From Chytriomyces cf. hyalinus JEL632 (taxonomy: Eukaryota > Chytridiomycota > Chytridiomycetes > Chytridiales > Chytriomycetaceae): a stretch of DNA of 64,000 nt. A program made the position numbers and the translations under genes. Location: the NCBI GenBank assembly GCA_025435555.1, contig JAIWWG010000140.1, positions 1-64,000 of the forward strand, in the 5' to 3' direction. The notes under the pieces were generated by a model. That model did no database searches and had not been told where the DNA came from. It was given only the letters and a program-made list of their open reading frames with translations. Of this stretch, positions 1 through 64,000 are shown piece after piece; the stretch's first letter is position 1; the number at the start of each line of letters is the position of its first letter.

Positions 1-381
1 ACATGTGCCAACACCATCTATGGCATTCAGAAATCTGACGACGCGTGCGAGAGGCCCAGTGTGTATGCGGGAAGAGAAGGGAGTGGAAGTATAAATGTTC
101 TAAACGCAATGTTTGACATCCCACAAGGAATTAGGAAGTTTTATGGTGATGGGGAGGACTTTTGTTGTGGCAGTGGATTCGGTGGATTGGGCAATGGCTA
201 ACGAAGCGCGTCGACTGATGACATGAGCTTCGGCGGCAAGTGCCACTTGAGTTGGTGTGGGCTCTTGGGTGGATGATGGGAGCGTGTGAGAGTGGGGGCT
301 GAAGACGTGGAGCATATGTGGAGAAATGGCGGGGGACAGACCAATTCGGATTACATATTGGGACTTGGATTTATTCCCCAC
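1..381 (-). CDS. Pro/Thr/Ser-rich coding fragment running off the left edge
   Basis: A minus-strand open frame of about 93 codons that opens with a non-ATG codon, so the true start is either an internal ATG near 315 or lies in another exon. It is rich in Ser, Thr, Pro and Ala and contains one copy (around 205-240) of the Ala-Ala-Glu / Ile-Ser-Arg-Arg-Ala-Ser motif that recurs in the larger gene at 520-7907. It is therefore probably a neighbouring paralogue or a 3' continuation of that locus. No enzymatic domain is visible. Low complexity makes a chance open frame possible. Confidence 0.3.
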
Positions 382-1655
382 AACTAATCTTCAAACCATT
401 TAATCCCCGTTTAAACTGATACAGAACTTATTAAATATAAAAGATAAATATAATGTTCATAAAAGGATATAGGCCGATGCTTGCGCAATCAACAGCTTGT
501 TTTGAGGTAACTGATTCCGTTAGAGCCGAGGAGATTTTGGATCCATAAACTGAGCCTCCTAAATCATCAACAACGTCAGCATGCAAAACACACGTGCAAA
601 AAGACATCAATATTACCAGTTGTTCGACCACCTTGGCGAATGCGTGCACAACCGCATCATCACACGGTCTGCACACCGGCGGCGGACGTAGCGCCTTCGG
701 GAACGGCAGTTTCGCAAAATATTTCTCCTCCGCGAAAAACGCGCACTCATAACAGTCTGGCGACGGCAGCGGAACCTTGCTCGGCGTCAAATTGGCCGGG
801 GTGGGACTGGCTTGCGCGTGGGACCAGGTTGGCATCGTGAAGGGTGTTCTGGCTGGTGTCTTGTCAAGTCCAGGTAGTTTTGTGGGCGTGAATGGACCCT
901 TGCCCGCAGAAGCTCGGCTAATGAGACCTATTATGGCTGCTGCGGCAAGGGTCGCCTTGTCAGGTGTGTAGGTTGTCTTGGATGTAGGTGTGGCTGGCTT
1001 GGCGGCGGTGGGTGTGGCGTTGAGCGGTTGTGCTGGTGTCGATGGCGACGGTGTGGAGGGTGCAGTCACCCAGGATCGACTGAGAGGGCTGGGCTTGTTG
1101 GACCGGGGTGATGTCAACCGTGGCGGACGGGACGGCGTCAACTGGTCTGGGCTTTGTGGTGAATGTGGCAGGTGTGAAGAACGGTGTGGCGGCAGGTCGT
1201 GGTAAAGGTGTTGGTGTAGATGGACTAACGGCCACTGGAGCGCGCTTAATGAGGGCACAAGTTGCTCCAGCGGCCGGAGTGATGTTGGTGGTTGCCGTGG
1301 TTGACTTTGTTGAGGGTGTGGCGGTAAAAGTAGGTGGCGACTGGGTTGTGGCGGCGGATTGGGCACTCGCCGCTGAAGCTGGACAGTTAATTAGGCCAAA
1401 GCACGCTTCAGCGGCAGGTGCCACTTGAGCAGTAGTGTATGGGGTGGTCTTTGCGGCTAGTGTGGCGGTAGTTGCGATGGGAATGGTGGTGTCAGTGGGC
1501 ATTGCGTTGGACTTGTGGGTGGGTGGGTGTCTGGGTGAATGATGGGTTCAACGAGGTCGTGGCGGCGGTTTGGGAAGTGGGTGGAGCGGTAGTAGACGGC
1601 GGCTTGTTGGACGTTGTTGTGGCTGCAGCGATGAAAGCAGGTGGCGACTGGATTG

Positions 1656-1820
1656 TGTTGGAATCCCCGGCTGTATTACTGTGGCAGATTTCTTTAGATC
1701 TTTCTGGAACAAGTCATTGTTTTACCTTTTTGCTGTGCCACGATGATTTCATTTCTACGCGTATAAAAGGAAGCGTTTATTCGATAATAAACAATGACTC
1801 TTTCCACACAGATCTCAATA
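1656..1820 (+). repeat. 5' LTR of the copia element
   Basis: 165 bp, starts TGTTGG and ends CTCAATA. It contains a TATA box (TATAAAA at 1762-1768) and a polyadenylation-like AATAAA (1786-1791), the usual LTR promoter and terminator layout. The 3' end is set by the exact 5-bp target duplication rather than by a CA dinucleotide, which is slightly unusual for this family. Confidence 0.95.
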
Positions 1821-1842
1821 CGTTATCAGCACCATTGCTATA
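1821..1842 (+). other. putative primer-binding site
   Basis: The sequence directly after the 5' LTR (CGTTATCAGCACC) is where a copia primer-binding site must lie. It partly resembles the half-tRNA initiator-Met binding sites of copia elements, but I could not align it to a specific tRNA of this genome. Confidence 0.35.
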
Positions 1843-1862
1843 ATTAAAAAGCGACATCTTAC

Positions 1863-4800
1863 ATGAGCAAACACGAGACCCTACTCTACAACGGTGAAAA
1901 CTATCAGGAATGGGAGTTCGCAATGCGCCACCATCTTAACGCCAAGAAACTCGGAAGCACGTTAAAGACAGTTAAACCAGAAGCTTCTAAGGAAGAAGAA
2001 TTGAAAGAATGGTTAGCAATTGATGAGCAAGCTATGGGCAAGATAGTGGAATGGGTCGTTCTACGAGCACCTTAGGGAAGCTGCCACTGCACAAGAGATG
2101 ATGGCCGCAGTCAAGGATATCACGGCATCAGACAAAACTAACCTGTTGTTCAGAACCCAGACAATGTTCAGAGGTCTAAAAATGAAAGAAGGAGGTGACG
2201 TAATCAACCACTTAGCTAAAATGGAGGAGTACTGCCGAGTGCTTGGAAAGAAACTAGTTAGTGATCAAGACATGATCAATCAAATAATGAGAAGCTTACC
2301 GAAGTTGTGGGAGAATGTCCTCCCAGCAATCAGAGCACAGACTGGCCTGATGACGAACTACAAGGATTTCAAAGGAAAAATTGTCTCAGAGTACAAGTAC
2401 ATGCGAGCCGAAGGCAAGGAAATTGGATCCAGCAGAGGCATAGCAATGCAGGCGAAACAGAGTAACGGGAAATTCAAGGGCGAATGCAACAATTGCGGCA
2501 AGCCAGGGCACAAGAAAGCACAGTGTTGGGCCAAAGGCGGCGACAAAGAAGCTCAAGGACCAAGACAGATCAAAGCCAAAGATGATGAGAAGAAAGCTCA
2601 TCAAGTAAATCAACCAAGAAACTTTGTGCTTACTGCAGCAAAGATAAAGTCAGGAGATGGTGACTGGATTCTGGACTCTGGAGCCAGTAACCACATGACA
2701 GGCGACAAAGAAATTATCAAGGGCTTGACAAGTCAGGACGACCTCAGCAAAGTAACAGTAGCAAGTGGTGACCAGTTTGAAATCAAGGGGATTGGGTCAG
2801 TTGAATTGAAGGGTGAGAAAGGCACAGTGACAATTACCGGAGTTCTTTACGTACCGGGCCTATCTGTGAACCTCCTGTCAATTTCAGCACTAAGTTTGAA
2901 AGGCGCAACTATGAATTTCGACGAAATGGGTGCATCAGTTTCGATAAACAACATGATCATCCTCCGTGCCACTGATATTCGTGAAGGACTGTACACACTG
3001 CCAGAAAACAAAGTTGGATTAACAACAAAGATTATTAGAGAAACTACCATGCAGGAAGCTCACCGATTCATGGGGCACTTGAACGCAAGGGACCTTAAGA
3101 AACTGCCAGATCAAGTCGACGGCATTCTCATCAAGGACAAGGACCTTGGAGCCTGTAGCGTGTGCATGGAAACAAAAGCTACAAGAAGTATTGGAAAGGA
3201 GAAATCAGCACGAGTGGAAACACCAGGCGAAGAGCTAAATCTGGATCTTACCTTTATAAACGGCATGCTGGTGCTAATGATTTCAGACACTGGAAGTGGA
3301 TGCACATTTGCAAAAATATTAAGCAAGAAAAGCGATGCATTTCAAGGAATTCTTGACATCATTAAGTCGATCAAAACCCAATACAACCGTAAAGTGAAAG
3401 TGATCGTTTCTGACGGGGGAGGCGAGTTCATTAACAGTAAATTTTCGAGATGGTGCGAATCAAATGGCATCAGGCACCACATCTCCACGCTGCACACACC
3501 AGAGCAAAATGGAATCGCCGAAAGAAAGAACCGTACTATAGTAGAAATGTGCAGAGCATTGTTAGCAGACGCGAAAATGGACAAGGAAAAGTACTGGATA
3601 CACGCACTGGAGATGGCTGTCTACATCAGGAGCCAATGTCCCACAAGAGTGATTACTGGAAACAAAACGCCTTTCGAAGTTTTGACGGGAAAGAGGCCGA
3701 ATTTGAAGTACATGTGTCGATTCGGTGAACAATGCGTAGCGTACGTCGATGGACACAAGCGTGGAAAGCTGGACAACAAGGGTGTTCAATGTCGAATCCT
3801 GGGAATCAAAGAAAAGGGATACTTACTGTTGGAAGTCGACAGCGGAAGGATCTTCGAATCAGTTCACGTTAAATTTCCCATGCAGGAGACAGTGGAAGAC
3901 ATTATAGAGTCAGAAGATGAACCACCTGAACTACTGTCAGATTCAGAGAATGAAGCTGAAGAACCAAGTAGACCCTGTCCACCCAGACCAGCTGTTGCAG
4001 ATCCTGGTCAAGGTGGACCAGCTGTCTCCTCATGTACTCAACATAAAGGAGAGCTCAAAATCTCTGGAATGCATGAAGATGTGGGAAACAGGTGTTTGAG
4101 CACCTGCAGACCCCATACGTAACAAAGATGTGAAATCCACGTAACTTCATGTTAGTGATCACACACACATGTCTCTGGCATATCTGCCAAGTCCTACAAC
4201 CACCCACGTGCCATCCATGGCTATTTATGGTCACTGGATGAGAAGTTGTGAGGCATACTGCCAAGACCCCAATAAAGCTTTATTTACACAAAGTTGGGAC
4301 CTTAAACGATCTACCACGATAACACACCATCACATGACACCCTCACCAAGTCGTCATAAGGTGTCAGACTCTATCACTCTAGAGAATACCAACAGTACTA
4401 AGCCAAACTACCTGCAACACCAAGCATTCGGCAGAAACACACCAGTACATAGCTTGTGTAGTTGAAACGAAGGTTTGAGCCTGGATAGGCGGCACTTGAG
4501 GACCTAGATCTTGCATAAGCAAAGTTCAAAGTTAGTACACCACAGTCAAACTGACACGCTGAAACGTACATGGACAGCAGGCAGCGCTGCTTACCTGTAC
4601 ACCGTCACTTGGACCCATGGCTCCCTACCCAGGTGGGAGAGTCCCCGTCAGAGGTCCAAAGATACAGTCATATGCACTTTGGACGTTGGTTGGATAGTTT
4701 CTTATTCAAATCGTAACTTTTTGGATTGGTAAAGGCCCAACAGTCCTTGGGGACGTTCGGGGGATTTCCATCTCGGTTCTTTATAATTTCTACCATGAAA

Positions 4801-6821
4801 AAATAGCAAACCATGGAAATACCCACGATTTTCCACCCATGAGTGATTCTTTCATGTTCTATTCCAAAGGGTATAAATGGTAGAGCTTCCACAAGGCAAA
4901 TAAACATCTTCTTAGACCAAAATCATCGTTGTAGCACCTAGTCCTCAAGTCACAAACCCTCGTACTGCGTGCCACCACCATTTGTACCGACACCAGCAGC
5001 AACCACAGAGCCAACACGCGAAAGACGGAAAGTATTTCTAACACCAGAACCAGAAGAACAAGACCCAGAAGAAGAAGCTGAGACACGAAGCCCATCACCA
5101 ATCCGCATCTTACAACAATTGTCCCAATCGAAATCACAGCAAAGAACGAACAATACATGTGATAGAGCCAAGAGACAAGATTCCTACAAAAGATATCAAT
5201 TCATCAATCAATCAATCAAACATTATTGAAGGGAAAAGGAGAAAAGCTGCTTACGCGTTTTCGGCAATAACTGACGATCTGAAGTCAATTGCTGAAGCTC
5301 TGAAAAGAGACAATGCACCCAAGTGGAAAGACGCAATACTGGATGAACTAAACTCGTTAGTTGAGAACGGGACATGGGAAGTCATTGATCTGAGAAAGGA
5401 ACCCACCGAGAACATCGCCGATACCAAATGGGTCCACAAGCGAAAACAGGATGCAGCTGGAGTGTTCGAAAAGTACAAATCGTGATTGGTTGTTCGAGGA
5501 TTCACCCAAGTTGAAGGGGTGGACTATGATGAGACATTCGCGCCAGTTGTTCGATCTACAACAATCAAAGTTTTGATAAGCGTTTCGTTAGCAAAGAAGT
5601 ATCGAATCACTCAAATGGACGTCGTAACGGCTTACCTTAATTCAAAAATGGATTACAACGTGGTGATTCGAATCCCAGACGGTTACGAGCTTTTAGACCC
5701 CCAGATCGACCGAAAATGACATGCATTAAGACTTTCGAAGGGATTGTATGGAACCAAACAAGGTGGCTATCTGTGGAACGAGGAATTTAAAGGAACATTA
5801 GTTAGTATTGGATTTAAGCAAGCAGTATCCGACCCTGGACTATTCAGGATCCAACAAAACGGGAGTGAATTGCTTATCACCTTGTACGTGGATGACATCT
5901 TGATCGCGACAGATAATGAAGACCTGCGAAAGTGGGTAGAGAACCAGTTAGTTAAGAAGTACAAAGTCAAAAATGATGGGGGAGATACACACGTTACTCG
6001 GATCAGTCATCATGAAAGGCGGACGAGCGAGCTTCCAGCAGTCAAATTACTTGGAATCGATTGGACAACGGTACCAACTGGAACATACGAAGTACACGAC
6101 GCCATTGGAGGCTGGAATCAAATTGCCAGATGATGATACCGCATCGACTGTGGAACAATATCAAAACCTGTTGGGAGCGGTGATGTACGCGTCAATTTCG
6201 ACAAGACCAGACGTAGCGTATGCAACAGCCTGCCTGGGACGATTTGCCTCAAAGGCATCAGAAGCGCATTGGACGGCACTGAAGCGACTGACTGGATACT
6301 TGGTGAATACCAGCAAGCTGGAACTCAAGTACGTTGCCAGAAGAGAAAATTCGATTGAGGGGTTCGTCGACGCTAGCCACTTGAGTGAAGGGGCATATGG
6401 AGTGAGCGGACACGCCATATTCATTGGAGGAAATCTCGTTGCTTGGAGATCTCAAAAGCAAAAGGCCGTCGCGTTGTCATCTATGGAAGCTGAAATGAAC
6501 GCGTTGGTGGATGTTATAAAGGAAGTAGTATGGCTAAGAGAACTACTCACCGATTTGGGTGTTTCAGCAATCAAGACCGTCGTATACGAAGACAATCAAG
6601 CGGCGATAGCGTCCAGCAAAAACGCGATTGTGAACGACCGTACGAGACATATGCTAGGCAAGACGACGTTTGTACGAGAGACTATCAAGGAGTGTAACAT
6701 CGAGTTAGTGTTCATTCCCACCAAAGATCAGAGAGCAGACGGACTCACCAAGGCGAAAGGACCAGGTGCTTTCGAGAAGTTCCGCGAGGGGATGGGATTG
6801 GGGTACAGCGTCGCCGGGTAG
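1863..6821 (+). pseudogene. copia gag-pol polyprotein, multiply disrupted
   Basis: Starts ATG 1863 with a copia-type gag. The CCHC zinc knuckle (CNNCGKPGHKKAQC) is near 2485-2530, the protease motif WILDSGASNHM near 2665, the integrase HHCC finger and D-D-E core between 3060 and 3540, the RT signature YVDD near 5885, and RNase H acidic residues (FVDAS, MEAE, EDNQA, DQRAD) between 6360 and 6740. Breaks seen: a one-base shift near 2055-2058; the 910-bp insertion at 4033-4942; a frame change near 5100-5150; in-frame TGA at 5483-5485 and 5717-5719 (both where related elements usually have Arg, consistent with CGA to TGA); and a frame change near 5970. Every domain is still easily read, so inactivation is recent or was inherited from a defective template. 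Confidence 0.93.
4033..4942 (+). repeat. solo LTR nested in the copia integrase-RT spacer
   Basis: A 910-bp non-coding block interrupts pol. It is flanked by CCTCA at 4028-4032 and 4943-4947. Removing the block plus one CCTCA (915 bp, a multiple of three) rejoins the frame on both sides. It begins TGTACTCAAC and near its end has TATAAA (4872-4877) followed 22 bp later by AATAAA (4899-4904), the same promoter/poly-A arrangement as the copia LTR. It encodes no protein. It is best read as the solo LTR of a different LTR retrotransposon family; the end ...CTAGT is not a canonical CA. Confidence 0.7.
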
Positions 6822-6827
6822 GGGAAG
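6818..6827 (+). other. polypurine tract
   Basis: GTAGGGGAAG directly abuts the 3' LTR; the uninterrupted purine run is GGGGAAG at 6821-6827. This is the position used for plus-strand priming in LTR elements. It overlaps the end of the RNase H frame. Confidence 0.75.
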
Positions 6828-6992
6828 TGTTGGAATCCCCGGCTGTATTACTGTGGCAGATTTCTTTAGATCTTTCTGGAACAAGTCATTGTTTTACCTT
6901 TTTGCTGTGCCACGATGATTTCATTTCTACGCGTATAAAAGGAAGCGTTTATTCGATAATAAACAATGACTCTTTCTACACAGATCTCAATA
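6828..6992 (+). repeat. 3' LTR of the copia element
   Basis: 165 bp, identical to the 5' LTR except at position 6977 (T instead of C). It is followed by the second GATTG target copy and then by host coding sequence. Confidence 0.95.
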
Positions 6993-7907
6993 GATTGTAG
7001 TGGCGGGTTGGACACTGGCTTTTGGGGTGGTCTTGGCGGCAAGTGTGGCGAGAGTAGCGACAGAAGTAGCGATGAGTCCTGATGGATCAGGCTTGGCAGC
7101 GGTTGTGTCGTTGCATGATGGGGTTGACAGGGCTGGGCACTGAGTTGTGGGGTGGCAGACAATACCATGGCCAATGGGTCGTTGGTCACTTGTGGAAAAC
7201 GGATGGCAGCTGCATGAGTCGACATTTGGCAGGCACGACAAGCGCTGTTGATTCGGTTTTGTTTCTCCGCTTGCAGGACTTCAACCCGGGCTTCAAGCTT
7301 GGTAATCTTCAAATTACAAATACATCATCAGTAAACGTCATGCAAAATAGGAAAAGTTCAAATAGAATAAAACTTACGCATCTCAGGGCGATGGCTTCTG
7401 CGTGGCGTTGAACATTAGGAAAATAGAACCACGAACTGGACAAAGTTACAGAATTTATCAATATACCAAAAAATAAACATGGACAAATCAGCCGTTAACA
7501 CTCCAAAAGCACTCGACAGTTTGTTTTCAGATACTGACGCATAGCAAAGCTCTTGCTTCGAAAATAAAATACCCTTTCAACCTGGTCCGGTGATCTAAGT
7601 GGAAGGGACTGGACTTTGCAGACAACAGCTCTGTTCAGCCGACATGGTGTTGAAGAGCTCGGGGCCGCTGAGACCCGGCTAATGAGACCTCGCACTTCAG
7701 CGGCCATATTGGCTTGGACAGGTGGCGTGCTTGACTTGGAGGCAGGTGATGCACTGCGTCTTGGCACCCTTGTTGGAGAAGATGAACCTCTGATGCGGTC
7801 AAGTAAGGCTGCTGATGAGTGGAACAGGAATCATTGGAGGCGATCACGTGGAAAAGTAGCGGACCTGCAGCGAGGTGAGGGATGGAGATAGTCAATGGTG
7901 AAGACAT

Positions 7908-8642
7908 GATGATTGATTTGGATCTGTGGTTTATTGAGTGTACATTTCAACTCAAGAAACGATGATGGTCTTGTGTGGAAACGCGTGAGAAAAATAATCC
8001 GTGGGATGACAGTGTGTGAAGATGGGACATGAGGAGAAATCAAATTCGGACGTTTAAAAAATTGAGAAAGATATCAACAGGTTCAGTCGGCTGCAACGCA
8101 CCACGCATCCAGCATTGCCCTCACCGTTGTCGACATCCCACGACGCATACGAGGACTGCAGATATTGCTGGTGGGTGACGCCGCATTGAGTTTGTTATTT
8201 TTGTTCTTTGACGACCCATCCCATTTTGAGTGTCGATGACAAATACCCTTGCACACAAACTCACAGTTTGGTCAACTGCCTCGTTTTGATTCCGGGGTTG
8301 TGTCTTTCGATTTTTCAGCTGTTTGACACGCGATCCATGTATGCCTATGCATTTGGCTTGCAAAGCAAAGAACATCCTCCTCGTTCATATCGCACAAACA
8401 GTGAAAGAGCTGAGTTTCATCGCGCGACCGAAAACGATAACCTTATTTCTTAATGCAAAAACAATAAACCCGCGAGAATTGCGAGAGCTGCATTAGCCGT
8501 AAAAGAAACACCAGCCCCTCTCAAGTAAGACTGTGTCCACTGAAAATGACAGTGTTGCATGTCGCAATTGTCGGCCCGAATCATATCAATCACGTCAACG
8601 CTCGTTGATCAGCAATAAAGAAATTGTAGCCGGGTTCAAATA
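7908..8642. other. intergenic, no gene recognised
   Basis: 735 bp with short open frames on both strands but no conserved motif, RNA gene or repeat. It probably holds the promoter of the minus-strand repeat gene. Confidence 0.4.
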
Positions 8643-9277
8643 TTGAGCACGCAACTCAATACCCAAAAGTCAAATGAGACACCTTCAGCATTGACGAACG
8701 TGGTCGAAATTAGTTCTGAACCTTCGGCGATTCATCAAGCTCCGGTCATCGATACTGGCGCGGTTTTTGCTGACGGAGTTCAGGATTTATCTGGTAGCCT
8801 GTCTATTGAGTCCGAACTGGTCGCTAATGCAGCAATTGAAGAACTTGACAGCGGTTCTCAGTCGAAACGCCAGAAAACGGAGGAAGAGGAAGATGGAGAA
8901 TTAACGACGAACCTGTTTCAACTGAAAGCACATTTGAAGTCACGGATACGCCTATGGAGGAGCCGACCCAGTTGGATCAAAGCTTTGTTAACCAGGACTC
9001 CTATGTCGAAGGTGCCGTTGTTCTCGATTCTACCGTTTTCTTGAGCACCCAGACAACCGTGCATCCTTTGCAAAATGCAAATCACCCGATATTTGTTTCG
9101 AAACAGGAAATTGCAAAGACAGTGGTAGACGCCTCCGTCGTCAGTGGTACCACCATCACTATGTCAATAGCGACACCCGATTTTTCTTCTTTGTCTGGCG
9201 CTAGAATCACAGCAATTTCACCGCAATTGATGACCGAACCGCCAAGTGCCTTGCCAACTATAAATACATTCACCTAA
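8643..9277 (+). pseudogene. acidic, Ser/Thr-rich hypothetical protein with a frame break
   Basis: Two overlapping plus-strand frames read as one protein if a one-base shift near 8905-8920 is allowed: the first ends in an acidic stretch after a nuclear-localisation-like SKRQKTEEEED, and the second continues TESTFEVTDTPMEEP. No in-frame ATG was found at the 5' end (the frame opens at TTG 8643), so an upstream exon is missing or the locus is degenerate. No domain recognised. A TAA at 9275-9277 is followed by an AATAAA-like signal and then a tRNA gene. Confidence 0.4.
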
Positions 9278-9321
9278 GCAAAAATCATAGTATATATTGT
9301 CTACAATAAAGTAGAAAATAA

Positions 9322-9394
9322 GCCGCCTTAGCTCATCTGGGAGAGCGTAAGACTGAAGATCTTAAGGCAGCGTGTTCGATCCACGCAGGCGGCA
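9322..9394 (+). tRNA. tRNA-Phe (anticodon GAA)
   Basis: 73 nt. Acceptor stem GCCGCCT/AGGCGGC pairs fully with discriminator A. The anticodon stem TAAGA/TCTTA closes the loop CTGAAGA, giving anticodon GAA. The T arm is GCGTG-TTCGATC-CACGC. There is no intron. It is followed by a T-rich run typical of RNA polymerase III termination. Confidence 0.95.
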
Positions 9395-9967
9395 TCCTAT
9401 TTTTTCTTCTTTCTTCTTTGCTGCTTGATCAACTCCTATGCTCAGAAACTCTGTCAATCTCTTTCTCTTCTGTCTCTGGTTCTTTGCGGGGTCGGTTGAT
9501 CAGGATACAATCACTGTTCTGTTTCAATATTCCGAACTGCTCCATGACTTGACTTCCTACCAGATTCATGGTTCCATGGTTCCATGAAGTTTTCCATGGA
9601 CCTCTTTTGATGGGTTCATCATTGCTGAAACCTTCATCCGCGTGGCATTTGGAAGGACGCGTCAAGCAATTGGATGTTGGGATTGACCGTGTGCGTGATG
9701 GCAGAAGTGCCAAGAGTACTTGCCCAAGAAATATATCCGACCGATACAAGATCCAAGTGCAGCTGTGCAGAGTGTTTGTTGGTGTGGAATGATCGATCGG
9801 GTTAATTCGTTCCAAACTTGGCATTACTAATGCTAAATACGCCGGAAAGAAACCTTGAAATTGAACGCGTCTTTTGAAATCGAAATTTTTCTTGACAAAC
9901 TTTTCCAGAAGTGAAACTGAATTGAAACAACCAAAAAAGCAACAGGGAAGCCACGGCTGCGCACTGA

Positions 9968-10867
9968 ATGGCTTCCACCTCACGCACGATGCCCTTCTTT
10001 ACCTCATATTCCCATCAACACCAGCAACGACCGCCTGCCCCGAAAGACCCAAACGTGTCCTCATCATCTCGCCGCATCCGTCGCTTCTCTGGACAGCCAC
10101 CCGTAGCGTTTACCGCAAAGCCGAGCAGCCAATTCAATGTCCTCAGCGCCCTTGCATCAGCTGGCTTACAAAGCTCAGACATCCCAGCAGCAGCAACCGA
10201 AACAACCCCATCTTCACCAACAACAGCAGCAGCACTCGACAACTGGACAAACGAAAAAATGTTTGCCCCGCCTGTTCGCAAACCGGCAAGGAAATCTGCG
10301 ACAGCGTTGCAGTTTACAGAAACGGTTCCTTCAAACAGCAAAGACGAAGAATCTTGTGAATCTGAAGATTCAATCGACGATATTTTGAGTCTTTATTCTC
10401 CTGATACCTCCTCCAACATTCTCGAAATCCTGCCAATATCCCCGCCGATTGTGACCACAACTGACTTGAAGCGCAGCAACACTTTCGCCGAACACAGTCT
10501 CCCGAAAGAAACAACAGCACTACAACGCAGCAAAAGCATCAACGTGGCACCAGCAACACCTACTCCAACCGCCAAACCATCCGAATCGCCGCCTCCGCCA
10601 GACTCGCCTCCACCACTGCTCTCGGAAGCAGAGATAAAAGCGTTTGATTTCATGTTTAAAAACATGAAAGGAATGATACCACCACCACCACCACCAGTTC
10701 CTATTGCACCAGCCTCACAGCCAAAGTCACTGGGTACCTCGGAATCCAATACCAAGAGTAAACCACAGTACCGTAAAATCGTGGCCAAGAGCGCAGTGTC
10801 GCCGGCATCGCCGTTGTTGGCCATGCGTGACGATTTCAAGAGAGTTCTGGCGCGTCGATACTGTTGA
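9968..10867 (+). CDS. Pro/Ser/Thr-rich disordered protein
   Basis: Single-exon frame of 299 codons from ATG 9968 to TGA. The protein is largely low complexity: a Gln/Pro-rich N-terminus, an acidic patch around residue 120-135 (KDEESCESEDSIDD), basic Arg/Lys-Ser phosphosite-like motifs (LKRSNTF, LQRSKSIN), and two polyproline blocks (about residues 200-240) that could bind SH3, WW or profilin partners. A short basic C-terminus (DDFKRVLARRYC) follows. No catalytic domain and no signal peptide. It lies between two tRNA genes. The uninterrupted length and coherent composition argue for a real gene; the function is unknown. Confidence 0.55.
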   Translation: MASTSRTMPFFTSYSHQHQQRPPAPKDPNVSSSSRRIRRFSGQPPVAFTAKPSSQFNVLSALASAGLQSSDIPAAATETTPSSPTTAAALDNWTNEKMFAPPVRKPARKSATALQFTETVPSNSKDEESCESEDSIDDILSLYSPDTSSNILEILPISPPIVTTTDLKRSNTFAEHSLPKETTALQRSKSINVAPATPTPTAKPSESPPPPDSPPPLLSEAEIKAFDFMFKNMKGMIPPPPPPVPIAPASQPKSLGTSESNTKSKPQYRKIVAKSAVSPASPLLAMRDDFKRVLARRYC

Positions 10868-11249
10868 GTCCTTTGATTTGCATGATTTGGTGTTTCGAAA
10901 CTAAACAATGTATTTCAATATATATACAGACTCGTTGTCCGCGAAAAAGATTGTGCATCCGAAGCGCACGCTTTTGGAGCAAGTCCTCATTTTGAGTGTC
11001 ATGAAGATGTTGGAACCCATCAAATAAAATCAATACATAGGACTCACGTTACGATAGTGGCAGCTTGCACGCTCACACCTTGCTGCAAACCATTGTAATA
11101 ATGAGATTGAGCTTCCAGAAGTGAGGTTGAACTTCAAGAGAAGATAAAAGGCAAATCAAGGGAAACTCGTGGCATGTTGGGGAAGGAAAAGTCCGCAAAC
11201 ATCCGTCTGCTTTACGATGATATAGTATTTTAAATTCTGATGAAAATAT
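10868..11249. other. intergenic, no gene recognised
   Basis: 382 bp, AT-rich, with nothing recognisable apart from an upstream region for the following tRNA. Confidence 0.4.
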
Positions 11250-11322
11250 GGGGATCTAGCTCAAATGGTAGAGCGCTCGCTTAGCATGCGAGAGGCACTG
11301 GGATCAATGCCCAGGTTCTCCA
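11250..11322 (+). tRNA. tRNA-Ala (anticodon AGC)
   Basis: 73 nt. The D arm and the anticodon arm (CTCGC/GCGAG around TTAGCAT, anticodon AGC) are normal. The T arm stem CTGGG/CCCAG is intact but the loop reads ATCAATG where TTCGANN-type loops carry a G. The acceptor stem has one mismatch and one G-T pair. A T-run follows. It may be functional or an early tRNA pseudogene. Confidence 0.85.
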
Positions 11323-11615
11323 ATTTTTGTTTTTTACTTTCTGAAAATTCAGCTTCTTAAACCGATTCCTCTTTCCTTTCTTGGGATGCTTGTATCTGTG
11401 AAGGAATGTTTGCAAAGCATTGAAAAAGTTTTAATCCTCCCTTGGCTGATGCCTTCATGTTCAGCAAAAGCGTGCAACAAACTGGATCCGTTTTTGAGAA
11501 TAATTTGACCAGACACCCACCAGAACGCCTTTTAATAAAAGTTCACGAGGAAACAAGCATGCCCATAGTCGATCCAGCCACACCGCATGTAAGTGGGGTT
11601 CAACATGCACGTAAC

Positions 11616-11813
11616 CGCTCGTTGTTCCTTTGCTTGTTGAAACTAAACGACTGGGCAAAAACTTTGTGAACACATTACGTGTTCGACATCAAATTTTTCC
11701 AGAAGTTTTCAATTCGCTCGTTGTTCCTTTGCTTGTTGAAACTAAACGACTGGGCAAAAACTTTGTGAACACATTACGTGTTCGACATCAAATTTTTCCA
11801 GAAGTTTTCAATT
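11616..11813 (+). repeat. exact 2 x 99-bp tandem duplication
   Basis: Copy 1 spans 11616-11714 and copy 2 spans 11715-11813, with no differences seen. The unit starts CGCTCGTTGTTCC and ends TTTTCAATT. It ends 36 bp before the ATG of the next gene, so it duplicates the proximal promoter or 5' UTR. The 99-bp length would also keep frame if it were transcribed and translated. Confidence 0.95.
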
Positions 11814-11849
11814 CCATCCAATATCGATCAACAAGCGGGATTTGGCGAA

Positions 11850-12703
11850 ATGCAAACGTTTGACGGCATGGCACGGATGGGATCCAGCAGCGGCAGCAGT
11901 ATCACCGCCTCATTCCCAGCAACGACATCGTCATGGCTGGACGGTCTCGCTACTGCCTTTGACAGTGCACCCATCATCTCTGATCCGATCAAAAGTCCAC
12001 CCTCCACCGCTGCTTCTGCCGCCATGACAGCACCGCCACGAAGATCAAGTTTACCCACACAACCCCGACAACTGCGGAACCTGAAAGATTTGCCGCTTGA
12101 AAGGCTTCCGACGCTGCGACGCACATTTTCGTTCAAAAAGTTGCGATTTACAGCTGAAGCAGGTCCATTCGAAGATGCAGAGATGGATGCAGAGCATGTG
12201 CCTGAGAGTTTGCCTGAGAGCGTTGAGGAGATGCTGCAAGACTGCGAGGCAAGGGTCTACAAATCATTTGTAATATAGTCACGTGACTAATGTCAAACTA
12301 TTTTAACCAAACACAGATTCCTTCTTACACGCCTGAACAAGTCTTGCCAGTTGCGGTGGATGCTGATGCAGTTGGAATTGTTAAACGGGACGAACCAAAG
12401 AAAGGCGAATCGACGTCAGTCCAGGCTCTGAACGACGCGTTTCTTGCGTTTCTTCATTCAGACGCAATGAAGCGGGATTTGCAGCGAGCATGCAGCAACT
12501 CAAACTCTATTTATTACACGGCCGAGCAGACACGGCAGACCCAATGTAAGAGAACATATAACAAGCTTAACCCGTGAACTCACTCTACCTGACAAAAAAC
12601 AGACCAACTGTCGATCGGTAAACTAAAAAACTCGAAGCGGCCACTGCATCAGCAGGTTCTGATTGTCGGTGTGCTTGCAAAGTTGCACGATTGTGAACTC
12701 TAA
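11850..12703 (+). CDS. tandem family I, member A (unrecognised)
   Basis: Exons 11850-12269, 12317-12545 and 12603-12703 (introns 47 and 57 nt, GT-AG) give 249 aa. The N-terminal two-thirds is Ser/Pro/Ala-rich with basic phosphosite-like stretches (PPRRSSLP, LRRTFSFKKLRF) and then an acidic segment. The last exon, entered through a phase-1 intron that splits a Tyr codon, encodes the module KRPLHQQVLIVGVL. The same module in the same exon position occurs in the next three genes, so this is a tandem family. No known domain or signal peptide. The 99-bp duplication lies just upstream. Confidence 0.65.
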
Positions 12704-12902
12704 AAAAACCTCATTTTTATTATATTTTTTGCGCCCCTGCAATGAGCGCGTACTTTTTACTAGTTTCCTTTTTAACATATCAAATTCCCTTAAACTCCAT
12801 CTCGTGTCTATGCATCTTATCGCGATATCGTTAATCGGCGATGGTTTTGACAGTAAGCCCTCGAGTCTCCCATTTTGTACAAAAAGAAAAAAAGCGTAAC
12901 TC

Positions 12903-13614
12903 ATGGACACTCTCACTGGCCGCAAACGAAAGATGATCAGTGCTGCCATCCTGCGTGGAGTTCATGTGAGTTGTGTGTGCTAGGCCATGATCGCATCAGC
13001 TATGATCCTGTGTTGTACTCACCGGGGACCTATGATGCAGCTTCTCTTGACCGTCATCAGCTATGCCTCGGCGTTACAGCAGTTTCTAGCGGTACCACAT
13101 CACTCCTTTACCCATTGATCGTATGCGGGGATCATTCGAAACTTTGAAAGCTGAAGCTGTTTACTCTTGTGTGCAGAGCATATCGAATCAATTCAATTGC
13201 GTCACTTCTGGACTTGAAACGAGGATCTCGCACGTTCCATGAAGTCATGGCTGAGCGGAAACTAGGTGAGCTACCCCTGATCAATCCTCATCCTTGCATG
13301 CATGCATCCATTCCATCCATTCCATCCACCTTTGTGGTGATGAAAACCAGATGTCCACCCCCGCAAAACATGAAACCTAAAAACTTGCAAACTCAGGAAA
13401 CTTGACGGCCGAAAAACTGACACACAAAATGCTAACATTCGAACAACGGGTCCAAGTCTCAAATGCAATCGATCATTTACCCTTCTCAGCAATGTGCTCC
13501 ATCGTATCATCGCCTTGCTCGTCATCGTGGAATTCCAAATCCACAGTCAAGAAATCTGCATCGAGATGTGAGAGGAGGAAGAGTGGGCTTCGGCTCGAAA
13601 TCACTGCCGATTAA
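12903..13614 (+). CDS. tandem family I, member B (exon structure partly uncertain)
   Basis: ATG 12903 opens a 21-codon exon (MDTLTGRKRKM...). The last two exons are secure: about 13171-13265 (RINSIASLLDLKRGSRTFHE...) and 13397-13614, separated by a 131-nt intron, phase 1. The last exon carries FEQRVQVSNAI, aligned with the QQVQLSNAM module of member C at the same distance from the splice site. A middle segment around 13000-13060 contains DPVLYSP, recalling VLYSP/IVYSP motifs in member C, but I could not fix the exon borders there. Several short runs are low complexity. Function unknown. Confidence 0.45.
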
Positions 13615-13939
13615 GCTTGTTTTTGTTTGATATTTATTCAAGTTGGTTTGTTCTGTTTTGGGGGGGGGATTGATAATTTAAGCTAGAGAAGAAGTAAAAG
13701 TTTTAAGCTGGTTGATCCGTTGTTGTTCCTTATCGTTTAGTGAGCGTGGATATGGATGCATGTTCATAATGATGTCTGATCGTATTATGGAAATGTTGAT
13801 CTTTTGTTTTTGTCAACAAATCAACACTCAACAAGGGCGAACGAACAACCAGGCCCCAACACCAACACCAACCCCCTTCAAGCATCTCTTCGAATCCTCA
13901 ACCAATACATCCCACACACACACTCGCAATCACACAAAC
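13615..13939. other. intergenic promoter region
   Basis: 325 bp between members B and C. It contains a G-run near 13660 and a C/A-rich stretch near 13855-13930 typical of a 5' UTR; no gene recognised. Confidence 0.4.
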
Positions 13940-15377
13940 ATGTACTCCAAAAGATCCAGCACGCATGCACAATTCCTGCCATCCCAAATCAACATCAAAA
14001 GCGTCAAACAAGTCTTCAAAAGAGTATCCCTATCCCGCAAACATAACAACCACGAACCTGCTGCACACACAATCGATGCAATGCTGTATTCTCCACCACT
14101 GGAGACGGACCTCAGCGATGAAACGGATAAATTCGTTTGTGATGGGATAAAGAACAGCGAAATGGATCCCCTTGAACTTGGAGAGAAAGCGGGTTTTGTG
14201 GTTGTTGCGGGTGAAACGGACCTGGATACGTTCAAGATGCACTCATCAAGTTGAGTGTAGTAGCTGAGCATTCAGCTTGCGTAACTTGCACTGACCCTCC
14301 AAGCATTCTCAGTATTACGTCATCGATCCCTCTCGTCGATGCCAAGCACGACTGCAGCCAAACTATCGACGCAGCAGCTCTTCAACCCCAGCCACTTGAA
14401 CACGTTGTCTGTTGTTGAACAACACTCATCGGGAAAATTGGCCGGTGAGTTCAAAGTTTTATATTTTCGAAAACATGTCATGTTGAACACGAATCATTTT
14501 AGCGAATGGAGACGCAAAGAAATCAAAGTCGTTGGTGAACATGTTGCGCAAATATACCCAGCGCTATGCGGAGGAGGTGGAGGAGCTTGCGCATGCTTCG
14601 AATATGGATGAAGTGGACGGCGGTATCATGCTCCGGTCGCAGTCGATTACGGACGGGACTCCTTCCAGCGAAAATTCGTTATGGCGTGCGGAGACTCAGG
14701 CGGAATCGCGATACTGTGAGATTTTTATTTTGTCAATGATTCAGTGACAATTCCTCATCAAACGCATTTCTGGTAATTTCTTTTTGCAGGGTTCCAATTG
14801 TCAAAGCGCCGGTCTTTTATCGAACTTGTTCGTTCGTATCACCTGAAGCGGGCCTCAAGTGGAACGGACGTGTCGCAGCAGCGGAGTCAACAACAGCTGG
14901 ACGCAGTGTCGACAAAGTCATCAACTTCTTCCACCACAAGGCAGAGCAACAGAAAGTTTCTTGAAGAGTTTTTGACGGAGCAAGGATTTACATTGCACGA
15001 GTTGTGTGAGTTATGAGCTGACTAATATGCCCCGTTCGAATTTTTGAACCAGCATCCAAAACATTTGCACAACAGATGCAATGACACATTACAAATGGAC
15101 CTCCGACAATCGCCCTCTCTTACAACAAGTACAACTGTCCAATGCAATGAGCCACATTTTCAGCGACGATGAATCCGGAAACGGCGACTCAATGCGTCTG
15201 TACCGTAAATTCAAAGACCCGAAACGAAACCGAATCTCGCGGAAACCAGTTACTGCTCAGATTGTGTATTCACCGGAAATGGAGGCAATGCTGTTTGGAC
15301 CTCCGCCGTTGATTGTCGCGTCGGTGGTTGATGTATCGCTGGTGCATGAGTCTCCAGAGGAGAACCCTGAGCGTTAA
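13940..15377 (+). CDS. tandem family I, member C (five exons, all introns phase 1)
   Basis: Exons 13940-14249, 14313-14444, 14503-14715, 14790-15005 and 15076-15377 give 390 aa. All four introns (63, 58, 74 and 70 nt) are phase 1, so each internal exon (132, 213 and 216 nt) is symmetric and could be skipped or shuffled without changing frame. Motifs: basic N-terminus with Ser-rich phosphosites (KRSSTH, FKRVSLSRKH), AMLYSP and IVYSPEMEAMLF near the two ends, KRRSFIELVRS in exon 4, and NRPLLQQVQLSNAM in exon 5. The last is the family hallmark. No transmembrane segment or known domain. Likely cytosolic or nuclear and largely disordered; role unknown. Confidence 0.65.
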
Positions 15378-15780
15378 ATCTCTTCCTGGGATGGGGGGGG
15401 GATAATATTTTTTATTTATTCTGCTTCTTGCTGCTGCCTGTTATTTACAGTGATAATTCTGCTTTCAAGGGGGGTCTTTCAGCACTCTGTTTTTTTTTAA
15501 ATGACCACGTAATAAACACACGTGATTTATTTTGATTGTATTCATGTGGACAAGTGAAGCTGATGTGGTCTGGTTTAAAACACGTGATGTATTCTGACAA
15601 TGTGGCCTGGTTTTATTTGGCGGACTGTGCCTGTCAAAAAAAGTTCAAAAAGGGGCCGAGGGAACTCTGTTAAAAAAATTGACAAAACGGCGGCTTCGGA
15701 CTCCAACCCCGAACAAGCGGAAAATAACAACAACCCAACTCTCGCAAGGAAAAACTTCCCTGCTCCTCCTCCCAACTACA
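15378..15780. other. intergenic
   Basis: 403 bp. A G-run at about 15392-15399, T-rich tracts and AATAAA-like signals for member C, then the promoter of member D. Nothing else seen. Confidence 0.4.
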
Positions 15781-16420
15781 ATGAACTGGTTCACAGCTAA
15801 AGTCAGACACATCAAGAACCGCATCCACTCGGCGAATCCTAGCCTCGCATCCAAAGAAGAGTCCAGCACCTGGAAGCATCCAGACAGCCCCACCCCTCCT
15901 CTTGAATCCTTCTCCTTCCCGCCACGCTCCGACTCCATCCCTATCAAGAACATCTCCACCAATGCGATCGTGCCTCACTTCTCGCTGTCGACCATGTCTC
16001 CCTTGGAATCGCCTGGGCACAGCATGACTCACTCTGCACTCAGAACCACGCCCATGGAACTACCCAACAACGACTCGGACTCTGAATCCACGCTGTACAG
16101 CTCCAACTCATCCGTCGAGTCGCTTTCGTATGCCCAGAGTAAAGTGTCGTTTCAGGAACAAGTGATGCTATGTGAGTTGTCAAAAAGAACTTGGCAGATA
16201 CCACACTCAATTGCATCACTCTAAACACACTCTGCCGCTTCACGTAAAAACAGATACAACCACACAAAGAAAGATTGCCGTATCAGCAAAACGGCCTCTT
16301 CAGCAGCAAGTGCAGCTGGCGAATATGATGGACGTGATGTACAAGCAGTGTCCCGAGGCTGTGATGGCTGGGATGCAGGCACAGCACCAGAGTCTGATGG
16401 CTGCCGTTTATGCGCAGTAA
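15781..16420 (+). CDS. tandem family I, member D (unrecognised)
   Basis: Exons 15781-16171 and 16254-16420 with an 82-nt phase-1 intron give 185 aa. ATG 15781 (MNWFTAKVRHIK) is the first Met of the frame. The N-terminal exon is Ser/Pro-rich and ends FQEQVMLY across the splice. The C-terminal exon contains KRPLQQQVQLANMM followed by a Met/Gln-rich helix-like tail. The splice site splits a Tyr codon exactly as in members A and C. Same unknown role as its neighbours. Confidence 0.65.
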
Positions 16421-16641
16421 TGCCGTGGGGGGACGACCAAGAGCCTCATGTTCTGTGTACTCTCAGGAACAACTCTAAACAACAACTGCTCCCCCTCCCT
16501 CCCTCCTAAATGTAAATAGCAAGGCAGTAACAATGGCCTCATAGTAAAATGATTGGTAATAATAAATGTAATCTGAATCCACCTCACTTGTAAACACGTT
16601 GATCGCAGAGCCATAAAAAGTAAATAAATCCATCTGAAAAT

Positions 16642-18396
16642 ATGCTTCGTGGAGTCACTCGCCTGACTGGCGGCGGAACAACGCAAACTACTGTGCTCCG
16701 GAACGGCGTCACTGTCGCAACAACCCTCTCGCAGGGCCACTTTGTCAGTGTAGGAGTGGGCTTGAACGCGGGATCGGCGATGGAGACGGACGCAACGCGT
16801 GGAGCTGTGCATTTGATGGACCGTATGGCTTTCAAAGTGAGTGAGAATTCGCTTGATGGATACCTTGTTTGCTTGGATCCTTGATTGACTGCCTGACCTT
16901 TGACATCCCTGTATTTTTCCCACACTCGCAATTCTGTTAGTCAACGCAATCGATGCCCGCAAATGTACTCATGCGTGCTGTCGAGTCTGTCGGCGGTAAC
17001 CTCATGGCGCATTCATCGCGCGAGTCCATCATGTACCAGGCGTCCGTCTTTCCAAAACATTTGAATGAAACGCTTGCGATCCTGGGCAGTGTTGTCAGGT
17101 ACATCTTGCCTTTTGTCTTGGCGCACTGACTTGTATTTGATGGTTTTGCTGTTTGTAGAGAACCCGCATTCTTTCCTGAAGAGATGGACGAAGCAAAAGG
17201 TCAGGTTGCGTGGGAGATGGAAGCTATGCAGTGGAACTATCCCACCATTCTACCTGAACGATTACATCAAGTTGCGTTTGGAAATAAACTGGGTCACACG
17301 CCAGACAGGTTCTTTTGATTTGCCTTTTTTTTTTTTTTTTTTTTTGAAGTACTGAAGCCCCCCTTCCGCTACAGATACAAAGTTCAAACGGTCAATCACT
17401 GTCAACGAAATCCCCAATCTATGCACATCGTCAGGCGCAATCGGCACTCCACTCATGCCAGACAATCAAAGAACTCTCCAATCCATCACCCCACGCACAC
17501 TGAAAGATTTCCATCAAACCTGGTTCACACCAGACCGCATTGTCGTATCCGGCGTCGGAATGCCCCATGAAGAACTGGTTGACCTCGCTGAAAAAGAGTT
17601 TGGCGCGATTCCACAAATTTCAGCAGAAACCAAATCAACGCAAAACGCAATTTTACAGCGTGCATCGAAATACACGGGCGGAATTGTTTTGGCGGATACG
17701 ATTGGTCAGAATGTGTCGCCGAATCCGGATGATCAGTTGTTGACGCATGTGTATATTGCGTTTGAGGCGCCGGGGATGTTGGATCCGGATGTGTATGCGC
17801 TTGCGACTTTGGCTTCTTTGATGGTGCGTTTGAATTTATTGTCGATTCGTGTGGTGGTATGTTGATTTTTTCGCAGGGAGGTGGTGGATCGTTTTCTGCA
17901 GGAGGACCAGGAAAGGGAATGTACACTCGTCTGTATACTGAAGTACTGAATCGATATCACTGGGTGGAAAACTGCAACATGGTACGAACCCTTGTTCATA
18001 TCGAGTACATTGAATCACCTAATTCCAAATCCCAAATGGTTCCAGTTGTCGTATTCATACCAACCAACATCGCTCTTTGGCATCTCAGCATCCATCCCAC
18101 CGTCACCAGACACCCACGCCCACATCATCCCAATCCTCCTATCCCACTTGCACCAAACCACCAACCCATCCTCAGTAACAGTAACAGCCCTATCCCGCGC
18201 AAAAAACCAACTCAAATCAAACCTCCTCATGAGCCTCGAAAGCCGCGCAGTCGAACTCGAAGACGTTTCTCGACAAATCTTGGCGCAAAATGGAACGCGT
18301 GTGGGTGTTTCGGAAATGTGTGCGCGCGTGGATGCAGTCACGAGTCAAGATATTGCGCGTGTTGCGCAGAGAGTAGTTTATGGGTTTGGATTGTGA
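16642..18396 (+). CDS. MAS2: mitochondrial-processing peptidase subunit alpha
   Basis: Exons 16642-16836, 16941-17098, 17159-17308, 17358-17823, 17877-17981 and 18046-18396 give about 474 aa. The family marker is the glycine-rich loop [15 protein letters not shown] at the start of exon 5, unique to the alpha subunit, which binds presequences and passes them to the beta subunit in the mitochondrial matrix. Also visible: [12 protein letters not shown] and [13 protein letters not shown] in exons 1-2, and [19 protein letters not shown] in exon 4. No HxxEH zinc site is seen, as expected for alpha. The exon 4 acceptor is ambiguous: the AG at 17357, just after a poly-T tract, keeps frame, while the next AG at 17374 does not. 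After the TGA at 18394-18396 another frame continues with [11 protein letters not shown], which looks like the usual C-terminus, so a one-base error near 18390 may truncate this model. The N-terminus is short for a presequence. Confidence 0.85.
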
Positions 18397-19389
18397 GAGT
18401 CCGCTTACGTTTGGTGAAAAGGATGACGGGGTTTTGGAGCATTGGAAGAGGAGTGGGGATGGCGGGCCTACGGTGCTTGTGCATGGACCGTTGTGTGGAG
18501 GGGACAGATGCTTTTCATAAAGTGGATGAGAGGGTCAGAGAATGGGGTCTTGGTGGGGATTTGTTCTTGAGGGAGGGTGTGTCGCGGGAAAAGATTGTTA
18601 GCGCAGGAAGGGGACGTGTTGGGTTGGGGAGTACTTGGTTTGGGCGGAAATGATGACTTTTTTTAAAAAATGTTCACAATCATAGAACAAATGCAATCAT
18701 TATGTCATTCAATGCGACCGTTTATTGTATTTTGGATGTGTAAATGTCAGCTCTTGACTTTTTCAGAAACCAAGTCAAGAATTACAGTGTATTGGGTGCA
18801 ACGATGGGTCTTTGACGTTTATACGGCGGTTAGGTGGATGGATGCGTTATGGGTTCCAGGAATAGGCGAAAATTAGACTGATGGCCTGATGAGCTTTGTG
18901 GGAGATCGCGTCAAAGGGCTGTCAATTGTTAGTTGTGCGTGGCAGTTTAAATCGCTATTGAAGCTCAAATTGCAGGTGCATTTCTGTTTTGCGGATGTGG
19001 ACCATCAACAATTAGAGGGGGATCAGAACACGAGATACATCAGCACAAAATATCTTTTGTGTTTCCCAGAGCAAAGGTCAATGCTTAGAACGCATTCATA
19101 GGTACATAATTATGCGAACACATGCACACCTTACACAGTCTCAACTCAGCATCTCCGAACCCTCGATGCAGCTCAAGCTGTGTTGGTTTCTGTAATAAAT
19201 CGAGGGGCGCGATGAGGTTCTTCAAACGCTGCCTAATACACGTTCAAGAGGAGTTACCGAAGATAACCTTTGTATTGTTCTACTGTGGGTCCGGTACTGA
19301 TGATGGATGTTTGGGCTGCATGTGTCCGATAATGCGCGCAACGGCACTAACGAGTTCCATGACTGAAAAACTTGCCAAGCAAAAAAAAA
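18397..19389. other. intergenic, with possible C-terminal extension of the peptidase
   Basis: 993 bp. The first 130 bp may code for the real C-terminus of the upstream gene in a shifted frame. The remainder has no recognisable gene, RNA or repeat. Confidence 0.4.
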
Positions 19390-20760
19390 ATGGAAACACC
19401 CAACAAAGCATCGTGCGCTTTGCTGGAAGGGCTCCGACATGAAGTCGAACACGCCGACGTGAATCTTGTCTTTAAAGGCGGCGTTGTATTGACGGCCCAT
19501 GCGAATGTGCTTACCTTGACGAGTGAGTTCTACAAAGATGCCCTCTCTGCAAAATGGACGCACGGGAGAAAGGCCAACGCAGCGGAGTATCGCGGCGGTA
19601 ACTGACGAAGGGGATCCTACAACGGCCCACATCTCCAAGAAGCGACAGACATCCACAAGCTCCAAAGGCCGGAAAATCGTCCTTAGCCACCCAAGCGTGG
19701 ATGCTGAGACAGCCAAGTTTGTGCTCGATTTCCTGTACTTGGGCGATGCGGAAATTCCGCCGTCGCTCATTTGGAGTGTGATTGCGCCGAAGATGCGCTT
19801 GACTGTTACGTGCAGTTCGACAGGGTGCGGGCACATGTGAATGGCAAGGCGTACGCCCTCAACAAAATGCTGCAGAATCTCCCTGTTGCGTTGGAATATG
19901 GCCGTGGGGTATTGGTGCAAATGAACGAAGAACAAGTCAAGACGCTCCTCTTGTTCAAGCCGTTTACACCTTTACAGCGTTGGAGAATCCTAATCGCTTG
20001 GTGCAGAGTTTGTCAAGATGCAGAAGAGGATCTCTCTCTGGAATCGAATCTTCCACCGGGCTTTCAGATAGAAGAGGCTAGCAAGCTCATCAAGCCATTG
20101 CTGCCTGTGGTGGAGCTGTTCAAAATTCCTGACGCGCACTTCAATCTGCTGGAACCATTCCAAGTTCTGCTTCCTGAATCTGTGCGGGCCGTGTATGAAT
20201 TTCACTCGAAACAGACAACGCAATCTGGTGAAAACCAATGGACGGCTACCCACCAGAACGTGATCGAGATAATGCGTGCAATCCAGCCATATCTTCCAGT
20301 TGCTTTGCAGTCGCAAAATGCTGTTACAGGCCCTGTTCTCTTGTTTCATGGAAAACCAAGCAAATGCATCCAAAGTGATTTGCAAGAGGCATGCGATGGA
20401 ACAACAAACACACTCACCCTCTTAAAAGTCAAAAATGGGAATATGTTTGGAGGATTTGTTGACGCCAAATGGTCGAAACAGAATACGTACTGCAATTATG
20501 AGACGGTGTTAATGTTTCTAATTGGACCGGACGGTCCGTTCCGGGTTTTGAGGACGGTCAGTAGTGAGAGCACCCATGGACCCATAGTAGGAGTGAATTT
20601 CAGATGGTTCATGGAAGAATTTGCAATGGCTGCTGAGAAGCACAAGGATGTCTTTTCAGGGTTTAACGAGGGAGAAAGACGTACAATTATCAGTCAACTG
20701 GAAAGCGGTGGGATCAATTGCAGTGCAATTGAGGATTACAAGGTGTATCACATCAACTGA
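19390..20760 (+). pseudogene. BTB-TLDc domain protein with two frame breaks
   Basis: ATG 19390 opens a BTB/POZ start (ADVNLVFKGGVVLTAHANVLTL). The second half of the BTB fold (DAETAKFVLDFLYLGDAEIP) is in another frame, and the remainder (from about 19790, 320 aa) returns to the first. The breaks lie near 19580-19610 and 19785. No GT-AG intron fits either. The C-terminal 150 residues resemble a TLDc-like domain (LTLLKVKNGNMFGGFVDAKW, then YETVLMFLIG). BTB-TLDc proteins usually act as dimeric adaptors, some for cullin-3 ligases. The long third segment is intact, so either a recent pseudogene or two indel errors. Confidence 0.65.
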
Positions 20761-21056
20761 GATGTACAGGTCCTTTATTGCTTGCTCGTTCATAATAAAA
20801 AAAAATAAGTGCGAAAAAAACTTGCGACGCGTAACTCGGTCCGGTATCCATATTTTGGCATTTCTCGGTGATTCGCGCCTGAAATGGCTGCAAATGCTGC
20901 GAATTTGTTGAGTATATTTCTTGGTTTTTTTTTTATGTCAGCAAACCCGCCAAGCGGAAATGACCCGTCGCGACCCGCAAAAGGACGCGCGAATTGAACT
21001 GAACAGCCAAACACAACTATACCCATCTTTGAATGCCAGCATACCAGATACAATCA
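20761..21056. other. intergenic
   Basis: About 300 bp with A-rich and T-rich runs. It holds the poly-A region of the BTB gene and the promoter of the tyrosinase; nothing else seen. Confidence 0.4.
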
Positions 21057-22689
21057 ATGTTACACGCACTACCTCTGTCACTACCACCACAACTACTACT
21101 ACTGCTGCTCCTACCACTTCTCGCATCAACAGCCAACGCCGCTTGCACAAACCCAACCCTCCGCCGCGAATGGAATCAACTCACAACCTCCGAAAAACAC
21201 GCATACATCTCCGCAGTCAAAAAACTCACATCTCGACCGCTCTCGCACCAGTACAGCGACCCGACACGCATGTCCATTGACGATTTCAGTTTCACGCATG
21301 CAAAGAATTCACACTGGGCACACGCAAATGCCGAGTTCCTGCCGTTTCATCGGGCAATGTTGAAGCGGTATGAGCAGGCGTTGCAGTCGGCGGGATGGGT
21401 TGGCGGGCTTGTGTACCTGGATGAGGGCGCAGTTTATGATGTAAGAGAAATCTGTCATACAATGCCACAGTTCAGATTTCCTAACCAACTCAACACATAG
21501 TCCTGGCAAAAAGTAGATCTATTTTCTGGCGAATATTTCGGTGGAATGGGAAACTACGCCGAATGCATCCCCGATGGACAATTCAGCGGAACCTCAGGAT
21601 ACAAAAACATGGCTTCAGACGGATCCCAGCAATGCGTGCATCGATGTGGAAGCGGCTCGCTCTGGTCCTCACAGCAAATTAATTCTCAGCTCTTGGCAAA
21701 GGCAACAACGTATGAACAGTTTCGTGGGATGATGCGAGTAATTTTCATGCAGTTGGTCATGTGGTGATTGGTGGTAAATGTGATTTTGGAAGGGCTTCTT
21801 GGAGTCCGAGGGATCCCTTTTTTTACCGTGAGTTGTTGGTTGTGATTCTTTTCAAAACTTCCAGCCTCACCGAACCTCAAAACCTACTTGAAATCTGATA
21901 GTGCATCACACATATGTCGACAAAGTGTACTGGAAATGGCAAAACCTATGCCCAAGCTACAAAACCGCGTACGAAGGAAATCTCGCGGACGGAGAAGATC
22001 CAAACAGCCCGCTCCTTGGAAACTCAAACCCCGTACGCGCAGACTTACCTCTCGAATCATGGGCCGGTCTTACAGCTGCCGATGTGTTTGACACCAACAA
22101 TGACCTCCTTTGTTACACGTACTCTCCGAGTGCAGGGGATGTGGAGTACGAAGCTATGCGGTGTCCAGACGGGTCTGTCGCAAACACAAACCCGTGGACA
22201 TCGCTGCAAGCAACAGCGTCCCAAACTATCCCAAAATCGAAAAAGAAACGCGCTCGCGCGTCTCGAACCAACGGAGTCACAAGCTCCAAAGTGGTCTCAA
22301 CTTCAATCAACGGAACCCGACACGTTCAAGTCACGTGCAACAATGACACGCGGGATTACATTGTTTCCACAGGATGCTCCATTTATAAACTGTTTTGCTC
22401 GCATATTTCGCTGGCCCCTACGGGATATGTTCATGATGCTAGTGTGGGGTACGCTGCGTCCGACAAGTGTGCAATGGTGCTCAGGCCGAGGTGTGATACT
22501 GTGCCGGTGTATGTTCGTCCAGCGCATTTAAGAGCACCTGACGCGAAGAGCGTGTATCAGTATCCAACGTTTCTTACGGATGCACAGGTATCGGAGAGAC
22601 AGTTGGACTTGTGCGGGACAAGGAAAAGTGACGCGAAAATGATGGAGATGGTCGATGAACTGAACGCGGCTTTGAGGGTGCCGAAATGA
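21057..22689 (+). CDS. secreted tyrosinase-type copper oxidase (one frame break)
   Basis: Exons 21057-21440, 21501-21827 and 21902-22689 (introns 60 and 74 nt). ATG 21057 starts a clear signal peptide with a run of Leu; an in-frame ATG at 21033 would add eight residues. The CuA region holds HAKNSHWAHANAEFLPFHRAML followed by YEQAL; the CuB region holds NFHAVGHVVIGG and, across intron 2, FYLHHTYVDKVYWKWQ. These are the six-histidine signatures of type-3 copper monophenol oxidases, which oxidise phenols to quinones and feed melanin synthesis. One base is missing near 21738, between GMMR and SNFHAVGH. Intron 2 phase only fits if that base is restored, which argues for a sequence error or very recent lesion. 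The C-terminal part after the copper domain is extended and Cys-containing. Confidence 0.8.
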
Positions 22690-23146
22690 TTCTTTATTTT
22701 CGTTGTTGCTGTTGTAAAGTATAAAATTGCAGATATGGTCCATGAAAGCTGATGTCTTCGGGCAGTATCTCATTGCGCAACCCTCTTTCCTCTACCTGTT
22801 AGCGTCAACACCACTACCAGCCAACCTTCACATAAATTGATGGAAGTAAAACAACCTCCACAAGGACCAATTGTCAGATTTATTCAGCATCAGCTGCCCA
22901 AGCATTTATTTTTCAAACTCTGGCAGGTAAACTGAGAGCACGATCTTCATAAGTTATAGTTTTCCATTTTCAACCCAACCAACCCAACTTGGTGATCCCC
23001 CAACTCAAAAGGAAAAAAAAACAAAAAAATATATATGCCTGAAAGATACAAACCCATTCTGATTGGAACATGCGATGGTTTCAACGAGCTGCGAACAAGG
23101 TGGTAAAGTTGCGGTCGAGTGAATAAATAGGTGAAAGCTGTGGTAT
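22690..23146. other. intergenic
   Basis: 457 bp between tyrosinase and a possible small minus-strand gene; no features recognised. Confidence 0.35.
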
Positions 23147-23405
23147 CTAAGACGCGGACGAAAGAAAAATGTTGCCATCTGGAAACGCAGTGAGACAAAA
23201 CGAAACATGTGGACAGAATGAGAATCATGATCAACATACCCGAAAGGAAAAAGCAGAATATCAGAAAAGCCATCAAACCAAACACTCGCAGCATGCGATT
23301 AACGACTGCTTTCGAACCGGGACCAAGCCCTACTACGACACTATAACAAATATTCACTCACTGTTAGACGGATGTAAGCTTATTTCCTGGTTGCGCACGG
23401 CTCAT
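23147..23405 (-). CDS. possible small single-pass membrane protein
   Basis: Minus-strand candidate starting ATG 23405 (MSRAQPGNKL). After an intron ending near 23340 it continues VVVGLGPGSKAVVNRMLRV and then one hydrophobic helix (FGLMAFLIFCFFLS), and after a second GT-AG intron reaches TAG at 23147-23149. The total would be about 60 aa. The first splice leaves a frame problem I could not solve, so this is tentative. It resembles tail-anchored organelle proteins in layout only. Confidence 0.3.
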
Positions 23406-23447
23406 GATGCTATTTAAAAAAAGAATTAGAGGTTGAGTGAGAATAAA

Positions 23448-26400
23448 TCAAGGTAAACACACACACGTCGCATAGTCCCGTGGATCCAGAAAGTCGCCTG
23501 CGAGATTTTTTATCCGTTCCATCGATTCCTCCGTCCCAAACTGGCCTCCTAAGCCTTCCAATGAGAGGAGTCTTTGTGTCCAAAGGAAGAGGATGCTCAG
23601 TTTTCAAGAGAAGGGCACAAAAACAAATATAATTGAAAGTTACAGGGTCCAGATGAAGCGCGATTTCGGGTTCAGCCGCAAGCAATTCGCAATAATTGAT
23701 TTGCCTGCATCCACAGAATCTGATTCGAAGTAGACTTTGGCGAACCTGTACTCGGAAAAAAAAAAGTTCAGGGAAGATTTCGAAACCAATTCAATCAGAA
23801 GAAAAACGCACGCAGGGAGGGAGTAAACCACGTCTGGTTTCGTTTTCAACATCATTTCCGTGACTTCGATCACTCGATCTCTTCGCAAGCCCGCCAGACT
23901 TAACGCCATCAACTCAGCCGCATCTCGGTAATCCTATGACAAAAAGTCGCGTCAATTTAAGTTGCATCGGAAAACAATACCAAAAACCTTGAGCCCGACA
24001 ATCTTGCAAAAGTCAACCGCAGACTCGTTAAACCCGCAATCATCCACTCCACAGATATCATCCACAGCTCGCCATAGCACACCCAACACCTTTTTGTCAA
24101 CTCCACCGACAGCTTCATCTACTTCAAACTGCAAATACTCTCGCCACAGCACCGTTCGATCACTCCGACCCTTCACACATTCCAAAGCATGTTCAAAAAT
24201 GGCTCGAAAGTCGGATGCCTTCACACCGGCGACGTGGGATTTCGACAACTTTTTCAGGAGCAAGAAATTCAGCCAAAGATACACATTTGATTTGAACTGC
24301 ATGCGCTGACTGCTGGAGACATTGCTTGACAGAGCGGGGGTATTCAGTGACGTGGAAAACGTTGTTGCTTTCGCGTAGAGCAGTAAAGCTTGGTCCACAT
24401 GCAGAGAAATGTTTTGGGCATCAATCGCAACCTGTTTGTACAATCGAAAGTGTCAGCAACAAATTCTCGAAAAAAGTTCAAACACAAACCGGCTCAGGCC
24501 CACTAAGCAGACACGAATGGAGTTGATCAAAACTGAAACCAGTTTCGTGGAAGCGTGTGACATGTTGGATTGCTTTTCCTGCCCAATGAGATCGATAAGC
24601 CCCTTGACGCAGTGATTAACGATATGGAATCTCCCGGGTGTGAAAAGGACTAGACTCCTTGATCTGGTATGCATGTCAGTGTGAAACAGGTGTCAGTAAC
24701 ACCCAAAAACTAATTACATCACTGTGTGGTCTCAAGAGTAATAATCCAGTCAATTCTGGCTTCCTATTCACGAGTCCATCCAACAGGCGTGAAACGCGAC
24801 TTGCTTTACTCCGAAGACGGACAAACTCGACATAGTTTTTCACAATAGCAAGATAGGCAAGCTTGGCTGCGGAGTCAGCTTCGGCGTCATCAGACGTGGT
24901 CAATTCCAACGTTCCCCATGATTCCGCACAGTTTTGAAATAGCTGCTTGAACCAAGACATTTCCGTTCCAGACGGCGTTTCCACAGTCTCACTGACGTTG
25001 AAATTGCGCGTTTCCCATTTGATCATAAAATATTGCGGAACGCAGCAGATATTCGTGCGGGTATGCATGGAAAATGGCCGTCGGCAGAGATCCATGGTAA
25101 ACAAGATGTAAATAAATCAGCCATGCGCGCGATAGGTCCGATATCGTCAATATGCGAAAGGCCCAAGTGATAGACATTGGAATCACATAGTTTTTCGAAT
25201 CTCGCTGTGCTCTTTCGGGAGAGAAATTGAGGATATCGTGTGCATCTTTGCTGAACAGTACCAGAGTGAAGAACGAACGAGCAAGATCGGAATCTTGCGC
25301 CATGTTGGAGTATAATTTGACTAAACGGAGAACTACGGCAAGAACGGTTGCAGACCTCAATACGTCATCTAAAACAAAAATGCAAATTTTAACACATCAA
25401 ATGAACCCAAAAAAAGCAACTCACCTTTTACAGAGCAATCTTCACCAATTAAGTGCACCAACATCCGCTTCAATAATCTCTCACTTCTCTCAGCATCACC
25501 ACTTTCCCAAATGACATACTTCCACCAAAACGCAACGCTTCCCGAAGCAAATCCAAGACCTTGTTCAAACAGATCCCGCACATCTTCTTCCTTCCCTCGC
25601 TTCGAATACAGCTCTAAATAGCTAATCCAAAGGTCCTGATTTTCTCCATTTTCCTGCAGCCCATGCGCAAGTGCGTTGATGGTCAGAGGAACGCTCTTTT
25701 CCGTTCGCATTAATTCCTTGATTGTCAATGAGGCCGGAAGAAGGGAAGCTGCGTATTGTATCCGTAATGAAACATTCGAGGGATCAAGTTCAATCATGGT
25801 CTTATATTCGTCCGGCGTCAAGGGCGCTTCGTAATACCGCTCGGCTTTGGGTTTTTCGCCATCCAAAATGCGTTGCAGGCCTTGCAGCAGGATAGATTGA
25901 TTTTTCGGAAGCATTTGCGGAGGGAATTCTTCGTTTTTTTTCCAATGTGGGGTTGTAGTTGGTGGTCCATTCCGAAAAACTCGGCTGTCCGCCAAATACG
26001 CGCTGTCTTCACTTGCAGAACCCGCTGTCTTTCCATTTTTGAAGACAATTGAATGACTTTGATTGCCACCGTGAGACTTCCGGTATTCAATGATAAGTTG
26101 CACTAATTCATCGTAAGATTTCCCTTTGCCTCGTTGTGTCTGAATGAGAGCCCGCAATTTCTGCGAGTCAATACTACGATCGCCTTCAAGATGAGACAAT
26201 AAATCCAGAATAAGCTCATTTTCTAATTTTGCACAGCAACTTTTTAGATTGGGCGGATAGCAAAAGACATGATTTGATTTAACTTACCTGACAGCGAAAC
26301 ATCTTTAAAATGCTGAAAGGTACACTCTCGGTTGTCGCACTGTCCAAGCTGAAGTTCATTCGAACACATTGCTTTGAACGGATCAATCTTGTTCCCAATC

Positions 26401-29400
26401 CCTAAACTTTTGGCAGTCTTTCTTTCGGTGAAATACCGGTGCGACCGAAACTGAGTGAGGGGAGAATCGAATGGGGTATATGCTGCGGCACTCGCAGTCG
26501 CTGAAATTCCTGTCGCTTCGCTTGCAATAGTTGCGCGGTTATAATCCTGGCTGTGGTATCGATTCAGATCTTGCAGTCCACACAGATCCGCTAAGCGAAC
26601 GAGTGATCCCCCAACAATATAAAGCCGTTCAGCCGTATCATCGTCATGCCAAGCGATCGCACGAAATTTTCGCTCACGATCCACTGCATATTCAGTGTCC
26701 ACCAAATCACCTGGGGCGCCGTTCAGCCTCACAGATTTCACTATTTTGTCAGCAGCATCGCCATGGTCGCTTAAAACTTGATCAAACTGAATGAAACCGT
26801 CCTCATTCACACGAGGCGCATCTTCTTCCATTTTTGCTTTCTTTGAGACGCCATTTGGATGCGGTGCATCCTCCCTCCGCTTTTTCGCTTCCTCTTGCTG
26901 CTGCTGTTTCAATAGCCGACTGACTTCCAGCAATTCCATCCTCTTCACATTCAAAGCTGCTCGCATTTGCTCGGCAACAGCCCCTTTCACCAGCACGCTC
27001 CTCTTCAGCTTCTCAATTTCAGAACATTTCAGTTTCTCTTGCTCTCGTACAGTTTCGAGGTCCGCTCGCAGATTGGACAGCACGCGTTCTTGCTCTTCGA
27101 TTTTACGTTCGAGTTCGAGTGACGCACGCCCTTCTTGCGCTTCGAAAGATTCAGTAAGAGATGCCATGGACGCGGTTTTGTTTGAAATATCCTTTAATGC
27201 GCTTTCAAGAAGATTTTCGTCGGCTGTGATTTGGGATTCAAGGGTCATCTTTTTCGAAAGAAGGTTGGCCGCGGTCTTATTCGCTGGGCTGGATATGGCA
27301 TTAGAGAACTTGGAAGGGGTAGGTAGTTTTATGGATGCTGCTGATTTTGATATGATTTGAGCGAGGGGACTGTTCGGAGTGCTTTTTACTTTCTGGTTGG
27401 TTATCTGCTTGACTGCGGGATTCGGCGAGAGTGGCTGAGGACTTGATTCAGCAGACGATTGCATATCCCAAAAAGCGGCGGTAGATTTGTCGTTCGCCAA
27501 TGTTGCCGCCGGTGAATTCGAGGTGGAAATATCGACAGCATTAAAATCGCTTGCGGGCTGAGGCGTAGCAGCTCCGCTGTTGATCTGAATGATTATGTCG
27601 CCACTTGCAGCCAGAGCATCTCCAGCGTCATTCGACACAGTTATGCCGCTCATCAAACTCTCATTACTGCCAAATGTCTCTCCATCTGCACCCGAAAGAC
27701 TTCTGCTTGACCGATTGTTTTTTTGTAGCTTCAGTTTCAGTTTCGCAGCCATTTTGGCGTTTATCTGCTCCTTGATGGCACGAATTTGATCCTCCAACGC
27801 AGAGACGTTATTTGCGCCATTTGATACAACAGCCGCGACCGCAGGCGCAGCGGCTGATGTGAAAGTTTTCGCCTTGCCATTGCGTCCGTCATTTCCATCG
27901 TCACTCGATTCATCGTCATCGTCGCTCAAGTAAATCACGAAATTGTCGTAGTTCTTTTCGGGAATGAAGGGTGTCTGCTGAGCTGCCTGGGCCTGCGCGT
28001 GATTTTGTGAATACCACGAATTTCCAGAGTTGTATGTATGATTGCTGCGCATGTTCATTTCGGCCGCAGTGACACGATTGTTCATGTAGTTGTTACTGAT
28101 AGGTACTGGTGCCCGCACAGGATACGATGGAACAGTTGCAGATCGGTGCATCATCTGAAACAGCGTAGACGCTCGTTCAGACAAGGGTGTTGGTTGTTGC
28201 TGCTGCTGTGCATCTCGTCTAAGCTTTTCGAGAAGCATTTGAGTTCTGAGGACTTCCACGTCCACCTGCTGTTGGATGGCCGCGTCATCTTCTAAAGGTT
28301 CCAGTTCCTGCATGGTTTCGGGTGCGGTTGTAAGTGTTTGGCACAAAGACTCGGCGCTACTTGCAGCGTTTTCAACATTTTTGATTGTGGTGCGAGACTG
28401 TGCCCGATTCGATAAATTTGGCTCCGACACGCTCAAACTTGATCCACCAGCCCCATTTTTCGCGATCCTACGTAAAGGTGACGCAAACGTCTTGTCTGAA
28501 TTAAACGGCGTTATTTTGCTGCGCCAGTTCTTGGCAAGTTCAGCAGCACGCTTCACTCCATTGGTTGCAAAACTTTGGCCTTCATCGTCATCATCATCTT
28601 GGCTGCTGCTGCTTTCAAACTCGCTGTCATCATCATCACTAATCTCCATGTCACTGCTGGCAACTTCTTCCAATTTCGAAACAGCTCGGTTCGCCGGCGA
28701 TGGTGATTTTGTACCAGAAAGAATGCTGCACTCGCTTTCTCCATCGCAACTGCTGCTGTTACCATCGTCTTTCGCGTTTCTAGAATCTGAATTTGGCGCG
28801 ATCTGAGGAATGGCGGGTAAGCGCACTTGCGGGTTCGATTCATCCCAAGCCGAAGTGGAATTTTCTGCGGCTGCATTCGTTGCTGATGTTGAAGGCTTGG
28901 AAGACTTGGGTGTGGTAGACCGCTGTGACGCGCGCAGCATGGACCGTAGGCGATCGAGAACAGAAGAATCTGGTGCTGTAGATGGTATCAAGGTGACTGC
29001 AGCGGGTTCCAGAGAATTTTTGCGAGATGGAACAGCAGAGGGTGCTGTGGCGGAGGGGGATGCGGCGGGTTGCTTTTTATGAGCAGGAGAATCTGGATGT
29101 GAAAATCAAAGAAATAAAAGGCTTACAAGTTGAGGTAGGCGTGACACCGTAAGCCTTCATCAGTCCAGCTCTTTCCTTCGCACTCATGTCAGTAGAAGGT
29201 CTGCGATTCATCCCAACCTTTGGGATGCTCAAATTCAACACTTGTTTGGGATGCGCAACAGGTGCTGTTTCAGGCAAACTAGAAAGAGAATTCCTCCTGC
29301 TTCCCGAATTGGCAGATTCCGCGTGGGATTGGTTCGTTGACTGCAACATGAGATCTGCTTGTTTCTTTAAAAGAAGTTTTCGTTGCCGTTTCCGTTGCGC

Positions 29401-30195
29401 TTTCGACAGATTGACCAAATGCTTCACGTTGTGAATCACGGGTTTGATGATTTTCGGAACTGGGTTTTTCTTTTGGATTTTACTGCCAGATGCTGGTGCG
29501 TGTGTAGTTGTTGTTTGCATATTACTAGTACCAGGGGCTGATGGTATTGCCTGCGAGGAAGGGGCCAGGGATGGAGGAAGCTGAATGTGGTGGTTGGCAA
29601 TCCACGAAGCAAAACCGGGGTCATCCATCAGACTTGACGATACGGGGCGAGTGTGCTTTTCAGTGGGTGTGGTTGTTGTTTCTGCACGTGGATAGGCTTG
29701 CGAGTGCGAAGGCGGTGGTGGTGGTGCTGCTGCTGGGATGAACCACATGAGTCAACTCAGAAAATCATTGCGAGCCCAACAGATGTTACCTGGCGCAGAG
29801 ACAGACTCGAAGGGCACAGGAGGCACGAACTGAGGCATTGAGAAATGCGGGAATTGCATTGGGTTGAACTGGAATTGGTTATACGCAATCATTGGATTGA
29901 AGGTATGGACGGGATGCAAATGCGACATGCTCGACATGTTTATGCTGCTCAGGCTTTCGAGACTACCCATGTTGAAGCCCCCGCCCATGGCGTTGGGAGG
30001 GAAGTACTGATGGCTCATGCCTTGAGGGGGAGGATACTGTGTTGCGGGCGAATACTGCGTTGTGGGCACTCCGTGGGTCGCAGCAGCCGCCTTCTTCTCC
30101 TTATTTTTCTTGCCTCCCGATCTGACTCTTGCAGCGCTGAGCCTTTTGGTCTGGTCGTCGCTTTCGACCAGTTCTCCCTCTTCCATCTCATGCAT
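23448..30195 (-). CDS. ZFC3H1: ZFC3H1-like zinc-finger / HAT-repeat RNA surveillance protein
   Basis: Large minus-strand gene. Secure exons: 30195-29790, 29732-29127, 29092-26288, 26222-25425 and 25368-24718; further exons run to TGA 23448-23450. The protein exceeds 1800 aa. The N-terminus is MHEMEEGELVESDD, like the acidic EEGELEDGE start of ZFC3H1 proteins, followed by Gln/Pro-rich disorder, Ser/Asp-rich acid patches, a long coiled coil (about 26870-27230), and the signature finger CSNELQLGQCDNRECTFQH (about 26310-26370). After the finger come HAT/TPR-like helical repeats (YELDPSNVSLRIQYAASL-type). In animals ZFC3H1 links the nuclear exosome helicase to polyadenylated RNA. Oddities: the second intron is only 34 nt; one frame change near 25015; exon 6 (about 24657-24488) fits only in a phase that disagrees with both neighbours. 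Confidence 0.75.
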
Positions 30196-31462
30196 TTTTA
30201 CTGCGATTTAGATTTACGATCCGTGTTCATAAAATACATGGATGGAAGTCCCATCTTGAAGTATCCTTGGCAGAGCGTATCGGCACAAGCCATCTGTGAC
30301 GCATTGCGACAGATCGTGGATTCACGTTGCGTCACAGGAGAGCAGATACGGGACTTACTCGCTGTCGCCATCGTGCAACTGCAGACCCATAGCGACGATC
30401 CATACCCTCTGATCCACACATGCGAGGTGCTCGAGATTATCCGACTGCTACTCACGAAAGTTGCTGAGTATATAGATGAGGCATTCGAGAGTGTAGATGC
30501 TGCGCGAACCGAAGTCGCAGAAAGCTTGGAATCCTTGGACGGGGTTCTTGAGACGTTACAGCACGCAAATACGCACCTTCATGTACGTGCTGAGTCGGCG
30601 TGTTTGCGAGCGACGGTGGCTGCAGTTTCAAACTCAAAAGACACGTCCATCCTGCGGCGATTCAAAGCCGCTCTCGAACTATGGGACTGTGCTACTGCCG
30701 CCGAGAAGTGTGACCAGGTTCTGGTCCCTTTGCATCTGCAATATGTCGCTTCCTCCTCATCGCAAACAACACTCGAAGAGTACCTAGCCATGCCCGACTC
30801 GGACTATTCTGTTGCACTCAAATACTTGAAGCAAGCGGCTGGAAGGGCATCAATTGACGTGCATCCATTCATGCAATCGCACATACCAGAACACGCAAGC
30901 TTGCTTTTCAAACTGCACATCTTACACCCGTCTCGAAAAGGACGCGCTCTTTGCCAAGTTGTTGGACCGACTACGCATCAAATGTAGCGCCTCCACATGC
31001 TCGTCAGATATTATGTCTCCTGACACCAAATTGAAGTTGTGTTCCCAGTGTCGCAGCACGCGATACTGCTCCAGTGCATGCCAGCAATACTCTTGGAAAC
31101 ATGAACTCCACAGTACATTCTGCCGGCCTTATAAGGTGCATGAAGTGGGTGACATCGTTCAAATTGACTCTGGGATTCATGAGGTGCGGATAGTCGTTGA
31201 TGCTACGTCTGTGGTTCTTTGCTTGCTTGGAGACACAGTTCGGCATGTTGTCGTTGACAATGACTCTGAGATGGCGCGACTTGTGAGTGTACAAGAGCGG
31301 GAATGGGTGATCAAAACTGCATTGGATGAATGGATACGGTGCGCAACACATTTGGATGTAGATGAACTTGACAGGATAAGGAAGGAGACTCGGGGATTAG
31401 ACTCCGAACAAGCTGATGATTACTACCGAAGAATTCTGATGGATGCTCTAGAAAGCGTGTGA
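30190..31462 (+). CDS. MYND zinc-finger protein
   Basis: Plus-strand gene head-to-head with the ZFC3H1-like gene. ATG 30190 or the in-frame ATG 30238 (MDGSPILKYPW) may start it. The first 230 residues are helical with no known domain. The C-terminal part has a MYND finger (Cys pairs, then CSQCRSTRYCSSACQQYSWKH and a final His/Cys), a protein-protein interaction module, followed by about 110 residues and TGA at 31460-31462. The frame changes by one base near 30925, between LLFKLHI and YTRLEKDALF; no intron explains it. Function beyond the finger unknown. Confidence 0.65.
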
Positions 31463-31685
31463 ATAAATAGAATGATTTTTTACATTTGTTGTTGGTGCAC
31501 ATGACTTACCGACGTGTCTTGTCTTTCGCTTCAGCTGAGCCAAAGTTCACACGCCGACAGTAACTTCTGACCACTAGTAAGATTCTTCAAAGTCTGCTTG
31601 GACCCTCTCGATGTTGTTGAATGTCCTCATGAGCAAAGTGAAGGAAAATCGGACCTATTCAAAAAAATAATACGCCCAGATAAAA

Positions 31686-32856
31686 ATGAAATCCACCCAA
31701 GGACGCAACACACTCCCCCACACAGCACCTCGCAGATCCGAAAGACTCCGGCAGTAAAGACTCGAAAATGTAACATCTGCTGCGATACCTCCCCGTCTTA
31801 TTCTTTTGGGGGCTCCTGGAATATCCGAATATTGTTTGCGGCTGCTTGACGCGTACGACTTGTCGGCTTGAGTTCTGTGGAGCGCTTGGGAATCATCATC
31901 GTCGTAGCAGCAGCCTTGCCTCTCGAGCCCTGCTGAGGATCTTTTGTGGTGAAACGCGCGATGTGTTGCTGGATTTCCCACTCTTCACAACCACCTAACT
32001 TTTACTTGACCTTTGCGCACGTCTCCGCTTATTAGTCAGATTCAAACATTCTCGTACCCTCGTTTTGCGACGTGTTTCCTTTCCGTTTTACTTTTTCTCT
32101 TTTCTAACATCCATCTTTTGACACAACAGACGCAGCCATCCGTCAAACCCGAAACATCACCGCAATGTCCGGATCAAAAACACGTAACGCAGAAGACACA
32201 TTGAGCATCACAGTCTCGGAAAAACGAGTCAAACTATCGATCAAAGTGGACGAAGAAGCTGCGGTGGAAAAGCCTGCCATTCTGTTTGAAGGTATGCGTT
32301 AGTCACGTGAAGTCTCTGCGCGGCTGCCATTTTCATTTATTTTGACTTTCGCCTCGTTTATCTGCTTCCCTGCCATTTTTTTGTTTCAAACAGACAATTC
32401 CAACAACTTGGATCTGCTGATGGATGTGGCCGAATCGAAAATTTTGTCTCTGGAAATTTCGGATGAAACGGCCGCAGATGTGGATCCATACCCACTGCCA
32501 TTTTTCTTCCGGCGAGTATACAAACCATCGCCACTGTTCATGAGTGTGTTCATGGACGAGACGCTGATAACCAGAAGCACAGAGGTGCTCAGCACAAACA
32601 CCTGTCTGAAACGGTTTCAACCCCCCCCCACTTTTTCACCTTTTCAATCAATATCACTCATCGGTAACACATCACAGTGCTGAGTCTCGATAAATGCCAC
32701 AAGACCGGGATTTGGAAGTCGGAGCACTCCCGGGAGCTGAGGCGGTATGGGAAGAGAGAGGCGGCGAGGATTTTGGAGTTGGAAAGGGAGGCGGATTTGG
32801 CCAGATTTGCTGCGGAGTTGGAGGAGAGTCTCTTTTCAGAGATGGACATAGACTAG
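31686..32856 (+). pseudogene. tandem family II, unit 1 (decayed)
   Basis: First of four paralogous units. The exon-1 equivalent (ATG 31686, APRRSERLRQ) ends in an in-frame TAA where intact copies continue RRIAK. Exon 2 from ATG 32165 (MSGSKTRNAED...) to 32291, exon 3 from 32394 (DETAADVDPYPLPFFFRRVYKPSPL...) and the last exon (SLDKCHKTGIWKSEHSRELRRYGKREA) are readable. One base is missing before the exon-3 donor relative to unit 3, so the phase no longer fits. A shorter protein from ATG 32165 is conceivable. The 3' exon and downstream sequence are nearly the same as in unit 3. Confidence 0.65.
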
Positions 32857-33129
32857 ATAGAGGAGGACATTGAGGACAGTTGACGATATATTGATTTTTT
32901 GGACGTTTCTTTCCGTATTTTCCCATTCCTTTCTTTCGAGCTATTTGTACGCATTTCTGAAACCACTCATAGAGTAAATAAAATACATGCGCTAAATTGA
33001 TCAACGATAATTGAAAGTCTTTTAGTCTTAACAGCCCTTCTACCGATACAGTACTTTGATGGCCCTCGCTCTTGAAAGTTCTCGACGGAAATCCGGACCT
33101 TCGAAAAATCTACGCGCAGTCTGAAAAAA

Positions 33130-34291
33130 ATGAGATCCGCCCAAGTGTCGAAGACGCTCTCTCGCGCAGCGCCTCGCAGATCCGAAAGGCTGCGACAACG
33201 TAGAATCGCAAAGGTAACATCTGCTGCGACACCCCTCCCTGTCTTATTCTGGTGCGGGGCTACTGGAATATCTGGGTATTGTCTGGGGCTGTTTGACGCG
33301 TGCGACTTGTCGATCGGAGTTCTGCGAGCACTGGGAACCATCAACATCTGTCAGTAGTCATACGCTTGTGGCCAGCTCAAGAAGTTTATAGGGAAACGTG
33401 GGAAAATGTTGATGGGCACCAACTTTCCCACACCCCAAAACTTCCATTTGTCTCTTTACGCGCGTGTCTGCTTATTTCTCAGACTCAAATGTTTTGCCCA
33501 CCGTCGTTTCGACACATGTTTCACTTCTGTTTTACTTTTTCTCTTTTCTATGCTATTCCAACTCTATTCCAACTCATCTTTTGGTACAACAACCACAGCT
33601 ATCCGAATCAACGACTGCCGTAACGGGATCAAAACGGTCGTATGTAGATGAAGATACTGGTGTCACATTCTCGGTCAAACGAATCAAACTCATTGTCAAA
33701 GAAGAGGTAACAGTGGATGCAACAGTGGAAGCGCCTGACGTTGTGTTGGAAGGTAAGTCTTGGTCACTTAAAAACCTCAGTGTGTCTGCTGTTTTCTCAT
33801 GTGTTTTTTTTTCTTTGCGCCTCGTCAGAAACAGTTGTTCTTCCCATTCTCACGGATGCCGCCGAGTCGAAAAATTCGGAACTCGAAATATCCGTCGATG
33901 GAGATGAAACTGCCGCTGACGTGATGGATGTGGACCCGCACCCGTTGCCAGTGTTCTCTCGACTGGTGTATAGCCCGTCACCACTTGCGATGAGTGTGGT
34001 TCTGGATGAGGCACTGGAACCTAGATACACAGCAGTGCTCAGCACAAATGCTTGTCGCGCAGGTTTGTACCCCAACGTTTTCACACCTTTTCAATCAATG
34101 TCTCTCTTTTTGGACATGTCACAGAACCAAGTCTTGACAAGAGACACAAGACGCGCAAGTGTGGGGTTTGGACGTCGAACCATTCAATGGAGCTGAGGCG
34201 GTATGGGGAGAGAGAGGCGGAGAGGATACTGGAGATGAAAATACAGGCGGAGTTGAACGACTGTCTTTTTGCAGACGAAGCCTTTTTTTGA
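33130..34291 (+). CDS. tandem family II, unit 2 (intact, 212 aa)
   Basis: Exons 33130-33213, 33599-33752, 33829-34062 and 34125-34291; introns 385, 76 and 62 nt; phases 0, 1, 1. The protein has a basic start with AAPRRSERLRQRR, a second basic patch (SVKRIKLIVKEE), an acidic stretch leading to the core ETAADVMDVDPHPLPVFSRL and VYSPSPLAMSV, and a C-terminal charged helix (SLDKRHKTRK ... ELRRYGEREAERIL) that could form a coiled coil. No known domain; composition suggests a nuclear protein. The first intron is long for this genome and is conserved between units. Confidence 0.65.
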
Positions 34292-34485
34292 GCTATTTAT
34301 TTTGTTATTTTTATTTCTTCCAGTCATTCATTCGTGTTTCTGACGCCCATTTATAGAGAATAAATATAACACATGCGCTCACTGTTCAAGAATTTCGAAG
34401 TCTCTGGGCCATGTGGCTGTTGAATGTCCTCATGAGCAAGTGAAGGAGAATCGGACCTTCAAAAAATACGCCCGGCTTAAAAAAA

Positions 34486-35686
34486 ATGAAATCCACCGCA
34501 GTACTGAACACGCTCTCATACACCGCACCCGCCGACCTGAGCGCTTACGACTACGACGACTCTCGAAGGTAAGATAGGCTGTGATACCCCTCCCGGCTTT
34601 ATTCTGGCGGGGGCAACTGGATGTCTGGGTATTGTCTGCGGCTGTTTGATGCGTGTGACTAGTCGGCGGAGTTGTGGGAGAACTGCGAATATAACCATCA
34701 TAGCAGTGTCAGTACCCTTGCTTCTCAAGTCCTGCTCGGGATGTTTTGTGAGGAAACGCGCAATGTGTTGCTGGATTTCGCACTCTCGACCAACCCCACA
34801 CCAAACTTCCACTTGACTTCGGCGAGCCTCTCAGCTCGCTATTCAGGCTCAAGTCTGTCGCGCTGCTTCGCCTTTGCGACGTTTTTCCTCCTGCCTTCAC
34901 TTTCTCCCTTTTTGCCACGCTTTTTGAAATCATCTTTTTTTGGCACAACCGAAAATTTGCCAACAGCAGTGCCCGGAACCAAAAGACGCTACGAAGAAGA
35001 CACAGCTGAAGATAGAGCCTCGAACAAACGAACCAGACAAAGCATTGTAGAAGAAGCTGTTGTTGGGAGCGAGCCAGGCACCGTGCTGAGTGGTAATTGA
35101 AATCTTCAGCAACTCTGCTGTTTTCCCATTTTTGTTTTTATTTTCCCATGCGCCTCGTTTTAACGTTAAGAGCACTTGCTCTACCACCTTTTTTTTTTTG
35201 TTTCAGCAGACACTGCCAGCGGTTTGGAGACGGATACCACTGTTTCAGAAATTTTACCAGATGAAGTTTCTGTCGGTGGAGATGAAACCGCGGCCGATGT
35301 GACGGAGATGGAACTTAACCGGTTGCCAGTCTTCAAGTGCCTAGTCTACAGGCCATCGCCACTCTCGATGAGTGTGTCCATCGACGAGACACTGATAACT
35401 AGAAGCACAGCGGCGCTCGGTGCGAACGTCCGTCAAAACGGTTTCTACCCCACATTTTCACCTTCTCAATCAATCTCACTCATTGGTAACACGTCACAGC
35501 GCCAAGTTTGGACAAGCGCCACAAGACCCGCAAATACGGGTTTGGAAGTCCGAGCACTCCCGGGAGCTGAGGCGATATGGGAAGAGAGAGGCGGCGAGGA
35601 TTCTGGAGTTGGAAAGGGAGGCGGATTTGGCCAGATTTGCTGCGGAGTTGGAGGAGAGTCTCTTTTCAGAGATGGGCATGGACTAG
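34486..35686 (+). pseudogene. tandem family II, unit 3 (decayed)
   Basis: Exon 1 (34486-34568) is 83 nt instead of 84: one base lost in the APRRPERLRLRR region. The exon-2 acceptor region is altered (the poly-pyrimidine is followed by a shortened leader before KRRYEEDTAEDRASNKRTR). Exon 3 (about 35207-35442) keeps ETAADVTEMELNRLPVFKCL and VYRPSPLSMSV. The last exon has lost one base between SLDKRHKTRKYG and WKSEHSRELRRYGKREA. Two or three independent lesions make a pseudogene likely. Confidence 0.65.
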
Positions 35687-35924
35687 ATAGAGGGGGACAG
35701 TGAGGACAGTTGACGATATATTGATTTTTTGGACTTTTCTTTCATACGCATTTATGAAACCACTCACAGAGTAAATAAAATACATGCGCTAAATTGATCA
35801 ACGATAATTGAAAGTATTTAGTCTTCATAGCCCTTCTACCGATACGGTACTTTGAAGGCCCTCGCTCTTGAAAGTTCTCGACGGAAATCCGGACCGTCGA
35901 AAAATCTACGCGCAGTCAGAAGAA

Positions 35925-37168
35925 ATGCGATCCAGCCACGGAACAAACAGTATCTCATACGCAGCCCCTCGCCGATCTGAAAGACTCAGACAGCGGCGAC
36001 TCGCAAAGGTAAGATCGGCTGCGAAACCTCCTCGTCTTATTCTGGTGCGGGGCTACTGGAATATGTGGGTATTGTCTGGGGCTGTTTGACGCGGGCGGCT
36101 TGTCGGCTGTTTGGAGCGCTGCAGATATCACAGCATAGCAGTGTCAGTGATAGTACGCTCGATACCTGCTCAAAGATGTTTTGTCGGGAAACGCGCGATT
36201 TGTTGCTGGATGTCCCCATTTTCGACTCACCTCCCACCAAAACTCGTGCACCACCTCAGCTCGTTACTCAGACTCACATCTGTCGCGCAGCTTTGCTGTT
36301 TGAGACGCGTTTCCTCCTGCCTTTACTTTCTCCCTTTTTCCGCACTATTTCTGACTGATCGTTTGACACAGGAAACACAAATACCCAACACGTCGGAGTC
36401 GACGACAGCAGTGGCGGGATCCAAAAGGCGCTTCGAAGAAGATCCAGTCGTCGCCAAAATCTCGCTTAGAAGAATCAAACTCCTCTTTAAAGCGGAGGAG
36501 CCTGTAGTGAACGACGGCACCGTGTTGGAAGGTAAAAACTTTGGTCACTTAGACCCCACAATGGAAATGCGCATTTTTTTTTTCTTGCGCCTCGTTAACT
36601 CTTGTTTTTACACTTTTTGTTTCAGCAGAAAATACCAGCGATTTGGAGAGGTCAGTGGACATGGCTCAATGGGAAATTTTGCAACAACAAATTTCTGTCG
36701 CTGTGGATGAAACGGCCGCCGATCTGATGGACGTGGACCTTAACCCGCTGCCAATATTCCGCCGTCTAGAATATAGGCCTTCGCGTCTCTCCATGAGTGT
36801 GTTCATGGATGAAGCACAAGAAACCCAACACACAGCGGTGCTCAGCACAAACGCCTGCCGCGCAGGTTTCTACCTCAGCATTTTCCATTTTTCAATCAAT
36901 TCACTTATCTTTGAAATACGTCACAGAGCCAAGTCTTGACAAGAGACATTTGACGCGCAAGTGTGGAATTTGGAAGTCTGAGCATCTGCGGCAGCTGAGG
37001 CGATATGGACAGCGAGAGGCGGAGAGGATCCTGGACATGCGAATAGAGGCGGAACGAAATACAGTGGAGGCAGAGGAGGCGGCGTTAAAGGACAGTTTAT
37101 TTACGGATATGGACGAGGATTGGACGAACAGACACTTTTTTCTGCTTTTTTTGGAACAACTTTATTGA
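35925..37168 (+). CDS. tandem family II, unit 4 (intact, 241 aa)
   Basis: Exons 35925-36008, 36372-36531, 36626-36865 and 36927-37168; introns 363, 94 and 61 nt; the same phases as unit 2. The exon 3 acceptor is a CAGCAG tandem site (36625 or 36628), so one residue may vary. Core motifs AAPRRSERLRQRR, KISLRRIKLLFKAEE, ETAADLMDVDLNPLPIFRRL and SLDKRHLTRK ... LRRYGQREAERIL match unit 2. The C-terminus is longer, with an acidic/aromatic tail (DMDEDWTNRHFF). Unknown function. Confidence 0.65.
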
Positions 37169-37297
37169 GTAACAATAATACAGGCGCTCATTACTGAGCT
37201 ATCATTCAAGAACATCAACGACACTTGCACGAAAAATACGCGTTTTTATTGTTTTACTCATATGGTTGCAAAGTTTGGGAAAGTTCCAGAATATAAA

Positions 37298-39278
37298 TTA
37301 AAGAGCCACTGGCATCTCTGTACCCTTTGGCAGCCTATCCTTCTTGACAAAGAACGAACTAACACATGCTGCCAGAGCAGCACCCATCGGCAGCCAAAAC
37401 AGTACCGACAACGTCTGCAAGTACCCGTGAATTAAGGCCTGCTGCAGCACACTGCCACTCTCGATAATAGCAGGGTTATGCAGACTAGATGGGTCCAAGA
37501 AAACAATCTGTGGAGGCACTCCGTCTGGGAGCGTCAACGTAGCGTTATACGAGATCAAACTAGCGGCAATATTCGAAGCGAGGTTGTTGTTGAAAATTGC
37601 CGACGAGATTGCGACTCCAATCACGGCACCGATAGTTTGGGTAAAGTTGTTTGTAGAGGTGGAAGCGGCAAGAAGTTCTGGCTTGACACAAATTTGTGCA
37701 GAGACAATGCAGATTTGGAAGAGACATCCGATACCAGCACCTCCAATGAGGAGGTAGATGATTTGCTGCCATGCTGGTGCGTCTTCTTTCATGGTAGTGA
37801 GCAGTCCAGAGGCAATGGCGATCAGGGCTCCACCAATGGGCATGAATGGGTAGAACCATCCTGTACCTGAGGCAACACCTCCAGCAACAATGGAAAATAC
37901 GACCATTCCCATGAGCAGTGGGATTGTGTGGACACCGGCTTGAGTAGCAGTGGCTGTTATCGAAAAGAAAAGTCAGAAACTGAGGTGATTGCCACAAAAT
38001 GGAATCAAAAAAACTCACATCCAAGCACGATTTGGAACCAGATGGGAGAGTAAAAGATTAACACAAAGTAGCAAGCTCCACAGAAGAAGGCGGTAATGTA
38101 CGTTGCGACGGCATACGTGTTTCTAAAGAGTTCGAACGACAGCACAGGGTAGGTGGCAACCCATCCCTCAATGTAGATAAAGATGGCTGCAAGAACTGCG
38201 CCAACAATGAGAAGCGAAATGCAGGTGGCCGAGTTCCAGGCAAACTGCGAGCCTCCTCCCTGAATTGCAATGAGCAAGCACACCACGGATGAGACGAGGA
38301 AGAAGGTTCCGATCCAGTCAATGCGCTTGAGTTTGTCCATCAGCGACAGTTCAGATTTGACACCCGGCTTGAGGAAAGCAATGACGGCAGCGACAGCAAC
38401 GCATCCGATCGGCAAGTTGATGTAAAAGACCCATCTCCAAGAAATGTGGTCGACAAAGACTCCACCGACTAGGGGTCCACAGATGGATGCAACACCAAAC
38501 ACGGCTCCGATAAGTCCAAGGTACTTTCCACGATCCCGCGAAGTTGTGCAATCTGCGATAATGATCATGGCAACTCCAAAGATTCCACTACCACCGACAC
38601 CTTGGATGGCACGAGCAGCAATCAGCAGGTTCCTGTTGTCGAAAGGTCAGCTTTTCTGTCGAGCTCCATCGGTTGAAGAAATCTTACATTGAGTTGGCAG
38701 CACCACACATGAGCGAACCAATCTGGAAGATTCCAATGGCGAGCAGGAAAGTAGGTTTGCGTCCAAAGACATCAGCGAGTTGTCCTATCGAGAAAGCAAG
38801 AGTTAACTGACAACGCCGGGCATCTTCGGACCTTTGCTCGACTCACCATACATCGGGATGAAGGACGTGGCCGTCAGGAAGAATGCGGTTCCGATCCAGT
38901 TGATCTTGTCCAAACTGTTGAACTCGGAAGCGACAGCTTGAAGCGCTACTGCAACGATGGTCTGATCATTTTTCGTTTTTAGTTTTTTTTGGCATTAGTC
39001 ATGTTTGGCTTGGCATCAAAACAACGGGCACAAACCTGGTCCAAACTGGCGAGGAACACACTGAATGCGAGTCCGACAAAGACCAGCACAAACTCGACTG
39101 TGGTAAGGATGACAGCTGGCTTCTCCTCGCCCGTCTTTTCGTCTTGAATCATAAAGTTGCTGGATTCGGAGTCTGTGGGAAGGACTGCAAGTGTGGCATC
39201 TGCAGTGAGGAACTGCTGCGATTCGAGGTCCTTGTGAGCAGTAGCTGCATGGGCACCGGGTACTGCTGAGTCTGTCAT
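37298..39278 (-). CDS. MFS drug:H+ antiporter, DHA2-type
   Basis: Exons (minus) 39278-39036, 38961-38847, 38784-38688, 38632-38019 and 37953-37298 give 574 aa. A cytosolic N-terminus of about 55 residues precedes many transmembrane segments. Motifs: LDQTIVAVALQAVASEF after intron 1, the loop 2-3 motif GQLADVFGRKPTF, and the motif-C-like segment IGAVFGVASICGPLVGGVF. The length and the 14-segment layout fit the DHA2 family, plasma-membrane or vacuolar exporters of drugs and siderophore-like compounds using the proton gradient. Introns of 55-74 nt are all GT-AG and in frame. Substrate unknown. Confidence 0.85.
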
Positions 39279-39505
39279 TTTTTGAGGATGGTTTGATGAT
39301 GCGACAGATTGGGCTGACAGCCGTTCTTTTTATATTCTTGGGAAAATGCCCATTTCCATTTTGATTCGAAAGCATTTGTGGACGAGTGACAAAACACGTT
39401 GGCGCTTATTTGATTCATTTCAAATCATTTGTTTACCACTTGGGCACAAATCCCTCAAATGCTTGTGTGGTTTCGTTACAATTTCAAATGAATCACGGCT
39501 TTTCA

Positions 39506-40572
39506 TCAGTGTGTTCTTGGCATCTTCCCTACGATGTACCGTCTGCCGCACAGGTTGTTATGCACCCCCATACTCCAAATTTCGGTAGCGGACTCGACAG
39601 TTGATTGTAACTCAGTTTTAGCGACCATAAGGAGCCCCACAAAATGCTTCCCGGCACGGACCCAGTCAATTGATTGTGGCTGATACAACTTCGTCAAAGC
39701 TTCAATATTTGGATGCAGTTGGCCGACAAGGCTGTTGTTGTTTAAAAGGATCATGTTGACTTCTGTAAGCATGAAAATTCCAGGTGGAATCTCGCCAGAG
39801 AACTTGTTATGGCTCAGATCCAACACTAACAAATTGCGAAGGTTTTCAATTGTGTCGGGAATTTCTCCAGAGAAATGAGGTTCAAAAGCTCGAGAGAAGT
39901 TAAAAGTCCAATTTCCGACGGCAACCGACCACAAAGCTCGTTGCGTTGCATCGTCAGAGACGTGAGATTGACAAGCAAGGGGATTGAATCTCGAACCCCG
40001 CCAACGAACAAGTTCTGGTTGAGTTTCGACGCGACGAGATTGGACATGAAATCAGGTATTACGGCAGAGGATCGAAGTATGAGGGTCCCGCTTTCAGTTG
40101 GAAATGATGTTTCGCGCTGATTGGACGCGACATTCGATGACTGGAGATCAAGCGACGTTGATAGAGACTGGGCGGTTGTTCCAGTGATACGGTCGGGGTC
40201 AGAAGGATTGATTGGAGCCAGCTGCGTGTCATCCATTCCAATAAATTCGCCGTCGGTGTTGCAAGTCGGTGGACTTTCGGAGATGATCATGTTGGGAGAA
40301 ATATTCAAACTTGGCACTTGGAATATCGAATCAAGGAAACAGCCTGAAAAAATATTCCATTTGCGCTCCAGCGTCGTCAGCTGCATGCATCAGCCAATGG
40401 AGACTGGCAACGGCCCTTCCAAATTGTTGTCGCCGATCGTCAAATTTTTCAGCTTCCTCATTCCGCCAAATATGTCTGGCACCTTGCCAGACAGCTCATT
40501 CTGCTGCAGATTTAACCTGATCAACTTGACTAGGTTCCCAAAACTCGCAGTAAATCCGAGGCGCGAGGGCAC
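39506..40572 (-). pseudogene. leucine-rich-repeat protein fragment
   Basis: Plant-type LRRs are visible: LIRLNLQQNELSGKVPDIFG, LTIGDNNLEGPLPVSIG, LTSLTMQRNELCGRLPSEIG, LLVLDLSHNKFSGEIPPGIF. The frame is broken by an in-frame TGA at 40390-40392 and a one-base shift near 39910. There is no start codon upstream because the PINCH 3' end lies there. It is therefore a truncated remnant. The C-terminal tail (about 60 residues) is unique sequence. Confidence 0.65.
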
Positions 40573-40619
40573 AAGTTCCTCAAATCAAAACAAAATCCTT
40601 TTTTTGTTTACTTCAATTT

Positions 40620-41825
40620 TCAAATCCCTGCTTTCATCCGTTTCTTCTCAGCCTCTTCCCTGCGATGTACTGTCTGCCTCACACTGCGAGGCAGCACGTC
40701 GTAGCACTTTTTACACACCGGCTTCGCATCCCATGATATGAATTTGCTGTTGACAAGTGACCCGAAACACGTGTGGCAGAAGAAATGGTCCTCGCACCAT
40801 TTGCGACCCATGGCAGTCACAACTGTTTTTGTATATCAGCTGTGGTTCGTGTGCGGGAATGGAAATTTTTGTTACCGCGCCCTGTCGAAACATCGTTGCA
40901 ATGGCCGCAGATGGATCCCATCCATTGGTTGTAGTGCACTTCGCAGTACGGATCCCCTTTGATTTCCCAGAATGAAGATGTTGGAAACGGTGTCTCACAT
41001 TTTGTGCAGACAAAGCACTAAAAGACTTTGCGAGTTAACGCCAATACGGGACGATCGATATGTAAGTACCTCCAGGTGATAAATGCCACCGAGAGCCACC
41101 ATGTTGCGCTCTGTTCGAACTGTTTTCGCGCATTTTTTGCATGTTCCTTTTCCCCCGCTTTCGGCATGGGTGGGACAAACAAGGCGACCGTCCAGTTCCT
41201 TGCACTTTGCATCCAACGCGCAACCTGGTTACCAATTTATAAGATGACACTATATACTTATCGCACGCGTAGCTCTCACCACAAACAAAGCAATCAAAGT
41301 GACTGGCATGTACTGTTTGGTTCTTGAAGACTGTCATTTCATTCGCAGGATCCTGGATAGGTCTGTTACATTTCGCGCACTCGGGTTTCGCAGAATCCTT
41401 TGCGGCCAAGCTCTTCATTTTTGTGTTGCACGCGATGCAGAACGCGTGAGAGTGCCGAGCAACAAATGACGCTGTCGCAAGCTGGACCCCGCAGGAGGCG
41501 CACGTAAAGTGTGATTCGTGCCAAGTCTTTCCAAGCCCGGAGATGACTTTTCCTTGATATGAAATTGGAAGTGAGTGCGAAGTTAAGAGAGAGCGAAATA
41601 TCGAAAGGGGTTACCGTGGATCACTTCTCCGCAAGAGCCATGAGCGCATCGCTGTCCATGCAACAGAAAGTAGTCTTCTCGACACAGGAACGCACCCTTC
41701 ACTTCATAAAACTCTTTCCCAAGTGGCTCCAGGCAGCAAACACAGCACGCGCATTCGTAGTGCACAGTGGCCGTGCTGTCACCGGCTGGGTCGAGGGGTT
41801 CGTTGCACACTTGACAATTTTGCAT
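40620..41825 (-). CDS. PINCH: PINCH-type adaptor with five LIM domains
   Basis: Exons (minus) 41825-41615, 41552-41280, 41224-41070, 41017-40876 and 40822-40620 give 327 aa, the usual PINCH length (human LIMS1 is 325 aa). Five LIM zinc modules follow one another: starting CQVCNEPL, HGSCGEVIHG, CAKCNRPI, CKKCAKTV and CGHCNDVSTGRVV. The end, KPVCKKCYDVLPRSVRQ plus a basic Lys/Arg tail, matches the typical PINCH terminus. PINCH joins integrin-linked kinase and parvin at adhesion sites and the actin cytoskeleton in animals. All introns (52-62 nt) are GT-AG and in frame. Start chosen at the Met just before the first LIM. It shares a 157-bp divergent promoter with the SSX2IP-like gene. Confidence 0.88.
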
Positions 41826-41982
41826 TTTGCTTTGTTTCGGAAAAGGGAGGCTGTAAGAACACGCCGACTCTGCCTTTGCAAAAAACAAGAATCCGCGGTT
41901 TGGGAAAAACAACCGGACGCTTCAGCATTTTCGTCCGAAGTCGATTATTTACGCATGATAAATAAAATAAATTGGCATAAAA
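41826..41982. promoter_or_regulatory. bidirectional promoter, PINCH / SSX2IP-like
   Basis: 157 bp separate the two ATGs, which point away from each other. It must contain both promoters. No specific factor site identified. Confidence 0.5.
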
Positions 41983-44289
41983 ATGGACACATCAGAACAA
42001 AAGAGCCTCGTGCATGCGATGCTGGTTGGCGCAGGGTTCGGAGAAGTCATATTAGCTGGCGCCCACGAAGGACTTGTTCGAGCCGTGTTTTCGCTGCTGT
42101 CACAGACGAGGGTACGTTTATTTTAAATCTATTTATCGGTGGGCTGTATTTACATCGAAAAACAGACAGACGCAGCACATCGATCCGAGTTGATGAATCG
42201 AATACGCGACCTGGATTTCGACGCAGAGAATGCGCTTACGGCAATGGTTTGTTTCCGCAGAAGGCGCTTGGCTTGACGCTCACCACCAATCCTCATCGCA
42301 AAACTCAGAATCGGTGTAAACAGCAACTGGAAGCAAGTGATCGAGCCAATAAGGCGCTCAGTTCGAAATTAGAGTAACTGCCGCTTTTTTTTTTCGCCAA
42401 AAGCAACTGTGTCGCTCACGAATCGTCGAAAAAGACTTGCAGAAGCTTCCATCAAAGACCTCACTGAAAAATACACAATTGCAAAAGACGAAGCTGCAAA
42501 ATCGACATTAAATCTAAGCTCCGCAATGGCCCAATTCAAGGTAACATCCAGCCTTCCGTTTCCCTTGTCCCATCGCTCACTCAAACGCTTCTTTGCCAGC
42601 ACAAATCTAAGAAAAAGGAAGCAGAATTCTCTGCCCTGCAAGACCGCCTCCAAAAACTCACCACCGAACAACTACACGCCGCCAAAATCGGAATGCGCAT
42701 CGTGAACCCATCAATGAAAAAAATGAGCAGCTTCAACCATTCAACCGCTGTACCCGCAACCGCCGCCGCGAAAGCTGAGAAGCATGAAAAGGATTTGCAC
42801 GCCGTTGTGATTCGAACTTATGAAGAACGCGAGAAGGAACTGTTGGTGGAGTTGGAGGATGTCAAGAACACTGTATATCGCGTATTCCAGAGGATGAAGG
42901 CGGCGGTTTTGAAAGTGAAGGATGCTGATGGGCTTTCGACGCGTACTGTGTTTTCGAGTGTGCGTGTTTTGCAGTGTATTTTTGTTTTTTCGATATGTTG
43001 TTGTCTGACCTGTTTTTTTTTTTTGATTGTTTCGAAAAACAGGACTCGCATGAAGAAGCTCGATTCCATCTCCCATATAACCTCGTTAAAAGTCAAATTA
43101 ATGCGCATTTCGAAAGTCTCGTTTCGGAGATGGAAATTGCAGCATCAAAATACGAACAACTCTCAAAATCGCAATCATCGCATGAACCTGTTACAATCAA
43201 TACAATCGATTCCTTCGAACTGACAAAAATGCAAAATACTGTTGGTGAGAAGCTTTCTGAAGCAACTTTGCAATTTCTCATGTCTTCGCCGTTTTCGCAT
43301 AGATGAGTACAAAGGCATCATTGAAAAGCAGCAGCATCTACTGGACATGGCTCTCGACACGAATCCAGAATATGTTTTGAATCACTCGGGACTTCCAGAT
43401 GACAGCCAAATGTGAGTTATTCGAAATCTACAATCAAAACACTCACCTAAACACACATCAGACTTTCGGACCTTGAAGATCAGAAAGAAATGCTTCAGCG
43501 ACGCGGTGAACAATTGGATGAAGAGCGGCGCAAATTCACGGAAGCAGCGATTCGGCTGGGTCGAGAGCGAGTTGCATTCGAGGTATGGAAATGTCTCTCG
43601 TTTCAAACGCTGAATTTTGTTTTAAATTCAATCTTAACAATTTCACAGCAAGAAAAGGAAGCATACGAAGAAGAAATGCGGGCCATTTCCACACAGCATA
43701 TTTTATCGCAAATGCCAGACACGCCTCTGTTAGAAATTTTTACAGTTATTTGTTGGTTTCCGCTCATTAACAAAATTGCATTTTTCTTGGCAGGTGGATG
43801 AAAACGCAACCCAACGACACGAGAAAACTTGCGCACGCAGCACCAAACACTCCAACACCAACAACAAATCCTCCAAGAGCTCGAAACCACTCTGCAGCAC
43901 CCGTATCCACAAAAACTCCATTATCACGCATCAAAACACCCGCAGACAGCTTGCGCCAATCGTCAGCAGGTAAAAGCACGCCAGGCGGAGGTATCAGCCG
44001 CAGTTCGAGTTTCCCCGGAGGACTCGCATTTGCAGCGGACGATGAATTTATTGCGGAGAGTAGTACCTTTGCAAGTACACCGGGGGTGCTTAAAATGATG
44101 ATGGAGGAGCGAGAAGTTCCAGATGATGAGGGTATAGAAGGCGAGGAATTTCCAGCGACGCCATCATCTGCGTCGTTGAAAGTGGGAAATACGCGGGTTG
44201 TGAAAAGTGCTTTGAAGAAAAGTTCACCGGGAACTACTCCAGGCAGTGCTGGATCTTTGGCAAAGCGACGGGTGGATTTTGGACTGTAG
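41983..44289 (+). CDS. SSX2IP: SSX2IP/ADIP-like coiled-coil protein
   Basis: Starts ATG 41983 (MDTSEQKSLVHAM); first exon 41983-42111. Later exons carry heptad-like coiled coils, with KKKEAEFSALQDRLQKL ... KIGMRIVNPSMKK and VVIRTYEEREKELLVELEDV matching in order the conserved core of afadin/alpha-actinin-binding proteins (SSX2IP, Msd1). These anchor microtubules and act at centrosomes, centriolar satellites and basal bodies. The C-terminal exon is Pro/Thr/Ser-rich and ends at 44289. At least eight exons; the junctions near 42377-42400 and 43735-43796 do not fit a single phase, so exon borders there are approximate. The family assignment is by pattern, not alignment. Confidence 0.65.
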
Positions 44290-44860
44290 ATTACTTTTTA
44301 ATAAACCTTTTTTTATTTTACTTGCATCGAAAAGAGCCAGTGCTTGTTGATGGGTTGGAGTCAGTCGAACATGGATTCAAGAAGGGGGGTGCTTGTTGCT
44401 TGTCGGTTAAAAATAATTATTCCTGTGTAACACAGGCTTGGCATTTGTTGGTTCAGACAATCAAACGCAGTGTTCTTTTGACAGCATATGCTGAACAGCG
44501 CTGCCAGTGACGCAGCCAAGAAGGGTGGCACGCACCACTTTAGATTCATCATTTAAAGTGGCTCAAATGGGAATGAAAATTTATTCAAACAACGGGGCAT
44601 GGGTGGCGCTGGGAATGACATTAGCACGCTCTTTTGTCTGATTGCTGTCTCTGTCCCTATCTGCTACTGCCCAAGAGAGAGGGTGCTTCAATCCAAGCAG
44701 GGGGGGTGTTTCAATTAAACAGGTGGTGCTTCAGTCGAACGACACTTGGCTCGGTTCAAAAAAAAGTCGGCCAAATTTACAGCAATTTTTTTGTGCTCCT
44801 CAAAACAAAAAAAGGATCCCATCCCAAAAAAACAAAAGCAAAAAAAACATCCCCAAAACG
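44290..44860. other. intergenic
   Basis: 571 bp. A T/A-rich terminator area, then an A-rich leader just before the transporter ATG. No gene or RNA recognised. Confidence 0.4.
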
Positions 44861-46400
44861 ATGGTCAACATTGATCCGGACACCGACTTTACGCCCTACG
44901 CTTCCATCACAACGAAGGAGCTGCACAAGATCGTCATCGCCTCCTGCGTGGGCACGCTCATTGAGTGGTATGACTTCTTCGTCTTTGGATCCATGGCAAG
45001 CACCACCGCTTCGCTGTTCTACAAGACCGGGACTCCCACCGGTGATATCATTGCTTGGCTGGCTGCGAACGCCGTTGGCTTCATTTTCAGACCCTTCGGA
45101 GCCTTGGTGTTCGGATACATTGGTAAACACGATCTTTCTCGTTCTCTCGTTCCAAACTGTGTTTTTCTGAATCATGATACTCTCAAAAACAGGCGACAAA
45201 GTGGGCCGCAAATACACGTTCGCTCTCACGCTCGTGACAATGGGTGTGTGCACGGTGCTGTGCGGGTGTCTGCCCACATACGACAACATTGGTCCAGCTG
45301 CCGGTGTGATTCTCATTATCCTGCGTATCATTCAAGGTCTCGCCATTGGTGGAGAGTATGGTGGCGCTGCGAGTTACATTGCGGAACACTGTCCTCACAA
45401 GGAGCGAGGTTTCTGGACCAGTTTTTTGCAGAGCACGGCCACAGGCGGTCTCATTCTTGCACTTGCTATCATTCTCATTTTCCGTGTCTCGTTGGGAGAG
45501 GCTCGATGGGCTCAGTATGGATGGCGGTTCCCCTTCCTCATTTCCATCTTTATGATTGCCGTTTCGCTGTACATCCGTCTCAAGATGAAGGAGTCGCCAC
45601 TTTTCGCCGAAGCGAGACTGAAGGGAAAAGTCGCCAAGAACCCGCTCGTTGAATCTTTCCTGAGACCTTACAACTTGTACTACGTCATCTTGGCTCTGTT
45701 TGGTGCTACAATGGGTCAAGGCTGCGTTTGGTACACGGCCCAGTTTTATGCATTGACATTCATTCAAACTACCCTCAAGACACCGCTGATTACGTCGTAC
45801 CTGGTTGTCATGATTGCATGCATTCTCGCACTTCCATTCTTTACACTTGTGGGTTGGTTGTCCGACAGATACGGACGCAAACCATTCTTGTTGGTTGGAA
45901 TCACTGCGGGAGCTGTGTTCTTTTACCCAATGTACATGGGTCTTTATTACTTCCGTCCATACGAAAACAACAAGGCCACTGAAGCATTCCGTGACGAGTA
46001 CAGCCCTGCTATGCTTGGATTCATTGTCTGGATGATGATCATCTTTGTCACGATGGCATATGGTCCCATTGCCGCTTTCTTGGTGGAACTGTTCCCAACT
46101 TCCATCCGATACACGTCCATGTCGCTGCCGTACCACATTGGAAACGGAATCTTTGGAGGTCTTGTTCCAGTATTGGGTGTCACTGTTGCAACTGCGACCG
46201 GAAACCGATACGGTGGACTGTTTTTCCCGATCGTTTGTGCCGGGATCACTTCCATTGTTTGCCTGGCTCTTGTGCCAGAGACGATGGGACGTGATATTGA
46301 AAACATGGAAAAGGCTGGTGCCAACACTCTGGACAAGGAAGAGGCTGCAAACCGGGAGACACTTGCTGCCGCGCCGGGACATTTCGTCACAAGTGCTTGA
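44861..46400 (+). CDS. MHS-family (ProP/ShiA-like) H+ symporter, left copy
   Basis: Exons 44861-45122 and 45193-46400 (70-nt phase-1 intron) give 489 aa. Twelve hydrophobic segments. The MHS signatures are clear: GTLIEWYDFFVFGSMAS in helix 1, the RPFGALVFGYIGDKVGRK loop 2-3 motif, LLPTYD-like CLPTYDNIG, and RIIQGLAIGGEYGGAA. The family is mainly bacterial and imports small carboxylates, betaine, proline, shikimate or phthalate-like acids with protons at the plasma membrane. ATG 44861 is the first Met of the frame. Paralogue of 61271-62785 in mirror orientation, with the intron at the same codon. Substrate unknown. Confidence 0.88.
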
Positions 46401-46833
46401 GCTTAATTTATATGATTGTTGTGTATCAATATGAATGCTGCCTCTTCTTTTGAATACGCTTTTTTTACTTACCAAAAAGTATCTATATGCCACAATACTT
46501 TGGTTCGACAGAAAAGGAAAAACAGGCGGTGTGGACAATGGCTATAGCTACCTCAACAGTTCAATAAACACTCGCGTTCGAGAGTGGATTAGCCTCATCA
46601 CGCAGAATCAAGCTTTACCGAAGATTGAACTCGGGTTCGCCCACCCGTGATGATATCAGGAAACGCTATGCAAGAGTTTTTCTCGAGGTACTGACAGTTG
46701 ATGCAAGCGTTCTTGTTATGGCAGTGGCTCTGTTGGTGCATATGGAAATAGTGCGTTTTGTTCATTGCATTCCATCTCGTAGTTGGGCCATTAAGCATAC
46801 GAATAACGCGTGCAGACCACAGGTATATTTATT
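46401..46833. other. convergent 3' intergenic region
   Basis: 433 bp between convergent genes. AT-rich at the start. A tRNA-like GGGTTCG segment at about 46630 does not fold into a cloverleaf. Otherwise empty. Confidence 0.4.
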
Positions 46834-47391
46834 TTACCAATTGCACGTCCCCTTCTTAAACCCAGCCGCGTTTCCACGGCAGTGGCCGCTTGCACACTGG
46901 GAATCGGTCCAACATGAAACACCGTTCGGCACGAGCTTGCAGTAGTCGTATCCAGCATACATTGTCACGCCGGCAGCACCGTCTGGCTTATTGCGGCAAC
47001 AGCCCTTGTTGCCCGTAGCACCCCAATATGCGCAGATGGAGGAGTAGCAGTCAAAGTAATCGCCACACGCGGCACCCGGTTCAGATTGCAGGACTTTGTA
47101 TCCGCAGACAGCACCGTTGGCACTCGTTGGCCCGAATCCCCATAGGCGGGCATCCTTCAGCCAGCATATACCACTGCCCCATGTAAAGTAGGTGCACTTG
47201 TTGGATTCCAAGCATTTGCCGCCACACTGTTCGGCTGGAACATTGTAGTGGGCGTAGTCGCCGCCGTTGAAGTCGCAGTTGGGGGCCCATTGGATCTTGC
47301 CGTTTCCGTCGCCGGCGTTCCAGTAAAAGTCTTGGGCCAAGGTGGAGGAGACGAGCGTGACTGAGACGAGGAGAACTTTGGTGAGTTGCAT
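46834..47391 (-). CDS. secreted PAN/Apple + Cys-rich protein, left copy
   Basis: Single exon, 185 aa. The signal peptide MQLTKVLLVSVTLVSSTLAQ is followed by a PAN/Apple-like segment (CDFNGGDYAHYNVPAEQC ... CTYFTWGSGICWLKDA), a fold often binding carbohydrate or protein ligands. The C-terminal half has about ten Cys in a pattern (CGDYFDCYSSICAYWG ... CCRNKPDG ... CASGHCRGN) also found in the tail of the neighbouring GH55 enzyme, where the equivalent is CQNRACGRFG ... QCCPRA ... CASGYCKN. The shared tail suggests both proteins act on or attach to the same extracellular surface. Paralogue at 56917-57465. Confidence 0.8.
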   Translation of the reverse strand: MQLTKVLLVSVTLVSSTLAQDFYWNAGDGNGKIQWAPNCDFNGGDYAHYNVPAEQCGGKCLESNKCTYFTWGSGICWLKDARLWGFGPTSANGAVCGYKVLQSEPGAACGDYFDCYSSICAYWGATGNKGCCRNKPDGAAGVTMYAGYDYCKLVPNGVSCWTDSQCASGHCRGNAAGFKKGTCNW

Positions 47392-48070
47392 GCTTGTTTT
47401 TTGGTGGTTACAGTTGTTGTTTTTGCCTCAGACGGTTTTTATACCGTTACGGCTGGATTTCAAGCGTCGACAGCAGACGCGACGCAAATTGATTGGGGCT
47501 TTATTGGGAATTTTTCCCTTGAGCGAATCTCCATTGAACGTTTGTAAATTGGATCACGTTGTGCAGCAGTGACGCAAAACAACGGCATGTGCGCGAGTGA
47601 AGCTGCCTTGCGTTTGGATGCCACGCAACGAGTTACAATCCAGTCGAGTGCTGCGCGAACGCGATGGAATGCTTGCTGCAAGCTTTGCGTAAAAAAATTG
47701 CGGTACACAAACCAATTTAGCCGGAATTTTCAATTCAGACTTTTGGCTTTTGCGTCGGAGAGTGACTCAGATTGGACGTTTTTGGGATGATTGGACGCGT
47801 GACTACGAACAGACAGGGTTAATAGGGCATGCCGACTGGGAGACAGTGGGGCAAGAACCTGCCCTGGGATGCGGTGAGACGGAAAGAGGAGGGGCGAGAG
47901 TGCGGGGCAGCTAAGCGAGGTAGCCACGCCATCTCAAGCGGAGTGCGCCATTCCCAGGCAAGCCCCTTTGTACGAGGCCGGCTTGGTGTTTAATCATTTC
48001 CAGAGGCGATACAAATAGGCACTCGGCCCCACGTCATACCAATTCACATACTTGGAATTTTGCAAGAACG
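47392..48070. promoter_or_regulatory. divergent promoter of the PAN protein and the GH55-SMD gene
   Basis: 679 bp between two divergently transcribed secreted-protein genes, so both are likely controlled from here. No defined factor site; the end nearest 48071 is mixed GC-rich sequence. The mirror position in the right arm (56681-56916) is only 236 bp and lacks obvious similarity. Confidence 0.45.
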
Positions 48071-51000
48071 ATGCAACTCCTTCTGTTCGTGCTATCGCTG
48101 GTAGGCCTGAGCCACGCCAGCTTCTGGCTCCAAGACATCAAGCACCAGGGAGTGTTGCCCTTTGGCGGTGACAGCGCATACACCGTATTCAGAGATGTTC
48201 GCGCGTATGGCGCCATGGGTACACCCTTCCTCTTGATTGACCTTGACCTTGTCCATCTGTTTTCTAAGGCATCCCTTGCTGCATTACCAGGTGACGGTAT
48301 CACCGATGATACAGCCGCCATCAACAAAGCTATCACGGAGGGAAAACGCTGCGGTCTGGGTTGTGACTCCACCACGGCCACACCAGCTATCATTTACTTT
48401 CCTCCTGGCACGTACCTCGTGTCTGCTCCGCTCATCCAGTACTACTACACCTTCATGATTGGAGACGCCAATCAACTTCCCACCATCAAAGCTGCCGCCA
48501 ACTTTGAAATGAAGACACCGTGGTTCACTTATGTCATTGATGCCGATCCATATGGTCCTGGCGGAGTAAACTGGTTTGTGAACCAGAACAACTTCTTCAG
48601 GCAGATTCGCAACTTGAAAATCGACCTGACTGGACTTCCTGCCACGGCCTTGATTGGCGCCATTCACTGGCAAGTTTCCCAAGCAACCAGTCTTCAAAAC
48701 ATTGAAATCACAATGGCCCCGGCTTCACCTGAAACGAAGCAGAAGGGAATCTTTATTGAAAACGGTTTGTCCTTTTAATAGCGCGTTCTTTTGCTTGTAT
48801 TCTGCCCAATCTAACCATGCCTACAATCAAATGCAAGGCTCCGGGGGCTTTTTCACCGACATTGTCTTAAACGGCGGAGACATTGGAATGGATGTTGGAA
48901 ACCAGCAGTTTACAACGCGTAACATTGTCTTCAACGGATGTAACACTGCCGTCACGATGAGTTGGGACTGGGGATGGGTCTTCAAGTCCCTTCAAATCAA
49001 CAACTGTGGCACTGGAGTTGACATGAGCGTTGTCAATCCAACAAGCGGCAAACAAGACGTTGGATCGGTTATCTTGCTGGACTGTAAGATATCCAACACG
49101 GGAGTTGGCATCAAGACTTCATTCGGGATCGCCAACAACGGATCGGCTGGCTCGCTCATTGTCGACAATGTGATTTTCGACAACACGCCCAGTGCAGTGA
49201 CGGACTCTGGAGAAGTTGTTCTTTTTGGGAACACTGTTGTCAAGTCATGGGGCCAGGGATTTTATTCTGACGGCAGCTCACAGTTCCCACCGTTCCGCAT
49301 GCGGGGGAGCCTGGACAACATTGAGAAGCCAGCTGAATTACTGGACACGACCGGCAAATTTTTCGAAAAGAGCAAACCGCAATACAAGGACCTGCCTGCT
49401 TCCGCATTTCTCAGCGTGAAAAGTGCCGGAGCTAAAGGTGTGTGCGCTTTTTTTTTCCGGAAATTTTCTCATCGCTCTCCTGACCATTTCTCTTTTGTCT
49501 TTTAGGCGACGGTTCTACCGACGACACGGATGCCATTCAAAACGTGCTCAACTCTGCTTCCTCATCGCACGTTGTCTTTTTTGATCATGGTGCCTACCTT
49601 GTGTCGCGTACCATTCTTGTACCGAAGGGTGTCCGCATTGTTGGTGAAGCTTGGCCCATCATCATGGCAAAGGGTGCCGCATTCCAGAATCCAACAGCTC
49701 CTGTTCCAGTGTTCCAAGTGGGTAACGTCGGGGACGTGGGGTCGGTTGAAATCTCGGATCTCATGTTTGGTAATATCTGGGAGAACAACGTGTGCAATTC
49801 ACTGAAACAAAACTGATTCTTTTGTTGTTATATAGAAACTTCTGGCCCTCAACCAGGTGCTATTCTCATCCAATTCAACATGAAATCGAGCTCCCCTGGC
49901 GCTACGGGAATGTGGGATGTCCACGGAAGAGTTGGTGGAACGATTGGAAGTCACTTGCAGCAGGGCGAGTGCTTGCATGGAAGCTTAAACTACGAATCTT
50001 GCTCCGGACCTTTCCTGATGATGCACATTACAAAGTCAGCCGGAGTCTACATTGAAAACTCGTGGATGTGGACAGCCGACCACGATTTGGACTCTGGCGG
50101 TAGCACAAGAGTCAGCATCTTCACAGGAAGAGGAGTTCTCATTGAAAGCGAGTCGCCAGTGTGGTTGTATGGTACTGCTGCAGAGCATAATCAGATGTAC
50201 AACTACCAGTTCTCAGGAGCTTCCAACATCTTTGCCGCTATGCTTCAATCCGAAACTCCATACTACCAAGGCACCCCAGACGCGTTAACACCCTTCAAAA
50301 CGAACGCCGACTACAACGACCCCGACTTCTCCAACTGTCTCCCAGGAAGCAAATCATGCGTCCGATCCTGGGGTCTTCGCGTTGTCCAGTCGAGCAACAT
50401 TATGATTTACGGAGCAGGGCTGTACAGCTTCTTTGAAAACTACGCGCAATTGTGCATTGGCACGCTTTCCTGTCAAGATAATATGGTCTCCATTGAGGCC
50501 AGCAAAGTGACCATGTTCAATCTTCACACAGTTGGAACATCAAACATGATTTCGATAGACTCGGAGCCACGTGTGCCCGCTGAACCTCTCAATGCAACTT
50601 ACTGCTCAACGCTTGCCATGTTTGGTGCGTATTCCTTCTCATGCTGTGTATCATTTCAAATCAGTTTCTGATGCACGTTTTGGAAAAACATTTCAGTTTC
50701 TGACGTATCGTCAGTACAGCCACCCATTACTCGTCCCTCAAAAAGAATCCGTCCATTCTGGATAGTAGGACACAACCCCAACAGCATGGAGGAAGTGCAA
50801 AAGTTTATCGACCAAGGTGCCAACGCACTTGAACCTGACTTTGGGTACAGATCCAACGGAGGTGGGGCGATTGCCATCTGCCACTTTGTGGACGCTTCAA
50901 CAGAATGTGGAGCACAGGATCAAACTGCTCAGGACTATCTAAACAAGCTTCGCGAAAAACTTACGCAGCAAAGCCGCAAGATTTCAACCATCATGTTGGA

Positions 51001-52549
51001 CATCAAGACTTCACTGGTTCGAGCGCCGACTGCGTTTAATGCGCCCATGAAGCTGATGAGCATGATTCATGACTTGACTAAAGATATTCCCTTGAATATT
51101 ATGTACTCTGTGTCTTCGTTGGATGAGGCGAAAGTGTTCTTTACACCAGAATTTGTAAAGAACTTGGGACCCAAGGAAGGAATTTACATTGACTACGAAA
51201 ACCAGCCACAAGTTGTATTGGTGAGTCCATTTCTGTTCTTGGCTCAGTGGATTTTTAACAAAAAATGACTGGTTCTAATTTAGGATTACTACAAATCCAT
51301 CAACGCGCCTCGCTACGGTTACGGAAATGGAATTTCCTTTGCGAACCCGGGACAAGATATTTGGGCCCCAAATATTCGTCCCTCCATTCGAGAAGCATCT
51401 TGGTACCAAGCAGCTACTGGACAGGGTCAATCTGTCGGAACTTGGACCAGCAACGCACGTACCGACCAACTAGACTTTATTCGCGGCGGAGCGAGTTCCA
51501 TTATTGTGGATACTTCAAAAAGCTCATCGGATCCATACGTGCGCGGCATCCAATCCTTGGTAAATCTCATCAAGTTGAACTCTGAAGTGAAAAGCCTCGT
51601 TCGATTGGGAAGCATCAAAGACAACTTGTGGACATCGAATCTGGGTCGATACGGACTTGCAATCAACGTGCCTGAATATGTCGAAAAAGTGGGACCCAAC
51701 CGTAATCTTATCACGCTCACACTGGTTGGCGCCAATGGCCAAGCATCGTGTGTTGTCGACTACTCGTATGCGCACCGATTGGACCCTGACGACCCGACTT
51801 ATGCAACTATTGTCTCAGAGGACCTTGGAACACTGAGCAAAATCATCGTAGACAGCCCAGTTGCAACGAAAATGAATATCCGCGTAGTCAGTTCCTGGTA
51901 CTCGCAAGATATGGAGTTTGCTGATTTCACAGACATCTCAGCCGGGAAAACAGAAGTCAAGCTGCAACGACCAAGCTGCACAGGACTTTACCCTTGCAAA
52001 GGCACTGCCATGGGTTCTCCCTGCAAAAAGAACCGCGACTGCCAGAACAGAGCTTGTGGGCGATTTGGGAAAGGTGGCGACTACCAATGCTGTCCCAGAG
52101 CAACACTTGAAAACTGGGGCGGGAGCGACTACTGTATGGGGGTTGTAACGGGTACGAGTTGTCATACAGATGCCAAGTGCGCGTCAGGTTACTGTAAGAA
52201 CAGCGTATGCACAGAGCGAAAGCAGAATGGAGAAAGTATGTCTTTATTTTTACTTATCAGTTAATTTTTTGGGGTTCTGATGAGGAAACCTTTCTTTCCT
52301 CTTTCAATTTGATTCCCAGAGTGCTCAAAAAGCGATGATTGCTTGAATCATGCATGTGGTACAGCTGAAGGCCGAAAGATTTGCTGTTTATCCAGTCATG
52401 TCAACGGCGCATTCTGCGCAAACGACAGCTGTAACGATGCTGATTGCGAGTTTGGATGTTGTGGTACGTCTTGCTGCCGTGATCCATGTGCGAGCTGCAA
52501 GTACGGCTGCTGCCTTGGTTCATGCTGCGATGGCCCACTGCAGAGGTAG
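48071..52549 (+). CDS. secreted GH55 beta-1,3-glucanase fused to an SMase-D/PLD-like domain and Cys-rich tail
   Basis: Exons 48071-48218, 48291-48764, 48838-49437, 49506-49769, 49836-50624, 50697-51220, 51284-52235 and 52320-52549 join in frame to 1326 aa. Signal peptide MQLLLFVLSLVGLSHA. Residues about 20-755 form two pectate-lyase-like beta-helix halves, each opening with GDGxTDDT (GDGITDDT, GDGSTDDT), typical of GH55 exo-beta-1,3-glucanases. Residues about 770-1160 resemble sphingomyelinase D / phospholipase D: His784 (VGHNPN), Glu804 and Asp806 (ALEPDF), His821 (ICH), Asp860 (MLDIKTS). Two Cys-rich modules follow (about 1167-1250 and 1251-1326, the last with CC pairs). Family knowledge: GH55 trims glucan; SMase-D domains cleave choline-type head groups by transphosphatidylation. 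The fusion's activity is inferred. It is convergent with its own truncated copy. Confidence 0.85.
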
Positions 52550-52732
52550 AGCGATATTATTGTACATGATCTGCGGCGCTATTTACTACTAAGAGTGAAT
52601 AAAGCAGTATCTGAAGTATTCTACGCAAACTTGTTTTAAAGTTTGCGCGACTCGGTAGAATATACGTGTTTTGAACTTACTCAATCTTTCAGGTACTAAT
52701 GAGGGAAGGTTTTGTTTGATCTCTAGTTTGTT

Positions 52733-52848
52733 CACTTAATGATGATTTCTTGAACAAGGCATGTGGCATTGCTACGGGCAGAAGGAAAACCTGCTGCCTT
52801 TCCAGTCGCGTTATTTACGAGGACAGACAAGCATACTGCGACAGTTGA
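52733..52848 (+). pseudogene. relic of the GH55-SMD last exon
   Basis: Reads DDFLNKACG ... GRRKTCCLSSRV, matching DDCLNHACG ... GRKICCLSSHV in the last exon of the intact gene, then diverges and ends in TGA. It lies 180 bp downstream of the intact stop on the same strand, so it is a leftover of a further tandem copy. Confidence 0.7.
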
Positions 52849-53107
52849 AGAACTTCTGACTGGCAATTCTAGGATTTACAATTTATTGTTGCAAAATCAC
52901 GACGTGTTTATTCGCTTCTTGCAGGCGTTGGATCGACAATAAAGCGTGTTATTAGTTTAGTTGTGTGCTCTTTTGCATCTTGGAGGCCCTGCAGTTGTTT
53001 ATACGACTTTGCACGGGAGGTTCTGCGCTGCGGAAGAATTGAGAATCATAACACGGTAATATATTACTGAAATGGTAAAAAACTCGAGTCATTTAAAGCA
53101 TTTCGTG

Positions 53108-53127
53108 GACGCGGCCGCAGCCGCGTC
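53108..53127. repeat. perfect GC-rich hairpin in the spacer
   Basis: GACGCGGC-CGCA-GCCGCGTC: an 8-bp perfect stem with a 4-nt loop in otherwise AT-rich DNA, 115 bp from the end of the truncated enzyme copy. It could be a transcription stop or a structure linked to the inversion; nothing proves either. Confidence 0.6.
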
Positions 53128-53241
53128 GGACTCAGGGTAAAATTTACTAAAAATAATCTAAAAAGAACACCTTTATTCGGACAAAAATTCCGTCTCTTTG
53201 GAAAACTATTTTTTCCTTCCGAAATCATCTGCATCAAAACT

Positions 53242-56200
53242 CTACCTCTGCGGTGGACCATCGCAGCATAAACCAAGACAGCAACCGTACCTGCAGCTCG
53301 CACAAGGGTCACGGCAGCAAGACGTACCACAGCATCCAAACTCGCAATCAGCATCGTTACAGCTGTCATTAGCACAGAGACCGCTGTTGAGACGACTGGA
53401 TAAGCAGCAGATTTTGGAGCTGCTGCCACCACACGCATGATTCAAACAATCATCGCTATCTGAACATTCTGTATCAAAAAAAAAGATTGGCTCATCAGCA
53501 AAGCGCAAAGGAAAACAAAATAAAAGACCCCTTACTTTCTCCATTTTGTTTTCGCTCCGTGCAAACGCTGTCCTTGCAGTAACCTGACGCGCATTTGGCA
53601 TCGGTATGGCAGCTTGTACCCGTTACAACCCCCATACAGTAATCACTTGTACCCCAGACTTCAAGAGTTGCTCTGGGACAACATTGGTAGTCACCACCTT
53701 TCCCAAATCGCCCACACGCTCTGTTCTGGCAGTCGCGGTTCTGTTTGCAGGTAGCCCCCGCAGCAGCGCCTTTGCAAGGGTAAAGTCCCGGGCATGTGGA
53801 TGCTTGCAGAGCGACTTCAGTTTTTCCGTTAGAAATGTCGGCGAAATCGGAAAACTGCACGTCTTGCTTGTATGAAGCACTGACGACGCCTACAATCATT
53901 TTTGTACACTGGGCTCTCTACAATAATTTTGCTGAGTTTTCCAAGGTCTTCTGAGATAATGGTCGCGTACGTGGGGTTGTCAATGTCCAAACGGTTCGCA
54001 TATGAGTAGTCCACAATACACGATGCTTGACCTTTGGCGCCAACAAGCGTGAAGGTGACGAGATCACGATCACGTCCCACCGTTTTAACTGCTTGAGCGA
54101 CGTTGATGGAAAGTCCGTATCGGCCCAGATTCGATGTCCACAGGTTATCTTTGATTGTCCCAAAGCGAACGAGACTTTTGACTTCAGAGTTCAACTTGAT
54201 CAGATTCACCAAAGATTGGATCCCACGCACGTATGGGTCTGATGAGCCTTTTGAAGTATCTACAATAATGGAGCTGACTCCGCCACGGATAAAGTCTAGT
54301 TGATCGGTACGCGCATTGCTGGTCCAAGTTCCGACGGATTGTCCCTGTCCAGTAGCTGCTTGGTACCAAGCTGCTTCTCGAATGGAAGGACGAATATTTG
54401 GGGCCCAAAGATCTTGAGCTGGGTTTGCAAAGGAAATTCCGTTACCGTATCCGTAACGTGGTGCCTTGATGGATTTGTAGTAATCCTGTGGTTATTTGTT
54501 AATTTTCTGTTGATATTCCGCCGAGCAAGAAAGCGAACGCACCAAAACAACTTGTGGCTGGTTCTCATAGTCAATGTAGAGTCCTTCCTTAGATCCCAAT
54601 CCTTTCACAAATTCAGGAGTGAAAAACACTTTCGCCTCATCCAAAGAAGACACAGAGTACATAATGTTCAACGGAATGGATTTCGTCAAGTCATGAATCA
54701 TGCTCATCAGCTTCATGGGCGCATTAAACGCGGTCGGCGCTCGAACCAGCGAAGTCTTGATATCCAACATAATGGTTGAAATCTTGCCCGGCTGTGCCGT
54801 CAACTTTTCACGAAGCTTGTTGAGATAGTCTTGAGCAGTTTGATCTTGCGTTCCGCATTCTTTTTCTGCGTTGGCCGAGTGGCAAATGGCAATGGCTCCA
54901 CCTTCGTACGACCGGTATGCAAAGTCGGGTTCAAGTGCGTTTGCGCCTTGATCGATGAATTTTTGGACTTCTTCCATGGTGTTGGGGTTGTGTCCTACCA
55001 CCCAGAATGGTCGGATTCATTTTGGGGGTGCTAGGGGTGGGTGGCAGGTCTCCTGATGACTTTCCAGCAATGACTGTCATAATTTCAAAAAACATGTTAA
55101 GAACTAAGCATGCGCAAGTTCAAATACTCTTACCAAACATGGCAAGCGTTGAGCAAAAAGTCGCATGGAGCGTTTCCGCAGGAAGAGAAGGGACAGAATT
55201 GATTGCAATCATATTGGATGTCCCTACAGTGTTGAGATTGAACATGCTCACTCCTCGACTGGACTCGATGGAAACCATGTTATCTTGACACGAAAGTGCG
55301 TCGATACACGCCTGTCCATAGTTTTCAAAAAAGCTGTACAGCCCTGCTCCATAAATCATAATGTTGCTCGACTGGACAATACGAAGTCCCCAGGATCGGA
55401 CGCACGATTTGCTTCCTGGAAGGCAATTGGAGAAATCGGGGTCATTGTAGGTGGGGTTGGGTTTAAACGGCGTTAACGCGTCTGGGGTGCCCTGGTAGTA
55501 TGGAGTCTCGGATTGAAGCATAGCGGCAAAAATGTTGGAAGCTCCTGAGAACTGGTAGTTGTACATCTGATTATGTTCAGCAGCGGTTCCATACAGCCAG
55601 ACAGGCGACTCGCTTTCAATGAGAACTCCTCTTCCTGTGAAGATGCTGACTTGAGCGCTGCCGCCAGAGTCCAAATCGTGGTCGGCTGTCCACATCCACG
55701 AGTTTTCAATGTAGACTCCGGCTGACTTTGTAATGTGCATCATCAGGAAAGGTCCGGAGCAAGATTCGTAGTTTAAGCTTCCATGCAAGCACTCGGCCTG
55801 CTGCAAATGACTTCCAACCGTTCCACCAACTCTTCCGTGCACATCCCACATACCCGTAGCACCGGGGGAACTCGGTTTCATGTTGAATTGGATGAGAATA
55901 GAACCTGGTTGCGCGCCAGAAGTTTCTGTATGACAACAAAAGAATCAGTTTTGTTTCAGTGAATTGTACACGTTGTTCTCCCAGATATTACCAAACATGA
56001 GATCCGAGATTTCAACCGACCCGACATCCCCTGCAGAACCCACTTGAAATACTGGAACTGGGGCTGCTGGATTCTGGAACGCAGCACCCTTTGCCATAAT
56101 GATGGGCCAAGCTTCACCAACGATACGGACGCCTTTCGGGACAAGAATGGTACGAGACACAATGTAGGCACCATGGTCAAAGAAAACAACTTGCGATGAG

Positions 56201-56680
56201 GAAGCAGAGTTGAGTACTCTTTGAATGACGTCCGTGTCGTCGGTAGCACCGTCACCTGATAAAAAAGAACGGGGAGAAAATGAGCGATAAGAAATACTTT
56301 CTAGAAAAACAAAAAAGAAGTAAGGCGCACACACCTCTCGCTCCGGCACTTTTCACACTAAGAAACGCGGACGCAGGCAGGTCCTTGTATTGTGGCTTGC
56401 TCCTTTCGAAAAATTTGCCACTCGCGTCCAGTAATTCAGTGGGCTTCTCAATGCCGTCCAAGCGACCCTGCATGCGGAACGGTGAGTCACCGCCAAAATA
56501 GACTCCCTGTCCCCATGACTTGACCACCGTGTTTCCAAACAGCACAACTTCCCCAGAGTCCGTCACTGCAGTGGGCGTGTTGTCGAACTTCACATTGTCG
56601 ACAATGAGTGAGCCGGAAGATCCATTACTGGCGATACCGAAGGAGGTCTTGATGCCGATTCTGGTGTTGAGAATCTTACT
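53242..56680 (-). pseudogene. 5'-truncated, frameshifted copy of the GH55-SMD enzyme
   Basis: The minus-strand copy follows the intact gene exon by exon from the middle of its exon 3 to the stop codon TAG at 53242-53244. All introns are at the same places (about 56260-56337, 55926-55992, 55001-55135, 54487-54545, 53473-53536). The SMase-D motifs VGHNPN, ALEPDF, AICH and MLDIKTS are retained. The first third (signal peptide and much of the first beta-helix half) is absent: homology stops at about 56680. A frame change at about 53903 interrupts the region before the Cys-rich tail. Without a start or a signal peptide, it is not expected to give a secreted enzyme. Confidence 0.85.
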
Positions 56681-56694
56681 TGTTGCGCAACAAA
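56681..56694. repeat. 14-bp perfect palindrome at the truncation breakpoint
   Basis: TTGTTGCGCAACAA is its own reverse complement and starts at the first base where homology to the intact gene ends. Confidence 0.7.
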
Positions 56695-56862
56695 TTGCCC
56701 AGTTTTGTTTCTTTGTTTGGAGATAGATTCGCTCAAGTGAATTTCAATCAATCAATTGTAAACAATCAAACTGACTTGCAAACAACTCAAGCCCAGTCAA
56801 TCCAAACAATATAAAAATCATCCCCCCAAAACACCAACAACCCAACAACCCAACAACCCACC

Positions 56863-56913
56863 AAAACAAACAAACAAACAAACAAACAAACAAACAAACA
56901 AACAAACAAACAA
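56863..56913 (+). repeat. (AAAC)n microsatellite in a 5' UTR
   Basis: About twelve AAAC units ending 3 bp before the ATG at 56917, preceded by a CAACAACCCA tandem at about 56833-56860. In-leader position means length changes could affect translation. Confidence 0.9.
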
Positions 56914-56916
56914 AAC

Positions 56917-57465
56917 ATGCAATTCACCAAAGCTCTCTTTGCCGCAGTCACCCTCGTCTCCTCCACCCTCGCCCAAGACTGGCACGACGGCGACGGCAAC
57001 GGCAAGATCCAATGGGCCATGGACTGCGACTTTAACGGCGGCGACTACGCCCACTACAACATCCCCGGTGAACAGTGTGGCCGCAAATGCTTGGAATCCA
57101 ACCAATGCACCTACTTTACATGGAACAACGGCGTCTGCTGGCTTAAAGACGGCCGCCACTGGGGAATCACTCCTTGGGGTGCCAAGGGTGCCGTTTGCGG
57201 TTACAAGCGCCAAAGAAATGACGGTGACGAATGTGGTGATTACTTTGACTGCTACTCGTCCATCTGCGCGTACTGGGGTGCCACGGGCCATAAAGCATGT
57301 TGCCGCAACAAGCCAGACGGTCAAGCCGGCGTGTCTGGGTATGCCGGATACGACTACTGCAAGCTTGTCCCTGACGGTGTTTCATGCTGGGCCGATGATC
57401 ATTGTGCAAGCCGCCACTGTCGTGGAAACTTGGGTGGGCTTAAGCGGGGAACTTGCAAGGCTTGA
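56917..57465 (+). CDS. secreted PAN/Apple + Cys-rich protein, right copy
   Basis: Single exon, 182 aa, signal peptide MQFTKALFAAVTLVSSTLAQ. PAN-like CDFNGGDYAHYNIPGEQC ... CTYFTWNNGVCWLKDG, then the Cys-rich tail CGDYFDCYSSICAYWG ... CCRNKPDG ... CASRHCRGN. Closely related to 46834-47391 and placed as its mirror image. All Cys of the left copy appear retained, so selection is likely still acting, unlike on the enzyme fragment beside it. Its leader is an AAAC repeat. Ligand unknown; carbohydrate or wall binding is a guess from the PAN fold. Confidence 0.82.
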   Translation: MQFTKALFAAVTLVSSTLAQDWHDGDGNGKIQWAMDCDFNGGDYAHYNIPGEQCGRKCLESNQCTYFTWNNGVCWLKDGRHWGITPWGAKGAVCGYKRQRNDGDECGDYFDCYSSICAYWGATGHKACCRNKPDGQAGVSGYAGYDYCKLVPDGVSCWADDHCASRHCRGNLGGLKRGTCKA

Positions 57466-57750
57466 TTGATGGTGGGCCGCTGTCGGAATAGAAAAATAAA
57501 TTAAACATCGCGCGCGACTCGAAATACATTTACCAATTGAACTATATATGTACTCAACATCCTTGTCATGTTTGTTCGGATTATCATCGATCCTATTAAA
57601 TAGTAGATTTGAAAGTAAATATCAGATATTTACACGCAGACACACAACAGCCGAAAGTCTCATTGGCAGTTCATTTTGTAAGCCGCACTTTGATTCTTCA
57701 CCGCGTCTTTTACTTCTTTAGATTTACTCTACATTTCCTCACAACACACT

Positions 57751-58720
57751 TCAACAGCTGAGTGGAATTCTGACAGCATCCTTGTCATGCTTGTCCAAGT
57801 TTCCAAGGTCAAAGATGCCTTCAAGGGTAGCCAAGAAGCTGTAGTGGTCATAGTGCGCATTGTCGACAAGACCTGCTCCCTTGATGCCCTTTCCGAGGAG
57901 AATCGAGTCTGTTGAAAGACAGAGTAAATACGCTTGAATAAAGAAATACAAACAGAATCAAAAATTAAAATACACACAGATATGGTTTGGCCCAAAATAC
58001 GTCTCCGACTCATCAAACACAACGTGAAACAACACATTCGCAAATGCAGGGTCCACCAATTTAGGCTCCAAAAACGTCTTGAGCCAGTTGGAAGCATACG
58101 ACGCGCTCGTATCATGTCCGTCATTGTTCATATCAGGTGTGTAGAAAATGTAATTTGGAAGCTTTCCAGCAGCCGCGTCACGGGTGAGTTGGTCCGAATT
58201 GACAATGTTGGCGCAACGGGTGGGGTTCCCGCGGATGTTGTTGAAGGACATGAAGGGGTTGTGTTTGCGGCGGTATGTGCCGGAGGATGTGCCGGTGAAG
58301 CAGTTTCCTGGGTAGGATTCTTGGTATGATTTCCACGTCTTGCCTTTTTGCTCGAGGAGGTCAACGACCGAGTTCTGTTGGTGGGGAGAACGTGTCAGTT
58401 TCATTGGTATTTCTTGATTGTGTGATACTCACAGCGCCAATCTTGCAGTCAAAGTCAAGCAGACACATGTTTCTGCTTCCGGAGATCATGGCAATGTAGT
58501 TTGGCTGGGACGGGTGAGTGACGCCGTAAAAGTTGTTGAGCAGGTACCCCTTCTTGACGAGTGTGCTGCCCATGTAGGAGTCAGCCAGGATGGTGGATCC
58601 GTCCTGGTTCTCAAGGACAATGGTCATGACGCTCTTGATGGGCTGGCATGCGGCTGCGACTTGGGAGACGGCTGCAGCAGCAAGGACTGCGAGAGCGAGT
58701 GCGGAGTTGGCGAAGTGCAT
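57751..58720 (-). CDS. secreted phosphoesterase (acid phosphatase / phospholipase C-type, PF04185 family)
   Basis: Exons (minus) 58720-58433, 58374-57978 and 57908-57751 give 280 aa; introns 58 and 69 nt. The signal peptide MHFANSALALAVLAAAAVSQVAA precedes the catalytic start TIVLENQDGSTIL. Other family motifs: GVTHPSQPNYIAMISG, FYTPDMNNDGHD, VFDESE and DNAHYDHYS, which supply the metal and nucleophile ligands in this alkaline-phosphatase-like superfamily. Members hydrolyse phosphomonoesters or phospholipids outside the cell. Phosphatase versus phospholipase C cannot be decided here. It sits only in the right arm of the mirrored cluster, next to the S1/P1 nuclease. Confidence 0.85.
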
Positions 58721-59082
58721 TTTCTGACTGGAATTCTGATCACCCCCAATTGTGACTATTTCTCGTTTGTGCTTAGCAGTTTGCAGTGATCAATTTTCTG
58801 TGTGGACTTGGGTTTTCAATTTTCAAAAATTGGTCACGCGGCAAATTGCATCAAATCAACGAACATGTGCCCATCAGCGTATGTAAACCTGCCTTCAGTG
58901 AATGGCATTTATTTATGCGACGAGACAGGCGCAGTCATCATTATGATCAAGTAGCAGCAGCAGTAGCAGCACCGTGCATGAACTGAGTCTGGTCTCTTCA
59001 CAAGCTCACATCCAAAAAGCGGCATTATTACACTGAAATCTTCATTTTATTCTTTAAGCACACACACACATGAACATCACTG
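58721..59082. other. intergenic
   Basis: 362 bp; promoter of the phosphoesterase and 3' end of the nuclease. Includes a short (CA)n at about 59059-59070. Confidence 0.4.
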
Positions 59083-60628
59083 TTAACACTGGATCCCACA
59101 CACTTGAACCGCAAGATCCACACAAATATCATCCCAACTTGTCGCTGTGCAGTATGAATCCTGTTTGGACACGAGACCAGCACAAACACTGCACGTGCTC
59201 GTCAACTTGGCTCCAGCGACACATTCACTGTGCGCGCATTTGGCTGCGGCTTTGGTGCTAGAGGTGGTGGTCTTGGTTTTTGTGCTGCTGGTAGACTTTG
59301 AGTTGGTAGTTGTAGTGGTCTTTGCGCTTGTGACGGTGGTTTTGGTGGGGCTTGGTTCTGGGGTCGTGCCGGCACAGGCGTTTGCAATGGCGTTCATCCA
59401 AGCAGCAGACTGGAATAGATTTGAAGTTAGCGCAATGATCGAGATGTATCCCAACGAGTATTAACATACTCTGTAACCGCCCTTTGCGATCTGCTCAATC
59501 AAAAAGTCCTTTGTCTGCAAAAGAATTGAATCAAAACGAGAGAAATAAGTGAATCTTTTCTCAAAAACTAAAAGAAAAAAGAGCTCACCGCATCATAGTA
59601 GGCACCAGAAAAGTCTTGGTTCGGGTTCTGATCATACAAACCCCAGAACGCATTCTTGTTGCAATCCAACGCGTTGGCATCACTGGCCATGGCAATAGCT
59701 CCGAGCAAGTTGTTGGCCGAATCAACGCTCTGCAGGTCGATAAACGTGGCTGACGTGTAGCTGTTCATCTTGGACGCGTACTTGGAGTCCACCAGCTTGG
59801 CAAGGCCGGCAGCATCGGTTCCAGAGAGACCGTTCTCGGTGGCGTAACTGACTGGGATGTTGGTGTCGTGGATCTTGTGGAAGTTGCTTTGCTGGCCGTT
59901 GTAGGTCAGTTTGGCGTCGTTGCCCCCACGGTCACGGTTGCTGTTTTGAGAAAAAGGGGTTAAGATTTTTGCATTCAGATTTCTCAAAACTCATGCGTTT
60001 GCGTTGCACAAACCAGTTGTGAAGAGGCTGCGTGATGTCTCCGAGAAAGTGGGCCAAGCTAAAGCAAATGGGGTAGATGGATCAGCATTCCTTTCTCTCT
60101 CACACAGGTACCTTCGCAACTCACAACTGAACAGCTTGAGTCGTTGCGGTCGACTTGGCACATTTTGCATCCAACAAAATTTTCGTCTGGTCGGTGATGG
60201 CGGCAATGATGCAGGTTCTCCCCACACAGTCGCTTTGGACGTATCCACAGCTTTTTGGCACAGCCGCCATCATGTCGACGTAGTGCCACTCGGCGCTCTC
60301 CTTGATCAACGTGCGACCGTTAGTGTCGGCCCAGTTTGCGGCTGTGATGATGATATTCATTAGGCTTGGCAATCGCAATGCAATGGTTGTACGTACTGTC
60401 TCCTGCAAGAGAGCCTGCATACTTGCTCTCGACGAGGTTTGATACCATCTTGACTGCGTTGCTGTTGAGATACTGACAGGGAAGGAGTGAGATATATGAT
60501 ACAGGTTTGTAAGAGAGCGAACACACCTTCTGCGCAATGGTTCCCGTGACGGAATGACCGAGACTTCCCCAGGCATCAACAACGGATGCGATGGAAGCGA
60601 CAACGGCGGCAATGACGGCGATCTGCAT
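59083..60628 (-). CDS. secreted S1/P1-type nuclease with a Ser/Thr linker and Cys-rich tail
   Basis: Exons (minus) 60628-60527, 60472-60397, 60341-60125, 60058-60014, 59940-59589, 59514-59470 and 59409-59083 give 387 aa. Signal peptide MQIAVIAAVVASIASVVDA; the mature protein starts WGSLGH, so the N-terminal Trp and His serve as zinc ligands as in P1 nuclease. Further ligand motifs: TANWADTNGR, EWHYVDM, FLAHFLGDITQPLH and GGND ... NFHKIHDTNIP. It should be a tri-zinc nuclease cutting single-stranded DNA/RNA and 3'-nucleotides. After the catalytic domain comes a Thr/Ser/Lys linker of about 45 residues and a CAHSECVAG ... CSVCAGLV ... WDDICVDLAVQVC module, probably a binding domain. Six short introns, all in frame. 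Confidence 0.87.
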
Positions 60629-61270
60629 TTCTGTCTGTCTGTCTTCTCTTTTTTTTATTTTGTTTTTATTTTGCTTTCTTTTATTTCCCATTTATTTATT
60701 TTTAAATTTAAAATTGTCACAAAATGGGCATGTGAATTTTACATTGATCAGGTGATACTTTAATATCAAGGTGGCACTTTAAAGCCACCTCCTTCCTCGT
60801 CAAATCAAAAATCAAAAAGAAAGGGGTCCAAGACAAATGTGACAAACCTGATTGTTTACATTCAGTGTTTGTTTGTTTGTTTGTTTGTTTACATTGTTTG
60901 TTTGTTTACATTGTTTGTTTGGACACGCGTCTGACTCCCACTCTCTCTCTGTCTCCCACTCACATCAGCCGGAATGACTTTCCTTGTTTGGGTCACACGC
61001 AACCCACGTGTTTTCCCACTCTCCCAACCTTTCTTCTCTGATTGAGTGAAAAACATTTGTCATTCGTTTATTTTACACACTAAATACTGTCCAACAACTA
61101 CACATATAAAAGTGCAAAGCAATACACACATGTCCAACAAGAGCCAAGAAGAATACACAAGAAAAGGAAATAAAAAGTCAAGCAATGCGATGCCATGCGA
61201 AAAAACAACAACAAAAAAAAAAATGGGCCAAGAAAACAACCAAAAAAAAAACAAGGGTTTGGCTTTGGGG
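60629..61270. other. intergenic with (GTTT)n repeat
   Basis: 642 bp. It contains TTTG/GTTT repeats at about 60867-60921, which read as (AAAC)n in the direction of the S1/P1 gene, echoing the AAAC leader of the PAN gene at 56917. Then A-rich runs at 61200-61255 close to the end of the transporter gene. Confidence 0.5.
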
Positions 61271-62785
61271 TCAAGAAGCAGACACAAACCCACTTCGTCG
61301 TTGCAACTCGGAATATCCACTCCGCTCATCCACTCCATTCAACCGCGGTGCAGAACCCTTCTTGATTTTCCGAATATCTCGCCCAAGTGTCTCCGGCGCA
61401 AACAGCAATGTCGTAAAGAACCCAAACGAACAAACACCGATCGGGTAAAAAAGGCCTCCAAACACATTCCGCGTTGCAGTTGAAATCGAAACTGCCACGA
61501 CAGTCACAAGACCCCCGAAAATCCCGTTTCCAATGTGATATGGAATCGAGACACATGTATACCGAATCCCAGTTGGAAACAGTTCTACAAGAAACGCTGC
61601 CATCGGCGCATACGCGGCTGCACCAAATACATTCAAGATCCAGAGATAGAAGCAAATCAGGACTGGATCATAGTTTTCGCGAAACGGCTGTTTCGGGTCA
61701 TTTTTTTCATACGGCCGGCATGCATAGACTCCATAGAATAGCGGATACAAGAAGAACGCACTCAGCGCCACGCCAGTCAGAATCATGGGTTTCCGCCCAA
61801 CCTTGTCGGACGTCCAGCCAAACAGAATCTGAAACGGTATGGTTCCCAGCAGTGCAATCAGCATAATGATGTACGATGTCATTTGAGGGACTTTGATGGT
61901 GGACTGAAGAAATGTGAGGGCGTAAAAATTCGCCGTCTGGAATGTGATTCCTTGGCCCATCACTGCCGCAAGAGCGACAAACATGTAGTACAGATTGTAC
62001 GGCAGACAGATGGCTTCAACCAACGGATTTCCCACGACACCACCTTCCCTTTTCGCTTCCATAAACATTGGAGACTCCTTCAAATTGAACCGCACGTAAA
62101 CGGACAAGCCAACCAAAAAGATGGACACCAAGAACGGAAATCTCCAGCCATACTGCAACCACGCAACATCCCCCAAAGACAGTTTAAAAACAATAATGGC
62201 CAAAAGCGACATGGAGATGCCCAGTTTGGCAGTCATTTGTAAAAAGGATGTGTAAAAGCCGCGTTGATCTTGAGGACAGTTTTCGCAAATAAAGGCAGCA
62301 GCGCCGCCGTATTCGCCACCCACTGACAGACCCTGAATGATGCGCAGGAGAATGAGAAGGAATCCGGCCGTGACTCCGATGGTGTCGTATGTGGGCAGAC
62401 AGCCAACGAGAAACGTTGATGCGCCCATCATGGATAGAGTAATCAGGAATGTGCTCTTACGTCCGACTTTATCGCCTGTGGGGGAGTGTGAATACCCAGC
62501 ACGCAAAGAAATAAAGCAAAGCACAAACAACGCACCAATGTACCCAAACAAGAAAGCACCAAACGGCCGAAACATGAATCCAACAGCAAACGCACCCAAC
62601 CACGCAATCAGGTCTCCATACGGATTCCCCGTCTTGTAAAACAGCGACGCCGTTGTGCTGGACATTGTCCCAAAGATGAAAAAGTCGTACCACTCGATCA
62701 ACGTGCCCAGCGATGAGATGATGGCAACCCGCCGCATTTCGGATTGCGTGAGTTCATCGAATGTGGTGAATTCGGCGCTGTTCAT
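61271..62785 (-). CDS. MHS-family (ProP/ShiA-like) H+ symporter, right copy
   Basis: Exons (minus) 62785-62536 and 62475-61271 give 484 aa. Signature segments GTLIEWYDFFIFGTMSS, RPFGAFLFGYIGDKVGRK, CLPTYDTIG and RIIQGLSVGGEYGGAA match the left copy. The phase-1 intron is at the same codon as in the left copy, but here it is 60 nt, a multiple of three, with no stop, so an unspliced mRNA would also encode a protein with a 20-residue insertion in a cytosolic loop. Imports a small organic solute with protons; substrate unknown. Mirror partner of 44861-46400. Confidence 0.88.
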   Translation of the reverse strand: MNSAEFTTFDELTQSEMRRVAIISSLGTLIEWYDFFIFGTMSSTTASLFYKTGNPYGDLIAWLGAFAVGFMFRPFGAFLFGYIGALFVLCFISLRAGYSHSPTGDKVGRKSTFLITLSMMGASTFLVGCLPTYDTIGVTAGFLLILLRIIQGLSVGGEYGGAAAFICENCPQDQRGFYTSFLQMTAKLGISMSLLAIIVFKLSLGDVAWLQYGWRFPFLVSIFLVGLSVYVRFNLKESPMFMEAKREGGVVGNPLVEAICLPYNLYYMFVALAAVMGQGITFQTANFYALTFLQSTIKVPQMTSYIIMLIALLGTIPFQILFGWTSDKVGRKPMILTGVALSAFFLYPLFYGVYACRPYEKNDPKQPFRENYDPVLICFYLWILNVFGAAAYAPMAAFLVELFPTGIRYTCVSIPYHIGNGIFGGLVTVVAVSISTATRNVFGGLFYPIGVCSFGFFTTLLFAPETLGRDIRKIKKGSAPRLNGVDERSGYSELQRRSGFVSAS

Positions 62786-63228
62786 TTTTGATGCAGTGCT
62801 TTGCTGCTGCTGCGGAGTTTGGTGCGCTTTTTACTTTTTTTTACTTTTAGATTTTATCAAATACGTATAGACGTGATAACCTCGAGTCGTTGTCGACGTA
62901 TCTGTTAACACAAGCACTTTACGCGTCTTAAACGCTCCTCAGTTTCAAAATATTCATCCACTGACCGTTGAAGATGTCGTCAGGAGGTGGCGATAAATCA
63001 AGCTGCTATAAAATCGACAGTGGTGTGCGAACAGGTGTTTGAACGCATGGGTGACTCCAGGATAGCGTTACCCTTGAAGGGGGTAACAATTATCGTGCGA
63101 AACTTTAGCAGCTGGCACGGGAAAGTACTGTTTATAAAGTCAGGAATTTTTCACCGGCGAGAAGTGGAAGCCCCAAACCAAAGGCAGTGCCCTTCCAAGC
63201 GTCTCTGATCCATCCCATTACTAAACAG
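62786..63228. other. intergenic
   Basis: 443 bp. Promoter of the transporter; a TATA-like CTATAAAATC at about 63004. A splice-acceptor-like CTAAACAG directly precedes the ubiquitin-like ATG. Confidence 0.4.
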
Positions 63229-63432
63229 ATGCAGATCTTTGTAAAGACCCTTACCGGCAAGACAATCACTCTCGAGGTTGAATCTTCCGACACCATCGAG
63301 AACGTCAAGACCAAGATCCAAGACAAAGAGAAAGAGGGTGTCCCATCCCACCCGATCAGCACTAAGGCGGATCTGCAAGCATCAAAAACGGTCGCATTTA
63401 CATCGTTTTGTGATAAAACATATGCACTCTAA
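63229..63432 (+). pseudogene. truncated ubiquitin fragment
   Basis: The first 30-odd residues are near-perfect ubiquitin ([18 protein letters not shown], then [16 protein letters not shown]). The sequence then loses the ubiquitin fold: the GIPPDQQ region reads EGVPSHPI and the rest is unrelated up to TAA. No Gly-Gly terminus. ATG 63229 follows CTAAACAG, which could be an intron end, so this may be one exon of a dead polyubiquitin or ubiquitin-fusion gene. Confidence 0.7.
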
Positions 63433-63767
63433 ATACTGTCCAGCTGTTGTCATTTATTATTTGTTTGGCACAGGTTGGAAACGTCATCTTTTGAACGCGT
63501 CGTTGTCATTGCAATTTTTGTGTTTGCACAGGTTGGTTAGATTTGAACCCTATTGTTGACGCGCCCCTTCGAAGAAACCCAACGCGCAGAAGATCTTATT
63601 CGCTGCGTCAATGTCCCCACTCGGCATCGAGACCAGAAGCCAGGCTGTGCGGCCGACGTATCATCCGTCATCGCCAGTCGTTCGAAATGGAATCAATTTG
63701 TGCCGCTTTCGATGAACCCATCCGTCGGCATTTAAGCCCTCCTATTTATCGAGCGGAAGGCATCTCC
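63433..63767. other. intergenic
   Basis: 335 bp; only short, unconvincing frames. Confidence 0.35.
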
Positions 63768-64000
63768 ATGCGATCGAAATATCCCGTTCTTTTCCGTTTT
63801 GGTGCCATGGCTGCTGTCGTGCTCTTGAAGAAGTGTGCAGTTCAAATGTGGGACCTCCCAACATGGAGCCAACAGTTACCTCAAAATCCTGAGCCAGCAC
63901 GATATCTTCTGACTTATTTCTATCATGCATACAAGTGCCAGCAGTCCAGTGTCCATGTTTTCGAATCTTTCGTCAACGAAATAACCAACGAAATCAGACA
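63768..64000 (+). CDS. 5' part of a protein running off the right edge
   Basis: An open frame from ATG 63768 (MRSKYPVLFRFGAM) stays open to the end of the window (77 codons), with a second Met at 63807. The composition is ordinary (VVLLKKCAVQMWDLPTW ... ARYLLTYFYHAYKC), not low complexity, which favours a real gene. No family recognised from this fragment. Confidence 0.35.
   Translation, partial: MRSKYPVLFRFGAMAAVVLLKKCAVQMWDLPTWSQQLPQNPEPARYLLTYFYHAYKCQQSSVHVFESFVNEITNEIR

Follow-up and report, generated by a model that had tools for sequence, protein, structure and literature searches.

In the 64,000-nucleotide stretch of Chytriomyces cf. hyalinus JEL632 DNA analysed here (the window), one gene of eight exons (48071..52549, + strand) encodes a 1326-aa multidomain protein, in which a putative signal peptide is followed by a GH55 glucanase, a predicted sphingomyelinase D/phospholipase D-like (SMD) barrel, a PLAT-like domain, and two Cys-rich modules. 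This architecture, its single reading frame, its intact catalytic residues, and its presence in gene models of Chytriomyces hyalinus were found computationally. We consider it fairly probable that the secreted protein acts as a wall-and-lipid enzyme, with an activity, a substrate, and a target that we infer. An earlier note had placed a GH55 glucanase, an SMD-like PLD, and two Cys-rich modules in one secreted chain; these parts held up in the sequence, in two C. hyalinus gene models, and in an unbroken second copy, but the description was incomplete, as the PLAT-like domain before the Cys-rich tail had been missed.

Gene model, second copy, and relatives

The splice reconstruction joins exons 48071-48218, 48291-48764, 48838-49437, 49506-49769, 49836-50624, 50697-51220, 51284-52235, and 52320-52549 (+) across seven introns of 63-84 bp, all beginning with GT and ending with AG. 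The spliced gene translates into 1326 aa without an internal stop, in agreement with the earlier claim of eight in-frame exons. The signal peptide was placed by eye at residues 1-17 (48071..48121, +), where a hydrophobic stretch is followed by SHA-S, and GH55 homology starts from residue 16-17. The possibility that two separate genes had been joined by mistake, which the broken state of the minus-strand paralogues in this genome might favor, was rejected as very improbable: the GH55 and SMD halves are separated by only 72 bp, corresponding to the phase 1 intron 5 at their junction (50625..50696, +); no Met lies between Met757 and Met789, leaving the stretch from the GH55 end to the catalytic His784 Met-free; and the identical join recurs in the second copy on contig C20 and in the C. 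hyalinus proteins P0001 and P0051, with no coding indels.

The C20 copy has the same eight exons, one terminal stop, and no coding indels. The GH55 and SMD parts are under purifying selection, as computed between the window gene and this copy (dN/dS of 0.11 overall, 0.091 for GH55, and 0.097 for SMD), and the values for PLAT, the linker, and Cys module 1 rest on three changes each. A convergent paralogue (53240..56680, -), 82.5% identical at the nucleotide level over 3509 columns, is missing its first ~290 codons and has a frame break near residue 1126; it looks like a pseudogene. The fusion was also found in two C. hyalinus gene models, both hypothetical proteins. HDU78_010638 (P0001) carries the same fusion with an 88% identical SMD region and is partial, with Cys module 1 as its last part. 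HDU81_000700 (P0051), with a 77% identical SMD region, begins within GH55, has an incomplete barrel, and stops within PLAT.

The GH55 glucanase part

Residues ~17-758 constitute the GH55 glucanase (48122..50622, +, with introns inside). The phmmer matches to GH55 beta-1,3-glucanases included 5M5Z (E 1.6e-245), 3EQN (E 4e-200), and 8JHH (E 3.5e-80), the first of which establishes homology to the GH55 double beta-helix. As described for MnLam55A in PMC10637969, the general acid is Glu614 with the helper Tyr617, and the water relay, subsite -1, and aromatic block involve Glu140, Gln172, Ser203, Glu591, His592, Trp552, Trp554, Asp557, and Phe143. Glu635 (50252-50254, +) and Tyr638 of the window protein align with Glu614 and Tyr617, and eight of the nine remaining positions are identical (Gln180, Ser209, Glu612, His613, Trp572, Trp574, Asp577, and Phe151). 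At the ninth, Glu140 of MnLam55A is replaced by Gln148; SacteLam55A has Thr149, and 5M5Z and 3EQN have Gln. The mapped active site is intact and, together with the 5M5Z match, bears out the earlier GH55 assignment.

The SMD barrel, PLAT-like domain, and Cys-rich tail

The next segment (50697..51634, +), delimited by the match to spider SicTox, homologue alignments, and a homologue model, encodes a linker (residues 759-776) and the SMase D/PLD-like barrel (residues 777-1050), with intron 6 at 51221-51283. Residues ~777-1050 are predicted to form a GDPD-like SMase D/PLD domain (cd08576). The five candidate catalytic residues lie where they had been placed earlier, with the 20/22 spacing exact: His784 (50771-50773), Glu804 (50831-50833), Asp806 (50837-50839), His821 (50882-50884), and Asp860 (50999-51001), corresponding to His12, Glu32, Asp34, His47, and Asp91 in spider numbering; Lys862 (51005-51007; all +) is also present. 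Chance spacing was rejected, since residues 19-120 of a 283-aa query align to the spider phospholipase D 4Q6X (E 9e-7) with the catalytic residues in register. The alignment to 4Q6X and 3RLH is gap-free from the first His to Asp806, with short gaps only on to Asp860, and a short beta-alpha-1 loop without the GDPD insert domain, as in cd08576, is predicted.

Pfam returned no SMD family match in the window protein. As a lone query, the window SMD (288 aa) retrieved 0 of 622 candidates at E <= 1e-3, and the homologues were found with a five-sequence profile (A2). Across 124 homologues, His12 is conserved in 123, and Glu32, Asp34, Asp91, and Lys93 are each conserved in 124, with a His at the His47 position in only 60 of the 124 aligned. 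In the AF2 model of the bacterial homologue P0009 (pLDDT 87), barrel strands end at or shortly before the first His, the Glu, both Asp residues, and the Lys; the best Foldseek match was 3RLG (SicTox; E 2.5e-16), and Arcanobacterium PLD 9YD8 matched at 2.8e-9. The structural check suggested earlier was thus passed by proxy only, in a bacterial homologue.

The tail motif GSIKDNLW (residues 1042-1049) keeps D, N, and W of ATxxDNPW, with A changed to G, T to S, and P to L. This alteration, the missing second His in about half of the homologues, and the long branch of the chytrid SMDs could suggest that the SMD part has lost most of its catalysis and persists as a lipid-binding remnant, leaving GH55 as the working enzyme. 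We regard such a remnant as improbable, given that the window copy, P0001, and P0051 retain every mapped catalytic residue, and that the SMD dN/dS is 0.097. Sphingomyelin specificity was rejected as a claim for the predicted SMD.

Residues ~1051-1161 (51635..51967, +) are predicted to be a PLAT/LH2-like, candidate lipid-binding domain, based on the SMD-PLAT protein alignment, hhalign, and Foldseek. The hhalign value was 98% for chytrid rows (three of four kept by the program) against 92 homologue pieces (92 of 122 PLAT pieces, the other 30 being without the pattern). Foldseek with the moderately confident window model (block means of 66-91 over residues 11-120 of the piece; 61 overall) placed lipoxygenases and lipases at ranks 1-33, from E 1.9e-4 over ~115 columns, in regions that are presumably the PLAT domains of those enzymes. 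The P0009 model gave lipoxygenase matches of ~115 columns from 7.5e-9. PF01477 matched the homologues P0002-P0004 (2e-12 to 1.5e-13), and Pfam gave no PF01477 match in the window protein or P0001; searching with PF01477 likewise gave no match in the same genome, a result that carries no information because none of the 14 control genomes gave one either. The tail comprises Cys-rich module 1 (residues 1165-1250, 12 Cys; 51977..52234, +), and module 2 (residues 1252-1326, 18 Cys; 52322..52546, +); neither Pfam nor the PDB gave a match for this tail.

Origin, proposed role, and comparison with known systems

The window gene is not alone in pairing SMD with PLAT. The pair is frequent in bacterial or unnamed proteins, and a PLAT label on 87 of the 120 profile matches listed for SMD homologues suggests that the pairing is widespread. 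Cordes and Binford (2018) noted it in three basal sequences and list a PLAT-bearing SMD with N-terminal Ig-like repeats from the ascomycete Pyrenochaeta lycopersici (PMC6299612), making a fungal source also possible. The gene most likely originated when a resident GH55 gene was fused with an SMD+PLAT unit resembling those of many bacteria, with a direction of transfer that we infer. The tree had 112 rows (the window gene, the C20 copy, 95 proteins, and 15 of 24 loci), drawing on P0001-P0099 except P0027, P0073, P0075, and P0083; P0100-P0124 were left out, and the rows included no known member of the AT-like, ST-like, or Aquatic groups. The chytrids formed one clade, whose branch measured 2.4 changes per column and was flagged as a long-branch join of unsure placement; we therefore make no claim on the donor, and bacterial origin is not proven.

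In the proposed mechanism, the fungus would secrete the protein to act on cells that bear glucan or on their remains, where the GH55 part would cut beta-1,3-glucan and the PLAT-like domain would dock on lipid surfaces. Within the PLD barrel, His784 and His821 would catalyze removal of the head group from a (lyso)phospholipid or phosphosphingolipid, with a metal held by Glu804, Asp806, and Asp860, and, as for the family members that have been characterised, the product would probably be a cyclic phosphate. Binding or stabilisation is the probable function of the Cys-rich tail. Only tentatively do we suggest that a single secreted chytrid enzyme first opens the glucan wall and next cleaves the underlying membrane lipids, with laterally acquired bacterial SMD+PLAT joined to a resident GH55; sphingomyelinase D activity and wall opening as a means of attacking the membrane are presumed.

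Saprotrophic scavenging is a possible but less likely role, in which dead algal, pollen, or fungal material would be digested and a PLD broad on lysophospholipids would free head groups, living cells not being attacked. Family members use a range of lysophospholipids (PMC6299612), transporter and phosphoesterase genes lie nearby, and the genome's two other GH55 genes, which have no SMD, seem to encode ordinary enzymes, secreted or anchored. Scavenging gives no reason, however, why a single chain should hold both activities and a PLAT-like domain. Fungal glucanases can also act on the fungus's own walls. Action at the wall and plasma membrane of the fungus itself, whether to remodel sporangia or rhizoids or to make cyclic phosphatidic acid as a signal, would accord with the proposal that a member of the Aquatic clade may be the cyclic phosphatidic acid synthase of Physarum (PMC6299612), but appears unlikely, and nothing in the analysis distinguishes own-cell from outside action.

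If the wall-and-lipid reading is true, a single molecule would directly combine the attack on a wall with that on a membrane, and a venom-family phospholipase in an early-diverging fungus would be covalently linked to its own wall-opening enzyme. The SMase D/PLD venom-enzyme family would gain a chytrid in its deep history, with a two-enzyme protein open to testing. Neither a GH55 and SMD/PLD fusion nor a sphingomyelinase D in Chytridiomycota was found in the open-licence literature, an absence that is weak evidence; within that scope, nothing contradicts the earlier note, whose author knew of no described enzyme with this architecture. The word chytrid is absent from the main text of Cordes and Binford (2018).

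The window protein resembles CtLam55 (5M5Z) over residues 17-758 and PcLam55A (3EQN) over residues 17-739, including the active-site residues, whereas their matched chains (757 and 758 aa, respectively) are without SMD, PLAT, and Cys modules. With spider venom phospholipase D (SicTox; 4Q6X, 3RLH, and 1XX1), it shares the catalytic His/Glu/Asp/His/Asp set and its spacing and, by the homologue model, the barrel fold; SicTox enzymes are single-domain and 19-24% identical to the modelled bacterial homologue. Basal PLAT-bearing cd08576 sequences (PMC6299612) have, like the window protein, an SMD barrel followed by PLAT, and several family members bear extra domains, some likely glycan-binding; a glycoside hydrolase is absent from all architectures in section 8 of that paper. 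With SMD+PLAT known since 2018 and GH55 present without SMD elsewhere in this genome, the window protein represents a new architecture built from known domains.

Structure of the fusion gene and its second copy

The eight-exon, in-frame join proposed in the earlier note for 48071-52549 (+) was rebuilt from the window and yielded a protein of 1326 aa with a single terminal stop. All seven introns (63-84 bp) start with GT and end with AG, with phase 1 for introns 1-5 and 7 and phase 0 for intron 6. The GH55 and sphingomyelinase D/phospholipase D-like (SMD) halves lie 72 bp apart, and since residues 742-800 contain only two methionines, Met757 and Met789, an SMD gene of its own would lack an ATG in the interval from where GH55 ends to the catalytic His. 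The nearest proteins are from C. hyalinus, which points to a chytrid source: P0001 (C. hyalinus HDU78_010638) has the same join, and P0051 (C. hyalinus HDU81_000700) runs from within GH55 to PLAT. The join also recurs in a second copy on contig C20 of the same genome (C20:17883-22362), with eight exons identical in layout, GT-AG introns, and zero coding indels. The two copies diverge by 6.9% in introns and 1.1-6.3% in exons, with a dN/dS of 0.109 overall, 0.091 in GH55 (93 changes), 0.097 in SMD (16 changes), and 0.126 in the second Cys-rich module (9 changes); values for PLAT, the linker, and the first Cys-rich module, with 3 changes each, are barely informative. Our computation shows the fusion architecture, intact residues, selection, and recurrence.

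GH55, SMD, and PLAT-like domains

Residues 17-758 matched solved GH55 enzymes, led by CtLam55 (5M5Z; E = 1.6e-245), followed by PcLam55A (3EQN; 4e-200) and MnLam55A (8JHH; 3.5e-80). Mapping with the MnLam55A active-site list in an excerpt of PMC10637969 placed the predicted general acid at Glu635, with Tyr638, and found Gln180, Ser209, Glu612, His613, Trp572, Trp574, Asp577, and Phe151 conserved. Gln148 occupies the position of MnLam55A Glu140 (Thr149 in SacteLam55A), where 5M5Z and 3EQN, described as exo-acting in the same excerpt, likewise have Gln. Because these active-site residues are kept and Gln148 is shared with the exo-acting enzymes, the GH55 part looks competent and nearer exo-like than endo-like as judged from its sequence.

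The catalytic residues and spacing claimed for SMD were all found: His784, Glu804 (+20), Asp806 (+22), His821 (+37), and Asp860 (+76), with Lys862 additionally present; the catalytic residues and tail motif of the family were taken from an excerpt of PMC3815110. The top structure matches in phmmer were spider phospholipases D (4Q6X, E = 9e-7; 3RLH, 1.4e-6; 4RW3, 1.8e-6), aligned over about the first 100 barrel residues with catalytic residues in register. Searching the SMD region against 5.8 billion proteins in the whole-protein length class gave 4 matches among 1560 candidates: P0001 (88% identity; 1233 aa, partial) and three proteins of 906-928 aa (31-35% identity) with PLAT downstream of SMD. 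SMD alone, searched in its own length class, matched 0 of 622 candidates. A five-sequence SMD profile matched 208 of 8000 scored candidates; among the 120 matches listed, 87 carried the precomputed PLAT label PF01477, and the six organisms named were Streptomyces, Polyangiaceae (two), Deltaproteobacteria, Verrucomicrobiota, and C. hyalinus (P0051). Precomputed labels also place PF27525 on P0001 and PF27711 on many SMD-PLAT matches; our local Pfam scan did not recover PF27525 in P0001. Across 84,980 prokaryote genomes, two peptide patterns matched 57 stretches, from which at least 24 SMD loci were confirmed, all 24 in bacterial records (e.g., Verrucomicrobia, Myxococcales, Acidobacteria, Methylococcaceae, Sphingomonadaceae, and Bacteroidetes).

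A census of 124 proteins (P0001-P0124) in one automatic alignment revealed His at the His12 position in 123 (Arg in one) and complete conservation (124/124) at the Glu32, Asp34, Asp91, and Lys93 positions (spider-enzyme numbering). The His47 position held His in 60 of 124, the commonest alternatives being Glu (23), Phe (19), and Trp (15), some of which are perhaps misalignments; the window protein, P0001, and P0051 all have His. The homologues lacking the second catalytic His, about half by alignment, could possibly form an inactive or changed-mechanism subfamily. An AlphaFold2 model of a homologue, P0009 (Polyangiaceae MAG; 60-row alignment including P0001 and P0051; pLDDT 87), served as a proxy for the window SMD; in P0009, the invariant His88, Glu108, Asp110, Asp158, and Lys160 lie at, or directly after, the ends of barrel strands 81-88, 106-108, and 154-159. 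In Foldseek against PDB, spider phospholipases D ranked first for this model (3RLG, E = 2.5e-16), with Arcanobacterium PLD 9YD8 at 2.8e-9 and lipoxygenases over about 115 columns from 7.5e-9, the latter stretches being taken to be lipoxygenase PLAT domains.

The proposed architecture of GH55, SMD, and Cys-rich modules held for these parts and had overlooked a PLAT-like domain. The stretch ~1051-1161 aligns with PLAT domains located downstream of SMD in homologues, and a profile-profile comparison (four chytrid rows input, three retained; 92 of 122 homologue pieces) gave 98% probability; Pfam scans of the window protein and P0001 returned no PLAT match. The contiguous exon 7 piece 1040-1250, folded with 17 rows, had a pLDDT of 61 overall, with block means of 66-91 across piece residues 11-120 and values largely below 50 in its Cys part. 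Its Foldseek ranks 1-33 were lipoxygenases and lipases (best E = 1.9e-4; 15 matches reaching 0.001), the usual carriers of PLAT.

Cys-rich tail and genomic surroundings

The first Cys-rich module contains 12 Cys and the second 18 Cys in 76 residues, and the tail had no match in Pfam or PDB. Module 1 resembles the C-terminal half of the adjacent protein at 46837-47427 (-) in a three-sequence comparison (34.7% over 75 aa, E = 9e-11), a likeness that the genome search recovered as well (36%, E = 8.7e-5). This small secreted protein and another at 56815-57462 (+) each combine a Cys-rich half with a weakly PAN-like half (PF14295, E = 3.4e-4 and 1.4e-4, respectively, both below the curated cut-off), N-terminal in the former. 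The fusion chain may have gained a Cys module from a local source.

Over 42.8-59.1 kb the window is collinear with C20; the matching blocks are 94-97% identical and are separated by insertions and a gap. Contig C54 matches at 99% (20-22 kb) and 94% (44.9-47.5 kb) and terminates within a GH55 exon; C20 and C54 represent either alternative haplotypes or duplicates of recent origin. The convergent fusion paralogue at 53240-56680 (-) lacks its first ~290 codons, contains a frame break, and has the appearance of a pseudogene; its C20 counterpart retains the 5' half, with frame changes exceeding those expected from introns. P0001 is closer to this convergent type (93-95% in four intron-free stretches, versus 81-84% for the C20 plus copy). 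SMD exon-6 DNA occurs four times: in the window, in the C20 plus copy (98%), and in two minus-strand copies (84-85%). A relic on C166 (L025; ~4456-4145, -), in which a GH55 C-terminal end abuts a PLAT end with stop codons after it, is a further trace of the fusion. MFS/sugar-type transporter genes (PF00083) at 45171-46397 (+) and 61274-62830 (-) flank the cluster, beside which lies a phosphoesterase family exon at 57985-58374 (-; PF04185, E = 1.6e-21). A Copia-type retroelement at 1655-6992 comprises 166-bp repeats (1655-1820 and 6827-6992; 99.4% alike), a gag/integrase ORF (2047-4119), and a pol-like ORF recognized by eye (5952-6818).

Origin and comparison with known families

Two other GH55 genes, on C134 and C2, resemble the fusion in its GH55 part only; the former carries a PAN-like tail (PF08276, E = 9.4e-5, above its cut-off), the latter a proline-rich tail with a hydrophobic stretch at its end. 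Since such SMD-less GH55 genes are resident in the genome, the fusion is most simply explained by the attachment of an SMD-PLAT unit to a GH55 gene. The named SMD-PLAT relatives found, Chytriomyces aside, are bacterial; one PLAT-bearing SMD is listed from the ascomycete Pyrenochaeta in an excerpt of Cordes and Binford (2018, PMC6299612). Chytrid SMDs formed one clade (support 100) next to the main group, on a branch of 2.4 changes per column, a placement flagged as a possible long-branch join that leaves the donor unproven by the tree. The substrate may be other than sphingomyelin itself; Cordes and Binford stress ambiguous substrate preference.

Our literature search for a GH55-SMD fusion found no description, and the fusion is a new architecture of domains already known. 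The same excerpt gives PLAT, Ig-like, PUD, VMO-I, and Cys-rich domains as partners of SMase D/PLD family members, with surface recognition and adhesion as a recurring theme. Among the family architectures in its section 8, no glycoside hydrolase partner appears, whereas the window fusion has GH55.
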